Shown: one piece after another, positions 1 through 64,000 of the stretch
Layout of the letters: the number at the start of each line of letters is the position of its first letter
Position numbering within the stretch: the stretch's first letter is position 1
DNA from: a virus
DNA: 64,000 nucleotides
IMG/VR virus record: IMGVR_UViG_3300025617_000013
Location: 23,664-87,663 of that record
Reading direction: 5' to 3' (one strand)
Notes under the pieces: model-generated
The model's input: only the letters and a program-made list of their open reading frames with translations
Database searches by the model: none
Told to the model about the DNA's origin: nothing
Made by a program: the position numbers and the translations under genes

Positions 1-1
1 T

Positions 2-3000
2 GATACTGCTTCTGCAGAAATTATTAGATTAGGAGAAATATCAGATGATGCTTCTGATCTATACGGTTTAAAAATTTATAACGGCTCTGGTACCGGTAGT
101 GCTGATACGATAGCAATGTTCGGCCAACAGGGTAATAAAATCGGAGGTTGGGAAATAACCGACTCTCAGATAAGAACAGTACCTAGTTCTGGTTTTGGAG
201 GTTCTTACGGAGCTGATGAAACAGGACTTATAATACATTCAGATGGTAAGTTAGAATCTTCTAATTTTGTTACCAATGTTAAAGGGTGGAGAATAGATAC
301 CGCCGGTAATGGTTCTGCTGAATTTGAAAATATGAGAATACGTGGTACTTTAAGAACCACAGTATTTGAAAAAGAAAGTGTAAACGTAGTCGGAGGACAA
401 TTAATGGTTGCTAATGCAACTACTATTGAACCTCTACGAGATGCTGATGGAACTATTATAGCTGGTTCATCTTCGTATGCAGATACAGCTGTTACTTTTT
501 CTGTAGCTAATGTTTCTGGATTTGCAGAAGGAGAAATTATAAAAGCAAAATCAGTAGATGCAACAGGTTTTTCAGTAGAGTACTTCTACGTATCAGGTAG
601 CTCTAGATATTCAGAACATGGTAACTTATCCTACAATACAGGTTCCATAGACCCTGATGGATTAGCTGGAGAGATATACGTTGAAAGATCGTTTGGAGGA
701 GCACCAGCTGCTTCTTCATCTCTAACTACCCTATCTTCCGAAATACCAGATGATATAGTTACTACTATTGATGTAACTTCTGCTACAGGTATTACCACTC
801 AGAATATTTTAAAAATAGGTGATGAGAGGTTAAAAGTTACCGCTATCAACGGCACTACTTTTACTGTAATAAGAGGGTACCATGACACAGCTCCTAATTC
901 TCATATAAACGGTAGCACAGTCTTTTTAGTAAATACAGATAATGAATTTTTAGCAGGACTAGTATCCTCAGCTAAACCATACAATGAAGGTCAAGTATTA
1001 GTTTCTACCGGTGTATATAATCCTTCTGAAAATATATCTTCTGGGTATATCCTAATGAATGCTAATCCTAGAGATGTTTCTACTCCATATATGGATATAG
1101 TAGAAAGAACAGGATCAGGAGTATATGATTTAGAATTAAGATCTAGATTAGGTGACCTATCAGGTTTATCATCAGGCTACTTATACGGTAATAACGAACC
1201 AGGATTTGGTTTATATACTGAGAATGGATTCTTTAAAGGTGCTATTACTGCTGATACAGGATCTATAGCAGGTATACTTCATGTAGCAACAGTACAAGGA
1301 GGTTTAGAAACTGGACAGAAGATATCTATCGGTAGAGATGTTTCTGGTACCAATGATGGTATATATGTAAACAACAATAACTACTGGTACACAGACGGTG
1401 CTTGGAAAGTAGGCGGTGCAACTAATTTTATATCTCTAGATAATTTTACTGATGGTAATCTAGTAGTAAGAACTGAAACCTTTACTTTAGATACTCCTAA
1501 TATGATAATTTCTAGTTCCCTTAATAACGGAACTATGACATTAGGTGCTAATGCTGATACTATTACAGAAACAGCAGAAGCAGGTATATACATGGACGGT
1601 AACGGCAAGTTTAGAGTCGGAACCGGAACTACAGGCAACAATTACATATATTGGGATGGTAGTACTTTAAATATTAAAGGTGCTATCGATATAACAGGAG
1701 GTACGGGTGTTAATACAGACGAACTTAATGCTGCTACTAGCTCAGCCATAACTACAGCTAATGAATTTACTAATCAGTCTACAGCATCACTATCAGGTTC
1801 TATATCCGATGTAACAGATGAACTTGATGATAAAATATTTACTGACAGTACCGGTAGAGCAGTAAAAGCACCAACAGCTAACACAGAAGGATTATATTTA
1901 GCATCTACTAATATAGGATTCTATAAAGACGGAGAATGGAAAACCTACATGGATAATGAAGGGGATTTCTTTTTAACTGGATCGGCAGGAAATAAATTAG
2001 CATGGGATTCTTCAACAGGAGTCTTAGAAATAGCTGGTGCAATTAACATAACCGGAGGTAATGCAGCAACACAAGATTACGTAACTGGCAGTATTGACAG
2101 TATATCAGGTTCTTTAGCTAGCTCTATATCATCTTCTAATTCTGAATTATCTAGTTCTATTAGTTCTTCTAATGCTACACTAGTTAGTCAACTTAATGCA
2201 GTAGAATCTTTAGCGGAAGGAAAAACATCTATATTCAAACAAGCCACTGCTCCTGCTACTGAAAGTAGAATTAATGGAGATATGTGGATCGACTCTGACG
2301 ATCAAAACAGAGTATACATTTTTGATATAGGTACTGAAACCTGGGTAACTACACCAGACGGCACTTACGATCAAACAGACCTTATAAATCAAACATCTTC
2401 TTCTTTATCTGGCTCTATAGCTTTAGATATATTCACAGATGCAACCGGTAAATTAGTCAGAACACCAGATACTTCTTCAGCAGGACTTTACTTAGGAGAT
2501 ACTAACTTAGGGTTTTACGATGATGGTGAGTGGAAAACATACATGGCCAATAATGGTAATTTCTACCTAACAGGTAGTGATTCAAATTACCTATTTTGGG
2601 ATGGTACTAGTTTAAATATAGCAGGTTCAATAAATATTACTTCTGGAAATGCAGCAACAACAAGCTCAGTTTCAGATGCACAAATAGCAGCTCAGAATTT
2701 CGCAGCAACAGCTTCTGCTAATGCAGTAACAAGTGGTAGTAATGCAGCAGATGCAGCTTTAACCTCATCTATAGATTACGCTAATCAAGCTACTGCTTCT
2801 TTATCAGGCTCTATAGCAACAGATATTTCTGCTTCTAATCTAAATGTTAATCAAATATCAGCATCACAAGCATTAATAAATGACGGAGTAACAGGATTCT
2901 TAGACGGTAAGAACTCTGTATTTAGACAACAAACAGAACCTAGTTCAACTGGAAGAGTAGATGGTGATATTTGGATAGATACCAATAGTGATCCTGCAAA

Positions 3001-6000
3001 TAAAGTATACGTATGGGCAACTGATACATTTGTAGCAACACCAGACGGTACCTACGATCAATCAGGACTTATAAGTCAAACATCAGGTTCGATAGCTGCT
3101 GACATATTTACAGACTCTACTGGTAAATTAGTAAAAACACCTAATCTATCAGGAGCAGGTTTATTCTTAGGAGATTCTAACTTAGGATTTTACGGTGACG
3201 GTAAGTGGAAAACTTACATGGCTAACAACGGTAACTTCTTCCTTACAGGTAGTGATGGCGGTTTCCTAAAATGGCAAAACGGAGCACTTGAAATCAAAGG
3301 TTCTATTAATATAGTCGGTGGAAATGCTGCAACACAAGATTTCGTAAATTCAGCAACAGGCTCAATTTCAAGTTCTTTATCAAGCTCTATAAGTGATAGT
3401 TTTATAGCTAACTCATCTTCAGCTGCAAACGCTCAACAAACCGCTGTTATAGCATCCGGAGAAGCAGCATTAGCTGAACAAACAGCTTTAACCGCTTCTG
3501 CTTTAGCAACAACTGCTACAGAAAGAACAGTAGATGCAGATGGTAAAATAACATTTAATCCAACACCTTCAGGTACTGGATTATTTATGAGTGCTGATAA
3601 CTTAGGTTATTATGATACTAATACTTGGAAAACTTACATGTCTGCATCAGGTGATTTTTATCTTGCTGGAGACGGAAATAACGGACTTTCATGGGATGGT
3701 TCTGATTTAAGTATTGATGGTACGATAGTAGCTAGAGACGGTTCAATAGGAGGTATAACATTAGAAAGTAATAAACTATACAACGGAACAGGTACACACG
3801 GTAACTCTAATACAGGTTTCTATATAGATTCTTCTAGTAAGTTTTCATTAGGAGATAAATTAGTTTGGGACGGAACAACCCTTACAGTTTCAGGTAATAT
3901 AACAGTTACTAATTCAAATGATTTTGCTTCTCAAGCGGAGTTAGATGCAGCAACAGGCTCATTACAAAATAGTATAGACGGTATTAATAGTTCTACTAGC
4001 TCATTAGTAAATCCATCTTCTTATGCATTTGGAGGCGGTGGGTTTAGTTTAGGTAACGTACCAAGTCCTTCTGCCGGTCTACATTTAGGAGCAGATAAAT
4101 TAGGATACCACAATGGTACCTCTTGGCTAACTTACATGGATAACTCAGGACACTTCTTACTATCAGGTTCAGGAGATGATTCATTATCTTGGAATGGAGC
4201 TACTTTAAGAATAGGTTCACCAGGTGTAGGTCCTTCATTAGCATATCAATTTGTCGGATCTTTAGATACCAACGTATTTGATATATCTTCAAACTTAACA
4301 GTAACATCAGTAACATCACCAGTAGTTGGAGTCAAATTACGAACTCCTTCAGACGGATGGAATAATGGATTACACTCCAAAGCTCTTTTTGACAGACAAG
4401 ACGGAGGTATATTTGAATGGGATATTGTAGTAGGACCTCTTAACGCTAGAATGATGTTTGGTCTTTATAAGGAAAATCCATCATCCTTTTCTTACAGTCA
4501 GTTACCACATGCAATCTATATCGATACTTCAGGTAATATATCGATATACGAAAACGGAGGTAGCCCTTCAGGAATCTTAGCATCAAATGATTATACAGCA
4601 GATAACGACTATTCAGAAAATCAACAGTATAGGCTTAGAATTCAACCTCTACCGACAGGTGCAAGATATGAAATATTTAAAGATGGTGATTTCACAACAC
4701 CTCATTCTACCTATGATTCATCTGCAAATGGAGTTACAGAGAGATATCTAAGACCAGGTATTTCAGTATATGAATCTGATCCTAATGCCGGAGTTATAGT
4801 ACAAGCTATAGCTGGAGGTTCTAGTTTAGGAATAGCAACTAAAATATCAGGTAATACGATTCAAACAGGTGTATTAGAATCATCTAACTTATCTACTACT
4901 TTAGGTTCACAATTTAACTTAAATGACGGTACATTTAAATTAGGAGGTACTTCTTCACCTAAATTAAATTGGAACGGCAGTACATTATCAGTTGTTGGTA
5001 ATATAACAGTTACAAACCCTGATAGCTTTGCAACACCTGCAGAAAAGAATAAAGAAGACTTTAAGATTATTCTTTTAGCTACAGGTAGTATAGGTTCTAC
5101 CAATACAGACTCAGTAGCGTATCTAGCAAGTCAAGGATATACAGGTGGTAACGGCAGTACTCACTTCTACGATAATAATAATGACTCAGACGGCAACACC
5201 AACCCTGCTAATATTTCAGGATACGATACTCAAGACTACGATCTGTACATATTTGACTGTAGAAACTGGGCTATAAATGGTACAGAAATAAAGCTAGCTC
5301 TTGATTTATTTGATAACGGTAAATCGGTTCTTATAGCAGGTAATGATAACACAGTAGCAAACTATACAGGTTCTTATAATACAGAGTGGCCGATTAAAGC
5401 AACAGTAGCACGAAGCGGTACAGGCTGGATGGTAGGACCATCAGCTTCGGGTAAAGGTTTACCTGCTTCTCATCCTATACTAGCAGGCATATCAGGTAAT
5501 GTAGCAACTACAACTAGTGGTGATGGCGGTACAATAATCACACAGTTAAAAGCATTTCCTAAAGGTGGAACAGTAGTACAGCCATTTTCTATCACAGATG
5601 AAACAACATCTGTAACAAATACAAATGATGTATTTACAACTAGTGGAACTGGTCAAGGTATTACAAGTTTTATTGCCACTAACCCTAGAGGTGGTAGGAT
5701 GGTTAATCTTAACTTATTCGCTTTAAATACCACAGGTGGGTATAGATCTCTATCAGAACAAGCAGCTAAAAACTTAACAAGTTTCTTACTTAGAACAGAC
5801 CCTGCTATCGAAGCACACTATATGCAGGTTACTTCTATTACCGGTGAAATGGTAACAACAGGTAAGATTAATTCTTCTAACTTAAATGAAGGATCTGGTA
5901 CATACACTACTGCCGGTACATTATTTGATTTAGATAATGGCGCAATAAAAAGTAAATCTTTTGCAATCGATAGTTCAGGTAATGCATTCTTCAAAGGTAA

Positions 6001-8650
6001 TCTTTCAGGTGCTTCCGGTACATTCTCAGGAACATTGTCAGCTACAGCTGGTACTATTGGAGGTTGGACTTTAGGTAGTAATACTTTATCTAGTACTGGT
6101 ATTGCTGATACTTCCGGGTATACCACAGGAGGTATTACCTTAAATGCAAACGGTAACGGAAGTATACATAGTAAAAACTTCTATATAGATACATCAGGTG
6201 ATGCATTCTTTAGAGGAAGTTTGAGCGGTGCAGATATTACAGGAGCTACAGGTACTTTTGCCGGTCAAATAGAAGTTGGAGGTCAAAACCTAGATTCGGT
6301 AATCACTCAAACCTCTACAAATCAAAACTCATTATTCCCTAATCCTGACTTTGGAGAAATAGATCCTATATACACCTACAGACCATTTGGTGTATTTGCT
6401 ACATATGGAAGTAATGTACGAGAAAATATCAGCTATTCAGGCTCTAATGCGGAATCAGGAATATTAGAACTACAAAGTGATAGTGACACCTCTATAGGTA
6501 TGGCATTCTCAGCATTTACAGTAATACCTGGTCAAACATATAAGTTCTATATACGTATAGCTCATGAAGTTAATACGTCATCTAATGGAATGTATATTAG
6601 AGTTTATGAATCAACTAGCACATTAAGTTCAACTGAATTTTTTGTATCACAAAATGGTGCAAGTACAACCTGGGAAACCGGAGGTAAAGCTGGAACTGCT
6701 AGACCTCTTGAGAATAGAACTATAGATGGTGTAGCATCTTTTAGTGCTTTTGAAGACATTGCTTTCCATACTGATTATAAAATTTATCAATTTACTTATA
6801 CAGCAACTTCTACTGCTAAAGCAGCATCTGTAAATATTTTAAACTGGACTGGAGGCGGAACAAACGGACTATACGTATCTAGAATGTCTGTTATCCCGGT
6901 ATCACAAGATGTTTATACCGGTATCATAGGGGGTTGGACTATGGATAGCACAGGTATATTTGCCGGACCAAAAGATTCAAATGGATATGCAGACGCCGGC
7001 GGTATTACTCTATCGGCAGGTGGTTCTATACATGCCAAACAGTTCTACATAGATACCACAGGTGATGCATTCTTTAAAGGTACTTTAGCTATCGGTACAG
7101 GTAATAATATATTTAAAGCTACACCTGGTACAGGTATACAAGTTGGACATGCAACATTTGCATCTGCACCATTTAGAGTTACCGAAGCAGGATCAGTATC
7201 AGCAACCTTAGGAAATATAGGGAACTGGATTATTAGTTCTGGTGAATTGAGAGACAGTACTGGAAGAATTGAATTAGATCCTACAGATAGAGCTATTAGG
7301 ATAAATGACAGTGGCGGTACTAATAGAGTAGAGATAAGCTCAGAGAATCTAAGCGCAGTATCCCCTACTAGAGCATTAGATGCAGGGTATGCTACTTTTG
7401 AAACCAGCATGTATACTAGAAGAGATTCTTCCTCTGTCGCAGCAACCGTTGCTTTTGATCAATCTAGTACAACTACTGTAAACCAGAAACTCTTCCAATT
7501 GGCTCAGTATACATCTTGGGGACCAGGTTATAGCGGTAGAGATATAAGTGCTTACAAATATACATCTGGATATACACACAGCGGTGGAGATCTACCTGTC
7601 ATTCTTCCTATCGCAAGTAACCCAAGCACAGGTAGACTAACTGTACAAGTACCAGACCTATCAGACACTGGATATCCGACTAACACTTGGTACGATAAGT
7701 TTTCTGCAGCTTTTCTCCAACCAAACCAGATGAATCTAAAGTACGTTCTTCAAAGAGAAGAATCAGGAGGAACAAGCGGTCCTGCCTACTGGGCAGACGT
7801 ATATGGTACTTTTACTTCAGTTAAGCTAGCTGAAACATTTACACCTAATTATGTTGGAGTAGGTAAAAATGACCTAAGACCTTTATCCCCAGGATCCTCA
7901 ACATATGTAGGCTACGCATATTATTCATCAGATGAGAATGACTGGAATTGGAATGCTACTACTATAAGCAGAACATTCACGAATTTAACTGCAGGTACGT
8001 ATAGATTAGGGGTAAAGTATGAGTTAGACTATAGTTTAAACCTAAACCTTACACAAGGTAATAACACTACAGGAGCATCAACGTATTCGCCTGCAATTTC
8101 TATAGATTTAAGACTGTATGAATTTCACGCAGAAAACACCCCAGTAACCTTCGGAACTTTCTCTCAAAAAGTAAACGTTGGATTAAACGGAGTACAGGTA
8201 TCCGGTGTTTCCGGATCTGTAGTACTAGGAGAGGTAAATGATACCGGAGTAGCTTCAATTTACGGAGATGCATTAATTACCGGTAAACTTACTGCTAATA
8301 CTACTGCATTCTCGGATGTAAGGTTAAAAGACAATATACAAGATATAGAGAACCCTCTAGAATTAATTGGTGGTCTACAACCTCGTTCATTCAATTGGAA
8401 CCGTACTGTTAACCCATATGAAACTAGAGGTAACTCGTACGGATTTATTGCACAAGAAATAACAGGCAGTTTACCTGAATTAGTAGGTGTTGAATTAAGA
8501 GAGGTAGGGCATACACGTAACTTACTTACCTTAGATCAAATGCCAATTATAGCTCTAAATACAGCAGGAATAAAGGCTCTTTTAGAGAAAGTAGAAAGTC
8601 TAGAAACGAAAGTGCAACAGTTAGAAACTGAAGCAAGCGGCTCACAATAA
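2..8650 (+). CDS. Giant repetitive tail-fibre-like protein with C-terminal S74 chaperone (5' truncated)
   Basis: The frame is open from the first bases of the window, so the true start lies upstream; about 2882 residues are visible. It is rich in Ser, Thr, Gly and Asn and built from beta-type repeats. A module containing WKTYM..xGxFxLTG recurs at least five times (near nt 1943, 2533, 3208, 3632 and 4130), and a GDxWID...TPDGTYDQ module occurs twice (near 2270 and 2960). A distinct alpha/beta-looking insert lies at about nt 5055-5800 (KIILLATGS... DYDLYIFDCRNW... GKSVLIAGN), perhaps amidotransferase/flavodoxin-like. The C-terminus has FSDVRLKDNIQ, YGFIAQEI and a final coiled coil. These are hallmarks of the peptidase S74 intramolecular chaperone of phage fibres, which trimerises the shaft and cuts itself off before the Ser of SDxRLK. 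Likely a long fibre or tip protein acting in adsorption. The role is inferred; the S74 domain is secure. Confidence 0.85.
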   Translation, partial: DTASAEIIRLGEISDDASDLYGLKIYNGSGTGSADTIAMFGQQGNKIGGWEITDSQIRTVPSSGFGGSYGADETGLIIHSDGKLESSNFVTNVKGWRIDTAGNGSAEFENMRIRGTLRTTVFEKESVNVVGGQLMVANATTIEPLRDADGTIIAGSSSYADTAVTFSVANVSGFAEGEIIKAKSVDATGFSVEYFYVSGSSRYSEHGNLSYNTGSIDPDGLAGEIYVERSFGGAPAASSSLTTLSSEIPDDIVTTIDVTSATGITTQNILKIGDERLKVTAINGTTFTVIRGYHDTAPNSHINGSTVFLVNTDNEFLAGLVSSAKPYNEGQVLVSTGVYNPSENISSGYILMNANPRDVSTPYMDIVERTGSGVYDLELRSRLGDLSGLSSGYLYGNNEPGFGLYTENGFFKGAITADTGSIAGILHVATVQGGLETGQKISIGRDVSGTNDGIYVNNNNYWYTDGAWKVGGATNFISLDNFTDGNLVVRTETFTLDTPNMIISSSLNNGTMTLGANADTITETAEAGIYMDGNGKFRVGTGTTGNNYIYWDGSTLNIKGAIDITGGTGVNTDELNAATSSAITTANEFTNQSTASLSGSISDVTDELDDKIFTDSTGRAVKAPTANTEGLYLASTNIGFYKDGEWKTYMDNEGDFFLTGSAGNKLAWDSSTGVLEIAGAINITGGNAATQDYVTGSIDSISGSLASSISSSNSELSSSISSSNATLVSQLNAVESLAEGKTSIFKQATAPATESRINGDMWIDSDDQNRVYIFDIGTETWVTTPDGTYDQTDLINQTSSSLSGSIALDIFTDATGKLVRTPDTSSAGLYLGDTNLGFYDDGEWKTYMANNGNFYLTGSDSNYLFWDGTSLNIAGSINITSGNAATTSSVSDAQIAAQNFAATASANAVTSGSNAADAALTSSIDYANQATASLSGSIATDISASNLNVNQISASQALINDGVTGFLDGKNSVFRQQTEPSSTGRVDGDIWIDTNSDPANKVYVWATDTFVATPDGTYDQSGLISQTSGSIAADIFTDSTGKLVKTPNLSGAGLFLGDSNLGFYGDGKWKTYMANNGNFFLTGSDGGFLKWQNGALEIKGSINIVGGNAATQDFVNSATGSISSSLSSSISDSFIANSSSAANAQQTAVIASGEAALAEQTALTASALATTATERTVDADGKITFNPTPSGTGLFMSADNLGYYDTNTWKTYMSASGDFYLAGDGNNGLSWDGSDLSIDGTIVARDGSIGGITLESNKLYNGTGTHGNSNTGFYIDSSSKFSLGDKLVWDGTTLTVSGNITVTNSNDFASQAELDAATGSLQNSIDGINSSTSSLVNPSSYAFGGGGFSLGNVPSPSAGLHLGADKLGYHNGTSWLTYMDNSGHFLLSGSGDDSLSWNGATLRIGSPGVGPSLAYQFVGSLDTNVFDISSNLTVTSVTSPVVGVKLRTPSDGWNNGLHSKALFDRQDGGIFEWDIVVGPLNARMMFGLYKENPSSFSYSQLPHAIYIDTSGNISIYENGGSPSGILASNDYTADNDYSENQQYRLRIQPLPTGARYEIFKDGDFTTPHSTYDSSANGVTERYLRPGISVYESDPNAGVIVQAIAGGSSLGIATKISGNTIQTGVLESSNLSTTLGSQFNLNDGTFKLGGTSSPKLNWNGSTLSVVGNITVTNPDSFATPAEKNKEDFKIILLATGSIGSTNTDSVAYLASQGYTGGNGSTHFYDNNNDSDGNTNPANISGYDTQDYDLYIFDCRNWAINGTEIKLALDLFDNGKSVLIAGNDNTVANYTGSYNTEWPIKATVARSGTGWMVGPSASGKGLPASHPILAGISGNVATTTSGDGGTIITQLKAFPKGGTVVQPFSITDETTSVTNTNDVFTTSGTGQGITSFIATNPRGGRMVNLNLFALNTTGGYRSLSEQAAKNLTSFLLRTDPAIEAHYMQVTSITGEMVTTGKINSSNLNEGSGTYTTAGTLFDLDNGAIKSKSFAIDSSGNAFFKGNLSGASGTFSGTLSATAGTIGGWTLGSNTLSSTGIADTSGYTTGGITLNANGNGSIHSKNFYIDTSGDAFFRGSLSGADITGATGTFAGQIEVGGQNLDSVITQTSTNQNSLFPNPDFGEIDPIYTYRPFGVFATYGSNVRENISYSGSNAESGILELQSDSDTSIGMAFSAFTVIPGQTYKFYIRIAHEVNTSSNGMYIRVYESTSTLSSTEFFVSQNGASTTWETGGKAGTARPLENRTIDGVASFSAFEDIAFHTDYKIYQFTYTATSTAKAASVNILNWTGGGTNGLYVSRMSVIPVSQDVYTGIIGGWTMDSTGIFAGPKDSNGYADAGGITLSAGGSIHAKQFYIDTTGDAFFKGTLAIGTGNNIFKATPGTGIQVGHATFASAPFRVTEAGSVSATLGNIGNWIISSGELRDSTGRIELDPTDRAIRINDSGGTNRVEISSENLSAVSPTRALDAGYATFETSMYTRRDSSSVAATVAFDQSSTTTVNQKLFQLAQYTSWGPGYSGRDISAYKYTSGYTHSGGDLPVILPIASNPSTGRLTVQVPDLSDTGYPTNTWYDKFSAAFLQPNQMNLKYVLQREESGGTSGPAYWADVYGTFTSVKLAETFTPNYVGVGKNDLRPLSPGSSTYVGYAYYSSDENDWNWNATTISRTFTNLTAGTYRLGVKYELDYSLNLNLTQGNNTTGASTYSPAISIDLRLYEFHAENTPVTFGTFSQKVNVGLNGVQVSGVSGSVVLGEVNDTGVASIYGDALITGKLTANTTAFSDVRLKDNIQDIENPLELIGGLQPRSFNWNRTVNPYETRGNSYGFIAQEITGSLPELVGVELREVGHTRNLLTLDQMPIIALNTAGIKALLEKVESLETKVQQLETEASGSQ

Positions 8651-8658
8651 TAGAGAAT

Positions 8659-9684
8659 ATGAAAATCTTACAAACATTAGCGACAGAATATTTAGAAGAT
8701 ACTCCCTATAGAGAGTATACTCAAAAACTACTCTACCATTTAGTAAGTGCATTAAGTATACGTCAAGCTTACGGTAAAGACCAAGAGTTTATATTGATAA
8801 CTGATACTCAAGGAAAAAGTATAATTGAAGATTTAGGTATATTTCCCTATACTACTATTACTACAGATCTAGATAATTGGCCTTATGCTAGACCATTTAG
8901 AAAGGTTGGATACAAGTTATACGGATTTGAACTTTACCCTGATGATGATATAATACATTTTGATAATGATGTTTTCATAAAAAATACTTTACCAGAATTT
9001 ACTGATGTACTAGTACAAGGACATGAAGGTAATTTCCTTGAAATGCTTTGGGACGATTCAGACTATGTCTACGAAGGATGGGTATACCCACCTGCTGCAA
9101 TGTCAGGCAGTGAGCATAAATTAACCAACAACTATAACCCTGGAGTATTAGGATTTAAAGCTAATAGTAGTATTAGAGAGCAGTTTGTTAACGACTACAA
9201 CCAATATCTAAACACAAACACACTTAACCTCTTACAATTAAAAGAAGACAATCCCGCTCAATTTAACTCAATTTCAGGAGAAGAACACCAGTGGATAAAT
9301 ACAGCTTTAGAAGAATCATACCTATACCATTTATGTCAGGATAATGGTGTTAATGTTGTAGAAGCCCTAAACCCAGAAGTAGTTCCAACACCTTTAAAGT
9401 ACGTCCGTGAAGAACGTAAACAAGGAGAGTTTATAGTTAGGCTTACAGAAAGACACTATGACTACTGGCAAGAGTTAGGGTATATACATCCATTTAATCG
9501 TAAAAGAAAACAAAAATCATTTATGGTGGATTTATTAGGAAATATAGAGACAGACCCAGTTGCTACTTTTATTCCTAATATGACCGAAGAAATAACTACC
9601 TTCTTAAAAAAGAGATACGGTACGTCTGAAAATCCTTCTAATGAAGAAATCGCAATGTGCCTTAAGAAAATCTGCTTACAGTAA
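8659..9684 (+). CDS. Glycosyltransferase-like protein (DUF6734-like, GT-A fold)
   Basis: 341 residues. The N-terminal half has YHLVSALSIRQAYG, FILITDTQGK and, near residues 98-106, IIHFDNDVF. This is a DxD-type motif on a strand, as in GT-A glycosyltransferases that bind a nucleotide sugar through a divalent metal. The arrangement (hydrophobic strand, LxTD, aromatic stretch, hFDxDVF) matches my memory of DUF6734 proteins, which are common in Bacteroidetes; no search was possible. It starts 8 nt after the giant fibre gene and is probably co-transcribed with it. It might glycosylate the fibre or alter host surface glycans. No signal peptide or membrane segment is seen, so it should act in the cytoplasm. 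The fold is moderately sure; the substrate is unknown. Confidence 0.6.
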   Translation: MKILQTLATEYLEDTPYREYTQKLLYHLVSALSIRQAYGKDQEFILITDTQGKSIIEDLGIFPYTTITTDLDNWPYARPFRKVGYKLYGFELYPDDDIIHFDNDVFIKNTLPEFTDVLVQGHEGNFLEMLWDDSDYVYEGWVYPPAAMSGSEHKLTNNYNPGVLGFKANSSIREQFVNDYNQYLNTNTLNLLQLKEDNPAQFNSISGEEHQWINTALEESYLYHLCQDNGVNVVEALNPEVVPTPLKYVREERKQGEFIVRLTERHYDYWQELGYIHPFNRKRKQKSFMVDLLGNIETDPVATFIPNMTEEITTFLKKRYGTSENPSNEEIAMCLKKICLQ

Positions 9685-9691
9685 GTAGTAG

Positions 9692-9720
9692 TTGCTTTTC
9701 TGGAATTAATTTCTTAAATT
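9692..9720 (+). promoter_or_regulatory. Sigma70-like promoter before GIY-YIG-like gene
   Basis: TTGCTT (9692-9697) and TAAATT (9715-9720) are separated by 17 nt in the 44-nt gap. The -10 ends 8 nt before the ATG, so a transcript would be almost leaderless. It is weaker than the two other sites of this kind, but spacing and -35 TTG agree. Confidence 0.4.
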
Positions 9721-9728
9721 TATTAACT

Positions 9729-10208
9729 ATGGTAACAGTACCCGGATGGACATATAAAGGACATCTCATAACAGATATTGCCGACATGCCAGAAGGTACG
9801 TACGGCTTTATATACGAGACATTTCATAAACCTACAGGTCAAAAGTACTTAGGTAAAAAAGTACTATACTTTGAACGTAATAAAAGATTAGGTAAAAGAG
9901 CCTTAGAAGCTTTGAGAGAAGAAAGAAAAGCTAAAGGTATAGGAGGTAGAGTTCCTCTTAAACAAAAAGTAATAACAGAATCAGACTGGAAAGATTACTA
10001 CGGATCTCATAAAGATATACTTAAATTAGTAAAAGAAGATGGACCTACAAATTTTCAGAGAAAAATTCTTTGCTACGTTCCTAATAAGAAGCTACTAACA
10101 TATTATGAATGTAAATACCTATTTATAAATGAAGTACTAGAAAACCGTGATAACTATATTAACGATAATATTCTAGGAAAATTTTATAGAAAAGACTTCG
10201 ACTTATGA
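9729..10208 (+). CDS. GIY-YIG-like putative endonuclease
   Basis: 159 residues, basic. The early segment YGFIYETFHKPTGQKYLGKK (about residues 25-45) follows the GIY...YIG spacing of the nuclease family, with FIY and YLG as variant motifs. It is followed by WKDYYGSH, GPTNFQRKIL and LTYYECKYLF. This order (Y...GK, W..YYGS, G..NF.R.IL, YE.K.LF) recurs in small phage proteins classed as putative homing or Seg-like nucleases. It may instead be a degenerate, non-catalytic relative. The ATG lies 4 nt after a sigma70-like promoter and the gene overlaps the next start by 4 nt, suggesting translational coupling. Confidence 0.5.
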   Translation: MVTVPGWTYKGHLITDIADMPEGTYGFIYETFHKPTGQKYLGKKVLYFERNKRLGKRALEALREERKAKGIGGRVPLKQKVITESDWKDYYGSHKDILKLVKEDGPTNFQRKILCYVPNKKLLTYYECKYLFINEVLENRDNYINDNILGKFYRKDFDL

Positions 10209-10993
10209 TACAAATAAAAGAAATTATCGGATATCCGTCATTAGAATACCATTTAGATAATAATCTAACCTTATCTGAACATGTCTATCGTTATAGCTCG
10301 AAAGCGTTTATACAACTATTTAAAGAAGCAAGAGAGGCTTGGAGAGACGGTAAAATCGAATTGAATGAACAAGATACTCTTTTACTAGAGACTACCGATA
10401 TAGGAGAATACGCAGAGTATAATGGAATGAGAGTTCCTTTAGACTTACCAATGGTATCTCCAAACTACAATCCAATGTTTGAAATTGGTAACTTAATCGA
10501 TGAAATGATCGAAAATGAAGATACTATCGACGAAGCTACTACAATAGAGGAGATGATTGATTTTGATATGATTAAAGAACTAGTAGAATCTATCGGCGGT
10601 CAAATTGATATGGATAAGTTTAGAAAAGCAGTATCACTACAAAACGAAACTTTTGATTACAACGGCTTTGAAATGCTTAAAGCAGCTGTTAATTACATAC
10701 CTGAAGCAGAGTATAAAGGTAAAAAAGTGCAACTTAATAAACCAAAACGTGGTGGTTCTAAAAAATTCTACGTTTATGTTAAGAATCCAAAAACAGGGAA
10801 CGTAAAGAAAGTATCTTTCGGTGATACCGGACTTTCAGTTAAATTTAAACAAAAAGGAGCTAGAGCCTCATTTGCTGCACGTCACAAATGTGCACAGAAA
10901 AAAGATAAGACTAAAGCAGGATACTGGTCATGTAACATTGGACGTTATTGGAAGAGTCTTGGCGGTAGTTCTAACTTCTCTGGATACTGGTAG
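10205..10993 (+). CDS. Phage protein with basic Cys-containing C-terminal domain, function unknown
   Basis: 262 residues in two parts. The N-terminal about 150 residues are acidic and helical (NLIDEMIENEDTIDE). The C-terminal about 90 residues are strongly basic, with KKFYVYVKNPKTGNVKKVSF, RASFAARHKC and YWSCNIGRYW. This C-terminal pattern (YVKNP...G..KKVSFGD...R.SF.ARH.C...YWSC..W) recurs in many proteins of T4-like marine phages. The invariant Cys and His suggest a small metal-binding or nucleic-acid-binding fold, but its role is not known to me. It overlaps the preceding gene by 4 nt. A +1-frame stretch inside the 3' half is open but is a shadow. Confidence 0.6.
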   Translation: MIQIKEIIGYPSLEYHLDNNLTLSEHVYRYSSKAFIQLFKEAREAWRDGKIELNEQDTLLLETTDIGEYAEYNGMRVPLDLPMVSPNYNPMFEIGNLIDEMIENEDTIDEATTIEEMIDFDMIKELVESIGGQIDMDKFRKAVSLQNETFDYNGFEMLKAAVNYIPEAEYKGKKVQLNKPKRGGSKKFYVYVKNPKTGNVKKVSFGDTGLSVKFKQKGARASFAARHKCAQKKDKTKAGYWSCNIGRYWKSLGGSSNFSGYW

Positions 10994-10996
10994 AAA

Positions 10997-11134
10997 ATGG
11001 AATTAACTTGGCTACAGTTTAAAAATAAAGATAATATTCGTATCTTAACAGAAAGTGAGCAGATGCGTCAATATAGATTTTATCTTGAAGCTCTGTCAAA
11101 TGAACTAAGAAGACAAAACATTAAAATAGGTTAA
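10997..11134 (+). CDS. Small MELTW-family protein (45 aa)
   Basis: A 45-codon gene beginning MELTWLQFKNKDNIRIL and continuing EQMRQYRFYLEALSN. It is a clear paralogue of the 75-residue protein encoded just after the capsid-gene terminator at 38374; both share MELTW.QF.N...IRIL.E.EQ.RQYRFYL...SN. Conservation between two distant loci in the same genome supports real translation despite the size. The ATG is 3 nt after the preceding stop. The function is unknown, and the short amphipathic sequence gives no membrane or catalytic signature. Confidence 0.65.
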   Translation: MELTWLQFKNKDNIRILTESEQMRQYRFYLEALSNELRRQNIKIG

Positions 11135-11135
11135 T

Positions 11136-11720
11136 ATGGGAGTATTATATTTTAATACAGCAGGGAGACCTCATAGCCTCAGTACACTAAAAACTTTTTC
11201 CGCTGCCGCATCTGCTTATTTCTTAGGCAATGGAACTGGGGAAGCAAACATCAGCTTGAGAGACATATCAATCCAAGGGTTCATGCCCAGCGTCACTACA
11301 AATGTAGGCATGGAGAGTACCTTTGCTAGAGGCACCACAACCGTACCAGGTGCCGGTTATAGGCACTTATTAGTAGATGCATCCAATTGTCAAGTAAATA
11401 TAGCTTACCCAAGCAATATGTATAGCACTCTATATAATAGTTCTACCGATACCGCCTTATCATATTCTAGAACTTATATAACTACCTCTGAGACAACCAA
11501 CGGATACGCACTTTACTGTAGAGCTGTAAGTTATACCGACTACCAATATATTCAAATTTCAGCTAATAATTTTAATTATGGATACTCTACAGGTACTTGG
11601 GTATGGTATAATTCCTCAGGTAACTTTGTTACTACAGCAGGTTTCGGATCAACCTTAACTCTATATGTTAATTCATACACAGGCACTGAGTACTACAGAC
11701 TAAGACATGTAGCATCTTAA
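11136..11720 (+). CDS. Beta-rich protein of unknown function, possibly structural
   Basis: 194 residues, rich in Tyr, Ser, Thr, Asn and Gly, with almost no Lys or long helices, so it looks like an extracellular or virion beta-sandwich protein. The N-terminus MGVLYFNTAGRP has no signal peptide. The second half has aromatic, low-charge strands (YCRAVSYTDYQYIQIS, TGTWVWYNSSGN, GTEYYRLRHV), resembling a fibre-tip or decoration domain. I do not recognise the family. It starts 1 nt after the upstream stop and ends 3 nt before the next start, so it is read as part of the same run of genes. Confidence 0.6.
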   Translation: MGVLYFNTAGRPHSLSTLKTFSAAASAYFLGNGTGEANISLRDISIQGFMPSVTTNVGMESTFARGTTTVPGAGYRHLLVDASNCQVNIAYPSNMYSTLYNSSTDTALSYSRTYITTSETTNGYALYCRAVSYTDYQYIQISANNFNYGYSTGTWVWYNSSGNFVTTAGFGSTLTLYVNSYTGTEYYRLRHVAS

Positions 11721-11723
11721 AAT

Positions 11724-11987
11724 ATGAACAAACCATATACAGAATTCACATTACAAGATTATGTTATTAGAGAATTTTCCTCTAATACAACCGCTTTTGA
11801 GTTTGTTTGGCATAGAGATAAAGAAGATAGAATCGTACAAGCAATGCATAACACAGATTGGAAGTTTCAATTAGACAATAAAACACCAAAGGTATTATCA
11901 GAAAACAAACTATTTATACCAAAGGAAACCTATCACCGTTTAATTAAAGGTACAGGTAATCTAAAAGTTAAAATATACAAATTATGA
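11724..11987 (+). CDS. Hypothetical phage protein (87 aa)
   Basis: 87 residues of mixed charge beginning MNKPYTEFTLQDYVIREF, with strand-like segments (AFEFVWHRDKEDRIVQAM, WKFQLDN, LKVKIYKL). No motif is recognised. It overlaps the next gene by 4 nt (ATGA), which supports both starts. It lies between the beta-rich protein and the first of the proteins with a capsid-targeting-like N-terminus. Confidence 0.55.
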   Translation: MNKPYTEFTLQDYVIREFSSNTTAFEFVWHRDKEDRIVQAMHNTDWKFQLDNKTPKVLSENKLFIPKETYHRLIKGTGNLKVKIYKL

Positions 11988-12289
11988 AGTTAAGTCAAAT
12001 CATATTAGAATCTAAACCTGATTTTAAAGTTAAAGGTATTAACCTTGGGTATACCGACCGTGGTCGTTTCTATAGTGCTAAACTTTACCCTATAGCACAA
12101 ACTGTTAACTTACCTTTAGGAACAAGAAGACATAAACTTCCTTATCAAGAAGCTGAAAAATATATCAAGGATTTAACAGGAATGGATCTACCAGATAGAT
12201 ACTTACCTGATGTATTAGACGGTATTGTGTCTGCATTAAAGAAGAAAGGTATTTATGCTGATCATGATGATGCAATGGATGTAAGTTAA
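11984..12289 (+). CDS. Small protein with capsid-targeting-like N-terminus (101 aa)
   Basis: 101 residues. The N-terminus MKLSQIILESK is one of the clearest members of the recurrent (K/R)LSxIILE peptide family in this window. It resembles the T4 internal-protein targeting peptide cut by the prohead protease after (I/L)xE, here predicted after Glu9. The rest is basic then acidic (GYTDRGRFYSAKLYP... LPDRYLPDVLDGIVSALKKK) and matches no family I know. If processed, the mature product would be about 92 residues inside the head. Confidence 0.6.
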   Translation: MKLSQIILESKPDFKVKGINLGYTDRGRFYSAKLYPIAQTVNLPLGTRRHKLPYQEAEKYIKDLTGMDLPDRYLPDVLDGIVSALKKKGIYADHDDAMDVS

Positions 12290-12294
12290 AATGT

Positions 12295-12723
12295 ATGAGA
12301 CTGTCACATGTCATATTAGGAGAGATACTTTACTACGATCCTGGTTTTGAAAGGGAAGTAGATAAAATAAAAGACCAAGGAGGTAAATACTTAGGCTCTG
12401 GAGACTATGGATCAGCCTACCTACTCAATGGTAGAGTCTATAAAGTTACTACAGACGAAATCGAATTAGAACACGCACAAATTCTTAAAGGTAAAAAGAC
12501 AAATAACTTTGCTGCAATATATGATGTAGAGGTTATTAATCCTAAATTAGGAATTATACAAATGGAGGTTTTAGGAGAATACAAAGGAGAAATACCAGAA
12601 GAATGGGTTGAAGCTGTTAATAGAGAAGCAGAACAACACGGTATAGATCCTGACGAACTAGACATTAGACCTTCTAACATTATGGTGAATCAAAAAAATC
12701 ACCTTAAATTAGTTGACATTTAG
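12295..12723 (+). CDS. Minimal protein-kinase-fold protein with capsid-targeting-like N-terminus
   Basis: 142 residues. After the peptide MRLSHVILGE comes a glycine-loop-like LGSGDYGSAYLL (residues 33-44). A VYK lysine at residue 50 and a nearby Glu-rich helix stand in for the ATP-binding Lys and helix C. Near the C-terminus, DIRPSNIMVN (123-132) mimics the HxDxxxxN catalytic loop and LKLVDI ends the protein at the DFG-like Asp141. The fold therefore appears cut to the ATP-binding core with no substrate lobe. It could be an active small-molecule or protein kinase, or a nucleotide-binding pseudokinase. Its start, close to other CTS-like genes, suggests virion packaging (inference). Confidence 0.6.
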   Translation: MRLSHVILGEILYYDPGFEREVDKIKDQGGKYLGSGDYGSAYLLNGRVYKVTTDEIELEHAQILKGKKTNNFAAIYDVEVINPKLGIIQMEVLGEYKGEIPEEWVEAVNREAEQHGIDPDELDIRPSNIMVNQKNHLKLVDI

Positions 12724-12741
12724 GAATATTTTTCTTATATT
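12713..12741 (+). promoter_or_regulatory. Sigma70-like promoter before primase gene
   Basis: A perfect TTGACA (12713-12718) and a TATATT (12736-12741) are separated by exactly 17 nt. Transcription should begin about 12748, giving a leader of about 20 nt before the primase ATG. The -35 lies inside the end of the kinase-like gene. It is the best sigma70 consensus match in the window and lacks the TATTTATA late motif, which fits early or middle expression of a replication gene. Confidence 0.65.
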
Positions 12742-12769
12742 AAACTAATAACTAGTTACAGAACATAGT

Positions 12770-13693
12770 ATGGATTATACATTCCTACTCGGCTCTATTG
12801 AGAATATATTAGGGAAGTCTCATAAAAGAGCTAGAGCAAACCACGCCTTTCATTGCCCTTTCTGCAATCACAGAAAGCCAAAGTTAGAGATCAACATGGA
12901 GACTAATGAAAAAGGTCATAATCCATGGGAATGCTGGGTTTGCCAGACTAGAGGACGAACAATCAGATCTTTACTAAAGCAGTTAAAAACTCCTAGAGAA
13001 CAAGCAGCCGAAGTCCTCAAATACCTTCCTAAAGGTTCGCAAATAGAGTATAAACAGCTATCTATAGTAGAACTACCAAAGGAATACCAAGAATTATATT
13101 CTGCTTCACCAACATCAGTTATAGCTAATATAGTAAAACAATACCTATATGAACGAGGACTTACCGACAATGATTTTATTAAATACAGTGTTGGATACTG
13201 CACAACTGGAGAATATGGAGGAAGAGTCATTATCCCAAGTTATACTTCATCCGGTACGCTCAACTTTTTTATTGCAAGAACTTTTGACGGAAGCTATTAT
13301 AAGTACAAGAATCCAGAAGCTTCCAAAGACATAATATTTTTTGAGAATCTAATTAACTGGAATGCACCTATTATACTATGTGAAGGAGTATTTGACGCTA
13401 TAGCAATACGTCGAAATGCTATACCGATTTTAGGTAAAAGCATATCTAACGAACTTTATAAAAAGATTATAACAAGCAAAGTAAGAGATATCTACATTGC
13501 TTTAGATAATGATGCTAAAGATAGAGCATTACAAATAGCAGAACAATTTTTAAATAACGGTAAAAGAGTTTTTATAGTTGAGATGGAGGATAAAGATCCT
13601 TCCGAAATGGGTTTTCGAACTTTTACCAAATATATACAATCAGCAGAAGAATTAGATTTATCTCGTCTAATGATGCATAAACTAGATCTATGA
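12770..13693 (+). CDS. DNA primase (zinc finger plus TOPRIM, DnaG/gp61-like)
   Basis: 307 residues. The N-terminal zinc-binding segment has Cys29-x2-Cys32 (HCPFCNH) and Cys55-x2-Cys58 (ECWVCQTRG). The TOPRIM core follows, with ILCEGVFDAIAI near residues 202-213 (the catalytic Glu motif) and ALDNDAKD near 243-250 (the DxD motif), then a C-terminal KDPSEMG, the typical DPxD/E-like end of the domain. It should make RNA primers for lagging-strand synthesis together with the phage helicase. It is about the size of T4 gp61 (342 aa). It overlaps the next nuclease gene by 4 nt, so the two are probably translationally coupled. Confidence 0.85.
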   Translation: MDYTFLLGSIENILGKSHKRARANHAFHCPFCNHRKPKLEINMETNEKGHNPWECWVCQTRGRTIRSLLKQLKTPREQAAEVLKYLPKGSQIEYKQLSIVELPKEYQELYSASPTSVIANIVKQYLYERGLTDNDFIKYSVGYCTTGEYGGRVIIPSYTSSGTLNFFIARTFDGSYYKYKNPEASKDIIFFENLINWNAPIILCEGVFDAIAIRRNAIPILGKSISNELYKKIITSKVRDIYIALDNDAKDRALQIAEQFLNNGKRVFIVEMEDKDPSEMGFRTFTKYIQSAEELDLSRLMMHKLDL

Positions 13694-14472
13694 TCAAACA
13701 AGGAATGAATATTCTCGAACAAAACGAGAAGAAAAGATTAGACTTTCAACCACAGTTGAAACAAATTAATTTTTTAGACAGAAGAGTTTACAAAAGATCG
13801 GAAGGAGTATACTATCCCTCTGTAACTACCATACTCCAATATATGCCCAAGAATAAGTTTTTTGAGTCTTGGCTCAAAGACGTTGGGCATAATGCCGATC
13901 TTATTATGAGAAGAGCAGGTAAACAAGGTACTCAAGTACATGAAGCTTGTGAAAAACTAATCTTAGGAGAAGAGGTTTCTTGGATGGACGATTATGGTAA
14001 TGCTAAATATTCCCAAATAGTATGGGAAATGATTTTAAAGTTCCATGATTTCTGGACCACACATAAACCAGAACTTATTTCTGCCGAAGAATTTGTATGG
14101 TCAGATGAACATAAGTATGCAGGTACAGCTGATATTGTATGTAAAATGAACGGTGAGATTTGGTTATTAGATATTAAGACCTCCAACTCTATCCATAAAT
14201 CTTATGATTTACAGTTAGCTTCTTATGCTAAGGCATTAGGAGAATCTAAAGGAGTTAATATTGAAAGAACTGGTATTATCTGGTTGAAAGCTCAATCTAG
14301 AGGTCCATCTAAACAGAAGAACGTTATTCAAGGTAAAGGATGGAAACTATTACAGATAGATGAAATCGATAAAAACTTTGAACTGTTTCAAATGATTTAT
14401 AAGCTATACAGTTTAGAGAACCCTAATACAGAACCTATTTATAATAGTTATCCAACTACTCTAAAACTATAA
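13690..14472 (+). CDS. PD-(D/E)XK nuclease, RecB/Cas4-like
   Basis: 260 residues. The nuclease core reads EEFVWSDEHKYAGTADIV (near 132-149, catalytic Asp), WLLDIKTSN (near 156-164, the DxK dyad) and DLQLASYAKAL (near 171-181, the QxxxY motif of RecB-type exonucleases). YPSVTTILQYMP near residue 40 and the QGTQVHEACEKL helix (about 80-90, conserved His) are also typical. It probably acts as a single-strand exonuclease in recombination or replication, coupled to the primase by a 4-nt overlap. The N-terminus MIKQGMNILEQNE contains an ILE site and may weakly resemble the capsid-targeting peptides. No late motif lies upstream. Confidence 0.8.
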   Translation: MIKQGMNILEQNEKKRLDFQPQLKQINFLDRRVYKRSEGVYYPSVTTILQYMPKNKFFESWLKDVGHNADLIMRRAGKQGTQVHEACEKLILGEEVSWMDDYGNAKYSQIVWEMILKFHDFWTTHKPELISAEEFVWSDEHKYAGTADIVCKMNGEIWLLDIKTSNSIHKSYDLQLASYAKALGESKGVNIERTGIIWLKAQSRGPSKQKNVIQGKGWKLLQIDEIDKNFELFQMIYKLYSLENPNTEPIYNSYPTTLKL

Positions 14473-14524
14473 GAGCAAAGGTTAAGATTATAGAGTATAG
14501 GGAAAATTAAAATTATAAACAGAT

Positions 14525-15466
14525 ATGATAAAACTATCAGACATAATCTTAGAACAAAACAGTAGGCCAAAAGCTGTAATTATGGCAGGAGGAGCAGGTT
14601 CAGGTAAGACCTACCTACTCAACCAGTTAGGACTAGACAGTCTACTCAATCTCAACCCAGACAAGTACATAGAGGATCCCAACCATCCTTACTATAATAA
14701 ACTAGGTCCAGCAGCCAGCCAAGTAGCCAAAGACGCAGCAGCAGCAGCAGAAGAAGGTACTAGCTTTGTATGGGATACCACTGCATCTGGTGCTAGATTT
14801 GAAAAGCAGCTAGATGACCTGCTTGCAAAAGGATACGATGTATATATGGTAATGGTGTATGCACACCCAATGATATCTTATGTTTCTAATTTTATGGCTA
14901 GAGACAGAAATATACCTGCAGATGCTGTATTCTCTACTTGGAGAAATATCTACCAGAAAATAGAAGATTATAATAGAAAACTTAAAGGTAACTTATCTAT
15001 TTTTGTTTCTGATAGAGGAGGTAAATATAAGAAAGAAATAGAAGGATTCGATACTGCAGCCAAAAGTGGTTTAAGTGGAGTAAAAGACTACTTAGAAAAA
15101 TTTAACGAAAAAAACAGTATTGGAGGTTCGTCTTTCTTTAAACCAGTAGAAATGTCTACTGAAGAAGAAGAGGAGTTTAAAAAAGAAGTAGGAAGTATAG
15201 ACTGGAATAAAGATAATAGATCTGAAGATAAAGCTATAAAAACAGCATTCTTAAAAGCTTACCGAAAAAATGGTGTAGGACCTGGTCAAGATAAACTTAG
15301 AGATGCAGTTAAAAAGTATAGAGTAAGTAGTGAAAAAAGAAAGCAATCTGCTGATGAAGTATTAGATAATATTATCGATATGATATATAATCCTACTTTT
15401 CAAGAAAAACTTAAACACTCTACCCCTAAGGAAATAGATCAAAAAGTACAAACATTCTTAGCATGA
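14525..15466 (+). CDS. P-loop kinase, zeta-toxin/polynucleotide-kinase-like, with capsid-targeting-like N-terminus
   Basis: 313 residues. The first twelve residues, MIKLSDIILEQN, match the recurrent capsid-targeting-like peptide. KAVIMAGGAGSGKTYLL follows, with a Walker A at about 22-29. NPDKYIED, VWDTTASG (near 80-87, a Walker-B-like Asp) and YDVYMVMVYAHP with downstream Arg residues (ARDRNIP) give the layout of the zeta-toxin and polynucleotide-kinase P-loop group, which phosphorylates small molecules, nucleotides or nucleic acid ends. The C-terminal 130 residues are charged and helical. It overlaps the nucleotidyltransferase-zincin gene by 4 nt. The substrate cannot be read from sequence; delivery with the virion is an inference from the N-terminus. 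Confidence 0.7.
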   Translation: MIKLSDIILEQNSRPKAVIMAGGAGSGKTYLLNQLGLDSLLNLNPDKYIEDPNHPYYNKLGPAASQVAKDAAAAAEEGTSFVWDTTASGARFEKQLDDLLAKGYDVYMVMVYAHPMISYVSNFMARDRNIPADAVFSTWRNIYQKIEDYNRKLKGNLSIFVSDRGGKYKKEIEGFDTAAKSGLSGVKDYLEKFNEKNSIGGSSFFKPVEMSTEEEEEFKKEVGSIDWNKDNRSEDKAIKTAFLKAYRKNGVGPGQDKLRDAVKKYRVSSEKRKQSADEVLDNIIDMIYNPTFQEKLKHSTPKEIDQKVQTFLA

Positions 15467-16518
15467 TAGCATTATACCCAGGAGCTTACAAACCACCTCA
15501 TAGAGGACATTTCAACGTAGTAAAATCTTTACTTGACGGTTCATATAATGGTGCTGTATATAATAAAGATAATTATAAAGAAACCGGAGCTGAACTTCTT
15601 AAAGGTAAAAGAGAGAATAAACCTAAGATAAATAAAGTTATTATATTTGTAGGAGGCGGTGAGAGAAACGGTATAACTAAGGAAGAGTCGATGTCTATAT
15701 GGAACATTTACGCTAAGTATTTAGGTAATGTTGAAATTGTAGATGGACAGAAAAATCCAATGTTTGCTGCTAAGGATCACGCACAAGCAAATCCGAAAGA
15801 AGAATTTGTAGCGGTAACAGGGATTAGAGGTGAAAAAGATTTTGTAGATTTAAAAAGAGTTACCACTTTTAAGAATGCACCTAACGTTCAAGGATTAGCT
15901 TTAACAGCAGCACCGGGATCCGGAGTAAGAGCAACAGATTTTAGGAATAATATACTCTCAGGTAATTTAGATAAAATTACCGACTTCTTTCCTGAAGAAT
16001 TATCTAGAGAAGAAATACTTAATATATTAACAGATTTGAAAGACAAGATAGTAGCTGAAATTTTAGCTTCTAATATTGAAGGATTTGTAGAAGGTTATTT
16101 TAAAGAAACTGAAAGTATTGAAGAAGTTATACAAGAACAACAGTCCGGCCCTCAATTAAAAGACTATATTACTTCTTTAACAGAGTATATGTTAGAATTA
16201 GGGATGAATATTACTCCACTACCGGAAGTTAAATTAAGAAGAGATGAAGCCAATGCTGCTAACTTTTTCGGTAGAACAGCATACTATGACCCTAATGCAA
16301 GAGAAGTAGTACTTTATATAACAGGTAGACACGATAAGGATATAGTAAGATCATATGCTCATGAAATGATTCATCATATGCAAAACCTTCAAGGTACCTT
16401 ACACAATATACAAACTCAGGATACTAACGAAGATGATAAGCTTTTAGAATTAGAAAAAGAAGCATATACGTTAGGTAATATTACTTTCCGTAACTGGGAA
16501 GATGGTTTAAAAAACTGA
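15463..16518 (+). CDS. Nucleotidyltransferase fused to zincin-like HExxH domain
   Basis: 351 residues in two domains. Residues 1-190 are cytidylyltransferase/NMN-adenylyltransferase-like. They have PGAYKPPHRGHFNVV with the HxGH motif at 13-16, a KVIIFVGG strand, and SGVRATDFRNN (about 152-162), equivalent to the ISSTxxR motif that binds the nucleotide phosphates. A linker with IEEVIQEQQS (about 220-230) precedes a second domain with SYAHEMIHHMQN, an HExxH zinc-protease motif at 300-304. A Glu-rich LLELEKEAYTLGN follows at about 325-340 and could supply the third ligand. The linker contains a plausible prohead-protease site, so the domains might be separated in the virion. The reaction is unknown; NAD-related or sugar-nucleotide chemistry is possible. 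Confidence 0.7.
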   Translation: MIALYPGAYKPPHRGHFNVVKSLLDGSYNGAVYNKDNYKETGAELLKGKRENKPKINKVIIFVGGGERNGITKEESMSIWNIYAKYLGNVEIVDGQKNPMFAAKDHAQANPKEEFVAVTGIRGEKDFVDLKRVTTFKNAPNVQGLALTAAPGSGVRATDFRNNILSGNLDKITDFFPEELSREEILNILTDLKDKIVAEILASNIEGFVEGYFKETESIEEVIQEQQSGPQLKDYITSLTEYMLELGMNITPLPEVKLRRDEANAANFFGRTAYYDPNAREVVLYITGRHDKDIVRSYAHEMIHHMQNLQGTLHNIQTQDTNEDDKLLELEKEAYTLGNITFRNWEDGLKN

Positions 16519-16526
16519 TAAAAAAG

Positions 16527-16555
16527 TTGGAAAATTGCATAAAAGTTCGTATATT
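16527..16555 (+). promoter_or_regulatory. Sigma70-like promoter before HAD phosphatase gene
   Basis: TTGGAA (16527-16532) and TATATT (16550-16555) lie 17 nt apart in the 69-nt gap. Transcription would begin about 16562, leaving about 26 nt of leader. The layout is the same as upstream of the primase gene. Confidence 0.5.
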
Positions 16556-16587
16556 AAGTATGTTAATTAACGCTAAATAAAGGTTTT

Positions 16588-17178
16588 ATGAATACAAGTA
16601 TTGTAGATTTATTAGAAGCTTATCCGCTTCCTGAACAAAAAGAAACTCCTCCATATAAGATTTACTGTGATATGGACGGTGTATTAACTGATTTCGAAAA
16701 AAGATTTCATGAAAAACTTAATGAAGTAGGTCCTGATTATTATCCATTAAAAGATATTAAAAAGGTAGTTAAACCTAAAGACTTTGAAGCTATATTTGGT
16801 ATTGAAGAATTTTGGAACTTTATAGACGGTATAGTAGGAATTGGTTTTTGGGTAGGTATGGATTGGATGCCTCAAGGAAAAGCACTATGGAACTTCATCT
16901 CTCCTTACAAACCAGAACTACTTACTTCTCCTTCAAGAGATAATGCTTCTAGATTAGGTAAAAATTTATGGGCTAAAAACCAACTAAGCCCTAAACCAAG
17001 AGTAATTTTCGCCTACTCTAAAGATAAACAGAGATATGCTAATGCTAATAGTATATTAATAGACGACAAAAAATCAAATATTGAACAGTGGATAGCAAAA
17101 GGAGGAATCGCTTTTAGAGTTAAAGACGGTGACATCGGTCCTGTTATTCAAGGACTAAAAGAACTAGGTTATGAATGA
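16588..17178 (+). CDS. HAD-superfamily phosphatase, 5'(3')-deoxyribonucleotidase-like
   Basis: 196 residues. Motif I is KIYCDMDGVLTDFE, with nucleophile Asp28 and acid/base Asp30. PELLTSPSRDNASRLGKNLW near residues 108-127 supplies the motif II Ser and the region of the motif III Lys, and SILIDDKKSNIEQW near 150-163 gives the motif IV DD that holds Mg2+. The layout suits the small nucleotidase branch (NT5C-like), which removes phosphate from nucleoside monophosphates. The N-terminus MNTSIVDLLEAYPLPEQ carries an LLE site like the capsid-targeting-like peptides. It overlaps the next gene by 8 nt. Either nucleotide salvage in the cell or delivery by the virion is possible. Confidence 0.75.
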   Translation: MNTSIVDLLEAYPLPEQKETPPYKIYCDMDGVLTDFEKRFHEKLNEVGPDYYPLKDIKKVVKPKDFEAIFGIEEFWNFIDGIVGIGFWVGMDWMPQGKALWNFISPYKPELLTSPSRDNASRLGKNLWAKNQLSPKPRVIFAYSKDKQRYANANSILIDDKKSNIEQWIAKGGIAFRVKDGDIGPVIQGLKELGYE

Positions 17179-17746
17179 AAGCGCTCTTAAAAAAGAGTTT
17201 AACAGATCAGATGTAGAGAGGATAAGAAACTTAGTTAATAAGGATTTTACGTCTGGTACTAAATCTCAATCTGGATATAAGAAAACTTCTAAAAGATATA
17301 AAGAAGGTGATGTTTGGGAAGAAGGTGGAAAACAATGGACCATTAAGAACGGCCTTAGACAGAACATTACTAAATTAGATGCAGCTAAAAAAGCAGCACA
17401 AGTACCATTAAAATGCCCTAAATGTAGCGGCTCAATGTCTTACCATCTCAGTAAAAAGATTTATAAGATAAACAAGATGTGTTTTAATTGTTTTATAGAT
17501 TATGAAGCTGAATTAAGAAGAAATGGTCTTTACGAGGATTACTTAATACACGCTAGAAAAGGTAACCTTAAATACTTTATTAAGGAACTAGAAGAAAAGT
17601 TTGCAGAAGCTTTAGAATACGACGATACTTTCGTAACTGAACAAGGTGATATAGAGTCATGGAATACAAATAAAAGTATTAATCGAAATCAGATGACCGA
17701 AAAGTTTAAAGAATATATAAGTTACCTGAGAAGTAAGCTTGATTAG
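17171..17746 (+). CDS. Zinc-ribbon protein, function unknown
   Basis: 191 residues. Two CxxC pairs, CPKCSGS and MCFNCFID (about residues 79-103), look like a zinc ribbon. Before it, RYKEGDVWEEGGKQWTIKNG is a tight beta-hairpin-like segment seen in several phage proteins. The N-terminal KEFNRSDVERIRNLVNKD is helical and charged. The C-terminal third is acidic and helical (IKELEEKFAEALEYDD). A nucleic-acid or protein-binding adaptor is likely, but I do not recognise the family. It overlaps the HAD gene by 8 nt. Confidence 0.6.
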   Translation: MNESALKKEFNRSDVERIRNLVNKDFTSGTKSQSGYKKTSKRYKEGDVWEEGGKQWTIKNGLRQNITKLDAAKKAAQVPLKCPKCSGSMSYHLSKKIYKINKMCFNCFIDYEAELRRNGLYEDYLIHARKGNLKYFIKELEEKFAEALEYDDTFVTEQGDIESWNTNKSINRNQMTEKFKEYISYLRSKLD

Positions 17747-17750
17747 TATA

Positions 17751-17764
17751 TATTTATATTTATA
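17751..17764 (+). promoter_or_regulatory. Late-promoter-like TATTTATA (two overlapping copies)
   Basis: Two overlapping TATTTATA octamers (17751-17758 and 17757-17764) end 25 nt before the ATG of the coiled-coil/membrane protein. The spacing is like most other intergenic copies. Confidence 0.5.
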
Positions 17765-17789
17765 TACTACTTTATATTTTTAAAGCCTT

Positions 17790-18149
17790 ATGACACAAAA
17801 AGAACTGCTAGAATCAGTATTATCTGAGCTTGTACATATTAAGAAGCATATGCCAAACGGCGAGCTTAAAGCAATGCTTATAGATGTAAAAGACCTAAAA
17901 GAAGATATGTCTGACCTTAAATTTACACTACTTAACCCAGAAAATGGTGTGATAGTTAAGACAAATCAAAATACTGAATTCAGAAAATTCATGCAAGGAA
18001 ACGAGAAAGAGTTTCAAGCCAAAATGATAGAGTTAGCAGAATTCAAAAGATGGAAAGAAGGAGTAAATAAAGCCCTTTGGATATTATTTACAGTACTTGC
18101 AGGTGTTGTAATTAAACTTTTATCTGAAGTCCTTAAATCAGGAGCATAA
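17790..18149 (+). CDS. Coiled-coil protein with C-terminal membrane segment (XhlA/holin-like)
   Basis: 119 residues. A long amphipathic helical region (ELLESVLSELVHIKKHM, VKDLKEDMSDLKFTL, FQAKMIELAEFKRWKEG) is followed by one hydrophobic segment, ALWILFTVLAGVVIKLL, near residues 94-110, and a short tail. Helical stalk plus one C-terminal membrane span is the layout of haemolysin XhlA-like phage proteins and some holins or antiholins, so a role in host lysis is plausible. No endolysin is recognised nearby, which weakens that reading. The stop overlaps the next start (TAATG). Confidence 0.55.
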   Translation: MTQKELLESVLSELVHIKKHMPNGELKAMLIDVKDLKEDMSDLKFTLLNPENGVIVKTNQNTEFRKFMQGNEKEFQAKMIELAEFKRWKEGVNKALWILFTVLAGVVIKLLSEVLKSGA

Positions 18150-18703
18150 TGTCAAACACTAAAAAGAAGATACCTGCAGATATACAAGCTTTTATGAGGG
18201 AACTCATACAGGAATCTTTACGTGATTGGTTTAAAAAAGAAAAGTGGGTTAGAATATCGTCATCTGGTAATATAGCAGGTCCTTGCGGAACATCTAAAAA
18301 TAAGAAGAATCCAGATAGATGCTTACCCAAAGCAAAGGCACAGAGTTTAACTAAAGGCCAAAGAGCCGCTACTGCAGCTAAGAAAAAGAAAGCAGGAGCT
18401 AAAGGTAAACAGGTAGTACCGAATACAAAAAAAGGAAAAGTAACAAAAGCATATGTTAGAGAAATGATACATCAAGTTATCATGGAAAAAGATGATAGAT
18501 GTACTCGCATTGCTAAACGTAAATACGATACCTGGCCATCAGCTTATGCTTCAGGAGCAGTAGTTAGATGTAGAAGAGGTGAAATCTGGAAAGGAGTAAA
18601 AGAAGAAACTCTTGATGAAATGAATTGCAAGTACGGTAAGTATTACTGCACAACCGATAAAAAATATAAGTGTAGAAAAGGACCTAAAAAGTCCAAAAAT
18701 TAA
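18149..18703 (+). CDS. Basic Cys-containing phage protein (DUF5872-like segment)
   Basis: 184 residues, very basic. A first module, KWVRISSSGNIAGPCGTSKN followed by KKNPDRCLP, matches a short domain I recall as DUF5872 in large phages. A Lys/Ala-rich linker follows (ATAAKKKKAGAKGKQ). The second module has DDRCTRIAKRKY, WPSAYASGAVVRCRRGE and a final Cys-rich basic tail. Between them, AYVREMIHQVIMEKDD contains a VIME site resembling a prohead-protease cleavage sequence, and the N-terminus holds IQAFMRELIQES. The basic, Cys-rich makeup suggests DNA binding inside the head, but that is inference. Confidence 0.6.
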   Translation: MSNTKKKIPADIQAFMRELIQESLRDWFKKEKWVRISSSGNIAGPCGTSKNKKNPDRCLPKAKAQSLTKGQRAATAAKKKKAGAKGKQVVPNTKKGKVTKAYVREMIHQVIMEKDDRCTRIAKRKYDTWPSAYASGAVVRCRRGEIWKGVKEETLDEMNCKYGKYYCTTDKKYKCRKGPKKSKN

Positions 18704-18711
18704 ATAAAGAA

Positions 18712-18909
18712 ATGCCCGTAAAACTAAAACCCAGCATTAAGCAGTACTTAAAAGATAAAAATGGTAAACAGACTAGTACCTGGGTGTGGGTACATTATAC
18801 GGTGAAAAATACACCTACAGTTGAGTTGAAAAAGTATTATGAAAATCCATCTTTTTCAAGAAAAAAACAAGTAATTAAAAGAGAATTAGAAAGAAGAAAT
18901 GCCATTTAA
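18712..18909 (+). CDS. Small basic phage protein (65 aa)
   Basis: 65 residues beginning MPVKLKPSIKQYLKDKNGK and ending in a helical, very basic KKQVIKRELERRNAI. I recall this pattern (MPxKxKPS..., a Tyr/His-rich middle, KxKxxxELxRR at the end) as a small family in T4-like marine phages with no assigned function. It overlaps the next gene by 11 nt. Confidence 0.6.
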   Translation: MPVKLKPSIKQYLKDKNGKQTSTWVWVHYTVKNTPTVELKKYYENPSFSRKKQVIKRELERRNAI

Positions 18910-19105
18910 AAAGTCACAATTAAGAGAGTTAGTATTAGAAGTTATGTACGAAGGAGTACATGACCCTGTTAAACCTGGCATTCTTAAAAAAAGACTCGGC
19001 AAACTTTCTTGCTCAAAAGTAAGATCAGCTAAATCTGGTCTCAAGAATAAAGGAACGCATTATGCTAAAGCGTTACAACGTTATTTAAATTATCATTGTC
19101 AATGA
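18899..19105 (+). CDS. Small basic protein with capsid-targeting-like N-terminus (68 aa)
   Basis: 68 residues. The N-terminus MPFKKSQLRELVLEVMYEG has the amphipathic (L/V)xLE form of the other targeting-like peptides. The rest, KPGILKKRLGKLSCSKVRSA and YAKALQRYLNYHC, is strongly basic with two Cys. I recall this block (DPVKPGILKKRLGKLSCSKVR...HYAKALQRYLNYHC) as a recurrent phage domain of unknown role. DNA binding is plausible. The stop overlaps the next ATG by 4 nt. Confidence 0.6.
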   Translation: MPFKKSQLRELVLEVMYEGVHDPVKPGILKKRLGKLSCSKVRSAKSGLKNKGTHYAKALQRYLNYHCQ

Positions 19106-19731
19106 AATTAACCAACAATAAGTTACACAGAAATGCATATTTTTTAGATCCCACAGAAGAGATAGAGACTCTAAAAAATCCAAAGAGTGTAGACTTATTT
19201 GATCAAAACGGTTACCATTTGACAAAAGCAGAACAAGCTTTCTTAACTTACAACGGATATACCCCTATTGAAAGAAGACATGAAGATTGTCTAAGATACG
19301 ATTGGCTAACTTGGGATAAGAGAGAAGGTGCACATATTAATCATTCTGATTTATTCGAAAGAAAAGGATTCTACTCAACAGCTCTAGAACAAATTACAGC
19401 CATCGCTGAAGAATTTAATCCTATGTTATGGAAATTAGTTAAAATGAAACCTAAATGGGGAATAGATATTTCTATAGATTACACTTCTAAGGATGCTGTA
19501 TTTGAAGTATTTCACTACGAATGGGATTCTTTTGACTTCTGTAAAGTTATGGAAAAAAAACAAGAGATCGAACAATTTGTTTTAAATCAAGATTGGGATG
19601 ATGTAGCAAAAAAACTATGGAAGAAAAGAAATCAATGGTATGATTTAAATTTCTTTGAACAAACACAATGGAGAACAGATTATTTTGGATTATCCCCTGA
19701 AAAGTTTAAAAACGTTATTTGGGAAGATTAA
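19102..19731 (+). CDS. Hypothetical phage protein (209 aa)
   Basis: A frame open from a TTG at 19096 is best read from the ATG at 19102, because that ATG overlaps the upstream stop (ATGA), the common arrangement here. 209 residues, rich in Trp, Phe and Asp (RYDWLTWDKREGAHINHSD, FEVFHYEWDSFDFCKVMEKK, KKLWKKRNQWYDLNFFEQTQW). No motif is recognised. It looks like a soluble globular alpha/beta protein. Confidence 0.6.
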   Translation: MKLTNNKLHRNAYFLDPTEEIETLKNPKSVDLFDQNGYHLTKAEQAFLTYNGYTPIERRHEDCLRYDWLTWDKREGAHINHSDLFERKGFYSTALEQITAIAEEFNPMLWKLVKMKPKWGIDISIDYTSKDAVFEVFHYEWDSFDFCKVMEKKQEIEQFVLNQDWDDVAKKLWKKRNQWYDLNFFEQTQWRTDYFGLSPEKFKNVIWED

Positions 19732-19737
19732 TCTATT

Positions 19738-19745
19738 TATTTATA
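19738..19745 (+). promoter_or_regulatory. Late-promoter-like TATTTATA
   Basis: The octamer ends 25 nt before the ATG of the first large mosaic protein. An overlapping CTATTTAT lies just upstream. Confidence 0.5.
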
Positions 19746-19770
19746 TAGCTATACAATAAAACACACTACG

Positions 19771-22700
19771 ATGACGTACGATGAAATTAAGCAACGGCTA
19801 GCACAGGTTGAAAACACATTGCAAACTATCAGCAATACAGGAAAACCGGTATTAGTTAATTCATACACCGCTAAATCTTTAGAAAAACTAACTACTCTAA
19901 AAGAATCACTACAAAAACAATTAGCAGAAAAAGACGAGACTATGTTCATTTCTACCAAAGGAGGCGATACTAAAGCCGTTAAAATGGATAGAAAGACTGC
20001 CATGGATCTTAAAAAAGATCCTAACATTACAGGAATCGATACAGCAAAAGGTCAATCCTTAAAAGAAGTAGACAGATTAATTAAAAACTCAGGTGTAGAG
20101 TTTGATAAAAAGGAAGTAGCAATTGTTGCTAAATCTACCGGTAAAGCATTAGCCATTGCATTAAAGAAAGCAGGTGATGAAATCGCTAGAATGAAAGCTA
20201 TAAGATTGGATGTTAATAGTTTTGATGTAGAGGTAACGTATAAAGGTGAAAACAGAGGCTATGATGAGTTTTCTTTTTATATTACCGATAACGAGTTACA
20301 TCTAGTAGATTTTTCATTCGACAAAACACTAGTCCAAGTAGGTGTTAAGCCTTCAGGAGAACCAATCGTAAACGTGGATGTACTAGCAAATGAACTCTTA
20401 AAACACTTCAAATCTTTAAATGAGCAAGTAAACGAAGTAAACTACGATTATTACACTACCCCAAAACATTTTGATATCTGCCCAGGAGCTGAAACATTAA
20501 GAGATGAAGTTTTAGCAAGCGGTAAATCACCTGAAGAATTAGGAGAATGGACCTTTAAACATGACGAATTATTTAGATTAGAAAAAGCAGTCTTAAAAGC
20601 AAATAAAGCTGACGAAAGACATGTTAAAGTAGCTAAACAATTAGCAGGAGAAATTACTCACCTTTCTAGAGATTTAGGAATTGAAGCCAATAAAATAGGG
20701 TACTTAAAAGGGCACGTTAAGAAAATCGAAGATGTAGCTAACAAGACTGATGGACGTGGTGATAATATGTCATTAAGAAGCAGAGACATTTATGAAGGTG
20801 AAGGAGATGACCATCATTACATTAAAGTAAAATCACATGATTATAAGAAGGCTATGGCTATCTTAGATCAAAACATAGATCCAACTTACGTAAAAACAGA
20901 AGTAGTTGACGACGACGGAGCAGGTAACGTAATTATTTACTTTATATTCAGACATGAATACGGATTCGACGATATGTACGATGATCCAGAAGGTAAAGAA
21001 AACCCAGAATTTTATCAAGAACCAGACGAAGATCCAAATGCGTTTGTGTATGATGTAGTAATGGATTTACGAGCAAACGATATTGAACTAGCAGATCATT
21101 CAGCTGAAATGGATGAAGATTACGATCCAGATCAAGAGCAGAAACACGACGAAGAAGATCATGGAGTAGCATACGATGACGACGGAAGACCTCTAGGAGA
21201 GGATTTAGACGTTGGACATCAAGATGATGAGCCTAGTATGTTAAAATCTTCTGCTTTCGAAACAGCTACCTATGCTGCTAAATTAGCAAAGAAATTAGCT
21301 CAATATGATCAAGTAGACGGAGAAGTAGATTTTCCTAACTGGTGGCAAAAGAAATTAATATTAGCTAGAGACTATATGTCTGCAGCATATCACTACTTAG
21401 AATCAGAAGAAAAACAACCTCTTATTGATAAGTTAGCTTTAGAATCTGTTAGTGAAGTTTCTTTAAATAAGATACAAAAATCTTACGACCAGACAATTAG
21501 TATAATGAAAGATCTTGCTAAAAAATATAAGGCAGGAGACAAATCAGTAGTTGATCAATTAAAAACTTTAACTATAACAAAGAAAAAGTTAGAAAAGCAA
21601 TTAGATGATAAAATATCTGGCTCAGGAAGGGATCAAGAATTAACTATTAATGAATCAGCATCTAGAGATTTAGATGAAATATTTGGAGCATTAGGATATA
21701 GACAGGGGTTTGATGAATTTATTGAAGATAACCCAGGATGTGTAGAAGTAATAATGGAATGGATCGGAGGAATATCTGATTTTCAAGAAAAATTATCTCA
21801 AGAATACGATAATGAAGAGTTAGAAAATTTAGGATTTTACTTTGGCGATGATGATTATAACGAAGTAATTAGAGAGTCACTAAACCCAGAAGTATCCCAA
21901 GCAGTAAATCGTTTTATTAAAGCAATGGCTAAACGATATAGCTACAGCGAACAAGATGCTGTATTTGCTATCATGGCTGCTTTAAAACAAAGAAAATTTG
22001 ATGGTTTAAATGAAGCTAATAATTTACTTAAACAAGACGCATTATCACCTGCAGAATATCAAAAAGCTAAAAAATTAAAGGGATTTGATTCTAAAAATTA
22101 TAAATGGGATAAAGATCAAGAACTTCATTTAATTAGAAAAATGAGTGAAGATTTAGATGTAGGTAAAAAACCTCTGAAAGAATTTACTGATAATAGTTTC
22201 AAAGGTTCAGAACTAATCGACGATGCTAATAGTAACGCACCTGATATGTTTGGTAAACAAATATTTGCAGATCTATTACCTAAAGGAGTAGCTAGTGAAA
22301 ACGATGCAATTGAAGCTTTAAAGAAACATGATAAGAGTGGTATCAAAGCTAGAATGGGACAGTATGCTCCTATGTTTGTTCACGTTCAATACCATGAATT
22401 AGAGCATGAAGGTGAATACTATAGAATGCATCAAAGACAATACTATAACAGTAACTTTAAAGATAGAGACCCAGACTTTAATCCTGCAGTATCTAAAATT
22501 ACATTATTTAAGATTACTAAGAAAGCAGCAGATAGACGTGATAAAGAAGAAAAAGAAGTGTTAGGAACTATACTAGTTAAAACAGATCAGTACGTACAAG
22601 ATCTAAGAAACTTACCTGGATTAGGTAAGAGACATATGGAAGAAGCTACTAGACAAGATTTAGGAATGGTATCATCTATATCTAAACGTAGAGCTAAAGC

Positions 22701-23121
22701 ACACTTAAAGAACCCATCTAATGATGGATCTAAAGTATACGGTTTAGATAAGGACGGCAAAAGAGTTCATATTAAAAATATCAACGACGTAGATAAATTT
22801 ACAAAATTCGAAATTGATGCTGATTTAAAAGAAGCTAAAGGAGGTCAAATAATGCCTGGAGATTATGTTAAAAATCAACACGGTAATATTTACCAAAGAG
22901 TAGATGGAAAAGTCGGTAGACATGATGCTTATGTTAGAGTTACTAACGGCAAACCAGGTAAAAAGAAAACTGGCTTACATGACTCTTTTAAATTAACTTT
23001 AGTTAAGAAAGACGAATTAACTGAAGGAGCAACATGCTGCGGTAAATGCGGTAGAGTACATGTTAAAGGAAACTGTAAAAGACCTTTTTTAAAAGGAAAG
23101 TCTCACTGTAGAAATAAATAA
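19771..23121 (+). CDS. Large mosaic protein A (modular, probable internal or structural)
   Basis: 1116 residues made of modules also found in neighbours. The N-terminal about 100 residues are coiled-coil (RLAQVENTLQTISN, LTTLKESLQKQLAEK). An acidic stretch (DEDYDPDQEQKHDEEDHG) precedes a DVGHQDDEPSMLK module at about residues 480-550 with VDFPNWWQKK, repeated in the next gene. A segment with VHVQYHELEHEGEYY lies near 870. A GDYVKNQHGNIYQRVDGK hairpin domain (about 1030-1085) and a Cys-rich tail, CCGKCGRVHVKGNC, finish the protein. Several sites fit prohead-protease cleavage (LALESVS, LTINESA, VIRESLN). There is no obvious enzyme; a packaged or capsid-lumen protein is likely by context, being upstream of terminase. 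Confidence 0.65.
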   Translation: MTYDEIKQRLAQVENTLQTISNTGKPVLVNSYTAKSLEKLTTLKESLQKQLAEKDETMFISTKGGDTKAVKMDRKTAMDLKKDPNITGIDTAKGQSLKEVDRLIKNSGVEFDKKEVAIVAKSTGKALAIALKKAGDEIARMKAIRLDVNSFDVEVTYKGENRGYDEFSFYITDNELHLVDFSFDKTLVQVGVKPSGEPIVNVDVLANELLKHFKSLNEQVNEVNYDYYTTPKHFDICPGAETLRDEVLASGKSPEELGEWTFKHDELFRLEKAVLKANKADERHVKVAKQLAGEITHLSRDLGIEANKIGYLKGHVKKIEDVANKTDGRGDNMSLRSRDIYEGEGDDHHYIKVKSHDYKKAMAILDQNIDPTYVKTEVVDDDGAGNVIIYFIFRHEYGFDDMYDDPEGKENPEFYQEPDEDPNAFVYDVVMDLRANDIELADHSAEMDEDYDPDQEQKHDEEDHGVAYDDDGRPLGEDLDVGHQDDEPSMLKSSAFETATYAAKLAKKLAQYDQVDGEVDFPNWWQKKLILARDYMSAAYHYLESEEKQPLIDKLALESVSEVSLNKIQKSYDQTISIMKDLAKKYKAGDKSVVDQLKTLTITKKKLEKQLDDKISGSGRDQELTINESASRDLDEIFGALGYRQGFDEFIEDNPGCVEVIMEWIGGISDFQEKLSQEYDNEELENLGFYFGDDDYNEVIRESLNPEVSQAVNRFIKAMAKRYSYSEQDAVFAIMAALKQRKFDGLNEANNLLKQDALSPAEYQKAKKLKGFDSKNYKWDKDQELHLIRKMSEDLDVGKKPLKEFTDNSFKGSELIDDANSNAPDMFGKQIFADLLPKGVASENDAIEALKKHDKSGIKARMGQYAPMFVHVQYHELEHEGEYYRMHQRQYYNSNFKDRDPDFNPAVSKITLFKITKKAADRRDKEEKEVLGTILVKTDQYVQDLRNLPGLGKRHMEEATRQDLGMVSSISKRRAKAHLKNPSNDGSKVYGLDKDGKRVHIKNINDVDKFTKFEIDADLKEAKGGQIMPGDYVKNQHGNIYQRVDGKVGRHDAYVRVTNGKPGKKKTGLHDSFKLTLVKKDELTEGATCCGKCGRVHVKGNCKRPFLKGKSHCRNK

Positions 23122-23124
23122 GAT

Positions 23125-25833
23125 ATGCATAAGTTAGAAAAACTCATATTAGAGTCTTACGTCGAACTACTTAACGAAATGGATGGTGGTCGATTATTTG
23201 ATTATTTTGCTAATAAAGGATACAAAGTAACAGAACGTAGACCAGATGGTTATCCACCAAAACCAGGAGTAGAAGGATATCAGGTAAATAGGGGCAGTGG
23301 TAGATATCCTCAATCAGTAATATTTCAACATAATAAGGATACTGATGAATTTACAATCAGTAGAATGAGTGGATATAGAATTGATCAAAAAAATGCTATA
23401 AAAGCAGGAATGAGAGAAGCAGGCAGTTCAGGAGCAGCCGGTATGGATTCTTATATGACAGATGGTAACTACACACCAGTAGGTATTTCAGCTGAAGGCT
23501 TAAAAGATATAGTAGACCATGTTATGACTGGTTTAGATCGAGAAGCTAAAGCACAAGGTGACTTTTATAAAGCTAGAGGACGTACATCAGGTACTATAGA
23601 TGAAATGGCTAAAGCTGATATGGAAAAAAAAGCCGGCAGTAATGTTATCCAGTGGGAAGATCTTACAGATAAACAAAGAGCCGGGATCGTTAAAAGGTAC
23701 GGTGAACCAATGTTTAACGGAGAGCATGATTTCTTTAGTAAAGACATGACTACCTACTTTAAGACTAATAGTAAAAGTAAAGAAACAGGTAGTATAGGTC
23801 ATTCAATCATTACATTACCTTCATTCTCCTCCCTATATAAGAACTTCTCAGACATTATTAACGATATTAAAAAGTTAATGGGTTCTGATGATGTAAGGGG
23901 AGATGAAGCAGCTAGAGAGCTTTTTGATATCACTAAAACTAACTTTAGAAAACTACAAAGATACCTAAGAACAGAAAGACCTGAGCAATATAGAATGCTT
24001 AAAATGCAGAGAATGATGGAGGGTATCAAATCGTCTTTTTCTAAGATAGAAGAGAAGATGGATATTAATGATCCAGTTATGCTAAAAGTAAGACGAGCTA
24101 AAATGCATTCAGATAGAATGAAAAAATTAGATGCTTATTTAAAATCTCCTGAAGGTAAAGCTGCTGCACGAGCACAAGCTAGTGCTGAAAGAAAAGAACA
24201 AAAAGCTAGAGAGATAGTTCGTAAATTAAAGATCAAGAGAGCCCAAGTAGAAAGAGAGATGGAGAACGATCCAGACATCGAACCTCAAGGAGGCCCAGTA
24301 TCTGATATGTACGGAGACCAATTAAATAAAATTGACAATGCTATTGAAAAAGCAGCATCTGTATACAATAAACCTATGGACTACGATACAGCAGTCGGTA
24401 AAATAAATGAATTTGTAGGTGATGCTTGGGAAAAAAGAAATGGAATTCTTTATGACAAACTTGTTAAAGGTTCTGGAAAATCAGATACTGTAGAAGGAGA
24501 AATTTTGAGAGCAGTAAATAGAATTATATATAGATGGGGTAATGATGGAGATTACTTTTGGAAAGGGTACGGAACAGAAACAGTAGGTCCTGCTATATCA
24601 TACTTAGTTAATAGCTCAATGATACCACAAATAATCCAAAGTAAATTTAATGCTTGGGAAAGTAATAATGAAGGTAAAAATTACGGTATAAAAGAATTAG
24701 AAGATCTTCTTGCAATAGCTTTAGAGTATATAGAAAGGAAAGACGAAAGTGAATATTCTAAGAATACAGAAGATATGTTTGATTACGAATCTGAGTATCA
24801 AGATGAAGAAGAAGATGATTACGATGATTATGATGATTACGATGAAGAAGATGATGAATATTTTCAAGAAGGTTCTGCAACACATGATGATGGTGGAGAT
24901 TTAGATGTAGGACATCAAGATGATGAGCCTGCAATGCTAAAAAATAAAATGTATAGAGCAGCCAAACTTGCAAACATGCTATATGACAAGTTAGATGCTT
25001 ATGACCAAATGCCTCAAGAAGTAGACTTTCCAGATTGGTGGCAAACAAAGCTATCAAAAGCCAAAGATATGATTCAATCCTGCTATGATTACTTAGATGG
25101 AGAAGAAGGAATGGCTGAAAAAGATGCTGAGAATACACAACCAGATATCGCAGCACTAGCTTTAGAGAATGTAAATGAAGACAAATCAGACGCTATTAGA
25201 TGGTTCGGTAACTTAAAGTATTATTACCAAAAAGCCTTTACAGAACTTAAAGGTGAAGACAGAGAAACTTATAAGCAATTAACTAAAGACTTCTTTTCTA
25301 AACTAAAAATTGATAAACACGTACGCCCAGTAGGGTTATCTGAAAGTGAAGGACAAGACTTATCAGAATTAAAACCTGGAGATAAGTTTGAATTCAACGG
25401 AAAAACATTTACCTTAATACAACATATAGAAGGAAATATCGCTAAAGTAATACGACCAAACGGAGATACTTCAACAGTTTCTTTTGGAGGTAAAGTAAAC
25501 ACTGGAAAGAAAGCCGGTATTGGACCTGATGCTTTCGGACAAGGAAAAGGCCATCACATAGATGAAGATCATTCTAAAAACCCAAACGACAAATATGTTG
25601 TACGTCCATGTAAGAATAAGAAAGAGCCTTGGGCGGTATGGGAAGGTGAAAAGAGAGTTAAAGGATTTGCTGAAAAGAAAGATGCTCAGGCATATGCAGA
25701 CAAGCAAAATAAGGAACAGGGGCTAAACGAAGAAAAATCAACTTGTTGCGGTAAATGTGGTAGAAAACACGTTAAAGGAACAAAATGTAAAACTCCTTAC
25801 TTAAAAGGAAAAGATCACTGTAGAACTAAATAG
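23125..25833 (+). CDS. Large mosaic protein B with capsid-targeting-like N-terminus
   Basis: 902 residues. It opens with MHKLEKLILESYVELLNE, a targeting-like peptide with ILE. A domain at about residues 185-310 (KRYGEPMFNGEHDFFSKDM... LPSFSSLYKNF... DDVRGDEAARELFD... KTNFRKLQRYLR) is shared with mosaic protein C. A very acidic run (EEEDDYDDYDDYDEEDDEY, about 555-575) leads to the DVGHQDDEPAMLK module (about 592-665, with VDFPDWWQTK) shared with protein A. The protein then has a GDKFEFNGKTFTLIQHIEG beta domain and the Cys tail CCGKCGRKHVKGTKC, also shared with A. The modular exchange is clear; the function is not known. The intergenic gap is only 3 nt. Confidence 0.65.
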   Translation: MHKLEKLILESYVELLNEMDGGRLFDYFANKGYKVTERRPDGYPPKPGVEGYQVNRGSGRYPQSVIFQHNKDTDEFTISRMSGYRIDQKNAIKAGMREAGSSGAAGMDSYMTDGNYTPVGISAEGLKDIVDHVMTGLDREAKAQGDFYKARGRTSGTIDEMAKADMEKKAGSNVIQWEDLTDKQRAGIVKRYGEPMFNGEHDFFSKDMTTYFKTNSKSKETGSIGHSIITLPSFSSLYKNFSDIINDIKKLMGSDDVRGDEAARELFDITKTNFRKLQRYLRTERPEQYRMLKMQRMMEGIKSSFSKIEEKMDINDPVMLKVRRAKMHSDRMKKLDAYLKSPEGKAAARAQASAERKEQKAREIVRKLKIKRAQVEREMENDPDIEPQGGPVSDMYGDQLNKIDNAIEKAASVYNKPMDYDTAVGKINEFVGDAWEKRNGILYDKLVKGSGKSDTVEGEILRAVNRIIYRWGNDGDYFWKGYGTETVGPAISYLVNSSMIPQIIQSKFNAWESNNEGKNYGIKELEDLLAIALEYIERKDESEYSKNTEDMFDYESEYQDEEEDDYDDYDDYDEEDDEYFQEGSATHDDGGDLDVGHQDDEPAMLKNKMYRAAKLANMLYDKLDAYDQMPQEVDFPDWWQTKLSKAKDMIQSCYDYLDGEEGMAEKDAENTQPDIAALALENVNEDKSDAIRWFGNLKYYYQKAFTELKGEDRETYKQLTKDFFSKLKIDKHVRPVGLSESEGQDLSELKPGDKFEFNGKTFTLIQHIEGNIAKVIRPNGDTSTVSFGGKVNTGKKAGIGPDAFGQGKGHHIDEDHSKNPNDKYVVRPCKNKKEPWAVWEGEKRVKGFAEKKDAQAYADKQNKEQGLNEEKSTCCGKCGRKHVKGTKCKTPYLKGKDHCRTK

Positions 25834-25834
25834 T

Positions 25835-26887
25835 ATGGATAAAATACAAAAACTTATTTTAGAAGCATATAGTAAGGTATCTGAAAGAACTGAAGGTACT
25901 AAAAAACTCAAAGAACTACCAGATGCCTTTGTAAAAGCTCTAAGTAAAAAGTACGGAGAAGTAGATATGGAAAATGATTTCGTATCTCCCAACCTAGATA
26001 CATACTATAAACATACAAGTACTAATAAAAAAACCGGTAGTATCGATCATAAGATTTATGAACTACCTTCTTTTTATAAACTGTACGGTGAATTTGAATC
26101 TATTATAAGTGATATAAAAACTTTAATGGGAAACGAAGATGTACGAAACGATCAAGCAGCCCGTGAATTATTTGAACTTATCAAAACTAACTTTAGAAAA
26201 CTTCAAAGCTACTTAAGAAAGGAAAGACCAGATCAATATGCTATCATAAGAGGTAGAGCAGAATTAAAAGAACTACATGAATCTTTTTTAAAAACCGCTT
26301 CACTTATTAACGAGTCTTTAATTGATGAGTTAGAAGATAAACCAGAACCTGAAGAGGAACCTGATACTGATGCTCCAAAAGAAACTGTTCTTGAAGATGC
26401 TACAGATAAAATTTTAGGTAAATTTCCAACTTTAAAAGCTGCTATAACTAAACTTCAAACAGAAGACTTTAAAGAGTTTGTAGACAGTATAGATTGGATT
26501 TCACCCCGACCTACTTCTTTTCGTATTAATTTAAAAAACGGACAAGATTACGTTTTAAAATGGACAGGTAAATCATTTCAAGCTCAAATTTTAGGTAAAA
26601 GGTATTTACTTTCTAATATAGCAGACTATCAACAAGCTCTTGATAAATTAGCCATACTCTATAAAGAAGCACCTTTAAAAGGAGCAGGAGAAGGAGAAGG
26701 CGGAGAAACAGGAGATGAATTTACCGGAGGTGGAGGAGGAGATTTTCCTGGCGAAGAAGGTGGAGCAACAGGAGGTGAAGATGACTTTGCAGCAGACGAT
26801 ACCGGAGGCGGTGATGAAGGTGGCGGAGAAGATTTATCCGGTGAACCAATAGATTTTGAAGACACAGCAGAAGAACCAGAAGCATAG
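25835..26887 (+). CDS. Mosaic protein C with capsid-targeting-like N-terminus and acidic Gly-rich tail
   Basis: 350 residues. It starts MDKIQKLILEAYSKVSE, one of the clearest targeting-like peptides (ILE then Ala). The next about 125 residues are homologous to a domain of protein B (KKYGEVDMENDF, LPSFYKLYGEF, DVRNDQAARELFEL, KTNFRKLQSYLRKERP). A central domain near 195-275 (WISPRPTSFRINLKNG... YVLKWTGKSFQAQILGKRY) is new. The last 70 residues are low-complexity Gly/Glu/Asp (GGGGGDFPGEEGGATGGED), unusually rich and probably disordered. The function is unknown; packing inside the head is inferred from the N-terminus. Confidence 0.65.
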   Translation: MDKIQKLILEAYSKVSERTEGTKKLKELPDAFVKALSKKYGEVDMENDFVSPNLDTYYKHTSTNKKTGSIDHKIYELPSFYKLYGEFESIISDIKTLMGNEDVRNDQAARELFELIKTNFRKLQSYLRKERPDQYAIIRGRAELKELHESFLKTASLINESLIDELEDKPEPEEEPDTDAPKETVLEDATDKILGKFPTLKAAITKLQTEDFKEFVDSIDWISPRPTSFRINLKNGQDYVLKWTGKSFQAQILGKRYLLSNIADYQQALDKLAILYKEAPLKGAGEGEGGETGDEFTGGGGGDFPGEEGGATGGEDDFAADDTGGGDEGGGEDLSGEPIDFEDTAEEPEA

Positions 26888-27967
26888 ATGGATATTATAG
26901 ATAAATTATATACGGAATGGGCTTGGAGAACTAAAAATGGTACCCCAGATATTAATAACCCTGAAGATAAAGGTATTTTAGATTCTTTAATTAAGGAATT
27001 ATCCGGTAACGAAGGAGGAGTATCTAAAAAAGAAGTACTTACAGCTATTAATCAAGGAGATTTTACACCAGAACAGTTAAAATCTATACTTAATACTGTG
27101 TCCGGTCTTGCTTATAAAGCAGATATAATTAAATATCTTAATACAAAAGGGAAAGGTGTAAGTTCTATATCTAATAGAATTTATAACATTATGGTAGAAA
27201 ATGGTGATATTAAAACTTACCATGATGCAGTAACAGGAAACAAGTTACCTTCCTATAATGCTTTAGGAAGTGAAGGTAATTTAAAAAATCTTTTTTCAAA
27301 GTATTATTCCGCTGATACGATTAATTTCTTATTTGATATTAAACCTCAAATAGGTAACGTAGCTACCGGAAAAGGAGAAATATTACTTAGCGTATTATGT
27401 TCAGACGTCACTGGAGATACCAGAGCCGGTGATATAGAAGCTTCAGGAAAACCAGTAGAAGTAAAAAATAGAGGAGCAAAACCCTACGGACAGAAAGCAC
27501 AGTATGGAACTAATAGCGATAAAACGTTTATTGATTCTAGTGTAAAAAATACTCAAAGAATTGTTGGAGAGTTAGATCAGGTAGTAACTAAAGGTAGTAG
27601 ACCTTTTCATAGGTTAAATATTATTTTAAAAGCTGCTCAAGAAGTAGATAATACAAAAACAGAAGAAGTTATTAACGGATTCACCGAAGCGTTGAAGACA
27701 AGCTATCCAGGATTAGATTTAACAAACTTTGATTTAAAATCATTTAAATCTGGTACAGTATTAGATGCAGACAAGATTGAACAAGAATTCGGTAAATTAG
27801 TTATAGACCATTATAGAACTTTAGAGGATTTTGAAGAAGTTTTATTTTTAGATGATAAATCTGGTAATTATGCTAAAGTACCTACTGATAAACTAGTTAG
27901 TTTGGTTGGTACTAAAATAGCTGTAGTACAAAAAGACGGTCTTCCTCGATGGTCTTATAAATTTTAG
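26888..27967 (+). CDS. PD-(D/E)XK-like protein preceding terminase
   Basis: 359 residues. The N-terminus MDIIDKLYTEWAWRTKNG resembles a protein often found just before the terminase in marine T4-like phages. In the middle, GKGEILLSVLCSD leads to GDIEASGKPVEVKNRG at about 181-196, giving an Asp...Glu-x-Lys arrangement of the PD-(D/E)XK nuclease fold, with a plausible preceding Glu in GEILL. Nuclease activity is inferred from this motif alone. It could help end processing or packaging, or act on host DNA. It sits 1 nt after protein C and 2 nt before terminase, so it is expressed with the packaging genes. Confidence 0.55.
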   Translation: MDIIDKLYTEWAWRTKNGTPDINNPEDKGILDSLIKELSGNEGGVSKKEVLTAINQGDFTPEQLKSILNTVSGLAYKADIIKYLNTKGKGVSSISNRIYNIMVENGDIKTYHDAVTGNKLPSYNALGSEGNLKNLFSKYYSADTINFLFDIKPQIGNVATGKGEILLSVLCSDVTGDTRAGDIEASGKPVEVKNRGAKPYGQKAQYGTNSDKTFIDSSVKNTQRIVGELDQVVTKGSRPFHRLNIILKAAQEVDNTKTEEVINGFTEALKTSYPGLDLTNFDLKSFKSGTVLDADKIEQEFGKLVIDHYRTLEDFEEVLFLDDKSGNYAKVPTDKLVSLVGTKIAVVQKDGLPRWSYKF

Positions 27968-27969
27968 TT

Positions 27970-29544
27970 ATGGCACAAGACATAAAAAAAATAATTGCAC
28001 AGGAGTATATCAAATGTGCAAAGGATCCGGCGTACTTTATGAAGAAGTATTGTCACATCCAGCATCCACAAAGAGGTAGGATATTATTTAACCTATACCC
28101 ATTCCAAGATAAAGTACTCCACTTATTTAGAGACGAACAATTTATTATAACTCTTAAATCTAGACAGTTAGGTATATCAACTCTTGCTGCTGGATACTCT
28201 CTATGGTTAATGTTATTCCATAAAGATAAAAACGTACTTGCATTAGCAACCACACAGGCTACTGCTCGTAACCTTGTAACAAAGGTTATCTTTATGTATG
28301 ACGAGTTACCAAGGTGGCTAAAACTACCTTCTGTAGAAAAAAATAAACTATCACTAAGACTTAAGAACGGTTCTAAGGTACAGGCTAAATCATCTAATGC
28401 TGATGCAGCTAGATCGGAAGCGGTATCATTATTATTAATAGATGAGGCTGCTTTTATTGATAACATTGACGAAACCTTCGCAGCAGCACAGCAAACACTA
28501 GCTACCGGGGGTCAATGTATGGCCTTATCTACACCAAATGGTATCGGTAACTGGTTTCACCAAACATGGGAAAAAGCTGAAACAGGGGAAAATTCATTTG
28601 TACCTGTAAGATTACCTTGGACTGTACACCCGGAAAGAAATCAAGATTGGAGAGATCAACAAGATAGAGATTTAGGACCTAGAATGGCAGGACAGGAATG
28701 TGACTGTGACTTCTTAGCTTCAGGGGATACTGTATTTGAACCAACCGACCTTATATTCTATGAAGAAACTTATCAAAAAGATCCGGTAGAGAAAAGAGGC
28801 GTTGATAGTAATTTATGGATATGGGAACCTGCTGATTACACTAAATCATATATGGTTGTAGCGGATGTCTCTAGAGGAGATTCTGCGGATTATTCAGCAT
28901 TTCATATATTTGACATAGAAACTTGTACTCAAGTCGGGGAATATAAAGGTAAAATATCTCCTAAAGATTTCGGTAACGTACTTGTAGGTATAGCAACTGA
29001 ATACAATGAAGCACTTTTAGTGGTAGAAAACGCTAATATAGGTTGGGCTACTATAGAACAGGTATTGGAAAGAGAATATAGGAATATGTACTATAGCTCT
29101 ACATCTAATATGGAGACAGTAGAATCCTATATGAATAAGTATGAAAGAGATAAACTTGTTCCTGGTTTTACCATGTCAATGAAAACACGACCATTAGTAA
29201 TTGCCAAGATAATAGAGTATATCAGAGAAAGATCCGTTACTATACAATCTAAAAGATTGATGGCAGAAATGAGAGTATTCGTATGGAAAAACGGTAAACC
29301 TCAAGCACAAACTAACTACAATGATGATTTACTTATGGCTTGTGCAACTGCACTATATGTTAGAGATACAGCACTAAGATTACGTCAACAAGGTATGGAT
29401 TTAGCAAGAGCACAATTATCTTCTTTTAGTAGTCTTAATGCAAAGAACCAAGCAGTTATGAAAAATGTTGGTAGCCAACTAGAAAATCCGTATCTTACTA
29501 AGACACCGTACGGAGATGAAGATATCCGTTGGTTACTTAAATAG
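27970..29544 (+). CDS. Terminase large subunit (gp17-like packaging ATPase-nuclease)
   Basis: 524 residues, about the size of marine T4-like gp17. The ATPase half has the Walker-A-like LKSRQLGIST (62-71) and Walker B LLLIDEAAFID (154-164), followed by ALSTPNGIGNWFH (motif III/C region). The nuclease half begins VVADVSRGDSADYSAFHI (about 295-312, catalytic Asp298). It continues with LLVVENANIGW and ends with YNDDLLMACATALYVRD (third acidic motif). It docks on the portal and pumps and cuts concatemeric DNA. It starts 2 nt after the upstream gene without a Shine-Dalgarno sequence. Confidence 0.95.
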   Translation: MAQDIKKIIAQEYIKCAKDPAYFMKKYCHIQHPQRGRILFNLYPFQDKVLHLFRDEQFIITLKSRQLGISTLAAGYSLWLMLFHKDKNVLALATTQATARNLVTKVIFMYDELPRWLKLPSVEKNKLSLRLKNGSKVQAKSSNADAARSEAVSLLLIDEAAFIDNIDETFAAAQQTLATGGQCMALSTPNGIGNWFHQTWEKAETGENSFVPVRLPWTVHPERNQDWRDQQDRDLGPRMAGQECDCDFLASGDTVFEPTDLIFYEETYQKDPVEKRGVDSNLWIWEPADYTKSYMVVADVSRGDSADYSAFHIFDIETCTQVGEYKGKISPKDFGNVLVGIATEYNEALLVVENANIGWATIEQVLEREYRNMYYSSTSNMETVESYMNKYERDKLVPGFTMSMKTRPLVIAKIIEYIRERSVTIQSKRLMAEMRVFVWKNGKPQAQTNYNDDLLMACATALYVRDTALRLRQQGMDLARAQLSSFSSLNAKNQAVMKNVGSQLENPYLTKTPYGDEDIRWLLK

Positions 29545-29547
29545 AAC

Positions 29548-29555
29548 TATTTATA
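29548..29555 (+). promoter_or_regulatory. Late-promoter-like TATTTATA before portal gene
   Basis: The octamer begins 4 nt after the terminase stop codon and ends 19 nt before the portal ATG. A run of TATATATA follows. Confidence 0.55.
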
Positions 29556-29574
29556 TATATAAAATTACACCTTA

Positions 29575-31473
29575 ATGGCGGATACTTCCTTATTTGGTAG
29601 ATTAAAGAGATTGTTTTCTAACGACGTAGTAGTACGTAACGTAGGAGGTGATCAATTAAAAATCGCAGATGTTAACCAGATACAGCAAACTGGTAAATTT
29701 CAAACTAATTCTTTAGTTGATAGATTTAGTAGATTATACATCTACAATAATAAAAATATATTTAACCCTAACCTTAATTATCAGACATTAAGGATACAGT
29801 TATATTCTGATTATGAGGCAATGGATACCGATCCTATTATAGCTTCAGCCTTAGATATATTAGCAGATGAGGCTACTCTTAAGAATGATCAGAATGAGAT
29901 TCTTACAATTAAATCCTCAGATGAAAATATACAACGTGTACTTTATAACTTATTTTACGATGTACTTAACATAGAATTTAACTTATGGTCATGGACACGT
30001 AATATGTGTAAGTATGGAGACTTCTTCCTAAAGTTAGAGGTAGCTGAAAAATTTGGTGTATATAATGTTCTACCTTATACAGTCTACCATATGGTAAGAG
30101 AAGAAGGGTTAGATCCTGAAAATCCTTCAAAAGTAGAATTCGTACTTGATCCTGAAGGAATAGCAGCTTCACAGAATCCTAATTACCTCCCTAAAAGAGA
30201 CGGTAAATCAAGAACAGTTAGATTTGATAATTACGAAATAGCACATTTCAGATTAATCTCTGATACCAACTACTTACCTTATGGACGTTCTTATTTAGAA
30301 CCTGCTAGAAAGATATTCAAACAAGTTACTTTAATGGAGGATGCAATGTTGATTCATAGAATCATGAGAGCTCCTGAAAAGAGAATGTTTTATATTAATG
30401 TAGGTTCTATTCCACCTAATGAGGTAGAGCAGTTTATGCAAAAGACTATCAACCAAATGAAAAAAACTCCATATATTGGAGAAGATGGTCAATATAATTT
30501 ACGTTTCAATATGCAGAACATGATGGAAGATTTCTATCTACCAGTTCGTGGGGGTGATACTTCTACTCGTATTGATACTACAAAAGGATTAGAGTACGAT
30601 GGTACAAACGATGTACAGTACCTACAAGCTAAAATGTTTGCAGCTCTTAAGATTCCTAAAGCATACTTTGGGTATGAAGGAGACTTAAGTGGTAAAGCAA
30701 CCTTAGCAGCAGAAGATATACGTTTTGCTAGAACTGTAGAACGTATTCAAAAGATAATGGAATCCGAGCTTACTAAAATAGCTTTAGTTCATTTATATAC
30801 ACAAGGCTTTACAGGAGAATCTTTAACTAACTTTGAAATTAAATTAACATCTCCATCAGTAATATTTGAGCAAGAAAAAGTTGCCCTATTAAAAGAGAAG
30901 ATTGATTTAGCAGCTCAAATGAAAGATACTAAAATGTTTTCTACAGACTACATATATGAAAATATATTTGATATGTCAGAAGACAAGTATATGGAAATGA
31001 GAGATTTAGTTAGAGAGGATATCAAACGTAACTTTAGATTAAATCAAATTGAATCAGAAGGTAATGACCCAGCTAAATCTGGAATTACTTACGGTACACC
31101 ACATGATTTAGCATCTATGTACGGTAGACGATCAGTTGCTACACCTAAAGGTGGTGCACCAGGAGATGTACCAGTAGGTTATTCTGAAACCGAACCTGAA
31201 TGGGGACAGCCAGGACCAGAAGGCGGTAGACCAAAAGAAAAAGCCTCCGTGTACGGTACTAATGATGATCCTATAGGAGGTCGTGATCCGTTAGGTATTC
31301 ATGGTATGAGAGGTGGATATCCTTCCGATAACGATAATGTATCAGAAAATATAGCTACACAAGCTGTTTTCCATAAAAACAAAGAATCTTTTAAAAATAT
31401 AGTTTTCCAAAAGGAAAACAAGAAAGAATCAGATCTTCTTAATGAAGATAATATAAAAGATTTAGGAAAGTAA
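29575..31473 (+). CDS. Portal protein (gp20-like)
   Basis: 632 residues, longer than T4 gp20 (524). Typical blocks include DYEAMDTDPIIASALDILAD (about 82-101), FRLISDTNYLPYGRSYLEPA and MEDAMLIHRIMRAPEKRMFY. Others are AKMFAALKIPKAYFGYEGDL and ATLAAEDIRFARTVERIQ in the central and clip region. The dodecameric ring forms the DNA gateway of the head and binds terminase, then the neck proteins. The C-terminal about 130 residues are Gly/Pro-rich and end in a charged helix (NKESFKNIVFQKENKK) absent from T4; this tail may be flexible or partly cleaved. gp18 and gp19 do not separate it from terminase. Confidence 0.93.
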   Translation: MADTSLFGRLKRLFSNDVVVRNVGGDQLKIADVNQIQQTGKFQTNSLVDRFSRLYIYNNKNIFNPNLNYQTLRIQLYSDYEAMDTDPIIASALDILADEATLKNDQNEILTIKSSDENIQRVLYNLFYDVLNIEFNLWSWTRNMCKYGDFFLKLEVAEKFGVYNVLPYTVYHMVREEGLDPENPSKVEFVLDPEGIAASQNPNYLPKRDGKSRTVRFDNYEIAHFRLISDTNYLPYGRSYLEPARKIFKQVTLMEDAMLIHRIMRAPEKRMFYINVGSIPPNEVEQFMQKTINQMKKTPYIGEDGQYNLRFNMQNMMEDFYLPVRGGDTSTRIDTTKGLEYDGTNDVQYLQAKMFAALKIPKAYFGYEGDLSGKATLAAEDIRFARTVERIQKIMESELTKIALVHLYTQGFTGESLTNFEIKLTSPSVIFEQEKVALLKEKIDLAAQMKDTKMFSTDYIYENIFDMSEDKYMEMRDLVREDIKRNFRLNQIESEGNDPAKSGITYGTPHDLASMYGRRSVATPKGGAPGDVPVGYSETEPEWGQPGPEGGRPKEKASVYGTNDDPIGGRDPLGIHGMRGGYPSDNDNVSENIATQAVFHKNKESFKNIVFQKENKKESDLLNEDNIKDLGK

Positions 31474-31477
31474 CACA

Positions 31478-31485
31478 TATTTATA
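31478..31485 (+). promoter_or_regulatory. Late-promoter-like TATTTATA
   Basis: The octamer is centred in the 28-nt gap after the portal gene and ends 16 nt before the next ATG. Confidence 0.5.
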
Positions 31486-31501
31486 ATAGTAAACGTGTAT
31501 A

Positions 31502-32356
31502 ATGAAAATTAAGCATTCAAAATTCCGTAATACCGGTCTGATATTTGAACTACTAGTTAAGCAAGTAGCTTCAGATACTCTGAATAATAGAGATTCAGCA
31601 GCTGTAAGTATTATTAAAAAGTACTACGCTGGGAAGACTAGTTTAGCGAAAGAATATAAACTTTACGAATTTATAACTAAAAATAAAAACGTATCTCAAT
31701 CTAAAGCTGAAGCTATAGTTTCTACTATAACAGAGATTTCTAGAAAACTTGATCAAAAACTTCTCAAAAAACAGAAGTATGAACTTATATCTGAAATTAA
31801 AGCTAATTACAATATAGATGAGTTTTTCAGTATACAGGTAAGGGATTACAAAGGTTTAGCTGCATTATACTGTTTACTAGAAGCACAAAATAATTCTAAT
31901 TTAGTTAATCCGCAAACTTTAGTAGATAATAAGACTACTATATTAGAGCATTTAACTGAAGAACCTCAAAAGGAAAAGAACGTTAAGGATACATTAATAG
32001 AAGATTATTCTAAATACGATAAAGACCTTAGGTTACTTACTTTTAAAATATTACTAGAGAAGTTTAACGATAACTATAAAGACTTACTCCCACAACAGAA
32101 AAGAATACTTAAAGAGTTTATAACCTCAGTTAATTCAGATACAAGATTACGTAATACTGTTAACGAAGAGTTAAGTATAATTCTTTCTGAAATTAAGTCA
32201 CTAATAGGAAAAGTAGAGGATAAAGTAATAAAGATTAAATTAGACGAAATAACTAAGACTATTAAACCTTTATCTAATAAAGAAAAAGTTACAGATAGCC
32301 ATTTAGTTAACCTGATGCAATATTACGACTTAATACAGGAACTAAAGAATATATGA
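31502..32356 (+). CDS. Helical protein between portal and prohead protease, unknown
   Basis: 284 residues, almost entirely helical and Lys/Glu/Leu-rich. It opens MKIKHSKFRNTGLIFELLVKQV, a start I associate with unassigned head-region proteins in marine T4-like phages. The rest (KYELISEIKANYNIDEFFSIQVRDYKGLAALYCLLE, KQVASDTLNN) has no catalytic signature. Its place between portal and protease, where T4 carries head-core genes (gp67 and gp68), suggests a prohead core or assembly role, but I cannot show it. It overlaps the next start by 4 nt. Confidence 0.65.
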   Translation: MKIKHSKFRNTGLIFELLVKQVASDTLNNRDSAAVSIIKKYYAGKTSLAKEYKLYEFITKNKNVSQSKAEAIVSTITEISRKLDQKLLKKQKYELISEIKANYNIDEFFSIQVRDYKGLAALYCLLEAQNNSNLVNPQTLVDNKTTILEHLTEEPQKEKNVKDTLIEDYSKYDKDLRLLTFKILLEKFNDNYKDLLPQQKRILKEFITSVNSDTRLRNTVNEELSIILSEIKSLIGKVEDKVIKIKLDEITKTIKPLSNKEKVTDSHLVNLMQYYDLIQELKNI

Positions 32357-32592
32357 AACGATCTGAATTAGTTAATCTAGTTAAAGAAGTTTTAGGGGAG
32401 TTAGATGAAGCAAACGTAACCGGTGGATCAGCAACCTTTACACCAGGTACCGGAGCACAATATGCTACTCCTAACGCCTTTTCAAAAAATAAAAAAGGTA
32501 ACAGAGCAACAAAATTATTAAAGAAATTAGGCTGGAAAAAGCAGGAACGCCCAAAACGGCCATCACATACTAAAATGTTTGACTACTTATGA
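32353..32592 (+). CDS. Small head-region protein with capsid-targeting-like N-terminus (79 aa)
   Basis: 79 residues. The N-terminus MKRSELVNLVKEVLGELDEA offers (V)LGE and LDE protease sites. The middle, TGGSATFTPGTGAQYATPNAF, is a motif common at the ends of head proteins in marine T4-like phages and echoes GGGSFSAGSGEQW near the major capsid cleavage site. The C-terminus is very basic (KKLGWKKQERPKRPSHTK). It may be a small core protein processed in the prohead. It overlaps both neighbours by 4 nt. Confidence 0.6.
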   Translation: MKRSELVNLVKEVLGELDEANVTGGSATFTPGTGAQYATPNAFSKNKKGNRATKLLKKLGWKKQERPKRPSHTKMFDYL

Positions 32593-34691
32593 GACAGGTA
32601 ACTGCAACAGAAAAATATAGAGCCGTAAACGAAGGTAAGCTCGCTGAAGGCGAATTCGTACGTCAAATGCGCTTATCTTACCCTTCAGTTATTTCGCAAT
32701 GGAGTAGCTTTAAGGATACTGTAACTATACTTAAAAATAGAGGATATATCACAGAAAAATCAGGAGTTGATACTTATGATAGTCGAGTTAATTTAAACAT
32801 CTCTCCTAATTCAATAGATAGAGGAGTTCGTTATGAATTAAGTGGACAAGATGTTGATCCTACAACTACTACAGATAAAGAACTTGTAGCTAAAATCACC
32901 GACAGAGTAGTTAAGAACCTTAAGAAAGATCCACTTCACTATATTAACTTATTATCAAAGGAATCTAATAAAGTAGATAAACATGATAAAGAAGTTGAAA
33001 CTAAAAGAGGAGCAAAAGATAAAGACGTTATAAACGGTTTGAAGAAAGCAACCTTGAAGGAAGATTCTACTCCTAAACAGAAAGACTTTTATGCAGATTA
33101 TACTGACATAGGTATGTTCTATATGGAGAAACATGGAAATATCTATAAAGGTAAAGAACAGGTACTATCAGATGCACAATATGAGGATTTAGGAAAGAAG
33201 ATTGTTGATCAGCTGTATGATGGAGATATAGCAAAAGCATATGATGATTTAGCAGTTCCAGGATTAGACGCTGCCGCCAAGAGGTTAGCTGATGATGGTA
33301 AGCTTATCAATCCTCAAAAAGTAGACGGTACTCCTGTAGAAGAAGAAGACGGATACAATACAGATCCTAACCTTCAAATGCATATCGATGATGAAGAGTG
33401 GGAAAGAGAAATGGGAAGAGGCCCTAAAGAAGACGTAGTTAAAGAAGCAGGTAAAGCCGCTCTTATTCAAACTATGAACAATGCAATCTCAGCTATTAAA
33501 GGTAAATACGGTAAAATATCAGGTATTTCTGGTATCATTAGAGATTTTTTAAAGACACATTTAGATGACTTAGCAAATGGAGCAGATCCATTAGATGAGT
33601 TTGAAAACTTTGTAGATATTAACTATGATTCATTATCAGAAACAGAAATATCTGAAGAAGATATAGATACAGATGGATATGTAGAATCAATGGGACCAGA
33701 ATTTGATGTAGCAGTAGAACAATTAGTCGCTGCATTTGAAGATTGGAAATCGGGTCCAATGACTGAACCGGAAATGATTCCTTATGCAGTAAAAGATGTA
33801 ATCGGATACCTGCAAGGCAAATTAGGAGGAACTTTAGCTGAAGCAGCTGGACCAGATCCAGAATCTATTTGCCCGGAATGTGATGGTTCAGGATGCGACC
33901 ACTGTGACGGTACAGGAGCACACAAAATAAGAGAAGAAGATTATGTTCCAAAAAGAAGAGGTGCATTAGAAGAAAGAGTAGGAGGATTACAAGAATTTAT
34001 TTCGTTAATAGAAGATAGAGCAGCAGAAAACGACACTACAGAAGCTGATGAAGCAGAAGAAGTAGTTTATGCTATAGGTGACCATTACAACTTTGGTGTA
34101 GACATTATGCATGCTCCAAACGAAGCTAAAGGAAAAGATCATGACGGAGATGGAGACATCGATGGAGATGATTATATGGCTGCTAAAGATAAAGCTATCA
34201 AAAAAGCCATGGGTAAAGATGAAGCTTTTTTAAAGGAAAATATTAAATCAATTATTACTAAAGTTCTTGAGGAAGAAGTAATCGTAGAAGCAGCTACAGG
34301 TAATCTTGCTAAATACTCAGAAGAGTATGGAGGATTTGAAGGTCTACCAAATGCTATTAATCAACTTGAGAATATAGTTACAGATGTAGAGTCTTACTAT
34401 AACAAGGTTAGAGAGAAACTTCAAAAAGTATACAACGATATAGGTAATATTACCAATGAAGAAGGTTTAAAAGTTGGAGGATTTATCGCACCATCAATTG
34501 AATCTGCTTTCCTTAAAGATCTTAAACCAGTAATTGCTAAAGGATTTACTAAAGGATTAGAAACTCCTAAAGTAAAAACTATTTCTCAAGCCGATATCAT
34601 GTCAGCAAGAATGGAACAGGGATTAGATGAGAAAGAGATAGAAGAGAAACAAACAATGTTTACTCCGGTTCACGAAACTAAAAAGAAATAA
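32589..34691 (+). CDS. Large head-region protein with DnaJ-type zinc knuckle and EF-hand-like loop
   Basis: 700 residues. It is mostly acidic and helical. A CPECDGSGCDHCDGTG zinc knuckle of the DnaJ CxxCxGxG kind lies at about residues 428-444. A calcium-loop-like DHDGDGDIDGDDY at about 517-529 has Asp at the EF-hand/dockerin positions 1, 3 and 5. A probable protease site, SIITKVLEEEVIVEAA, lies near 555-570. The C-terminal 130 residues are coiled-coil (NAINQLENIVTDVESYYNKV). There is no enzyme signature. The place between portal and protease suggests a capsid core, scaffold or packaged protein. The start overlaps the upstream stop by 4 nt. Confidence 0.6.
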   Translation: MRQVTATEKYRAVNEGKLAEGEFVRQMRLSYPSVISQWSSFKDTVTILKNRGYITEKSGVDTYDSRVNLNISPNSIDRGVRYELSGQDVDPTTTTDKELVAKITDRVVKNLKKDPLHYINLLSKESNKVDKHDKEVETKRGAKDKDVINGLKKATLKEDSTPKQKDFYADYTDIGMFYMEKHGNIYKGKEQVLSDAQYEDLGKKIVDQLYDGDIAKAYDDLAVPGLDAAAKRLADDGKLINPQKVDGTPVEEEDGYNTDPNLQMHIDDEEWEREMGRGPKEDVVKEAGKAALIQTMNNAISAIKGKYGKISGISGIIRDFLKTHLDDLANGADPLDEFENFVDINYDSLSETEISEEDIDTDGYVESMGPEFDVAVEQLVAAFEDWKSGPMTEPEMIPYAVKDVIGYLQGKLGGTLAEAAGPDPESICPECDGSGCDHCDGTGAHKIREEDYVPKRRGALEERVGGLQEFISLIEDRAAENDTTEADEAEEVVYAIGDHYNFGVDIMHAPNEAKGKDHDGDGDIDGDDYMAAKDKAIKKAMGKDEAFLKENIKSIITKVLEEEVIVEAATGNLAKYSEEYGGFEGLPNAINQLENIVTDVESYYNKVREKLQKVYNDIGNITNEEGLKVGGFIAPSIESAFLKDLKPVIAKGFTKGLETPKVKTISQADIMSARMEQGLDEKEIEEKQTMFTPVHETKKK

Positions 34692-34702
34692 TAATATAAA
34701 TT

Positions 34703-35281
34703 ATGTCACAACTATTAGTAGACGTTACCCCTTTTAAACCAACTATTAGAGAATCCAAAGAAAAACCCGGAGTCTTTGAAGTAGAAGGTGTATTACAAAG
34801 AGCAGTAGCTAAAAATCAGAATGGACGTACTTATAGTAAAGACATCCTAATGAGAGAAGCTAAGAGATATGTTGAAGAGTTCGTAAAGGTAGGTAATGCC
34901 TTTGGAGAACTCGACCACCCTGAATCCCCAGTTGTCTCTTTAAAGAACGCCTCCCATATAGTAAAGGATTTATGGTGGAAAGGAGACGACCTTATGGGAC
35001 GTGTTGAACTATTAAATACACCAGCCGGTAATATTGTAAAAGAGATATGTAAAGCAGGTCATACAATAGGTATCTCATCTAGAGGAACCGGTTCAGTACA
35101 ACAAACAAACGAAGGTACTTTAGAAGTACAAGACGACTTTGAATTAGTATGTTGGGACTTTGTATCTAATCCATCTACACATGGAGCATTTATGAACCCA
35201 GTATCCTTAAATGAAGGTAAAGTTAAAGTATCTAAATATTCTAATTTAGATTCAATTATAAACGATATTTTAAGAGCCTAA
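34703..35281 (+). CDS. Prohead core protease (gp21-like)
   Basis: 192 residues, near T4 gp21 (212). GNAFGELDHPES provides the catalytic His72, and HTIGISSRGTGSV the catalytic Ser (126 of ISSRG). WDFVSNPSTHGAFM is the conserved C-terminal block. This serine protease matures the prohead by cutting scaffold, capsid and internal proteins after (I/L)xE or (I/L/V)xxE. Candidate targets in this window include the QIVAEA site in the capsid protein and the N-terminal peptides listed in the findings. It lies 11 nt after the previous gene and is followed by a terminator. Confidence 0.92.
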   Translation: MSQLLVDVTPFKPTIRESKEKPGVFEVEGVLQRAVAKNQNGRTYSKDILMREAKRYVEEFVKVGNAFGELDHPESPVVSLKNASHIVKDLWWKGDDLMGRVELLNTPAGNIVKEICKAGHTIGISSRGTGSVQQTNEGTLEVQDDFELVCWDFVSNPSTHGAFMNPVSLNEGKVKVSKYSNLDSIINDILRA

Positions 35282-35321
35282 TAATAATTCCCTCGGACGC
35301 TACCGAAGGCAGGTGTAAGAG

Positions 35322-35350
35322 ACCTTTCAGAAATGAAAGGTTTTCTTGTT
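35322..35350 (+). terminator. Rho-independent terminator after prohead protease
   Basis: A 7-bp stem ACCTTTC/GAAAGGT (35322-35328, 35335-35341) with a 6-nt loop is followed by TTTTCTTGTTTT. An imperfect C/G-rich hairpin (near 35290-35308) lies just before it. It separates the portal-to-protease unit from the scaffold-capsid unit. Confidence 0.7.
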
Positions 35351-35465
35351 TTAGTAAAACATATATATTTATATACATAATATAACGTCCTATACGTTAT
35401 TAATAATTTTATAACTTCACATTACAGTTTACAGTAACTGTACGAAATCACAAAACATTATTTAA
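35351..35465 (+). promoter_or_regulatory. Structured leader with TATTTATA before scaffold gene
   Basis: This AT-rich gap has TATTTATA at 35366-35373, ending 92 nt before the scaffold ATG. It is followed by two inverted repeats, ATAACGT/ACGTTAT (35382-35400, 5-nt loop) and ACAGTT/AACTGT (35424-35441, 6-nt loop). If transcription starts just after the octamer, the mRNA has a leader of about 85 nt with two hairpins, unlike the short leaders of other genes here. Confidence 0.45.
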
Positions 35466-36698
35466 ATGGCAAACAAAGATTTACTTAAGCAAGCTATTGC
35501 TGAAGCCAAATCCGTACGTGAAGCCGCTATTGCTAACGCTAAAGAAGCTTTAGAAGAGACTTTAACTCCTCACCTAAAAGATATGTTAGCTGCTAAACTT
35601 CAAGAGATGGAAGATTCATCTGTAGAAGAAGAAGTAGTAAATGAATCTATAGAAGAAGAGATTGAAGAAACTGTAGAAGTAACTGAAGAAGAAACAGTAG
35701 AGGAAGAAGTACTAGAAGAGGTACCAGCAGCAGTAAAAGAAGCTGAGGATGACTCTGAAGAATCAGAGGACGAAGCTGAGGAAGAAATCGAAGAACCCGC
35801 TGAAGAAGAGGGTGAAGAAGAAACAGTTGAAGGTGACGAGGATCTTGGAGACTTAACAGTAGACCAGTTCAAAGATATGATCCGTGACATAATCGCTCAA
35901 GAACTTGACCACGATGGTGGTGAAGAAGAACTTGGTGCTGATATGGACGCTGGGGATATTGAAGGAATGGGAGATGAAGAGTCTATGGAAGAACCTATGG
36001 AACTTGATGCTGCTTCTGACGAAGAAGAGATCGACTTAGACGAACTTTTAAGAGAGTTAGACGAAGTAGATGAATACGGCTCTACTAGACAAAGAGACCG
36101 TGCTGATTCTGCTGCATCAGGTCTAGAGAACATTGTAAAAGGATTAACAGCTCTTTCTAAAAAAGCAGGTCCAGCCGCTAAAAAAGCATATGCTGCTTTA
36201 CAAGCTTTAGGAGCAGGAGCAGGTTATGCAATGCGTAACGAAGGAGACCAAGATGGAGACGATGAAGCTCTATCACCAGAGGAGTTAGCAAATAAACATG
36301 CTGGTTCTCCAATGAAAGAAGATAGAGATAATTCTGAATTATCAGAAGCGTTAGAGACTGTTGAAGCTCTACGTAAAGATCTTCAAGAAGTAAACCTTCT
36401 TAATTCTAAATTACTTTATGTGAACAAAATCTTCAAGGCTAATAGTCTTTCTGAATCACAAAAAGTAAATGTAATTGCTGCTTTTGATAAAGCAGAAACA
36501 GTAAAAGAAGTAAAATTAGTATTCGAAACAGTTTCTGAAAATGTAGCTACTCCTAAAAAGGAGAATGTAACTGAAGCTAAATTAGGCATGGCGTCTAAAG
36601 CAACAGGTACTACAGCAACAAAACCAGAAATCATTGCAGAAAATTCTGCAGTACATCGTATGCAAGTTTTAGCTGGTATTAAACCAAGACAATTTTAA
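35466..36698 (+). CDS. Prohead scaffold protein (gp22-like)
   Basis: 410 residues, strongly acidic and helical. Long Glu/Asp runs (EEEIEEPAEEEGEEE, GDEESMEEPMELD) dominate residues 50-210, and a Lys/Ala-rich helical segment and coiled coil (LVFETVSENVATPKKENV) lie in the C-terminal half. It sits between prohead protease and capsid gene, as gp22 does in T4. It would form the prohead core and be cut to peptides by the protease; several VxE and LxE sites are present, including EIIAEN near the end. The composition and position make the call; sequence identity to T4 gp22 is not visible by eye. Confidence 0.82.
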   Translation: MANKDLLKQAIAEAKSVREAAIANAKEALEETLTPHLKDMLAAKLQEMEDSSVEEEVVNESIEEEIEETVEVTEEETVEEEVLEEVPAAVKEAEDDSEESEDEAEEEIEEPAEEEGEEETVEGDEDLGDLTVDQFKDMIRDIIAQELDHDGGEEELGADMDAGDIEGMGDEESMEEPMELDAASDEEEIDLDELLRELDEVDEYGSTRQRDRADSAASGLENIVKGLTALSKKAGPAAKKAYAALQALGAGAGYAMRNEGDQDGDDEALSPEELANKHAGSPMKEDRDNSELSEALETVEALRKDLQEVNLLNSKLLYVNKIFKANSLSESQKVNVIAAFDKAETVKEVKLVFETVSENVATPKKENVTEAKLGMASKATGTTATKPEIIAENSAVHRMQVLAGIKPRQF

Positions 36699-36710
36699 TT
36701 TAATTTAACT

Positions 36711-36718
36711 TATTTATT
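36711..36718 (+). promoter_or_regulatory. Late-promoter-like TATTTATT before capsid gene
   Basis: A one-base variant of the octamer ends 6 nt before the capsid ATG. If the start site is placed as in T4 late promoters, the transcript would be leaderless. Confidence 0.35.
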
Positions 36719-36724
36719 TCAATC

Positions 36725-38308
36725 ATGGAAATTAATTCATTATTAGAAAGCTCAAACTCATATAAGAGTTTACAGGCTGACTCAGCAAAATTAGCTGACA
36801 AATGGTCTGCTTCAGGTTTACTTGAAGGTATTGAGGATAATCGCTACAAAAACAACATGGCGATGATTCTTGAGAACCAAGCAAAACAAATCGTAGCAGA
36901 AGCAAATAGTACTAACGTAGGAGGAGGATCTTTCTCTGCTGGCTCTGGAGAGCAGTGGGCAGGAGTTGCTTTACCTTTAGTAAGAAAGGTATTCGCTCAA
37001 ATCGTTGCACAAGATTTCGTATCTGTACAACCAATGAACTTACCTTCAGGTCTAGTATTTTATCTAGATTTCAAATACGGTGATACTGCTAACGGTAGAA
37101 CTGATAACGACAACATGTACGGTAACGTATCTACTGCTAACGATAAAATGGCAGTTAACGAAGCTGTAGCTGGTGGTCTTTATGGAGCTGGTCAATTTGG
37201 ATACTCAATCAATGAAGTAGACGGTACTGCTGTATCTGCTTCTGTATCTAATGCAGATTCTGCTTCTGTAAACTATGAAGTAGGAATTTCTCCTGCATCT
37301 TACGATGAAGTAGCTGTACCAGTTTCTTCTATCTCTAACTTTGACGCAGAAGGTATCCGTGCTTTCCGTTTAACATCTGCATCTGTTGCTGTAGCTACAT
37401 TAAACCAGTATACGAAAGTAGAAGGTTCAAACGTAGTGTTTGTAACTGCTGATGGAGCTGTATCTACTGACGATACTGTAGTAGTAAAATACCACAAACA
37501 ACCAGTTGATAACGACAGAGGAGACTTTGAAGCAACAGGAGCTAGAGCTGTAGAAAACTTAGCTATTCCAGAAATCGACGTAAAACTTGCTTCTGAAGCA
37601 ATCGTTGCTAAAACTAGAAAGTTAAAAGCACAGTGGACACCAGAGTTCGCACAAGATCTAAATGCTTACCATTCAATTGATGCTGAAGCTGAATTAACAT
37701 CTTTATTATCTGAGTACATCTCTATGGAGATTGATTTAGAAATTTTAGATATGTTAATCTTAGGTGCACGTACAACTGAACACTGGTCAGCTGAGAACAA
37801 CAAAGTATGGAGTGGAACTAACTGGACTACTGATACTTCTGATTTCTATAATACTCAAGGACAATGGTTCCAAACTTTAGGAACTAAAATCCAAAAAGTA
37901 TCTAACAAGATTCACCAGAAAACTTTAAGAGGTGGTGCTAACTTCGTAGTAGTATCTCCAACAGTTGCTACAGTATTAGAGTCTATCCCAGGATTTGCTG
38001 CTTCTACTGACGGTGATCAAATGGACTTCAATATGGGAGTACAACGTGTAGGTTCTCTTGCAAACAGATTTAAAGTTTACAAGAATCCTTATATGACTGA
38101 GAACATTGCTCTTTTAGGATATAGAGGATCTCAATTCTTAGAAACAGGTGCAGTATATGCTCCTTACGTTCCATTAATGATGACTCCATTAGTATACGAT
38201 CCGGAATCTTTCACACCAAGAAAAGGTTTGATGACTCGTTATGCTAAGAAGATGATCAGACCAGAATTCTACGGTAAAATTCATATCTCTGACTTAGATC
38301 AGATTTAA
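36725..38308 (+). CDS. Major capsid protein (gp23-like)
   Basis: 527 residues (T4 gp23 is 521). A short N-terminal prodomain ends in MILENQAKQIVAEANST, with a probable protease site after Glu59 (IVAE then Ala). After that, GGGSFSAGSGEQWAGVALP begins the mature fold. FYLDFKYGDT, TRKLKAQWTPEFAQDLNAYH, LRGGANFVVVSPTVATVLE and PRKGLMTRYAKKMIRPEFYG are conserved HK97-type capsid blocks of T4-like phages. About 470 residues remain after cleavage. It follows the scaffold by 26 nt and is closed by a strong terminator, fitting high expression. Confidence 0.95.
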   Translation: MEINSLLESSNSYKSLQADSAKLADKWSASGLLEGIEDNRYKNNMAMILENQAKQIVAEANSTNVGGGSFSAGSGEQWAGVALPLVRKVFAQIVAQDFVSVQPMNLPSGLVFYLDFKYGDTANGRTDNDNMYGNVSTANDKMAVNEAVAGGLYGAGQFGYSINEVDGTAVSASVSNADSASVNYEVGISPASYDEVAVPVSSISNFDAEGIRAFRLTSASVAVATLNQYTKVEGSNVVFVTADGAVSTDDTVVVKYHKQPVDNDRGDFEATGARAVENLAIPEIDVKLASEAIVAKTRKLKAQWTPEFAQDLNAYHSIDAEAELTSLLSEYISMEIDLEILDMLILGARTTEHWSAENNKVWSGTNWTTDTSDFYNTQGQWFQTLGTKIQKVSNKIHQKTLRGGANFVVVSPTVATVLESIPGFAASTDGDQMDFNMGVQRVGSLANRFKVYKNPYMTENIALLGYRGSQFLETGAVYAPYVPLMMTPLVYDPESFTPRKGLMTRYAKKMIRPEFYGKIHISDLDQI

Positions 38309-38332
38309 GATTTACTTTAGTAATAAATTAAG

Positions 38333-38359
38333 AGAGGCCTTCGGGCCTCTTTTTTTTTT
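38333..38359 (+). terminator. Strong terminator after major capsid gene
   Basis: A 7-bp stem AGAGGCC/GGCCTCT (38333-38339, 38344-38350) with a TTCG tetraloop is followed by nine or more T residues. It is the best intrinsic terminator in the window. Confidence 0.9.
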
Positions 38360-38361
38360 AC

Positions 38362-38369
38362 TATTTATT
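38362..38369 (+). promoter_or_regulatory. Late-promoter-like TATTTATT
   Basis: A variant octamer lies directly after the capsid terminator and ends 4 nt before the next ATG. This is so close that a transcript starting from it would be nearly leaderless, so its use is uncertain. Confidence 0.3.
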
Positions 38370-38373
38370 ATAT

Positions 38374-38601
38374 ATGGAATTAACTTGGCCACAGTTTCGG
38401 AATCAAAATCATATTCGTATCTTAAATGAAAACGAACAGATACGACAGTATAGATTTTATTTAGACACAGTTTCAAATCAAATAGTAAATCAAAATAAAG
38501 GACCGCAATCCTCTAGACCAGTAATAGTGACTGGGCTTCTACTACAAGAAAATTTATTTCTAATACAGCAGGAAAACGGATCCAGAATATATATAACATA
38601 A
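38374..38601 (+). CDS. Small MELTW-family protein (75 aa)
   Basis: 75 residues starting MELTWPQFRNQNHIRIL and EQIRQYRFYLDTVSN, paralogous to the 45-residue protein at 10997. This copy has an extra C-terminal domain (PVIVTGLLLQENLFLIQQENG) with strand-like residues, so the shorter copy may be a truncated relative. The role is unknown; it lies at the head of the neck gene cluster. Confidence 0.65.
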   Translation: MELTWPQFRNQNHIRILNENEQIRQYRFYLDTVSNQIVNQNKGPQSSRPVIVTGLLLQENLFLIQQENGSRIYIT

Positions 38602-38607
38602 TAAATT

Positions 38608-39396
38608 ATGCCGAACTTACCAATATCCTTATTACCACAATCTACAGCTCTACAAGGAGATGAACTTTTTGTAGACGTTCAAGGAGGAGTAACTAAGTAC
38701 ACTACTCTAGGTAGTTTAGCAGCATTTACTACAAGTTCAATTCAAACAGAGGTAAATAATCTTACTGCAGCTACTTCTTCTTATTTAGCTTCACATCAAG
38801 ATACCGGTTCACTTATGGTAACTGGATCTTTATCCGGTTCATCATTGGTATTTGAAAAAGGAGATACAACTACATTTGATATTGATTTATCTAGTACATT
38901 TATTACCCCTTCTCAAACAGGTTCTTTGGTAGAAGCAGCTCATATTTCACTTTACTCCTCAGCCTCACAGCAATTAGCTGTATCTGGAGCTGCACAGCCT
39001 GTAACATTTACATCAGTATGGACTGCAAGAGGAGTTAACTTAGTAAGCGGTTCTCAAATTGTAATGGAGAAAGCAGGAACTTATCAATTTAATTTCGTTG
39101 CCCAAATTACAAATACTGAAAACGCGGTACATGATTCTTACTTTTGGATAAAGTATAATGGAAATAACTTTCCAAATTCAGCAACTCAAATGTCTTTACA
39201 ACCAAGAAAGAACGAAAGTACTCCATCTGCTCAATTAATGACAGTAAATATAGTTGGTGTTGCTCAAAACGATGGGGATTATATTGAATTATATTGGACA
39301 GGTGATAGTAATACTATAAAACTAAGTGAAACTCCTGGTGATGGAGTCAAACCAGAAACACCTTCGGTAATTGCAAATATAGTAAGAGTAGGATAA
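38608..39396 (+). CDS. Structural fibre- or collar-like protein (262 aa)
   Basis: 262 residues. The N-terminus MPNLPISLLPQSTALQGDEL and VTKYTTLGSL are an anchor-like pattern. TGSLSGSSLVFEKGDTTTFD also occurs in the large fibre proteins downstream (TFEKGDGSTFD). The C-terminal about 130 residues (GTYQFNFVAQITNTENAVHDSYFWIKYNG... DGDYIELYWTGDSN) form a jelly-roll like C1q/TNF-type decoration or receptor-binding domains. It may be a head fibre or whisker. It is expressed with the neck genes and ends 45 nt before the PhoH start. Confidence 0.55.
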   Translation: MPNLPISLLPQSTALQGDELFVDVQGGVTKYTTLGSLAAFTTSSIQTEVNNLTAATSSYLASHQDTGSLMVTGSLSGSSLVFEKGDTTTFDIDLSSTFITPSQTGSLVEAAHISLYSSASQQLAVSGAAQPVTFTSVWTARGVNLVSGSQIVMEKAGTYQFNFVAQITNTENAVHDSYFWIKYNGNNFPNSATQMSLQPRKNESTPSAQLMTVNIVGVAQNDGDYIELYWTGDSNTIKLSETPGDGVKPETPSVIANIVRVG

Positions 39397-39407
39397 TGAG
39401 TGCAGCC

Positions 39408-39415
39408 TATTTATA
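39408..39415 (+). promoter_or_regulatory. Late-promoter-like TATTTATA before phoH
   Basis: The octamer lies inside a symmetric CCTATTTATAGG and ends 26 nt before the ATG at 39442. Its position inside the open frame from the GTG at 39400 argues that the real start is the downstream ATG. Confidence 0.5.
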
Positions 39416-39441
39416 GGTATAAACTTAAAGTTATTAAAATA

Positions 39442-40128
39442 ATGAGTTCAAACCATCATACGGACGATGTATTCGTTCAAAAGAGAAGACCAAAGAACCC
39501 AATTAAATTTAACGTTCAATTAAATAGCGAACAAAAAACAGCAAAGCAATTAATTTTAGATAACCCGATTACTGTTATAAAAGGAATGGCAGGATCCGGT
39601 AAGACTTTAGTTTCTACACAAGTAGCATTAGATCTGTTATTTACAAAGCAGGTAGAAAAGATTATTATAACAAGACCTACTGTGTCTAAAGAAGATATAG
39701 GTTTCCTACCAGGAGATATAAGGGAAAAAATGGACCCTTGGTTAGCACCAATATATCATAACTTATACATGTTGTATAATAAAGAGAAGATAGATAAAGA
39801 ATTAGAGAATGAAAATATAGAAATAGTACCTTTTGCTTTTATGAGAGGTAGGACTTTCTTAAATTCTTTTGTCATAGTAGATGAAGCTCAAAATGTTACC
39901 CATAATCAAATGGAAACTGTAATCGGTAGATTAGGTGTAAATTCCAAGATGGTAATATGCGGGGATATAGCACAGATAGACCTTAAAGATAAAAGAGAAA
40001 CAGGATTTTCTTTTCTGTCTAGAGTAGAAGAACAAGTAGAAGGGTTTAGTACTATAGCATTAGAAAAGAATCACAGACATGATATAGTATCTCCTATACT
40101 AAAAGTATATCAAACCTTCAGAGATTAG
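39442..40128 (+). CDS. phoH: PhoH-like P-loop ATPase
   Basis: 228 residues from the internal ATG (MSSNHHTDD). Walker A is VIKGMAGSGKTLVS (GMAGSGKT at 48-55), Walker B is FVIVDEAQNVT (143-153), and ITRPTVSKEDIGFLPGD and CGDIAQIDL are PhoH-family motifs. The family is a common phage accessory ATPase; its role is disputed (phosphate stress, RNA or ribosome metabolism). Here it sits inside the neck gene cluster with its own late-type motif, as in many marine T4-like phages. The upstream GTG would add 14 residues and would put the promoter motif inside the gene. Confidence 0.9.
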   Translation: MSSNHHTDDVFVQKRRPKNPIKFNVQLNSEQKTAKQLILDNPITVIKGMAGSGKTLVSTQVALDLLFTKQVEKIIITRPTVSKEDIGFLPGDIREKMDPWLAPIYHNLYMLYNKEKIDKELENENIEIVPFAFMRGRTFLNSFVIVDEAQNVTHNQMETVIGRLGVNSKMVICGDIAQIDLKDKRETGFSFLSRVEEQVEGFSTIALEKNHRHDIVSPILKVYQTFRD

Positions 40129-40132
40129 TCAC

Positions 40133-40140
40133 TATTTATA
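40133..40140 (+). promoter_or_regulatory. Late-promoter-like TATTTATA before gp13-like gene
   Basis: The octamer starts 4 nt after the phoH stop and ends 14 nt before the ATG. It is followed by TATA. Confidence 0.55.
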
Positions 40141-40154
40141 TATAAACTAATACT

Positions 40155-41297
40155 ATGGCTGATATCTCTATATGGAACGGCAGTTCGACTTTTTCTCCCG
40201 GACAGACACCATTTGGTTTTTACGATACAGACTCAACATTTCAAGCTGAAGCCGATAAAGTAGCTCATTTTTGTGCTACTAGATTAGGTTATCCGTTAAT
40301 GGATGTAGAATTACAATCAGGTTCATTCTATGCTTGCTTTGAAGAAGCAGTAACTACATATGGAAACGAAGTCTTTCAATACCAAATAAGAGAAAACTAC
40401 ATTTCATTAGAAGGTTCAGATAGTACGACTACTGCTAATAATAAACTTATTAACCCATCTTTAGATAGAGTAGTAAATATATCAAAAAATTACGGAACAG
40501 AAGCAGAAGTAGGTGGATTTGTAACTAAATATACAGGTTCTCTAACTATGTCAGCATCAGTTCAAGAGTATGATTTAGATCAATGGGCTATAGATCAAGG
40601 TATTACCGGATCTATTGAAGTAAGAAAAGTATTTTACGAAGCACCTCCAGCAATATTAAGGTATTTTGACCCTTATGCAGGTACTGGAACAGGAGTTCAG
40701 TCATTAATGGATGCTTTTGACTTCGGATCATATAGTCCTGGAGTAAACTTCTTAATGATGCCAGCATCTTTTGATATGTTAAAAGTACAGGCTATAGAAT
40801 TTAATGATCAAATTAGAAGATCTACCTATTCTTTCGAAATGTCTAATAATAAGTTAAGAATTTTTCCTATTCCTAGCAGTAATGCTAACCTTAGATTTGA
40901 TTATTATAAGGTAGATGAGAAAAAAGCAGCTTCATTCTTAGACGGTACAGGTTTAATTACCAATGTATCTGAAGTTCCCTATTCTAATATTACCTATGAA
41001 GGTGTAAATAGTGTAGGAAGACAGTGGATTTATAGATATGCTTTAGCTTTAGCAAAAGAATTACTAGGATACATAAGAGGAAAGTATCAAACAGTACCAG
41101 TACCTGGTTCTGAAGCAACTCTCAACCAAGCCGACCTTCTAGCTGATGCTAGATCTGAAAAAGAAAGCTTAATTACTAATTTAAGAGAAATGCTTGAACA
41201 AACATCAAGACAATCTCAGTTAGAACGTAAAGCTAATGAAGGAGACAACTTAAATAGGACTCTAAAAGAAGTTCCTATGACAATTTTTATAGGATAA
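40155..41297 (+). CDS. Neck protein (gp13-like)
   Basis: 380 residues (T4 gp13 is 309). GQTPFGFYDTDSTFQAEADK, CATRLGYPLMDVELQSGSFYACFEEAV and YGNEVFQYQIREN are strongly reminiscent of gp13 of marine T4-like phages. The middle has DMLKVQAIEFNDQIRRSTYSF, and the C-terminus is charged and helical. gp13 and gp14 seal the filled head and join the tail. Its order before gp14-like and gp15-like genes supports the call. The last base of its stop overlaps the next start (TAATG). Confidence 0.85.
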   Translation: MADISIWNGSSTFSPGQTPFGFYDTDSTFQAEADKVAHFCATRLGYPLMDVELQSGSFYACFEEAVTTYGNEVFQYQIRENYISLEGSDSTTTANNKLINPSLDRVVNISKNYGTEAEVGGFVTKYTGSLTMSASVQEYDLDQWAIDQGITGSIEVRKVFYEAPPAILRYFDPYAGTGTGVQSLMDAFDFGSYSPGVNFLMMPASFDMLKVQAIEFNDQIRRSTYSFEMSNNKLRIFPIPSSNANLRFDYYKVDEKKAASFLDGTGLITNVSEVPYSNITYEGVNSVGRQWIYRYALALAKELLGYIRGKYQTVPVPGSEATLNQADLLADARSEKESLITNLREMLEQTSRQSQLERKANEGDNLNRTLKEVPMTIFIG

Positions 41298-41593
41298 TGA
41301 AATTAGCTAATATAATATCTGAAATAGAATTTTTTACCTATGTAGGAATGATACAAGTAGTTTATGAGGGTCTAACTACCGTTGAAATAGCTGATTTATT
41401 ACGTGCTTTACCCGGTGTTACTACTGTTACTATAGCAGCCGACTTAGGAGAAGGTAGAGAAAACTTAAAAATTAAACTAATATCACAGAAAGGCGGTAAA
41501 GAAGCTTTTCAAGCGTTTAAAAGTAATGCTATAAGTAAATATAAACCTATTAAGATACTAAAAGTAGCTGAAAATACAATAGAAAAGAAATAA
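41297..41593 (+). CDS. Small protein between gp13- and gp14-like genes (98 aa)
   Basis: 98 residues. MKLANIISEIEFF opens with the KLxxIISE pattern of the capsid-targeting-like group. The remainder (TTVEIADLLRALPGVTTVTIAADLGEGRENLKIKLISQKG... KSNAISKYKPIKILKV) looks like a ferredoxin/ACT-like beta-alpha-beta fold that I recall from other phages without known function. It overlaps both neighbours by a few bases. Confidence 0.6.
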   Translation: MKLANIISEIEFFTYVGMIQVVYEGLTTVEIADLLRALPGVTTVTIAADLGEGRENLKIKLISQKGGKEAFQAFKSNAISKYKPIKILKVAENTIEKK

Positions 41594-42093
41594 TGCTGTT
41601 CGGATCAAATAGAGATTTTAATTTATTAGTTAATATCAATAGAGAACTAATAAAAGACGTAGTAGAACAGGAAATACTGTACTACAAACTAGATCTATAT
41701 GGTACTGAAGCAAATATATACGGAGAAGCATCGAATAAGAGCTATAATCAACCAATTAAACTAAATTGTTTAGTTACAAGAGGAGATCAAGTAATAACAA
41801 ACGATGAATTCGGCCCAGATCTAATTAGAGAGATGTCTTTTGCATTTATAAGACAAGATCTTGAAGATTCTGTAACATATCCCGAAGTAGGTGATATAAT
41901 TATGTGGCATGAAGATTATTTCCAGGTTGATACAGTAAGAGAGAATGAATTGTTTATGGGTAGAGATAAAAATTATAATTTATCTAATTACGCCAACAAG
42001 TTTGGTTCATCTTTATCTATAATAACCGATACTCATCTTACTAGAATTGAAGATACAGGAATAACCTTTGCAAATTCACCAAATAACATTTAA
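41593..42093 (+). CDS. Neck/head-closure protein, probably gp14-like
   Basis: 166 residues, shorter than T4 gp14 (256). YYKLDLYGTEANIYGEAS, KLNCLVTRGDQ, FAFIRQDLEDS, YPEVGDIIMWHEDYFQVDTV and GRDKNYNLS fit gp14-type neck or head-closure proteins of marine T4-like phages. The position right after gp13 and before the gp15-like gene agrees. Sequence recognition is weaker than for gp13, so a different head-tail connector is possible. Confidence 0.6.
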   Translation: MLFGSNRDFNLLVNINRELIKDVVEQEILYYKLDLYGTEANIYGEASNKSYNQPIKLNCLVTRGDQVITNDEFGPDLIREMSFAFIRQDLEDSVTYPEVGDIIMWHEDYFQVDTVRENELFMGRDKNYNLSNYANKFGSSLSIITDTHLTRIEDTGITFANSPNNI

Positions 42094-43346
42094 TGTCTAA
42101 GAATAAACCTATACCAAAAACACAAAAACAACTCTCAGAGGATTTAAGAGAGCCGTACCTTAATCAAGGTGCTACTCCTTCTGTGAATCCTAAAAGAAGA
42201 GAACTGCAGCGTGCTATTAAAGAAGATGATGGTAAAAGGTTTAATGTTGGACTAAGAGAAATAGATGAAGCAATCTTTTACTACTTTGATAATGTAATTA
42301 AACCTAAAGTAGTAAGAAATAATAGGGAAGTTAACGTTCCTGTCTTATATGGTTCACCAGAAAGATGGAAAGCCGTACAAGCAGACGGGTTTTATAGAGA
42401 TAGAAACGGTAAAATACTTACTCCTCTTATAATGGTTAAGAGAGATTCTTTAGAAAAGAATAGATCCTTAGGTAATAAGTTAGATGCTAATAATCCTGTT
42501 AATTTTGGTATATTTGAAAAGAGATACTCTAACAAAAACGTATATGATAGGTTTAGTAGGTTAAATAATAGGGAAGAAATAAAAGAATACCAAGGGGTAG
42601 TAATACCTGATTTTGTAAATATTACGTATTCGTGTATTATTTTTACACAGTATGTAGAACAAATGAATAAATTAGTAGAATCTATTAATTATGCTTCGGA
42701 TGCTTACTGGGGAGACCCAAATAAGTTTAATTTTAGAGCAATGATTGATAGTTATACTACTGCTACTGAATTAACCCAGGGTCAAGATAGAACTGTAAAG
42801 ACTAATTTTACTATATCTTTACTAGGACACATAGTACCTGATTCAATTAATGCTGCTTTACAAGGAAGTAGTAAGTTTTTCTCTAAAGGTAGAGTAAATT
42901 TTGGATTAGAAACAGTATCAGAAGTTGCAGAGATCGACAGAAATAGATTTGACATCGCCAGAACGAATTCTACTAGAAGTAAATTCTATGATAAGATTGG
43001 TGAGACTTTAGATTTAACACAAATAGGGGAATCAATGACAGCAGAACAGAAACTTTATGTATCTCTTCGTAGAATATACAGCAGTAACAGTACAGTAGTA
43101 GTGGTAGATAATAATATTAAGACTATAGTTTGGGAAGGATTGACAATAGCAACCCCACCAGTAGGTTTCCCAGCTTTAGGAGTTACAGATTTTGAGGTAT
43201 TTATAAATGGAGTGATAGTTGAGACGGATGCAATAGATTCTATTGTACAGTCAGGAGCGGATGTTACCGTAACCTTTAACTCAGGTCTAGAATATCCAAT
43301 AGAGGATTCAGATGAGTTCACTATAATCGGTAAATTTGTAGTTTAG
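42093..43346 (+). CDS. Proximal tail sheath stabiliser (gp15-like) with C-terminal extension
   Basis: 417 residues (T4 gp15 is 272). Core blocks parallel gp15 in order: VPVLYGSPERWKAVQADGF (T4 has VPITYASKEHF), LIMVKRDSLEKNRSL, FVNITYSCIIFTQYVEQMN (compare IYELSIFTRYEDDM) and VKTNFTISLLGHIVPD. An added C-terminal domain (about 335-417, VDNNIKTIVWEGL... FEVFINGVIVETDAI) is Ig-like and could bind the tail collar or fibres. gp15 caps the tail sheath and tube for joining to the neck. Sheath and tube genes themselves are not in the window. Confidence 0.75.
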   Translation: MSKNKPIPKTQKQLSEDLREPYLNQGATPSVNPKRRELQRAIKEDDGKRFNVGLREIDEAIFYYFDNVIKPKVVRNNREVNVPVLYGSPERWKAVQADGFYRDRNGKILTPLIMVKRDSLEKNRSLGNKLDANNPVNFGIFEKRYSNKNVYDRFSRLNNREEIKEYQGVVIPDFVNITYSCIIFTQYVEQMNKLVESINYASDAYWGDPNKFNFRAMIDSYTTATELTQGQDRTVKTNFTISLLGHIVPDSINAALQGSSKFFSKGRVNFGLETVSEVAEIDRNRFDIARTNSTRSKFYDKIGETLDLTQIGESMTAEQKLYVSLRRIYSSNSTVVVVDNNIKTIVWEGLTIATPPVGFPALGVTDFEVFINGVIVETDAIDSIVQSGADVTVTFNSGLEYPIEDSDEFTIIGKFVV

Positions 43347-44062
43347 TGGCTTTAGTAGAATGGAAACAGATAAATAGTGATTTAAAAAGTTCGGGAGACC
43401 TAACCGGTTCCTTATATCTTTCAGGCTCACAAGAAATAACAGGTTCACTATTTACTAGTGGAGGAATAGTTAGTTTTGATGCTTACCCTTGGCCAGAAGC
43501 AGGAAATGAGACTCATATTCTTAAAACACAAGCGTTTGAGTTAGAGTTTAACGGAGTTACCCGTTCTTATGAGTATATGGGTATAGCTTTAGAGCACTAT
43601 GAGACTAATTTCGATTATTATCATAACTCTCTTTTACTTTATACCTATAATGATCATGATAATCCAAGTTTCGGTGCTGAGTTAAATATAGGACCAATAC
43701 GAAGTCACTTACGACAGTATGCTTCAGGTTCAGATAACTTAGGTAATGTATCATTTAGGGAAAAGTATGATGGTAGAATACAAGGTTTACTTTATGCCAA
43801 TGAACTCCAAATAGGTAAGTACTTAGGGGAAGATATTGGAATAGGTAACGATTCTGCTAGCGTTCATATTACAGGTTCTCTTAATTTAAGATTAGACGGT
43901 GTAGAACAGTACTTCTCTGTTAATATAGATGGTTCTCCTCAAGTAAAAGTAAACGAAGAAGGTACTTTACAGGTTTACCCTAAAACAGAAACACCAACAG
44001 CAGTAACAGGAGGACTATTCTATAGTTCCTCAAATGAATATTATTTAGGTTTTAATAGTTAA
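43346..44062 (+). CDS. Fibre-like structural protein (238 aa, GTG start)
   Basis: 238 residues, starting at a GTG that shares its G with the upstream TAG stop. VEWKQINSDLKSSGDLTGSLYLSGSQEITGSLF is a short fibre-type N-terminal repeat, found again in the large fibre proteins. The middle has AFELEFNGVTRSYEYMGIALEH and YNDHDNPSFGAELNI, a beta domain. FYSSSNEYYLGFN ends it. It is likely a small baseplate, tail or fibre component, and is the first member of the fibre-like group. Confidence 0.55.
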   Translation: MALVEWKQINSDLKSSGDLTGSLYLSGSQEITGSLFTSGGIVSFDAYPWPEAGNETHILKTQAFELEFNGVTRSYEYMGIALEHYETNFDYYHNSLLLYTYNDHDNPSFGAELNIGPIRSHLRQYASGSDNLGNVSFREKYDGRIQGLLYANELQIGKYLGEDIGIGNDSASVHITGSLNLRLDGVEQYFSVNIDGSPQVKVNEEGTLQVYPKTETPTAVTGGLFYSSSNEYYLGFNS

Positions 44063-44066
44063 CGTA

Positions 44067-44074
44067 TATTTATA
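44067..44074 (+). promoter_or_regulatory. Late-promoter-like TATTTATA
   Basis: The octamer begins 4 nt after the upstream stop and ends 24 nt before the ATG of the next fibre-like gene. Confidence 0.5.
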
Positions 44075-44098
44075 TAAGATTAAACATCTCTTTTTACT

Positions 44099-44875
44099 AT
44101 GGCAATTTGGAAAAAAATACTTGTTAGTGGATCTAGCATTCATGTAAACGAAATAACAGCATCATCATTAACTAATAACAATCTTATTGTTGTTGGTTCA
44201 GGTGGAGCACTTGAGAACAGTGGACTAACCTTTGACGGTTCTGCAGTTACACTTACAGGTGCTAAATTAATTGTTCCAGGAGATATATCTGGAAGTGGAG
44301 ATTTAAAAATCTCTGGTAGTACAGTTATTGATACTAATTTAACAGTAGGAGGAACTTCAACATTTACTGGCGGAGTTCAATTATCTGGAGATTTAGATGT
44401 CGATGGTAATATAGCCGGTGATGGTAATTTAGATATAGCCGGTAACGGTAAAATTACTGGAAGTTTTGAAGTAGACGGTGCTTCTACTTTTAATAGTGAA
44501 GTAACAATTTCAGGAACTAACAATTTAAGAGTTGGTGGTGATATAATAGTAGATGGAGATTTTACCTACTTAAATACTGCTAACTTATTTGTAGAGGATA
44601 AATTTATTCTTTTAAATTCTGGTTCTGCTAATCCTGATGAAGGAGGTCTTATTATAGATGAAGGTAATGCAACAGGACATGCTTTTGTATATGATGCAGA
44701 CTCATCTAGATTTGCTTTTACAGGATCTTTAGATTCTACAGCTACTTCAGTAACACCAGATGCATTCGTTGCAGCAGTAGTACATGAAGGATCAGGACAT
44801 ACAGATGTACCGGAATACCAAAAAGCGGGTAACATCAAAGTAGATTCTTCTGACGAAATTTGGATTTACGTTTAA
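44099..44875 (+). CDS. Fibre-like structural protein (258 aa)
   Basis: 258 residues. MAIWKKILVSGSSIHVNEI matches the start of the larger protein at 45188 (MPNWKKLIVSGSDAHLNSL), marking a shared N-terminal anchor. A short parallel-beta repeat region (GDLKISGSTVIDTNLTVGG, LDVDGNIAGDGNLDIAGNG) precedes a head domain with VEDKFILLNSGSANPDEGG and RFAFTGSLD. This FILLNSGS...GGLIID block is common in phage tail fibre and spike proteins. The role is adsorption or baseplate structure by inference. Confidence 0.65.
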   Translation: MAIWKKILVSGSSIHVNEITASSLTNNNLIVVGSGGALENSGLTFDGSAVTLTGAKLIVPGDISGSGDLKISGSTVIDTNLTVGGTSTFTGGVQLSGDLDVDGNIAGDGNLDIAGNGKITGSFEVDGASTFNSEVTISGTNNLRVGGDIIVDGDFTYLNTANLFVEDKFILLNSGSANPDEGGLIIDEGNATGHAFVYDADSSRFAFTGSLDSTATSVTPDAFVAAVVHEGSGHTDVPEYQKAGNIKVDSSDEIWIYV

Positions 44876-44888
44876 AATAGTATATAAT
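44860..44888 (+). promoter_or_regulatory. Possible sigma70-like promoter giving a leaderless start
   Basis: TTGGAT (44860-44865) and TATAAT (44883-44888) are 17 nt apart and end 6 nt before the ATG at 44895. Transcription could start at the ATG itself. The match is good, but the -35 lies inside the preceding coding sequence and AT-rich chance matches are common. Confidence 0.3.
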
Positions 44889-44894
44889 ATAGTT

Positions 44895-45086
44895 ATGGGA
44901 TTATTAGATAAAGGCAGAACTAAGCCTAGTAATACGGGTACGGAATTAACTCAAGCAGGTTTAACCAAAGAAGATTTTAAATTTATTCTTGCTAAATTAA
45001 GATTAGCAGATTATAAAGGAACAGAATTTGAAGCTTTTTACGCCGTATACACAAAAATACAAGATCATATAAATAATCAAAAATAA
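44895..45086 (+). CDS. Small helical protein (63 aa)
   Basis: 63 residues. MGLLDKGRTKPSNTGTELTQAGLTKEDFKFILAKL is helical and charged, with no membrane segment. The end KIQDHINNQK is basic. I recall similar short GLTxEDFxFILxxL proteins beside structural genes in marine phages, without a function. It is followed by a terminator. Confidence 0.55.
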   Translation: MGLLDKGRTKPSNTGTELTQAGLTKEDFKFILAKLRLADYKGTEFEAFYAVYTKIQDHINNQK

Positions 45087-45091
45087 GTAGA

Positions 45092-45110
45092 GGGGCTTTT
45101 AAGCCCTTTT
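45092..45110 (+). terminator. Intrinsic terminator
   Basis: Stem GGGCT/AGCCC (45093-45097, 45102-45106) with a 4-nt loop is followed by TTTT. It separates the small helical gene from the large fibre cluster and is directly followed by a late-type motif. Confidence 0.6.
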
Positions 45111-45112
45111 GC

Positions 45113-45187
45113 TATTTATAGGTATATTATAGGCCCGAAAGGGAAGTGGGCGGGAACGAACCCGTAACCTACCGTAATAGAGAAGAT
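45113..45187 (+). promoter_or_regulatory. Late-promoter-like motif and structured leader of fibre cluster
   Basis: TATTTATA (45113-45120) ends 67 nt before the ATG at 45188. The leader contains a CCC-GAAA-GGG tetraloop hairpin (45134-45143) and a two-part hairpin with outer stem GTGGG/CCTAC (45146-45150, 45168-45172) and inner CGGG/CCCG around AACGAA (45151-45164). This GC-rich structure stands out from the AT-rich surroundings and may influence translation or mRNA stability. Confidence 0.4.
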
Positions 45188-47215
45188 ATGCCCAATTGGA
45201 AAAAACTGATAGTCAGTGGATCAGATGCGCACCTGAATTCACTTGACATTGCAACATTTATATCCGCTTCCAACTTTGAAGGTGGATTATTCAAAGGAGA
45301 TGGTTCACAACTCACAAACATCTCTGCCTCTTATTTATCAAACGAACTTACAGCCAGTATTTCTGGTGCATTTAATTCTGTTTCTCAATCTATTGCTTCT
45401 GATATAGAAGATATTGTAGATGGGACAACAACAGTAACATCCGCCTCTTACGCTTTAACAGCTTCTTATGCATTGAATGCAGGTGGAGGTACAGGAGTAG
45501 GCTTTCCTTTTAGCGGTTCAGCTATTATCACAGGATCTCTCTTAGTATCTAGTTCATTTGTAGACTTTACAAATGCTACCGTAATATCAGGCTCTATATT
45601 TAGTGGTTCTTTTGTAGGAGATGGTTCCGGTCTAACAGGATTAGCCGGAGATGTAGATACAGGTTCATTATTAACCACAGCTTCTGCAGCCGGTTCTACT
45701 ATTACTTTTGAAAAAGGTGATGGATCAACCTTTGACGTTTCTATAGCAGCTTCTGCTTCTTCAGCAGATGCACTAGTAACTGCTTCTATAGACGGCTCCA
45801 CTCTTACATTTGAAAAAGGAGATGCTTCTACTTTTGATATCATACTACCATCAGGAGGTAATGGATATTCTGGAGAGACTGCAACAGCAATACTCTCACA
45901 ATCAACAGCAGCTGAAACCTGGAGCTTTGCACACAACCTAAACGAAAGACATCCAGTTATTACAGTTTATGATGATAACGAAGATGTAATCGTACCGAAT
46001 ACTATTTCAGTAGTAGATGAGAATAATTTAGATATTATATTCTCTACTACTAGAACAGGTTATGCTACAGCAGTAGTTGTAGGAGTTAGTTCTTCTTTTG
46101 CTACTACAGCATCTTATATAGAATCTTTAAATGTTGACGGTCCATTAGGATTAGATAGTATAACTTCTGCTTCCTATGCATTAACTGCATCTTATGCTGA
46201 TGACTTTAACGCTAACAATATAACAGCTACATCATTTACAGGTTCTTTCTCAGGTTCTTTTTACGGAGACGGTTCTAACCTATCAGGAGTAACTTCTTAT
46301 ACAGATGTAGATACTTTAGAATATATTAACAGTATTGGAGTAGTATCAAGCTCTGCCCAGATTAATACAGGTTCTTTCTCTGGCTCTTTCTTTGGAGACG
46401 GTACAGGATTAACCGGACTTGGGTATGGAGATACTAAAAAACTATATCAAACAGTAGCAGCAACTACATGGTCGTTTAACCATAATATGGTCGAACAGTA
46501 TCCAACAGTTACTGTATACAACGATTTAAATGAAGTAGTACAGCCAACTAAAATAGTAGCGGTAGATTCTTCTTCTTTAGATATATACTTTGGAATACCG
46601 ACAGCAGGTACAGCGGTAGCTGTAGTAGGTGGTGTAGCAACCACCCAAGAAGCAGGGTATAATAGAGTATTAGAACAAACATTATCGGCCACTACTTGGT
46701 CATTTACCCATAACCTAGGGAATAAATACCCACAAGTATCGGTATATGATTCTAGTGATGAATTAATTATACCTGGTAAGTTAGAAGCAGTAGATCAGAA
46801 TAATTTAATTATATATTTTGATAACCCTCATGCAGGTACTGCAACCGCTACAGTAGGAGGAACATCTCTTACAGCGTCTTATGCCGATAGTTTAGTAATA
46901 AGTGATACACTTCTTACATATCAAGATAATACTGATGTAGATACAGGGACAGAGACTATAGCAACGGTATCAACTTCTACTTATGATGGTGCTTTTTTTG
47001 ATTATATTATTAAAGACGGAACTAACTTTAGAGCCGGTACTGTTTTATCAGTATGGGATGGTTCTTCAATAGAATATACAGAAACTTCAACTCAAGATAT
47101 AGGAAACACCACAGGTGTAACCATGTCAGTAGATATATCAGGAACTGATGCTAGACTAAGAGCAACCACAACATCAGATAATTGGAACATAAAAGCATTT
47201 GTAAGAGCATTATAG
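45188..47215 (+). CDS. Fibre/adhesin protein with repeated Ig-like module (675 aa)
   Basis: Read from ATG 45188 (MPNWKKLIVSGSDAH); a longer frame from GTG 45146 would cover the hairpin leader and lose the shared N-terminal anchor seen at 44099. The protein has beta repeats of the form FSGSFxGDGSGLTG. It carries at least three copies of a module like TTWSFNHNMVEQYPTVTVYN followed by VVQPTKIVAVDSSSLDIYF and TAGTAVAVVGG (near nt 45910, 46450 and 46680). The C-terminal jelly-roll has YDGAFFDYIIKDGTNFRAG. The same module recurs in the protein at 57638. It is likely a tail-fibre or shaft component. The stop is 1 nt before the next ATG. Confidence 0.75.
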   Translation: MPNWKKLIVSGSDAHLNSLDIATFISASNFEGGLFKGDGSQLTNISASYLSNELTASISGAFNSVSQSIASDIEDIVDGTTTVTSASYALTASYALNAGGGTGVGFPFSGSAIITGSLLVSSSFVDFTNATVISGSIFSGSFVGDGSGLTGLAGDVDTGSLLTTASAAGSTITFEKGDGSTFDVSIAASASSADALVTASIDGSTLTFEKGDASTFDIILPSGGNGYSGETATAILSQSTAAETWSFAHNLNERHPVITVYDDNEDVIVPNTISVVDENNLDIIFSTTRTGYATAVVVGVSSSFATTASYIESLNVDGPLGLDSITSASYALTASYADDFNANNITATSFTGSFSGSFYGDGSNLSGVTSYTDVDTLEYINSIGVVSSSAQINTGSFSGSFFGDGTGLTGLGYGDTKKLYQTVAATTWSFNHNMVEQYPTVTVYNDLNEVVQPTKIVAVDSSSLDIYFGIPTAGTAVAVVGGVATTQEAGYNRVLEQTLSATTWSFTHNLGNKYPQVSVYDSSDELIIPGKLEAVDQNNLIIYFDNPHAGTATATVGGTSLTASYADSLVISDTLLTYQDNTDVDTGTETIATVSTSTYDGAFFDYIIKDGTNFRAGTVLSVWDGSSIEYTETSTQDIGNTTGVTMSVDISGTDARLRATTTSDNWNIKAFVRAL

Positions 47216-47216
47216 T

Positions 47217-50200
47217 ATGAAAATATTTGACCCAAAATTAACAGGAAGTATAGAAATCCTTAACACCATAAGCGGTAGTGTTGAAATACAACAAGATTTA
47301 ACAGTAGGGGGAACTATATTTGGAGATATAGAAGGAAGTATAGAGGGTACTGCAGCAACAGCTTCTTACGTAGAATTTAACAGTGTAGATGGATTATCTA
47401 CTTTTTCATCAAGTATTGAAGATAGAGTAACTTTACAAGAAGAATTTAGTTCTTCTTTAGACAGTACTTTTGCAACAGATACAGCAGTGGCAACTGCAGT
47501 TTTAAGCCTCAATGCTGCTACATCCTCATACCTACTTAACACCACAGATACGTTAGATGGGGATTTAACTGTGACAGGAACAATAACTGCTCAAGAATTT
47601 CATACAGAATATGTTAGTGCTTCTATTATTTATCAATCAGGATCAACACAGTTTGGAGATACTTCTGATGACACTCACATTTTTACCGGCAATATTGGTA
47701 TAGGCACGAATAGTCCTATACAAAAATTAGATGTAAATGGAAATATAGTTTCTAATTCATTTTATTTATATGATTCAACATCTAATGATAGAAACGTAAT
47801 GTTCCTTGACGGTTCAGATAATTTATTACTAGCAACAGGGACAAGTACTGGAGCAAGATCAATGCTTTTTTATACTGAAAACGCAGAACGTATGCGTATT
47901 GATTCTACGGGTAACGTAGGTATAGGAACGAGTAGTCCTGTAAGAAAACTTGATGTAAATAGTGGAGTTTCTTCTGATATAGTGAGGTTTGGAAATAATA
48001 GTGGAGCAATGACTTTTGGTCAAACACCTAATCAGTCAAGTCTTGACCTTGCTTCAAGCAACGTTTTTAGAATTAGACAAGGCTCTTCAATTCCATTTAT
48101 ATTAAGTTCAAGTGGTAATGTAGGTATCGGAACGACTAGTCCAGGTAGATTGCTTGAAGTTTATGGGGCTCTTGATGGTTATATTAAAGTCAATGGGGGC
48201 CGTTCTGGTAATCACGGTTTTACACTTGGTTCAGATGCATACGGTTTTATTATTTTTGACGATACATTAAGTAATTATAGATTTGTTATTGAACAAGACT
48301 CAGGCAACGTCGGGATCGGAACAGCTAATCCAAATGGAAAATTAGACGTGCAATCATCTAACACAGGAAATTTACTTTCTAGAGTTTACAACCCTAACAC
48401 CGGTGCTAGTTCTTCTGCTTCTTTTAGAATAGCTTCTGCCGCAAACAACGCAAACTCTGCTAGATTAGAATTTTCTGACGCTAGTTATTATACAGCTACA
48501 ATATCAGGAGATAGAGTTCAGGGGCTAGTTTTTAGAACATCAGCAACTGGGAGTAACCCCACTACGGTCCCTGAGAGAATGCGTATTGAATCAGATGGTA
48601 TAATTAGTATAGGTGAAGGTGCTACACAATCTTGGATAGCTAATAAAGTACAGACTACAACCACTGCAGTTTCAGGGAAGCAGGACATGTCTGACATAGA
48701 CAGAACCACAGCCAATTGGATGAGGATTACTAATCCTGTTTATTCAACAAATGGTTCTGTAGGTTTAATAATGCGTACTTTCCCAAATTCAGATGCAAGG
48801 CAGGGTGCTGGTATAATAGCTTCAGGAGGATCTGATAACGCGGCTACGGATTTAGATTTATTTGTTAGTCAACAAACATCTGGTGCTACAACGAGTACAT
48901 CATATTCTGCTCTATCGATAAAAGGTAACACAGGTAACGTAGGTATAGGTAACACAACACCTTCTGCTAACCTATATGTTTCCGGAGCAAATGGAGATGC
49001 GACTACTAAAGCAGAAATGCAATCAAACTCAGTATTTACTATAAAACCTTCTGCAACAAATTCTGGTAATTTAAATTTTGCTCAAGTAGATGGGGGTAAT
49101 TCAATAGGTATTCAATTTACAAACGGTGCAGGAACATCAGATTGGGATATAGCACTGAATCCATTTGGAGGTAACGTAGGTATAGGGGTAACTGCTCCAA
49201 GTGAGAAACTAGAAGTAGCAGGAAATGCTATTTTAGATGCCAGTAATGCTAGGTTGAAAATTAAAGGAGGTGTAACAGGAACTAATAGCGGTATAGATTG
49301 GACTTTTAATTCAGATTCAACACAGTATGCTAAAATAGAATTAGACTATGATACTAGAGCTACTACCGGACTATTGATAGATTCAGGATACCCGATGACC
49401 TTAGATTACAGTAGCGGTACTTTTAGTATTAAGAAAAATGGCTCAAGTGAGTTAACAATTCTAAATGGCAACGTAGGTATCGGAACGACTAGTCCGGGCT
49501 ATAAACTTGAGATAGATGGCACCCTTAAATCTACAGGTTGGGGTTATTTAGCCACTACGGGAGCTACAAGTATTGTAAATATTGGAAGCTCTAATGCAGC
49601 AGTGACGCAATTAAATCTCTCAACTTCGTCTTCGGGAGGCAGCACGGTAGCTGCTACAAATTCATTATCAATAAGCGTAAATAATACGACAGCAGCAAAA
49701 ATCCTGTCAAACGGAAATATAGGCATCGGAACGACTAGTCCTTCTGAAGCGCTGCACATATATCGCAATGCAGCATCTGCTGAGATAAGACTTCAGAACA
49801 ACAATATTAGCTCCTACATAAGAAGTAATACAGACAATTTAAACTTCTATGTATTTAATGGGGAGAAGATGCGTATCACCTTAGGTGGCAACGTAGGTAT
49901 AGGTACTACAAGCCCAAATTGCATGCTGGACGTTCAAGGGAACTCATCTTTTGGTTCTATAAAAAGCCTACAAGGAACATACCACCAGCCTAATAAGTGG
50001 CAAAAAGTTATAAGTTTTACTTATTCTGCATTTAGTTTTGATTCGTTTACTTTGATTGTTAATGAGGGAGGAGATACAGGTAATTACAATTCAAATGCTG
50101 AAGTATACATACATTATAAGTTCCAAAATAATAACGGTAGAATAGTAGCAAACATAATTAATTATGGAGATAAACCTATACTAGCTGAAAACTTTGAAAT

Positions 50201-51197
50201 TTATAAAACCGGTACAACTAACGGTACAATCACTATCTACCATAAGATGGTAAGGAATTACCAAACACCAAGTTACACACTTTTAGGACCTACAGTTAAT
50301 ATAGATTATACCTGGCACGGTACAGTAGTCGGTGATGACTTATCATCAGAAACAAACGACCCTTGGTTTATAAAAGATATTACAAACGGGTTAACCATCA
50401 ATGGAAGATCTGGTAATGTAGGTATAGGAAAAACTAGTCCTTCCTATAAACTTGATATAGATGGAGGATCATCAGTTCCACTACAGGTAAATTCTACTCA
50501 AGATTATATGATAGGTTTATCTAGATCTGGGGTATCTCAATGGTGGTTAAAAGCTTATACTAATGGAGCATTTGCTCTACATGAAAACGGAGTTGGTGAT
50601 CAAATATATATTCCAGGTGGCGGTAACGTAGGTATAGGTACAACAGCACCTGGTGAAAAACTTGATGTCAACGGGGCTGTACAAGCTGTAGCATATAAAG
50701 CTACAGGAGGAGGAACTTCCACTTTCGGTACGATGACTAAGGTATATCAAGATCTACATAAAAGATCTTTTGTTACAACTCATAATTTTACTTATGCTGG
50801 GACAGGTACATATTACTTTAACTTAGCTTTCCCAGCTTCCGGTACTATCGGATTTAACTTAAAGATTGTTACCAGTAGAAATGGTAACTGGAGAAATTTT
50901 GGATATATCGATCATCAAGGTTTCGTATATTGGGAAACAGATGGTGATTTTGTACACGAAGCAGGGGTAACCTCAATAGCATCAAGTCATGGAGGAGGTA
51001 TTACAGTAGGTAATCCGACTGGCTTTGGAGCTAATAGTATCTCAGCTTCAACCCCCGGCTCCCTTAATTACAACTACATGATCGTTAGATTTCCTATATA
51101 CTTCCCAGACGGTACCACCGGATCAGATGGATTCTGGAAAGTTCATTTAGATACTTATGGATACACCGGAGATACAGCATACTTCTTAAAAGCATAA
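47217..51197 (+). CDS. Fibre/adhesin paralogue 1, NVGIGTTSP repeats, unique tip (1326 aa)
   Basis: N-terminal MKIFDPKLTGSIEILNTISG, then a trunk block with TLDGDLTVTGTITAQEFHTE and SGSTQFGDTSDD (about nt 47550-47690) shared by four other proteins downstream. More than eight NVGIGTxSP turns follow, separated by beta domains of differing sequence. The unique C-terminal tip has VYQDLHKRSFVTTHNFTYAG, YYFNLAFPASGTIGF and YFPDGTTGSDGFWKVH, with no S74 domain. This is the architecture of phage and bacterial repeat-shaft adhesins. The tip is probably the receptor-binding part. It is preceded by 1 nt after the previous stop and probably shares the promoter at 45113. Confidence 0.8.
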   Translation: MKIFDPKLTGSIEILNTISGSVEIQQDLTVGGTIFGDIEGSIEGTAATASYVEFNSVDGLSTFSSSIEDRVTLQEEFSSSLDSTFATDTAVATAVLSLNAATSSYLLNTTDTLDGDLTVTGTITAQEFHTEYVSASIIYQSGSTQFGDTSDDTHIFTGNIGIGTNSPIQKLDVNGNIVSNSFYLYDSTSNDRNVMFLDGSDNLLLATGTSTGARSMLFYTENAERMRIDSTGNVGIGTSSPVRKLDVNSGVSSDIVRFGNNSGAMTFGQTPNQSSLDLASSNVFRIRQGSSIPFILSSSGNVGIGTTSPGRLLEVYGALDGYIKVNGGRSGNHGFTLGSDAYGFIIFDDTLSNYRFVIEQDSGNVGIGTANPNGKLDVQSSNTGNLLSRVYNPNTGASSSASFRIASAANNANSARLEFSDASYYTATISGDRVQGLVFRTSATGSNPTTVPERMRIESDGIISIGEGATQSWIANKVQTTTTAVSGKQDMSDIDRTTANWMRITNPVYSTNGSVGLIMRTFPNSDARQGAGIIASGGSDNAATDLDLFVSQQTSGATTSTSYSALSIKGNTGNVGIGNTTPSANLYVSGANGDATTKAEMQSNSVFTIKPSATNSGNLNFAQVDGGNSIGIQFTNGAGTSDWDIALNPFGGNVGIGVTAPSEKLEVAGNAILDASNARLKIKGGVTGTNSGIDWTFNSDSTQYAKIELDYDTRATTGLLIDSGYPMTLDYSSGTFSIKKNGSSELTILNGNVGIGTTSPGYKLEIDGTLKSTGWGYLATTGATSIVNIGSSNAAVTQLNLSTSSSGGSTVAATNSLSISVNNTTAAKILSNGNIGIGTTSPSEALHIYRNAASAEIRLQNNNISSYIRSNTDNLNFYVFNGEKMRITLGGNVGIGTTSPNCMLDVQGNSSFGSIKSLQGTYHQPNKWQKVISFTYSAFSFDSFTLIVNEGGDTGNYNSNAEVYIHYKFQNNNGRIVANIINYGDKPILAENFEIYKTGTTNGTITIYHKMVRNYQTPSYTLLGPTVNIDYTWHGTVVGDDLSSETNDPWFIKDITNGLTINGRSGNVGIGKTSPSYKLDIDGGSSVPLQVNSTQDYMIGLSRSGVSQWWLKAYTNGAFALHENGVGDQIYIPGGGNVGIGTTAPGEKLDVNGAVQAVAYKATGGGTSTFGTMTKVYQDLHKRSFVTTHNFTYAGTGTYYFNLAFPASGTIGFNLKIVTSRNGNWRNFGYIDHQGFVYWETDGDFVHEAGVTSIASSHGGGITVGNPTGFGANSISASTPGSLNYNYMIVRFPIYFPDGTTGSDGFWKVHLDTYGYTGDTAYFLKA

Positions 51198-51231
51198 AAT
51201 ATTTATAATAAAATAACCAAAGAATGATAAT
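51195..51231 (+). repeat. 37-bp direct repeat with late motif, copy 1
   Basis: It is identical to 57609-57645. It spans the end of one fibre gene or its partner, the TATTTATA at 51200-51207 and the first eight bases (ATGATAAT) of the next fibre gene. The octamer ends 16 nt before the ATG. Confidence 0.8.
51200..51207 (+). promoter_or_regulatory. Late-promoter-like TATTTATA before fibre paralogue 2
   Basis: The octamer overlaps the direct repeat and ends 16 nt before the ATG at 51224. Confidence 0.55.
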
Positions 51232-53935
51232 TTACGATCCTTACCTAACCGGAAGTTTGACAATAAATGGAGCTTTAGTAGACTCTTTAGGAAACTTAGA
51301 TAACATATCTTCTTCGGTACACTCTCTAACACAAGACTCTGCTTCTTTTTCAACAAGAGTATCTTCAACAGAAGGTAATATAACAGCTTTAAATGCTGCT
51401 TCATCATCATATGCATTAAAGACTGAAATAAGTGGATCATTTACTTCGGTATCGCAATCATTTGCTTCAGAAAGACTTAAGAATACTACAGATATACTTA
51501 ATGGTGATTTAACTGTAACAGGAACGATCACAGCACAGGAGTTCCACACCGAGTTTGTAAGTGCTAGTATTCTTTATCAAAGCGGTTCAACACAATTCGG
51601 TAATTCAACTGATGATGAACATAACTTTACCGGAACTTTAACTAATACAGGGAATGTAGGTATAGGTACGACTGATCCTAGTACTAAGTTAGAAGTTAAT
51701 GAACAAACAGCTAATACTTCTGCTTATATTACAGTGGACTCATTAAGTTGGAATGCAGGTATAAGTTTAAAAAATGGGAATGGAACTTGGGAAATATTAA
51801 ATGACTACACAGGATTAGGGACTACTGATACATTAGGTTTCTTTAATAATGGTTATCATATGGTTATTGATAATACAGGTAAAGTAGGTATAGGCACAAG
51901 TAGTCCCGCAAAAAAACTTGACGTAAATGGAACAGTTAGAGGTTTAACCTTAGTTGCAGATGACACTACTGTTCAGACGGGTTTTAACGGCAATTCTTTA
52001 ATACAAATAAGCAGGGGAGCAGCACCTTCTTATTTACAGTTTATTTCCCCAACTAATCAACAACAAGGTATTTTATTTGGAGATACAGATGATACTGTTA
52101 TGGGATCTGTTAGATATGACCATACAGGGGATTATATGTGGTTTGAGGCTAATAACGCAGAACGTATGCGTATTGACTCAAGCGGTAAAGTAGGTATAGG
52201 TGCTACAAATCCTACTGAAAAATTAACTGTAAATGGAAATATAAACTTTCCGTTTGATACGACAGGTGCATATTATTTTGGAATTCAGCCTTCTCCTTCA
52301 AACCCATTTTCAACCAGTGCAAGGGAACTTATAATAAGAGGAGCTAATGCCTATCAAGGGGCAAATCCTTCACAAGCGCAAGCAGGTGGGGATGTTTATA
52401 TAAAAGGAGGTTATTCCATAGCTAATACAGGTATTGGTGCGTATGCTGGAGATGTAAATATAGAGGGGGGAGAAACTCATACTGGCGGTACAGATGGAGC
52501 AGGTATAATTACGCTTAAGACCGCAGGAACAGAACGTATGCGTATTAATTCCGGTGGCAACGTAGGTATAGGTATTACGAACCCAACTGAAGCACTTACA
52601 GTGCAAGACTCAATCGGAGTTCAACTTGGCTTTAAAAGATTCTACTCAGGATTCGGTACTGTACCAGCTGGCGTAGGTTCAGCTTATAATTTACCTGTTA
52701 CATTAAATCAGGCACAAGGAACTACATTAACCTCTACATATCAATATAAGATATTTTTAACCACTACAGGTACAGGTACATATAATAGTTCCGTATACAT
52801 TATATATATCAATAGTGATGCATCTGCTTGGGTAGGAAGGGAGTTATCTAGAAGCGGCACCTCAAGTAACCACCCGGAATTAGATATAATTAATGGTAGC
52901 GCGGTAATATTTAATGATCATCCGAACGCTTACGGTGTTTATTATAGAGTAGAGACAACCCATACAGGTCAAGCTAAAACAAGTCCTAATATTTTTGGTA
53001 GTGACTTTATGTGGCAAAGGACAGATACCCGATTAACATATGAGGACGGTAACGTAGGTATAGGTACAAGTAATCCAAGTGCTAAGTTAGATGTTAATGG
53101 AATAACTAGAGTATCAGGAGATTTTGCTGGAACAGGTCAAAACCCATTAATACAGTTATATAATACAGATACTTCTTTAGGCGCAGATCAAATACTTGGT
53201 GATATTGATTTCTATCAGTCTGACGCTTCAGGAGGTGGAGCGGGCGTAGTTGGAAGGATAAGATCTATTAATGATAGTAATTTTAAAGGAGAAGCATCTT
53301 TAACATTTCATACTGGGGAAGCTAATGTAAGCTTTCAAGAACGTATGCGTATTACAAGTGGTGGGGCTGTTATAATTGGGACAGGAGGTGCATTTTCAGC
53401 AGGTAGTGGAAACATACAAATTAATCGTTCACCTGATGGTGGTTATATTCAAACAAGTGCTGTATTAACTTCAGCAGTAGACCAAAGATACTTTTACAAC
53501 CCAAATGGATTAGTTGGTAGAATAGAAACATCAGGTTCTTCAACTTCTTATATAACTACTTCTGACTATAGATTAAAAGAAAATGTAATACCATTAACAA
53601 ATGCTTTAGATAGATTAGATGCTCTTAAACCTTCTCGCTTTAACTTTATAGCAGATGGTAACAAAACAGTAGACGGATTTTTAGCACACGAAGTACAAGA
53701 TATAGTTCCTGAAGCTATTAGTGGAGAAAAAGATGCTACCGAAGAATATGAAGTTACACCTGCCATTTTAGACGAAGAAGGTAATGTAAGTGAAGAAGCG
53801 GTAATGGGAACAAGAGACGTTTATCAAGGAATAGATCAATCTAAAATAGTACCTTTATTGACTGCTGCTTTACAAGAAGCAAACGCATTGATAAAAGAAT
53901 TACAGACTAGAGTACACAACTTAGAAAATAATTAA
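51224..53935 (+). CDS. Fibre/adhesin paralogue 2 with S74 chaperone (903 aa)
   Basis: MIIYDPYLTGSLTING opens it, then the shared trunk block (ILNGDLTVTGTITAQEFHTE, SGSTQFGNSTDD). Beta domains with NVGIGTTDP, KVGIGTSSP and ERMRI turns follow. It ends in a complete S74 domain: TTSDYRLKENVIPLTNALDR (Ser-Asp...Lys catalytic pair), DGFLAHEVQDIVPE, DQSKIVPLLTAALQEANAL and a coiled coil. Self-cleavage before that Ser would release the chaperone after trimerisation. It is the only full member of the cluster with S74 visible; the giant protein at 2-8650 has another. Confidence 0.85.
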   Translation: MIIYDPYLTGSLTINGALVDSLGNLDNISSSVHSLTQDSASFSTRVSSTEGNITALNAASSSYALKTEISGSFTSVSQSFASERLKNTTDILNGDLTVTGTITAQEFHTEFVSASILYQSGSTQFGNSTDDEHNFTGTLTNTGNVGIGTTDPSTKLEVNEQTANTSAYITVDSLSWNAGISLKNGNGTWEILNDYTGLGTTDTLGFFNNGYHMVIDNTGKVGIGTSSPAKKLDVNGTVRGLTLVADDTTVQTGFNGNSLIQISRGAAPSYLQFISPTNQQQGILFGDTDDTVMGSVRYDHTGDYMWFEANNAERMRIDSSGKVGIGATNPTEKLTVNGNINFPFDTTGAYYFGIQPSPSNPFSTSARELIIRGANAYQGANPSQAQAGGDVYIKGGYSIANTGIGAYAGDVNIEGGETHTGGTDGAGIITLKTAGTERMRINSGGNVGIGITNPTEALTVQDSIGVQLGFKRFYSGFGTVPAGVGSAYNLPVTLNQAQGTTLTSTYQYKIFLTTTGTGTYNSSVYIIYINSDASAWVGRELSRSGTSSNHPELDIINGSAVIFNDHPNAYGVYYRVETTHTGQAKTSPNIFGSDFMWQRTDTRLTYEDGNVGIGTSNPSAKLDVNGITRVSGDFAGTGQNPLIQLYNTDTSLGADQILGDIDFYQSDASGGGAGVVGRIRSINDSNFKGEASLTFHTGEANVSFQERMRITSGGAVIIGTGGAFSAGSGNIQINRSPDGGYIQTSAVLTSAVDQRYFYNPNGLVGRIETSGSSTSYITTSDYRLKENVIPLTNALDRLDALKPSRFNFIADGNKTVDGFLAHEVQDIVPEAISGEKDATEEYEVTPAILDEEGNVSEEAVMGTRDVYQGIDQSKIVPLLTAALQEANALIKELQTRVHNLENN

Positions 53936-53937
53936 TT

Positions 53938-54111
53938 ATGGCTTATAAAATCCTAAAACAATTCCAACCAAACTCTAAAAATGTTTGGGTAGAAAAATTA
54001 TCTAATGAAGATACACTAGATGTATTTGATACACAAGAATTAGCAGAGAATAAACTAAGTGAATTACAATCCTCAGATTCAACCAGAGAATATAAAATTG
54101 TAGAGGTCTAA
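53938..54111 (+). CDS. Small fibre-partner protein (57 aa)
   Basis: 57 residues, beginning MAYKILKQFQPNSKNVWVEK and ending REYKIVEV. ATG follows the upstream stop by 2 nt. It resembles short beta-hairpin phage proteins found between fibre genes. A fibre-assembly or chaperone partner role is guessed only from position. Confidence 0.55.
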   Translation: MAYKILKQFQPNSKNVWVEKLSNEDTLDVFDTQELAENKLSELQSSDSTREYKIVEV

Positions 54112-54118
54112 TACACTC

Positions 54119-54169
54119 AACAGTCCTATTTATTAGTATATCCCTTTTGGATAGTGAAAAAAGGACTGT
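54119..54169 (+). promoter_or_regulatory. Inverted repeat enclosing late-type motif
   Basis: A perfect 8-bp inverted repeat ACAGTCCT/AGGACTGT (54119-54126, 54162-54169) encloses TATTTATT (54127-54134). The right arm ends 3 nt before the next ATG. The RNA could fold to hide the start region; as DNA the arms could bind a protein. Confidence 0.4.
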
Positions 54170-54172
54170 AAC

Positions 54173-57100
54173 ATGGCAAATAAATTTGTAGCCCGTAAAG
54201 GGTTAATCTCATTAGATGATACTGAAATAACAGGATCTCTAAGTATCACTGAAAACATAATCGCCGCCGGCACTATTCAAGCAGCTTTTGCTGGGAGTAC
54301 CTCTACGGCTATATCTGGAGCATTTACAGATGTATCTAGTTCTCTATCAGGACGAATTACTTCTAATGAAGTAAGTGTTAGTTCTCTAAATTCTAATACT
54401 TCTTCTTATGCATTAAAAACAGATATTACCGGATCATTCACCGATGTATCAGCATCAATAACCTCAGAGAGGTTAAAAAATACTACAGATACTTTAGACG
54501 GAGATCTTACAGTTACAGGAACAATTACTGCACAGGAATTTCATACAGAATTAGTTTCTGCTTCTATCATATATGAATCAGGTTCAACACAATTTGGTAA
54601 TTCATCGGATGATACTCATAGTTTTACTGGTACTCTGACTAATACAGGAAATGTAGGTATCGGGACGACTAGTCCTTTTGATTCTAAATTACAAGTAGTT
54701 GGAAGAATTAGAGCAGCAGGTGGAACAAGTGGAGGGTATTTCTTTGGTTCAGAAGAATTTGACGGAGGTTTTTACGCTCCTTCGGATGGTAATTTAGCTT
54801 TTAGCACAAACGGTACTGAAAGAATACGTATTGATGGTAATGGCAACGTAGGTATCGGGACGACTAGTCCTTTGCATCTACTTCACGTTAACGGAGCTTC
54901 AGACGGTAACTCTATTTACACTGCAATGTTACAAAATACTGGAACTGCACCTAATACCGCAAGTAAATTATTATTTGTTCAAGGTGGAAGTACGATAAGA
55001 GGTGCGGTAATTGGTGGATTACAAGAAGCCACAGCTGGCTCTCCTACATCTATGGTTTTTGAAACATCTGCAGCTTATGCTACTCCTACAGAAAAAATGC
55101 GTATTACTTCAGATGGTAACGTAGGTATCGGAACGACTAGTCCTACTTCAGCTAAATTAGTAGTTGCTGGAGATCTGGATGTTTGGAGCTCCACAAACAC
55201 ACTTTTAAGATCTGCACATAATGGAAGTTTCGGAAGCTTACAAACTTACACGGGCGGCGCATATGGAATTTTAACACTTAATCCAGGAGGCGGCAACGTC
55301 GGGATCGGTACGACTTCGCCTAGCAAAAAGCTTGACGTAGATGGTGCTATAAGAACACGTAATAGCTTTAACGTATCCGATGGTACCACGCAAATTGGAG
55401 GATTATTTCCTTACAAAGTTATTACAGGTGCTGGAACTGATAATTCATTGGCATTATTTACTGAAAATGGGTTAGACCTTCACTTTATGACAGACGGAAG
55501 CATTTCGTCTAAAATGATTATAAAATCAGGTGGCAACGTAGGTATCGGGACGACTAGTCCTGGGGCTAAGTTAGATGTAGAGGATTCTGGTGCTGATTTA
55601 ATTGATTTAACTAGAACTTCTGTAGGTACTTATAGATTAGCTATTTCTGGGAACGATAGATTTTCTATATATGACGTTGGAGAATCTTCTGAAAGATTAA
55701 GTATCACTAGCACTGGCAACGTAGGTATAGGTACAACTTCTCCAGACACACCTTTACATATTGATTATGAACAGTCATCCTTAGCAGGAAATTCGTGGAT
55801 TGGATTACATGTAGACAGATCGTATGCATCAACAGCAGGATTTTATACAGGTTTAGCTCTGACAGCATATCAAAATAAAGGAGCATTGATAGGAGCAGAC
55901 GGTAACCAAAACTTAATGTTCTTCAATTATGACGGAGTAAACAATGTTACTACATCTGAAGCAATGCGACTAAATGCTAATGGAGTTTTAAACATCTACA
56001 AAGGAAGTTCCTCTAATGACAATATTAGATTTTATAATACAGACGGTAACTACGCCTACATTAGAACTACATCAGCTAATAATTTGAATAATGTTTGGTT
56101 TGACGGTACGCTAGGGTGTATACAGTGGTATGCTTGGGATAACCCAGGAGGAGCAAGAACAGCCGATACTTATACAACACATTATTTCGGTATCGGAAGA
56201 GGTACAGATTATGAATCTGTTAGGATTGAAAGAGGGGTTATAACCGGTAAAGAAAATAGTAATACCGATAGGTATAAAATAAACCCAGTAGGTGATAGTT
56301 ACTTTAATGGTGGTAACGTAGGTATAGGTACGAGCAGCCCTGATGCTAATCTAGAGATTTCTAAAAATGCTGGAGCAGACCCTGGCCCAGTTGATGAGCC
56401 AGTTACACTCAGGTTAACAGACGCAGGAAATGCTGCGAACGGATTAGGCGATACAACAAATCCTTGGGCTGAAATTCAATTCTATAGCGAAGATGCTTCT
56501 TCAGGTGGACCATCTATACAAGCTAAAATAGCTACAATATATGATGATATTTATTCTGCAGGTTCTCACATAGTATTTTATAATACATCAACTCCAACTA
56601 ACGGGTTATCGGAAAGGATGCGTATTAATTCTGTAGGTAATGTAAGCATAGGAACTGCAGCAGTAGCATCAGCAAATGCAGCTGCAGATAATTTTGTTAT
56701 TAAAGGAGAAGGAACCGCAGTAGGTTTGACAATATCAAATTCTGTAAACTCAGGAACAGGTACAATCTTTTTTGGAGATGCAGCAAGTTCAACAGTAGCA
56801 GGTTTTAGATATAATCATAATACTGGAGATATGGCAGTAGCTTTTGAAGATGATATTACCTTTAGTTCCAGCGGTTACGAAAAAGCTCGTATTCTATCAA
56901 GTGGAGGTATTACCTTCAACGGTGATACTTCTACTTCAAATGCTCTTGATGATTATGAAGAAGGGACTTTTACTCCAGTAATCGGAGATGGAACATATAC
57001 GTATTCCAATAGAAGAGGACATTATGTTAAAATAGGTAATTTAGTTTATGTTCATATAGGATTAAGATTAGCATCAGCATCTCCCGGTTCAAGCACGGCA

Positions 57101-57349
57101 AATATAAGTGGTTTACCTTTTACTAGCGCAAATTTCGGGTCTTATCAAGAACCTCATACAAGAGTAGGAATGGCAGGCTTATGTGTAACAGCTAACTTAT
57201 CCTACAATTTGAGTTTTTACATTGCTAGCAATAACAGTGTAATTTATGCTAGAACATCAGCTAGTAACGTAGACTCCCCAGTAGCTTCAAATCAACTATG
57301 GAAAGCAGGAACTTTTATAAAATACCAGTTAATTTATACAGTTAGTTAA
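54173..57349 (+). CDS. Fibre/adhesin paralogue 3 with jelly-roll tip (1058 aa)
   Basis: MANKFVARKGLISLDDTEITG is a recognisable phage-fibre start (KFVxRKGLxSLxxxxIxG). The shared trunk (TLDGDLTVTGTITAQEFHTE, SGSTQFGNSSDD) and many NVGIGTTSP turns follow. The C-terminus has ALDDYEEGTFTPVIGDGT, then HYVKIGNLVYVHIGLRLASA and ISGLPFTSANFG, a jelly-roll tip common in phage receptor-binding proteins. The tip is homologous to that of the protein at 57638. No S74 is present. Confidence 0.82.
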   Translation: MANKFVARKGLISLDDTEITGSLSITENIIAAGTIQAAFAGSTSTAISGAFTDVSSSLSGRITSNEVSVSSLNSNTSSYALKTDITGSFTDVSASITSERLKNTTDTLDGDLTVTGTITAQEFHTELVSASIIYESGSTQFGNSSDDTHSFTGTLTNTGNVGIGTTSPFDSKLQVVGRIRAAGGTSGGYFFGSEEFDGGFYAPSDGNLAFSTNGTERIRIDGNGNVGIGTTSPLHLLHVNGASDGNSIYTAMLQNTGTAPNTASKLLFVQGGSTIRGAVIGGLQEATAGSPTSMVFETSAAYATPTEKMRITSDGNVGIGTTSPTSAKLVVAGDLDVWSSTNTLLRSAHNGSFGSLQTYTGGAYGILTLNPGGGNVGIGTTSPSKKLDVDGAIRTRNSFNVSDGTTQIGGLFPYKVITGAGTDNSLALFTENGLDLHFMTDGSISSKMIIKSGGNVGIGTTSPGAKLDVEDSGADLIDLTRTSVGTYRLAISGNDRFSIYDVGESSERLSITSTGNVGIGTTSPDTPLHIDYEQSSLAGNSWIGLHVDRSYASTAGFYTGLALTAYQNKGALIGADGNQNLMFFNYDGVNNVTTSEAMRLNANGVLNIYKGSSSNDNIRFYNTDGNYAYIRTTSANNLNNVWFDGTLGCIQWYAWDNPGGARTADTYTTHYFGIGRGTDYESVRIERGVITGKENSNTDRYKINPVGDSYFNGGNVGIGTSSPDANLEISKNAGADPGPVDEPVTLRLTDAGNAANGLGDTTNPWAEIQFYSEDASSGGPSIQAKIATIYDDIYSAGSHIVFYNTSTPTNGLSERMRINSVGNVSIGTAAVASANAAADNFVIKGEGTAVGLTISNSVNSGTGTIFFGDAASSTVAGFRYNHNTGDMAVAFEDDITFSSSGYEKARILSSGGITFNGDTSTSNALDDYEEGTFTPVIGDGTYTYSNRRGHYVKIGNLVYVHIGLRLASASPGSSTANISGLPFTSANFGSYQEPHTRVGMAGLCVTANLSYNLSFYIASNNSVIYARTSASNVDSPVASNQLWKAGTFIKYQLIYTVS

Positions 57350-57359
57350 GATTTATATT

Positions 57360-57611
57360 ATGGCAATAACAAAAACAATAACAATCGACAAAATTGAAAT
57401 CGTAGGAGATTTTAAGAACATTCAAGTAAGACAAGCTTCTGTTATCGAAGAAGATGGTGTTGAGCTTACAAGAAGCTTTCATAGGTATGTATTATCTCCG
57501 GGTAATGATCTTACAGAACAACCTACAGAGATACAGTCTATCGCTAATGTAGTTTGGACAGAAGAAATTATTACAGCATACCAAGCCTCTCAAGAACAAA
57601 CAGTAGAGTAA
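57360..57611 (+). CDS. Small fibre-partner protein A (83 aa)
   Basis: 83 residues. MAITKTITIDKIEIVGDFKNIQVRQ opens it and VWTEEIITAYQASQEQTVE ends it. It is paralogous to the protein at 61751. A MAxTKxxxxDKIEIVxxFKxIQVR start beside fibre genes is common in phages of this kind; the protein may assist fibre assembly or cap the fibre end, but no function has been shown to me. The stop is 2 nt before the late-type repeat. Confidence 0.65.
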   Translation: MAITKTITIDKIEIVGDFKNIQVRQASVIEEDGVELTRSFHRYVLSPGNDLTEQPTEIQSIANVVWTEEIITAYQASQEQTVE

Positions 57612-57645
57612 AATATTTATAATAAAATAACCAAAGAATGATAAT
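57609..57645 (+). repeat. 37-bp direct repeat with late motif, copy 2
   Basis: It is identical to 51195-51231. TATTTATA is at 57614-57621 and ends 16 nt before the ATG. Copies before two different fibre genes suggest duplication of a whole promoter-fibre cassette. Confidence 0.8.
57614..57621 (+). promoter_or_regulatory. Late-promoter-like TATTTATA before fibre paralogue 4
   Basis: Same position and sequence as the copy before fibre paralogue 2, ending 16 nt before the ATG at 57638. Confidence 0.55.
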
Positions 57646-60600
57646 AGATAACCCCATAGTCTCCGGCTCATTAGATATACAAAATGATGTAACGGCTTCA
57701 AACTTACTACTCCGAGGTACAGCTTCTGGGGTATTTTCTGGTTCATTTTTAGGGGATGGATCACAGCTTTCCGGTGTAACATCTTATACAGATTCAGATA
57801 CACTCACCTATATTAATACATTAGGGGTACTATCAGGTTCAGCACAAATAGCATCTGATATATCTGGTTCATTTACAGATTTGTCTAGTTCAATTCAAGG
57901 TAGAGTAGCAGCTCAAGAAAGCTTCAGCTCATCATTAAGTACTACAGAACTAATACTATCAGGTTCTTTTTCAGGAAGTTTTATTGGTGATGGATCTCAA
58001 CTATCAGGAGTTACTTCATATACAGATTCAGATACTTTAGCCTTTATAAATTCAAAAACAGTACTATCAGGTTCGATTGCAGAACTTACATCAGTTACAG
58101 CTTCATTTTTGAATACAGGTTCGGTAACTATACCGCATGGCTTCAATTCAAAGAACGTCTCTATCGCCGTTTATGATGATAGTGATATACTTATTATACC
58201 CCAAGAAATTGCACTCGTTAGCAACAATGCTGTTAAGGTAACTTTTGGAGGGTTAACTTCTGGATTTGCTGTAGTAGCAAAAGGTGGACATATAGTATCA
58301 GGTTCTGTACCGGTACCTCAATTATCAACAGTTGCAGATTCATTTACATCTACAACTTCTCATACAGTCACACATAACTTTAATACTAAAAACGTAATAG
58401 TATCGGTATATGAAGGAGATAATTATATTATACCAGATACAATAACTACCCCTACAGACAATACTGTTGAAGTTACCTTCCCTGAAGCGATTTCAGGTAG
58501 AGTGGTAGTGGTAAAGTCTGGACATATAGTATCAGGTTCTATACCATACAGTAACTTATCTAATACACCAACACTTCTTTCATCTTCAGCTCAAATAGCA
58601 TCTGATATTTCAGGTTCGTTTACCTCTCTTAGTTCTTCATTTCAAGGAAGAATTTCTACTAATGAAGATAATATTGGATCATTAACGGCTAGTACGTCTT
58701 CTTATGCATTAAAAGAACAAATCTCAGGTTCGTTTACTTCGGTTTCACAATCATTTGCATCAGAAAGACTTAAAAATACTACGGATACATTAGATGGGGA
58801 TTTAACTGTAACAGGAACAATAACTGCTCAAGAATTTCATACAGAATTTGTTTCTTCTTCTATTATTTATCAATCAGGTTCAACACAGTTTGGAGATACA
58901 TCTGACGATACTCATATTTTTACCGGTACTGTAGGTATAGGTACGAGTAGTCCTTCTACTTTACTTACTGCTGATTTAGGCGCAAGTGGAAATATTGCAC
59001 ATTTTGAGGGTAACAGTAATGTTCATTTAAGAATTGGAGAATCTTCAGGAGATATGTACTTAAATGCTAATAATGGCAACGCTACCATTGCATTTCAAAC
59101 AAATACTGTAGAACGTATGCGTATTGACTCTAGTGGGAATCTAAATTTTAGCACCGCAGATGGAGTAGGAATTACATTTAAGGAATCAGGATTTATTACC
59201 ATTGACTCGGATAACAACGATTCTAGTAGAAACTTCCAATTTAAGGACGGTAGTGGTAGTACGTTAATGACTTTACTCGATACAGGTAATGTAGGTATCG
59301 GAATAACTGATCCTCAAAATAGATTATCCCTGGGCTCTACTCAAGGAAGTGGTATTGACTTCCTGTACGATGCTACTAATACATATAAAAACCAGATAAA
59401 AAACTATTGGAACTCTAGTACAGATACTAGAATGGATTTCAATATCGGTAGAACAGCTAATGTTACACCTGTAACTGTTATGTCCGTAGGATATAATAGT
59501 AACGTAGGTATAGGTACTACAAGTCCAACTGAAAAATTGGAAGTTAATGGAACTGGTAGATTTACAAATTCATCAACCGCTATTGGTATAATACTTAATA
59601 GAGGTTTAGATGTTAATTCTGTAGGAGAAGCAGGAGTTGGTATGCAATTAGGTGCATTAGACGGTTCTACATATAAAGAAGGTGTAACCATGTACGGCTC
59701 TTTAAAATCAAACGGAGACGATGGTGGATTTACCGTGCAAGTCAGAAAGTCAAATGTTATGCAAACTCGTTTTACTATAAATGAAGACGGTAACGTAGGA
59801 ATCGGTACGACTTCGCCTTCAAGTGGTGCTAAATTAGACGTAAATGGAAGTTTAGCTATAGCTAATACAGGTCAACTTAATCTTACCCGTACTTTGGATA
59901 CTAATAATCTTTGGTACGGGATGAGATATGATAATGATGAAGTTCAAATTTATACATATTACCCATCAAACAGGAGTATAACTTTCAATACTGTTTCTGG
60001 AGGAACAGGAATTACCAATCAATTAATGAAAATTGAAGCTGGCGGTAACGTAGGTATAGGTACGACTAGTCCTGAACAGAAAATGCATATTGAAGGAGCA
60101 TCATTAACCGTAAATAGAGCAAATGATGACAGTTCTGTTGCTTTTCAAAATTCGGCAACTAATGCAACTTGGAGAATTGGTAGAGATTATTCTAATTCAG
60201 AAGCATTGACTTTTGCTTATTCCGTATCCGGCTACCCTTCTTTAACTGGTAATACAATAACGGTAATTGATACAAGCGGTAACATAGGTATCGGTACGAG
60301 TAGTCCAGCTGCTAAATTAGATGTTTACGGTTCTTCGAATAGTGCTGATAATATGATTGAGCTAATAAACTCAAAATACGACAGCACAGACACAACAGGA
60401 GAAACAGGTATACTGTTTGGATGGAATAATCACGTTGCAGCAAGAATAACTGCTTTTAAAGAAGGTACTGTAAATCGAACAGGTTTTAAAATTATAGGAG
60501 AAGCTGGGTTTAACGTACCTACAACAATTGCTACGTTTAGATCAACAGGTTTAGTAGGGATAGGTACTACAAGTCCATCGGATCCTTTACATATACTTTC

Positions 60601-61735
60601 ATCGACTAACATAACCAGATTTGAATCCTCTACTACTGGACTATATAATACTTATAAAAATTCAAATGGAATATTTGGGTATGTAGGAACTGGTTCTCAA
60701 ACAGTTTCAGGAGGTGGTTCTGATGATTTTGGTATACAATCAGCTAACAATTTTGTAATAGCTACAGGTGGGAATACGGAACGTATGCGTATTACAAGTG
60801 GGGGTCAAGTTAATATCGGATATAATGGCACTGCAAGAGGTAGTGTTAATACTGTTTTAATGGTTGGTAAAACAGGAGCAACTTACCTTGAAATAAATGG
60901 AGGAGATACATCTGGACAAGGAGGATTGTTGTTTGCAGATGGTTCTGGAGGAGCGTATGGTTTAATAAATTACCTTCACGCTTCTGACGAAATGCAGTTT
61001 TATACTGCTGAAGCAGAACGTATGCTCATCACCTCAAGTGGTATTATTCAAACAAATGTTACTAAACCATTAGGAAGTGATACTCCTAACTTAAGGTTAA
61101 AAGTTACTCCTACAGGTACTAATTATTCCTCAGGTGCTTATGTTAATATAGTTTTTGGAGATGAAACTGTTACCAATAGTTATCTTGGAGACATACAAGT
61201 AGTTCAAGGAGATCCTTCCATCAGTACAGCAACTACAATGAGATTTCTTACAAATTCAGGAGGAGGTAATGCTGCTACTCAAGAACGTATGCGTATTCTA
61301 CCAAGTGGGGGGATTACCTTCAACGGAGATACTTCTACTTCAAATGCTTTAGATGATTATGAAGAAGGTACTTGGACGCCTACTTTTCCTGACGCAGGTA
61401 ATGTTAGTTCGGTAGCTATTTCTGGAACAGCTGTCTATACAAAAATAGGAAGAATAGTTCATTTAGCTTTAGAAGTAAGCGGCCAATTCATTTCTACAGG
61501 TACTGAATCTTTATTCTCTTTTACACTTCCTTTTACAGCCGCTTCCACTACTATGGATCATGTTGGAACTGCAACTTTTTTTATAGGCACTGGTGCTAAT
61601 AGATTCGGTATGGGTAGTGTTTTTCAAGGAACCACAACCAACAGCAAAACATATGTATACATACCAGCAAGAGAAGTACAGCAATCAGGAACTTGGGGAC
61701 AAATGAGAATTAGTTTAACATATTTTGCATTATAA
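57638..61735 (+). CDS. Fibre/adhesin paralogue 4 with Ig-like modules and jelly-roll tip (1365 aa)
   Basis: MIIDNPIVSGSLDIQNDV opens it. FSGSFxGDGSQLSGVTSYTD repeats and two modules like SVTIPHGFNSKNVSIAVYDD follow, related to those in the protein at 45188. Next come the shared trunk (LTVTGTITAQEFHTE, SGSTQFGDTSDD) and many NVGIGTTSP and ERMRI turns. The C-terminus has ALDDYEEGTWTPTFPDAG, TKIGRIVHLALEVSGQF and a jelly-roll like that of the protein at 54173. It is the longest complete fibre paralogue in the cluster and looks like a mosaic of its neighbours. Confidence 0.82.
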   Translation: MIIDNPIVSGSLDIQNDVTASNLLLRGTASGVFSGSFLGDGSQLSGVTSYTDSDTLTYINTLGVLSGSAQIASDISGSFTDLSSSIQGRVAAQESFSSSLSTTELILSGSFSGSFIGDGSQLSGVTSYTDSDTLAFINSKTVLSGSIAELTSVTASFLNTGSVTIPHGFNSKNVSIAVYDDSDILIIPQEIALVSNNAVKVTFGGLTSGFAVVAKGGHIVSGSVPVPQLSTVADSFTSTTSHTVTHNFNTKNVIVSVYEGDNYIIPDTITTPTDNTVEVTFPEAISGRVVVVKSGHIVSGSIPYSNLSNTPTLLSSSAQIASDISGSFTSLSSSFQGRISTNEDNIGSLTASTSSYALKEQISGSFTSVSQSFASERLKNTTDTLDGDLTVTGTITAQEFHTEFVSSSIIYQSGSTQFGDTSDDTHIFTGTVGIGTSSPSTLLTADLGASGNIAHFEGNSNVHLRIGESSGDMYLNANNGNATIAFQTNTVERMRIDSSGNLNFSTADGVGITFKESGFITIDSDNNDSSRNFQFKDGSGSTLMTLLDTGNVGIGITDPQNRLSLGSTQGSGIDFLYDATNTYKNQIKNYWNSSTDTRMDFNIGRTANVTPVTVMSVGYNSNVGIGTTSPTEKLEVNGTGRFTNSSTAIGIILNRGLDVNSVGEAGVGMQLGALDGSTYKEGVTMYGSLKSNGDDGGFTVQVRKSNVMQTRFTINEDGNVGIGTTSPSSGAKLDVNGSLAIANTGQLNLTRTLDTNNLWYGMRYDNDEVQIYTYYPSNRSITFNTVSGGTGITNQLMKIEAGGNVGIGTTSPEQKMHIEGASLTVNRANDDSSVAFQNSATNATWRIGRDYSNSEALTFAYSVSGYPSLTGNTITVIDTSGNIGIGTSSPAAKLDVYGSSNSADNMIELINSKYDSTDTTGETGILFGWNNHVAARITAFKEGTVNRTGFKIIGEAGFNVPTTIATFRSTGLVGIGTTSPSDPLHILSSTNITRFESSTTGLYNTYKNSNGIFGYVGTGSQTVSGGGSDDFGIQSANNFVIATGGNTERMRITSGGQVNIGYNGTARGSVNTVLMVGKTGATYLEINGGDTSGQGGLLFADGSGGAYGLINYLHASDEMQFYTAEAERMLITSSGIIQTNVTKPLGSDTPNLRLKVTPTGTNYSSGAYVNIVFGDETVTNSYLGDIQVVQGDPSISTATTMRFLTNSGGGNAATQERMRILPSGGITFNGDTSTSNALDDYEEGTWTPTFPDAGNVSSVAISGTAVYTKIGRIVHLALEVSGQFISTGTESLFSFTLPFTAASTTMDHVGTATFFIGTGANRFGMGSVFQGTTTNSKTYVYIPAREVQQSGTWGQMRISLTYFAL

Positions 61736-61750
61736 TAATAGTAAATAAAA

Positions 61751-62002
61751 ATGGCATTAACAAAACAAAAAGTACAAGATAAAGTAGAAATAGTATCTAC
61801 TTTTAAACACATTCAAATTCGTTACTCTAATCAAATATTAGAAGATGGAGTAGTAATTTCTGATTCATTTGAGCGTACCGTAGTATCTTGCGGTGAATAC
61901 GATAAAGCAGATGAACATAACGTAAGAGCAATAGCAGATGCAGTTTGGACAGAAGAAATAGTTGAAGCATATCAAGCCTCTCAAGTACAAACAGTAGAGT
62001 AA
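61751..62002 (+). CDS. Small fibre-partner protein B (83 aa)
   Basis: 83 residues, paralogous to the protein at 57360: DKVEIVSTFKHIQIR, EDGV, VWTEEIVEAYQASQVQTVE. The last 30 or so bases of both genes are nearly identical and run into the same TATTTATA. Duplicated fibre-plus-partner cassettes explain this. Confidence 0.65.
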   Translation: MALTKQKVQDKVEIVSTFKHIQIRYSNQILEDGVVISDSFERTVVSCGEYDKADEHNVRAIADAVWTEEIVEAYQASQVQTVE

Positions 62003-62027
62003 AATATTTATAAACAAAGCACCAAAG
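62000..62027 (+). promoter_or_regulatory. Late-promoter-like TATTTATA, diverged third copy of the repeat
   Basis: The sequence opens like the 37-bp repeat (TAAAATATTTATA at 62000-62012), then diverges but keeps ACCAAAG. The octamer ends 23 nt before the ATG at 62036. Confidence 0.5.
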
Positions 62028-62035
62028 CATAACTA

Positions 62036-64000
62036 ATGAAAATATACAACCCCACAGGATTTAGCTCAAATCTAACAGGATCTTTTACAGGATCATTTAA
62101 AGGAGAGTTCGACGGAATATTCTCTGAAGAAACCTCAAATAATATTTCAGGAGCATTTGAGGAAGTATCCTCTTCTTTATCAGCACGTATATCTTCAAAT
62201 GAAAGTAATGTTAGTTCTTTAAATTCTTCTACTTCTTCCTACCTTTTAAACTCCACAGATACTTTAGATGGAGATTTAACTGTTACGGGAACAATCACGG
62301 CCCAAGAATTTCATACAGAATTTGTTTCTTCTTCAATAATCTATGAATCAGGTTCAACTAAGTTTGGAGATACTTCTGATGATATTCATTCATTTTCAGG
62401 CTCTTTAAGAGTAAAAGGTTCAGGAGATCATTATTTCACTGACGGTAACGTAGGTATTGGTACGACTAGTCCTGGTAGTTACGACACTGCTATAATAGGC
62501 AGCGGTCATAAGTTCTTAAACGTTCAAGCTAGCTCTACTAATTACGCAGTACAAACATTAGCAGGTAATAGCAGTACAAATGGAAATAGACTAGGTTATT
62601 TAACTTTTGTTAATAACAATAATAGCGCCACTTATAAATATTCTGCTTGGATAGGTTCTGAAATAGAAGGTACAACTGCAAACAAACAAGGTGGAAGGTT
62701 AATTTTCTCAACTACTTCAGATAATTCAACAGCTGGACCTATTGAACGAATGCGCATTAACGCATCAGGTAACGTAGGTATCGGGACTACTAGTCCTAGT
62801 GCTAAGTTACAAGTTACTGGAGCAAGTGGAGCAATCTCAGGTACGGGAATGACGTACTTAAATAATTCAGATGATGCATTTTCTTTAGTAATTAACAATG
62901 CAGGTAATTCATCTCAAAATGATAGAGGCGTATTTGATGCTAGAGTAGGAGATAGTTCTGTGTTTAGGATAAATAACTCTGGCAACGTAGGGATCGGAAC
63001 GACTAGTCCTGGAAGTAGAAGACTAAGCGTTGTTAAAGATAGTGGTATTACCTCTGGTTTTAATGATATAACAGAGTTTTTAGATACAACTTTAGGTGGT
63101 GGTGGTTCAGTAAGTTTAAATATTGGTAGAGCAAATAGTACTAAAAACTTAGGTAAAATGGCGTTTAAATATGCCAGCTCAGGCTCTAATAATAACGAAT
63201 TGAACTTTGGGTTTTATGATGCTGATAATTTGATGACCATACAAGCAGGCGGTAACGTTGGGATCGGGACGACTAGTCCAGCATCTAAACTACATATAAA
63301 AACGTCTGTTGATAATAGTGTTGCTCAAGGATTAGTTATTGAGAGAAGCGCAAACAGTGATAAGGGTTATATAAATTATAACGGAGGTGGATTTCAGTTT
63401 AGGTCAACAGTGGGGGACCCTATTGTATTTGGTGAAACAGACGCTGAACATATGCGAATCTTGCCTGACGGTAACGTCGGTATCGGAACGACTAATCCTG
63501 CTAAAAAACTTACGGTTAATGGTAGCTTTAAACTTGGTACAAATGCTTATATTGAATACGGAGGTGTTTATCCTTATACTATAACAACTGCAAATACAGC
63601 AGCAGTTGGTAATTTGGTTTTTAGTGCAGGTTTAGGAAGTGCTGCATACGAATCAAAAATAGATTTACAAGGAACTAACGCAGCAGGCGTTGCTGGTATA
63701 ACATTATCCACTGCTGCAACTGCTAGAATGGTTGTAACTGCAGACGGCAACGTAGGTATAGGTAGGACTGATCCTGGAGCAAAAATGGCTTTTGGAAATT
63801 TTGTAGATACAAACGGATATGATATAGGTACAATACGTTTTTATGATAATAATGATGGTATAATCTACGGTATTGGTGTAAGTAATAATCAATTTAATTT
63901 AAGAGCTGGTACAACTTCTGATGGTTTTGCTTTTTGGGCTGGAACTAGCCATAGAATGCAAATTCAAGCAACCACCGGTAACGTAGGAATCGGTACGACT
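62036..64000 (+). CDS. Fibre/adhesin paralogue 5 (3' truncated by window)
   Basis: The frame opens at ATG 62036 (MKIYNPTGFSSNLTGSFTGS) and stays open to the window end, about 655 codons. FKGEFDGIFSEETSNNISGAF is followed by the shared trunk (TLDGDLTVTGTITAQEFHTE, SGSTKFGDTSDD) and at least six NVGIGTTSP-type turns. It has no stop in the window, so the tip is unknown. It belongs to the tandem fibre array. Confidence 0.8.
   Translation, partial: MKIYNPTGFSSNLTGSFTGSFKGEFDGIFSEETSNNISGAFEEVSSSLSARISSNESNVSSLNSSTSSYLLNSTDTLDGDLTVTGTITAQEFHTEFVSSSIIYESGSTKFGDTSDDIHSFSGSLRVKGSGDHYFTDGNVGIGTTSPGSYDTAIIGSGHKFLNVQASSTNYAVQTLAGNSSTNGNRLGYLTFVNNNNSATYKYSAWIGSEIEGTTANKQGGRLIFSTTSDNSTAGPIERMRINASGNVGIGTTSPSAKLQVTGASGAISGTGMTYLNNSDDAFSLVINNAGNSSQNDRGVFDARVGDSSVFRINNSGNVGIGTTSPGSRRLSVVKDSGITSGFNDITEFLDTTLGGGGSVSLNIGRANSTKNLGKMAFKYASSGSNNNELNFGFYDADNLMTIQAGGNVGIGTTSPASKLHIKTSVDNSVAQGLVIERSANSDKGYINYNGGGFQFRSTVGDPIVFGETDAEHMRILPDGNVGIGTTNPAKKLTVNGSFKLGTNAYIEYGGVYPYTITTANTAAVGNLVFSAGLGSAAYESKIDLQGTNAAGVAGITLSTAATARMVVTADGNVGIGRTDPGAKMAFGNFVDTNGYDIGTIRFYDNNDGIIYGIGVSNNQFNLRAGTTSDGFAFWAGTSHRMQIQATTGNVGIGTT

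Follow-up and report, generated by a model that had tools for sequence, protein, structure and literature searches.

The 64,000-nt window analysed here (positions 23,664 to 87,663 of the IMG/VR record IMGVR_UViG_3300025617_000013) ends in a tandem array of five fibre genes, F1 to F5. The genes occupy distinct slots, their visible tips fall into different classes, one tip class is linked to a small gene of family phrog_6228, orthologous slots of related contigs carry different tips, and short islands of DNA identity join the paralogues. We consider it probable that these results are explained as a whole by a five-slot array with exchangeable tips, tip-specific folding aids and recombination at conserved blocks. 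According to this model a T4-like phage, probably of Bacteroidota, would carry a five-slot tail-fibre array in which each gene is composed of a slot-specific N-terminus (the presumed attachment peptide), a shared mid-fibre module, a shaft with a variable number of NVGIG repeats, and a tip that can be exchanged. A separate folding aid would serve each tip class, provided in cis by an S74 domain in F2, and in trans by an 83-aa phrog_6228 protein for F3 and F4. Homologous recombination at the trunk module, at the tip-entry block, and at the end of the 83-aa gene with the leader that follows would then swap tips, both among the slots and from phage to phage, and a fibre could also be gained or lost.

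The record (87,663 bp) is a fragment, and its end is also the end of the window. Its terminase, portal, prohead protease, major capsid protein and neck protein match T4-like families. By major capsid protein, the closest cultured relative is Flavobacterium phage immuto (Immutovirus; 67% identity), with which the record shares the gene order terminase-portal-protease-MCP-PhoH-neck-fibre region. By these sequence criteria the virus is a T4-like marine phage related to immuto, and its host is likely to belong to the Bacteroidota. Whereas capsid protein and gene order are alike in the two phages, no protein with the TAQEFHTE motif of the array was found in the two parts of the immuto genome that were examined. 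No DNA-level match of the array was found among annotated phages. Rfam gave zero matches within the array, no tRNA was detected in the window, and neither promoter nor terminator scans yielded hits usefully above those in shuffled sequence.

All features described below lie on the plus strand. The five fibre genes reported in the initial annotation, with starts at 47217, 51224, 54173, 57638 and 62036, were all recovered as uninterrupted ORFs: F1 (47217-51197, 1326 aa), F2 (51224-53935, 903 aa), F3 (54173-57349, 1058 aa), F4 (57638-61735, 1365 aa) and F5 (62036-64000, at least 655 aa). All five proteins match tail-fibre families in PHROGs. The shared motifs that had been listed, TAQEFHTE and SGSTxFG followed by NVGIG repeats, were likewise found in each protein; the common peptide extends as DGDLTVTGTITAQEFHTE...SGSTxFG, and is followed by 4-11 GN[VI]GIG repeats. 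The presence of one long peptide in five adjacent ORFs excludes chance. When the F1 trunk was used as a DNA query against the record, exactly five places were found, those of F1-F5, and the five trunks are paralogous but diverged (69-92% nucleotide identity). Each gene begins with a short N-terminal peptide of its own: MKIFDP in F1 (N-terminus MKIFDPKLTGSIEI), MIIYDP in F2 (MIIYDPYLTGS), MANKF..RKG in F3 (MANKFVARKG), MIIDNP in F4 (MIIDNPIVSGS) and MKIYNP in F5 (N-terminus MKIYNPTGFSSN). A multi-fibre array is defined by at least two neighbouring fibre paralogues that are alike in their proximal parts and differ at the tip, and the locus holds more than two of these.

The initial annotation was correct in describing a trunk common to all five proteins, but in F4 this trunk is a mid-fibre element and not an N-terminal anchor. 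The TAQEFHTE motif lies at residue 124 in F1, 103 in F2, 119 in F3 and 88 in F5, and at residue 396 in F4 (trunk module at 58793-58909), ∼300 residues deeper than in the other fibres. Because of this position, the trunk is best described as a mid-fibre module, and the anchor is more likely to be the slot-specific N-terminal peptide. The extra N-terminal part of F4, before the trunk, is common to U3 (45188-47215, with the ORF also open from a GTG at 45146), a fibre-like gene directly upstream of F1 that has the N-terminus MPNWKKLIVSGS and no TAQEFHTE. The upstream genes U1-U3 are also fibre-like and have no such tips. The five fibres stood as annotated, but the first reading of the region had missed three small genes between them: a 57-aa gene between slots 2 and 3 (53938-54111), 56-60% identical in relatives, and two 83-aa genes, one after F3 (57360-57611) and the other after F4 (61751-62002).

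Unlike C-termini had also been claimed, and the searches agree: F1 has a unique tip, F2 ends in S74 (PF13884), F3 and F4 have related tips (49% identity over 88 aa), and the tip of F5 is invisible because the record ends inside the gene. At the sensitivity of the searches made, neither phages nor viral contigs yielded a relative of the F1 tip. The S74 domain, present in F2 alone among the four complete fibres, lies at 53549-53914 (E 6e-10, 39.6 bits against a cut-off of 22). Its Ser-Lys pair, Ser780 and Lys785 in the motif SDYRLK, is kept, and we take this pair to have its generally accepted role in the S74 domain. By family membership the F2 domain is a candidate intramolecular chaperone, with putative self-cleavage.

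The tips of F3 (56879-57343) and F4 (61283-61726) share one half, with the pattern LDDYEEG...YxKIGN...GLPF, and differ in a variable outer half. A structural model of the F3 tip (pLDDT 82) was compared with known structures using Foldseek, and matched the C-terminal domain of the Dettilon tailspike (6F7K, E 6e-5, TM 0.62-0.66) as well as other viral heads, TP901-1 among them; the match to 7QRR had E 3e-4. The profile match to the Dettilon tailspike was weak (E 1.6e-3). From the predicted fold, the F3 tip is classified as a jelly-roll and a candidate receptor-binding head; the F4 tip is a putative jelly-roll through its sequence relation to the F3 tip.

The 83-aa genes after F3 and F4 are paralogous, and both give full-length matches to the profile of phrog_6228 (E 5e-28 and 6e-18), a family annotated with no function. 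How regularly the two genes occur together was counted in contigs gathered with no criterion other than the tip motif; these were ranked by how similar they are to the F3 tip, and the set may for that reason be biased towards closer relatives. A phrog_6228 gene followed the tip directly in 65 of 77 informative cases, lay elsewhere in the locus in 9 of the 77, and was not present in 3. Conversely, the upstream gene was an LDDYEEG tip for 65 of the 70 phrog_6228 genes that had a gene upstream, and the family never followed S74-ended fibres (0/46) or other ORFs (0/750). When all loci were pooled, including those retrieved through phrog_6228 itself, the tip was followed by phrog_6228 in 112 of 131 cases, against none of 79 S74-ended genes. 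Hence, the gene lies directly downstream of a fibre tip and is linked to that tip class, which is the arrangement expected of a trans-acting tail-fibre chaperone. The same pair is present in cultured phages, as gp42-gp43 of pelagiphage HTVC304P and gp191-gp192 of cyanophage ACG-2014j; in both phages the two genes are labelled hypothetical. The family ranges over podoviruses and myoviruses that infect SAR11, Prochlorococcus, Synechococcus and roseobacters, in addition to the immuto relative studied here.

The 83-aa protein was modelled with high confidence (pLDDT 94.5) as three strands and two helices. Nothing usable was found for it in Pfam, among PDB sequences or by Foldseek against the PDB, and its one close viral structural match is itself of no known function. 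Profile comparisons revealed no homology of phrog_6228 to V22 gp27 (hhalign probability 0.1%), S74, DUF7936 or Phage_tail_APC (PF16778). If tip and 83-aa protein formed a one-to-one matched pair, co-divergence would be expected, and it was not found: near-identical 83-aa copies accompany unrelated tips, and the mean frequency of the most common residue is 0.59 in the 83-aa protein against 0.29 in the outer half of the tip. This lack of co-divergence indicates that the 83-aa protein, if it acts on the tip, most likely recognizes the conserved half or the fold. We infer that phrog_6228 is probably a trans-acting assembly factor for the LDDYEEG tip class, which would promote folding or trimerization as a chaperone by recognizing the conserved half of the tip. 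We lean, with less assurance, towards the broader proposal that phrog_6228 represents an unrecognized class of trans-acting fibre-assembly factors, dedicated to the LDDYEEG head and constant while heads turn over, so that the pair would act as a common socket.

The gp38 adhesin of T2/S16-type phages offers a different precedent. Gene 38 lies after gene 37, and the 83-aa gene lies directly downstream of its tip in the same manner and almost always accompanies it, as a permanent tip-capping or receptor-binding subunit might. Such a subunit would be expected to vary with specificity, but the 83-aa protein is more conserved than the tip, and the finding of near-identical copies with unrelated tips is the reverse of that pattern. 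We therefore regard a permanent subunit as unlikely, and retain the assembly factor as the preferred role.

Related contigs were then compared slot by slot; they are few, all fragments, and at least 25% diverged in DNA, so that individual exchange events cannot be dated. Contig L395 (17.7 kb) carries U3 and slots 1 to 4, with an extra fibre and then the 57-aa gene lying between slots 2 and 3, and keeps the C-terminus of U3 and its junction with F1 (75.7% nucleotide identity over 46382-47282). In contig L017 the array runs from the end of slot 3 through slots 4 and 5, and there the contig departs from it, an indication that no further TAQEFHTE gene follows F5. A further version of the array is found in L396/L397. 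In all of these the slot order and the slot-specific N-termini are the same, and the tips differ; for example, the N-terminal 407 aa of slot 4 are 94% identical between L017 and L395. Slot 3 has a jelly-roll tip in the window and S74 in L395 and L396, and slot 4 a jelly-roll tip in the window and S74 in L017. Slot 2 ends in S74 in the window and in L019, and in another tip in L395, where a Phage_tail_APC tail-fibre-assembly gene (PF16778/phrog_4912) follows at the place that corresponds to phrog_6228. Among these few contigs the N-terminal 40 aa group by slot, whereas the C-termini find their best matches at other slots (L017 slot 5 with L396 slot 3, 62%; L017 slot 3 with slot 4, 62%), and this difference constitutes comparative evidence of tip exchange. 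The F2 protein of the window has an N-terminus like that of L395 slot 2 and a C-terminus that resembles, modestly (36%), the neighbouring extra fibre, which is consistent with the loss of one fibre by recombination.

The tip swapping foreseen in the initial annotation is in line with this comparison, as orthologous slots keep their N-termini while tips differ, and the tips most alike are found at different slots; exchange of tips between slots and between phages is thus supported at the sequence level. The outcomes named there as refuting, decay of the paralogues or tips of the same function, did not appear: none of the four complete genes is broken, and the tips that can be seen belong to different classes. 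It is true that the five trunks are paralogous and diverged, as expected if the array had arisen by tandem duplication and divergence in place, with tips differing by drift and no exchange. Nevertheless, S74 and jelly-roll are unrelated folds at orthologous slots, the best tip matches cross slots, and the borders of the identity islands are abrupt, which makes duplication with drift very unlikely.

Three such islands were detected in the comparisons between paralogues, all short, with abrupt borders and located at the borders of modules. The first joins the trunks of F1 (47556-47700) and F4, which are 98% identical over the first 45 nt, with 14 of 15 codons identical, and about half identical on either side. 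The second lies at the tip entry of F3 and F4 (93% over 45 nt), and the third comprises the end of the 83-aa genes and the leader. One 37-nt leader stands in identical form ahead of both F2 and F4, and a related copy precedes F5; the leader of F2 is placed at 51195-51223, where it begins with the F1 stop codon, and that of F4 at 57609-57637. The leader of F3 is near-identical in L395, and revealed no significant RNA fold (z 0.75). It is plausible that the islands are recombination points and mark real crossovers, although they could partly reflect selection on sequence.

Repeated blocks between genes could also belong to a silent store of tips serving one expressed fibre by inversion, retrohoming or directed recombination, a variant of the stock of parts that had been proposed for the array. 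However, every gene has a full N-terminus and its own start, no match to a reverse transcriptase (PF00078) or a resolvase/invertase (PF00239) was found in the incomplete record, and no inverted repeats were found in the array. Retroelement or inversion switching is rejected for the present record, and silent storage of any kind appears very improbable. In the proposed exchangeable five-slot array, all fibres would be present on the virion and would bind different receptors. It is possible, although we doubt it, that no more than one or two of the five serve for adsorption and that the rest are structural whiskers, neck or baseplate fibres, with C-termini acting as trimerization caps and not as receptor-binding tips. 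As a rule an S74 domain is removed and does no binding, and the upstream U1-U3 are fibre-like as well and have no such tips. Against this, the jelly-roll tips are similar to heads that bind receptors (TP901-1, Dettilon), and the outer half of the tip is highly variable, as receptor binding would predict.

Phage host range is set by receptor-binding proteins, and most marine phage fibres carry no annotation. Here the grammar of an array can be read: a slot-specific base, a shared shaft, a swappable tip, and a cis or trans folding aid that follows the tip class. If the model is true, LDDYEEG plus phrog_6228 would be a simple sequence signature for receptor-binding heads in uncharacterized ocean phages, extending to cultured pelagiphages and cyanophages in which both genes are labelled hypothetical, and LDDYEEG heads would be predicted to need the partner for expression and study.

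In the Ackermannviridae (Kuttervirus), the tandem receptor-binding proteins TSP1-TSP4, typed by their N-termini, form a branched tailspike locus; C-terminal modules are exchanged between spike types at a conserved motif, and the addition of a fifth spike gene led to recombination or loss of neighbours (PMC8432352, PMC11414711). The present array shares with that locus the tandem genes, the N-terminal typing and the tip exchange, but is made up of long fibres built from repeats, which end in S74 or a jelly-roll, instead of β-helix spikes, and its folding aids vary between slots. Sequence searches gave no Pfam match to XD (gp10-like) domains or β-helix spikes in F1-F5 or U1-U3. Alteromonas phages V22 and A5 encode a tail fibre with a separate chaperone that resembles intramolecular chaperones (PMC10579305). 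There too a small gene directly follows the tip, an S74-like job is proposed for it, and the pair is common to distant phages; however, V22 gp27 has 195 aa, against 83 for phrog_6228, with no profile similarity, and none was found between the V22 fibre and the LDDYEEG tip. The Phage_tail_APC/Tfa-like gene (PF16778) after the L395 slot-2 fibre occupies the same kind of position as phrog_6228, to which it has no profile similarity. Endosialidase-type S74 chaperones (PF13884) end F2 and many fibres of related arrays, but not F1, F3 or F4. The C-terminal domain of Dettilon gp208 (PDB 6F7K/6F7D) has the predicted fold of the F3 tip at 16-17% identity, on a different shaft. In the literature searched, with most subscription journals outside its scope, TAQEFHTE, DDYEEG, phrog_6228 and DUF7936 are not mentioned, and neither the tip/phrog_6228 pairing nor the use of cis folding aids at some slots and trans ones at others is described. 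Arrays of several spikes, with slots typed by their N-termini and tips that are swapped, are already known from the Ackermannviridae; the array is of this known general kind, and the tip/phrog_6228 pair is its newest element.

Modules were found to be shared among different fibre-like genes. Domains of ~70 amino acids assigned to phrog_21918 are repeated in three stretches of U3 (45188-47215), the fibre-like gene directly upstream of F1, the first of the five adjacent tail-fibre genes (F1-F5). Since the extra N-terminal part of F4 (about 58085-58520) is related in sequence to these U3 domains, different fibre-like genes also have modules in common. Within F1 and F2, the NVGIG repeats are interrupted by a non-repeat domain of ~150 amino acids, at 49935-50415 and about 52595-53045, respectively. 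The two inserts are not related to each other and no matches to them were observed among the loci compared; they are possibly lateral binding domains.

Several small elements accompany the fibre genes. A 57-aa gene (53938-54111), with no PHROG match, lies between slots 2 and 3, a position retained in the viral contigs L395 and L396, and it is also present in L044, where it adjoins other fibre-like genes. The leader of F3 (54130-54172) is unlike those of the other fibre genes and has a near-identical counterpart in L395, TATATCCCTTTTGGATAGTGAAAAAAGGACTGTAA; the predicted RNA folding of this leader was not significant. A 63-aa gene (44895-45086) is flanked by two WKK-type fibre-like genes, and its relatives are present in 49 loci. 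Some fibres are directly followed by a DUF7936 (PF25590) gene, as at L395 5050-5370 and L402 17783-18124, and seven such fibres end in the S74 chaperone domain. DUF7936 is a candidate for another small family tied to fibres.

The window opens with an ORF of about 2850 aa (2-8650).

Other fibre arrangements were observed in further contigs. In L053 (6923-16978) and L054 (134-10039), one giant polypeptide of about 3300 aa contains two or three TAQEFHTE modules, which suggests fibre fusion or within-gene duplication. In L399, a relative (capsid 82% identical), the same place (1-8743) is occupied by a different tandem array, in which paralogous fibre-like genes alternate and the C-termini are of two recurring types.
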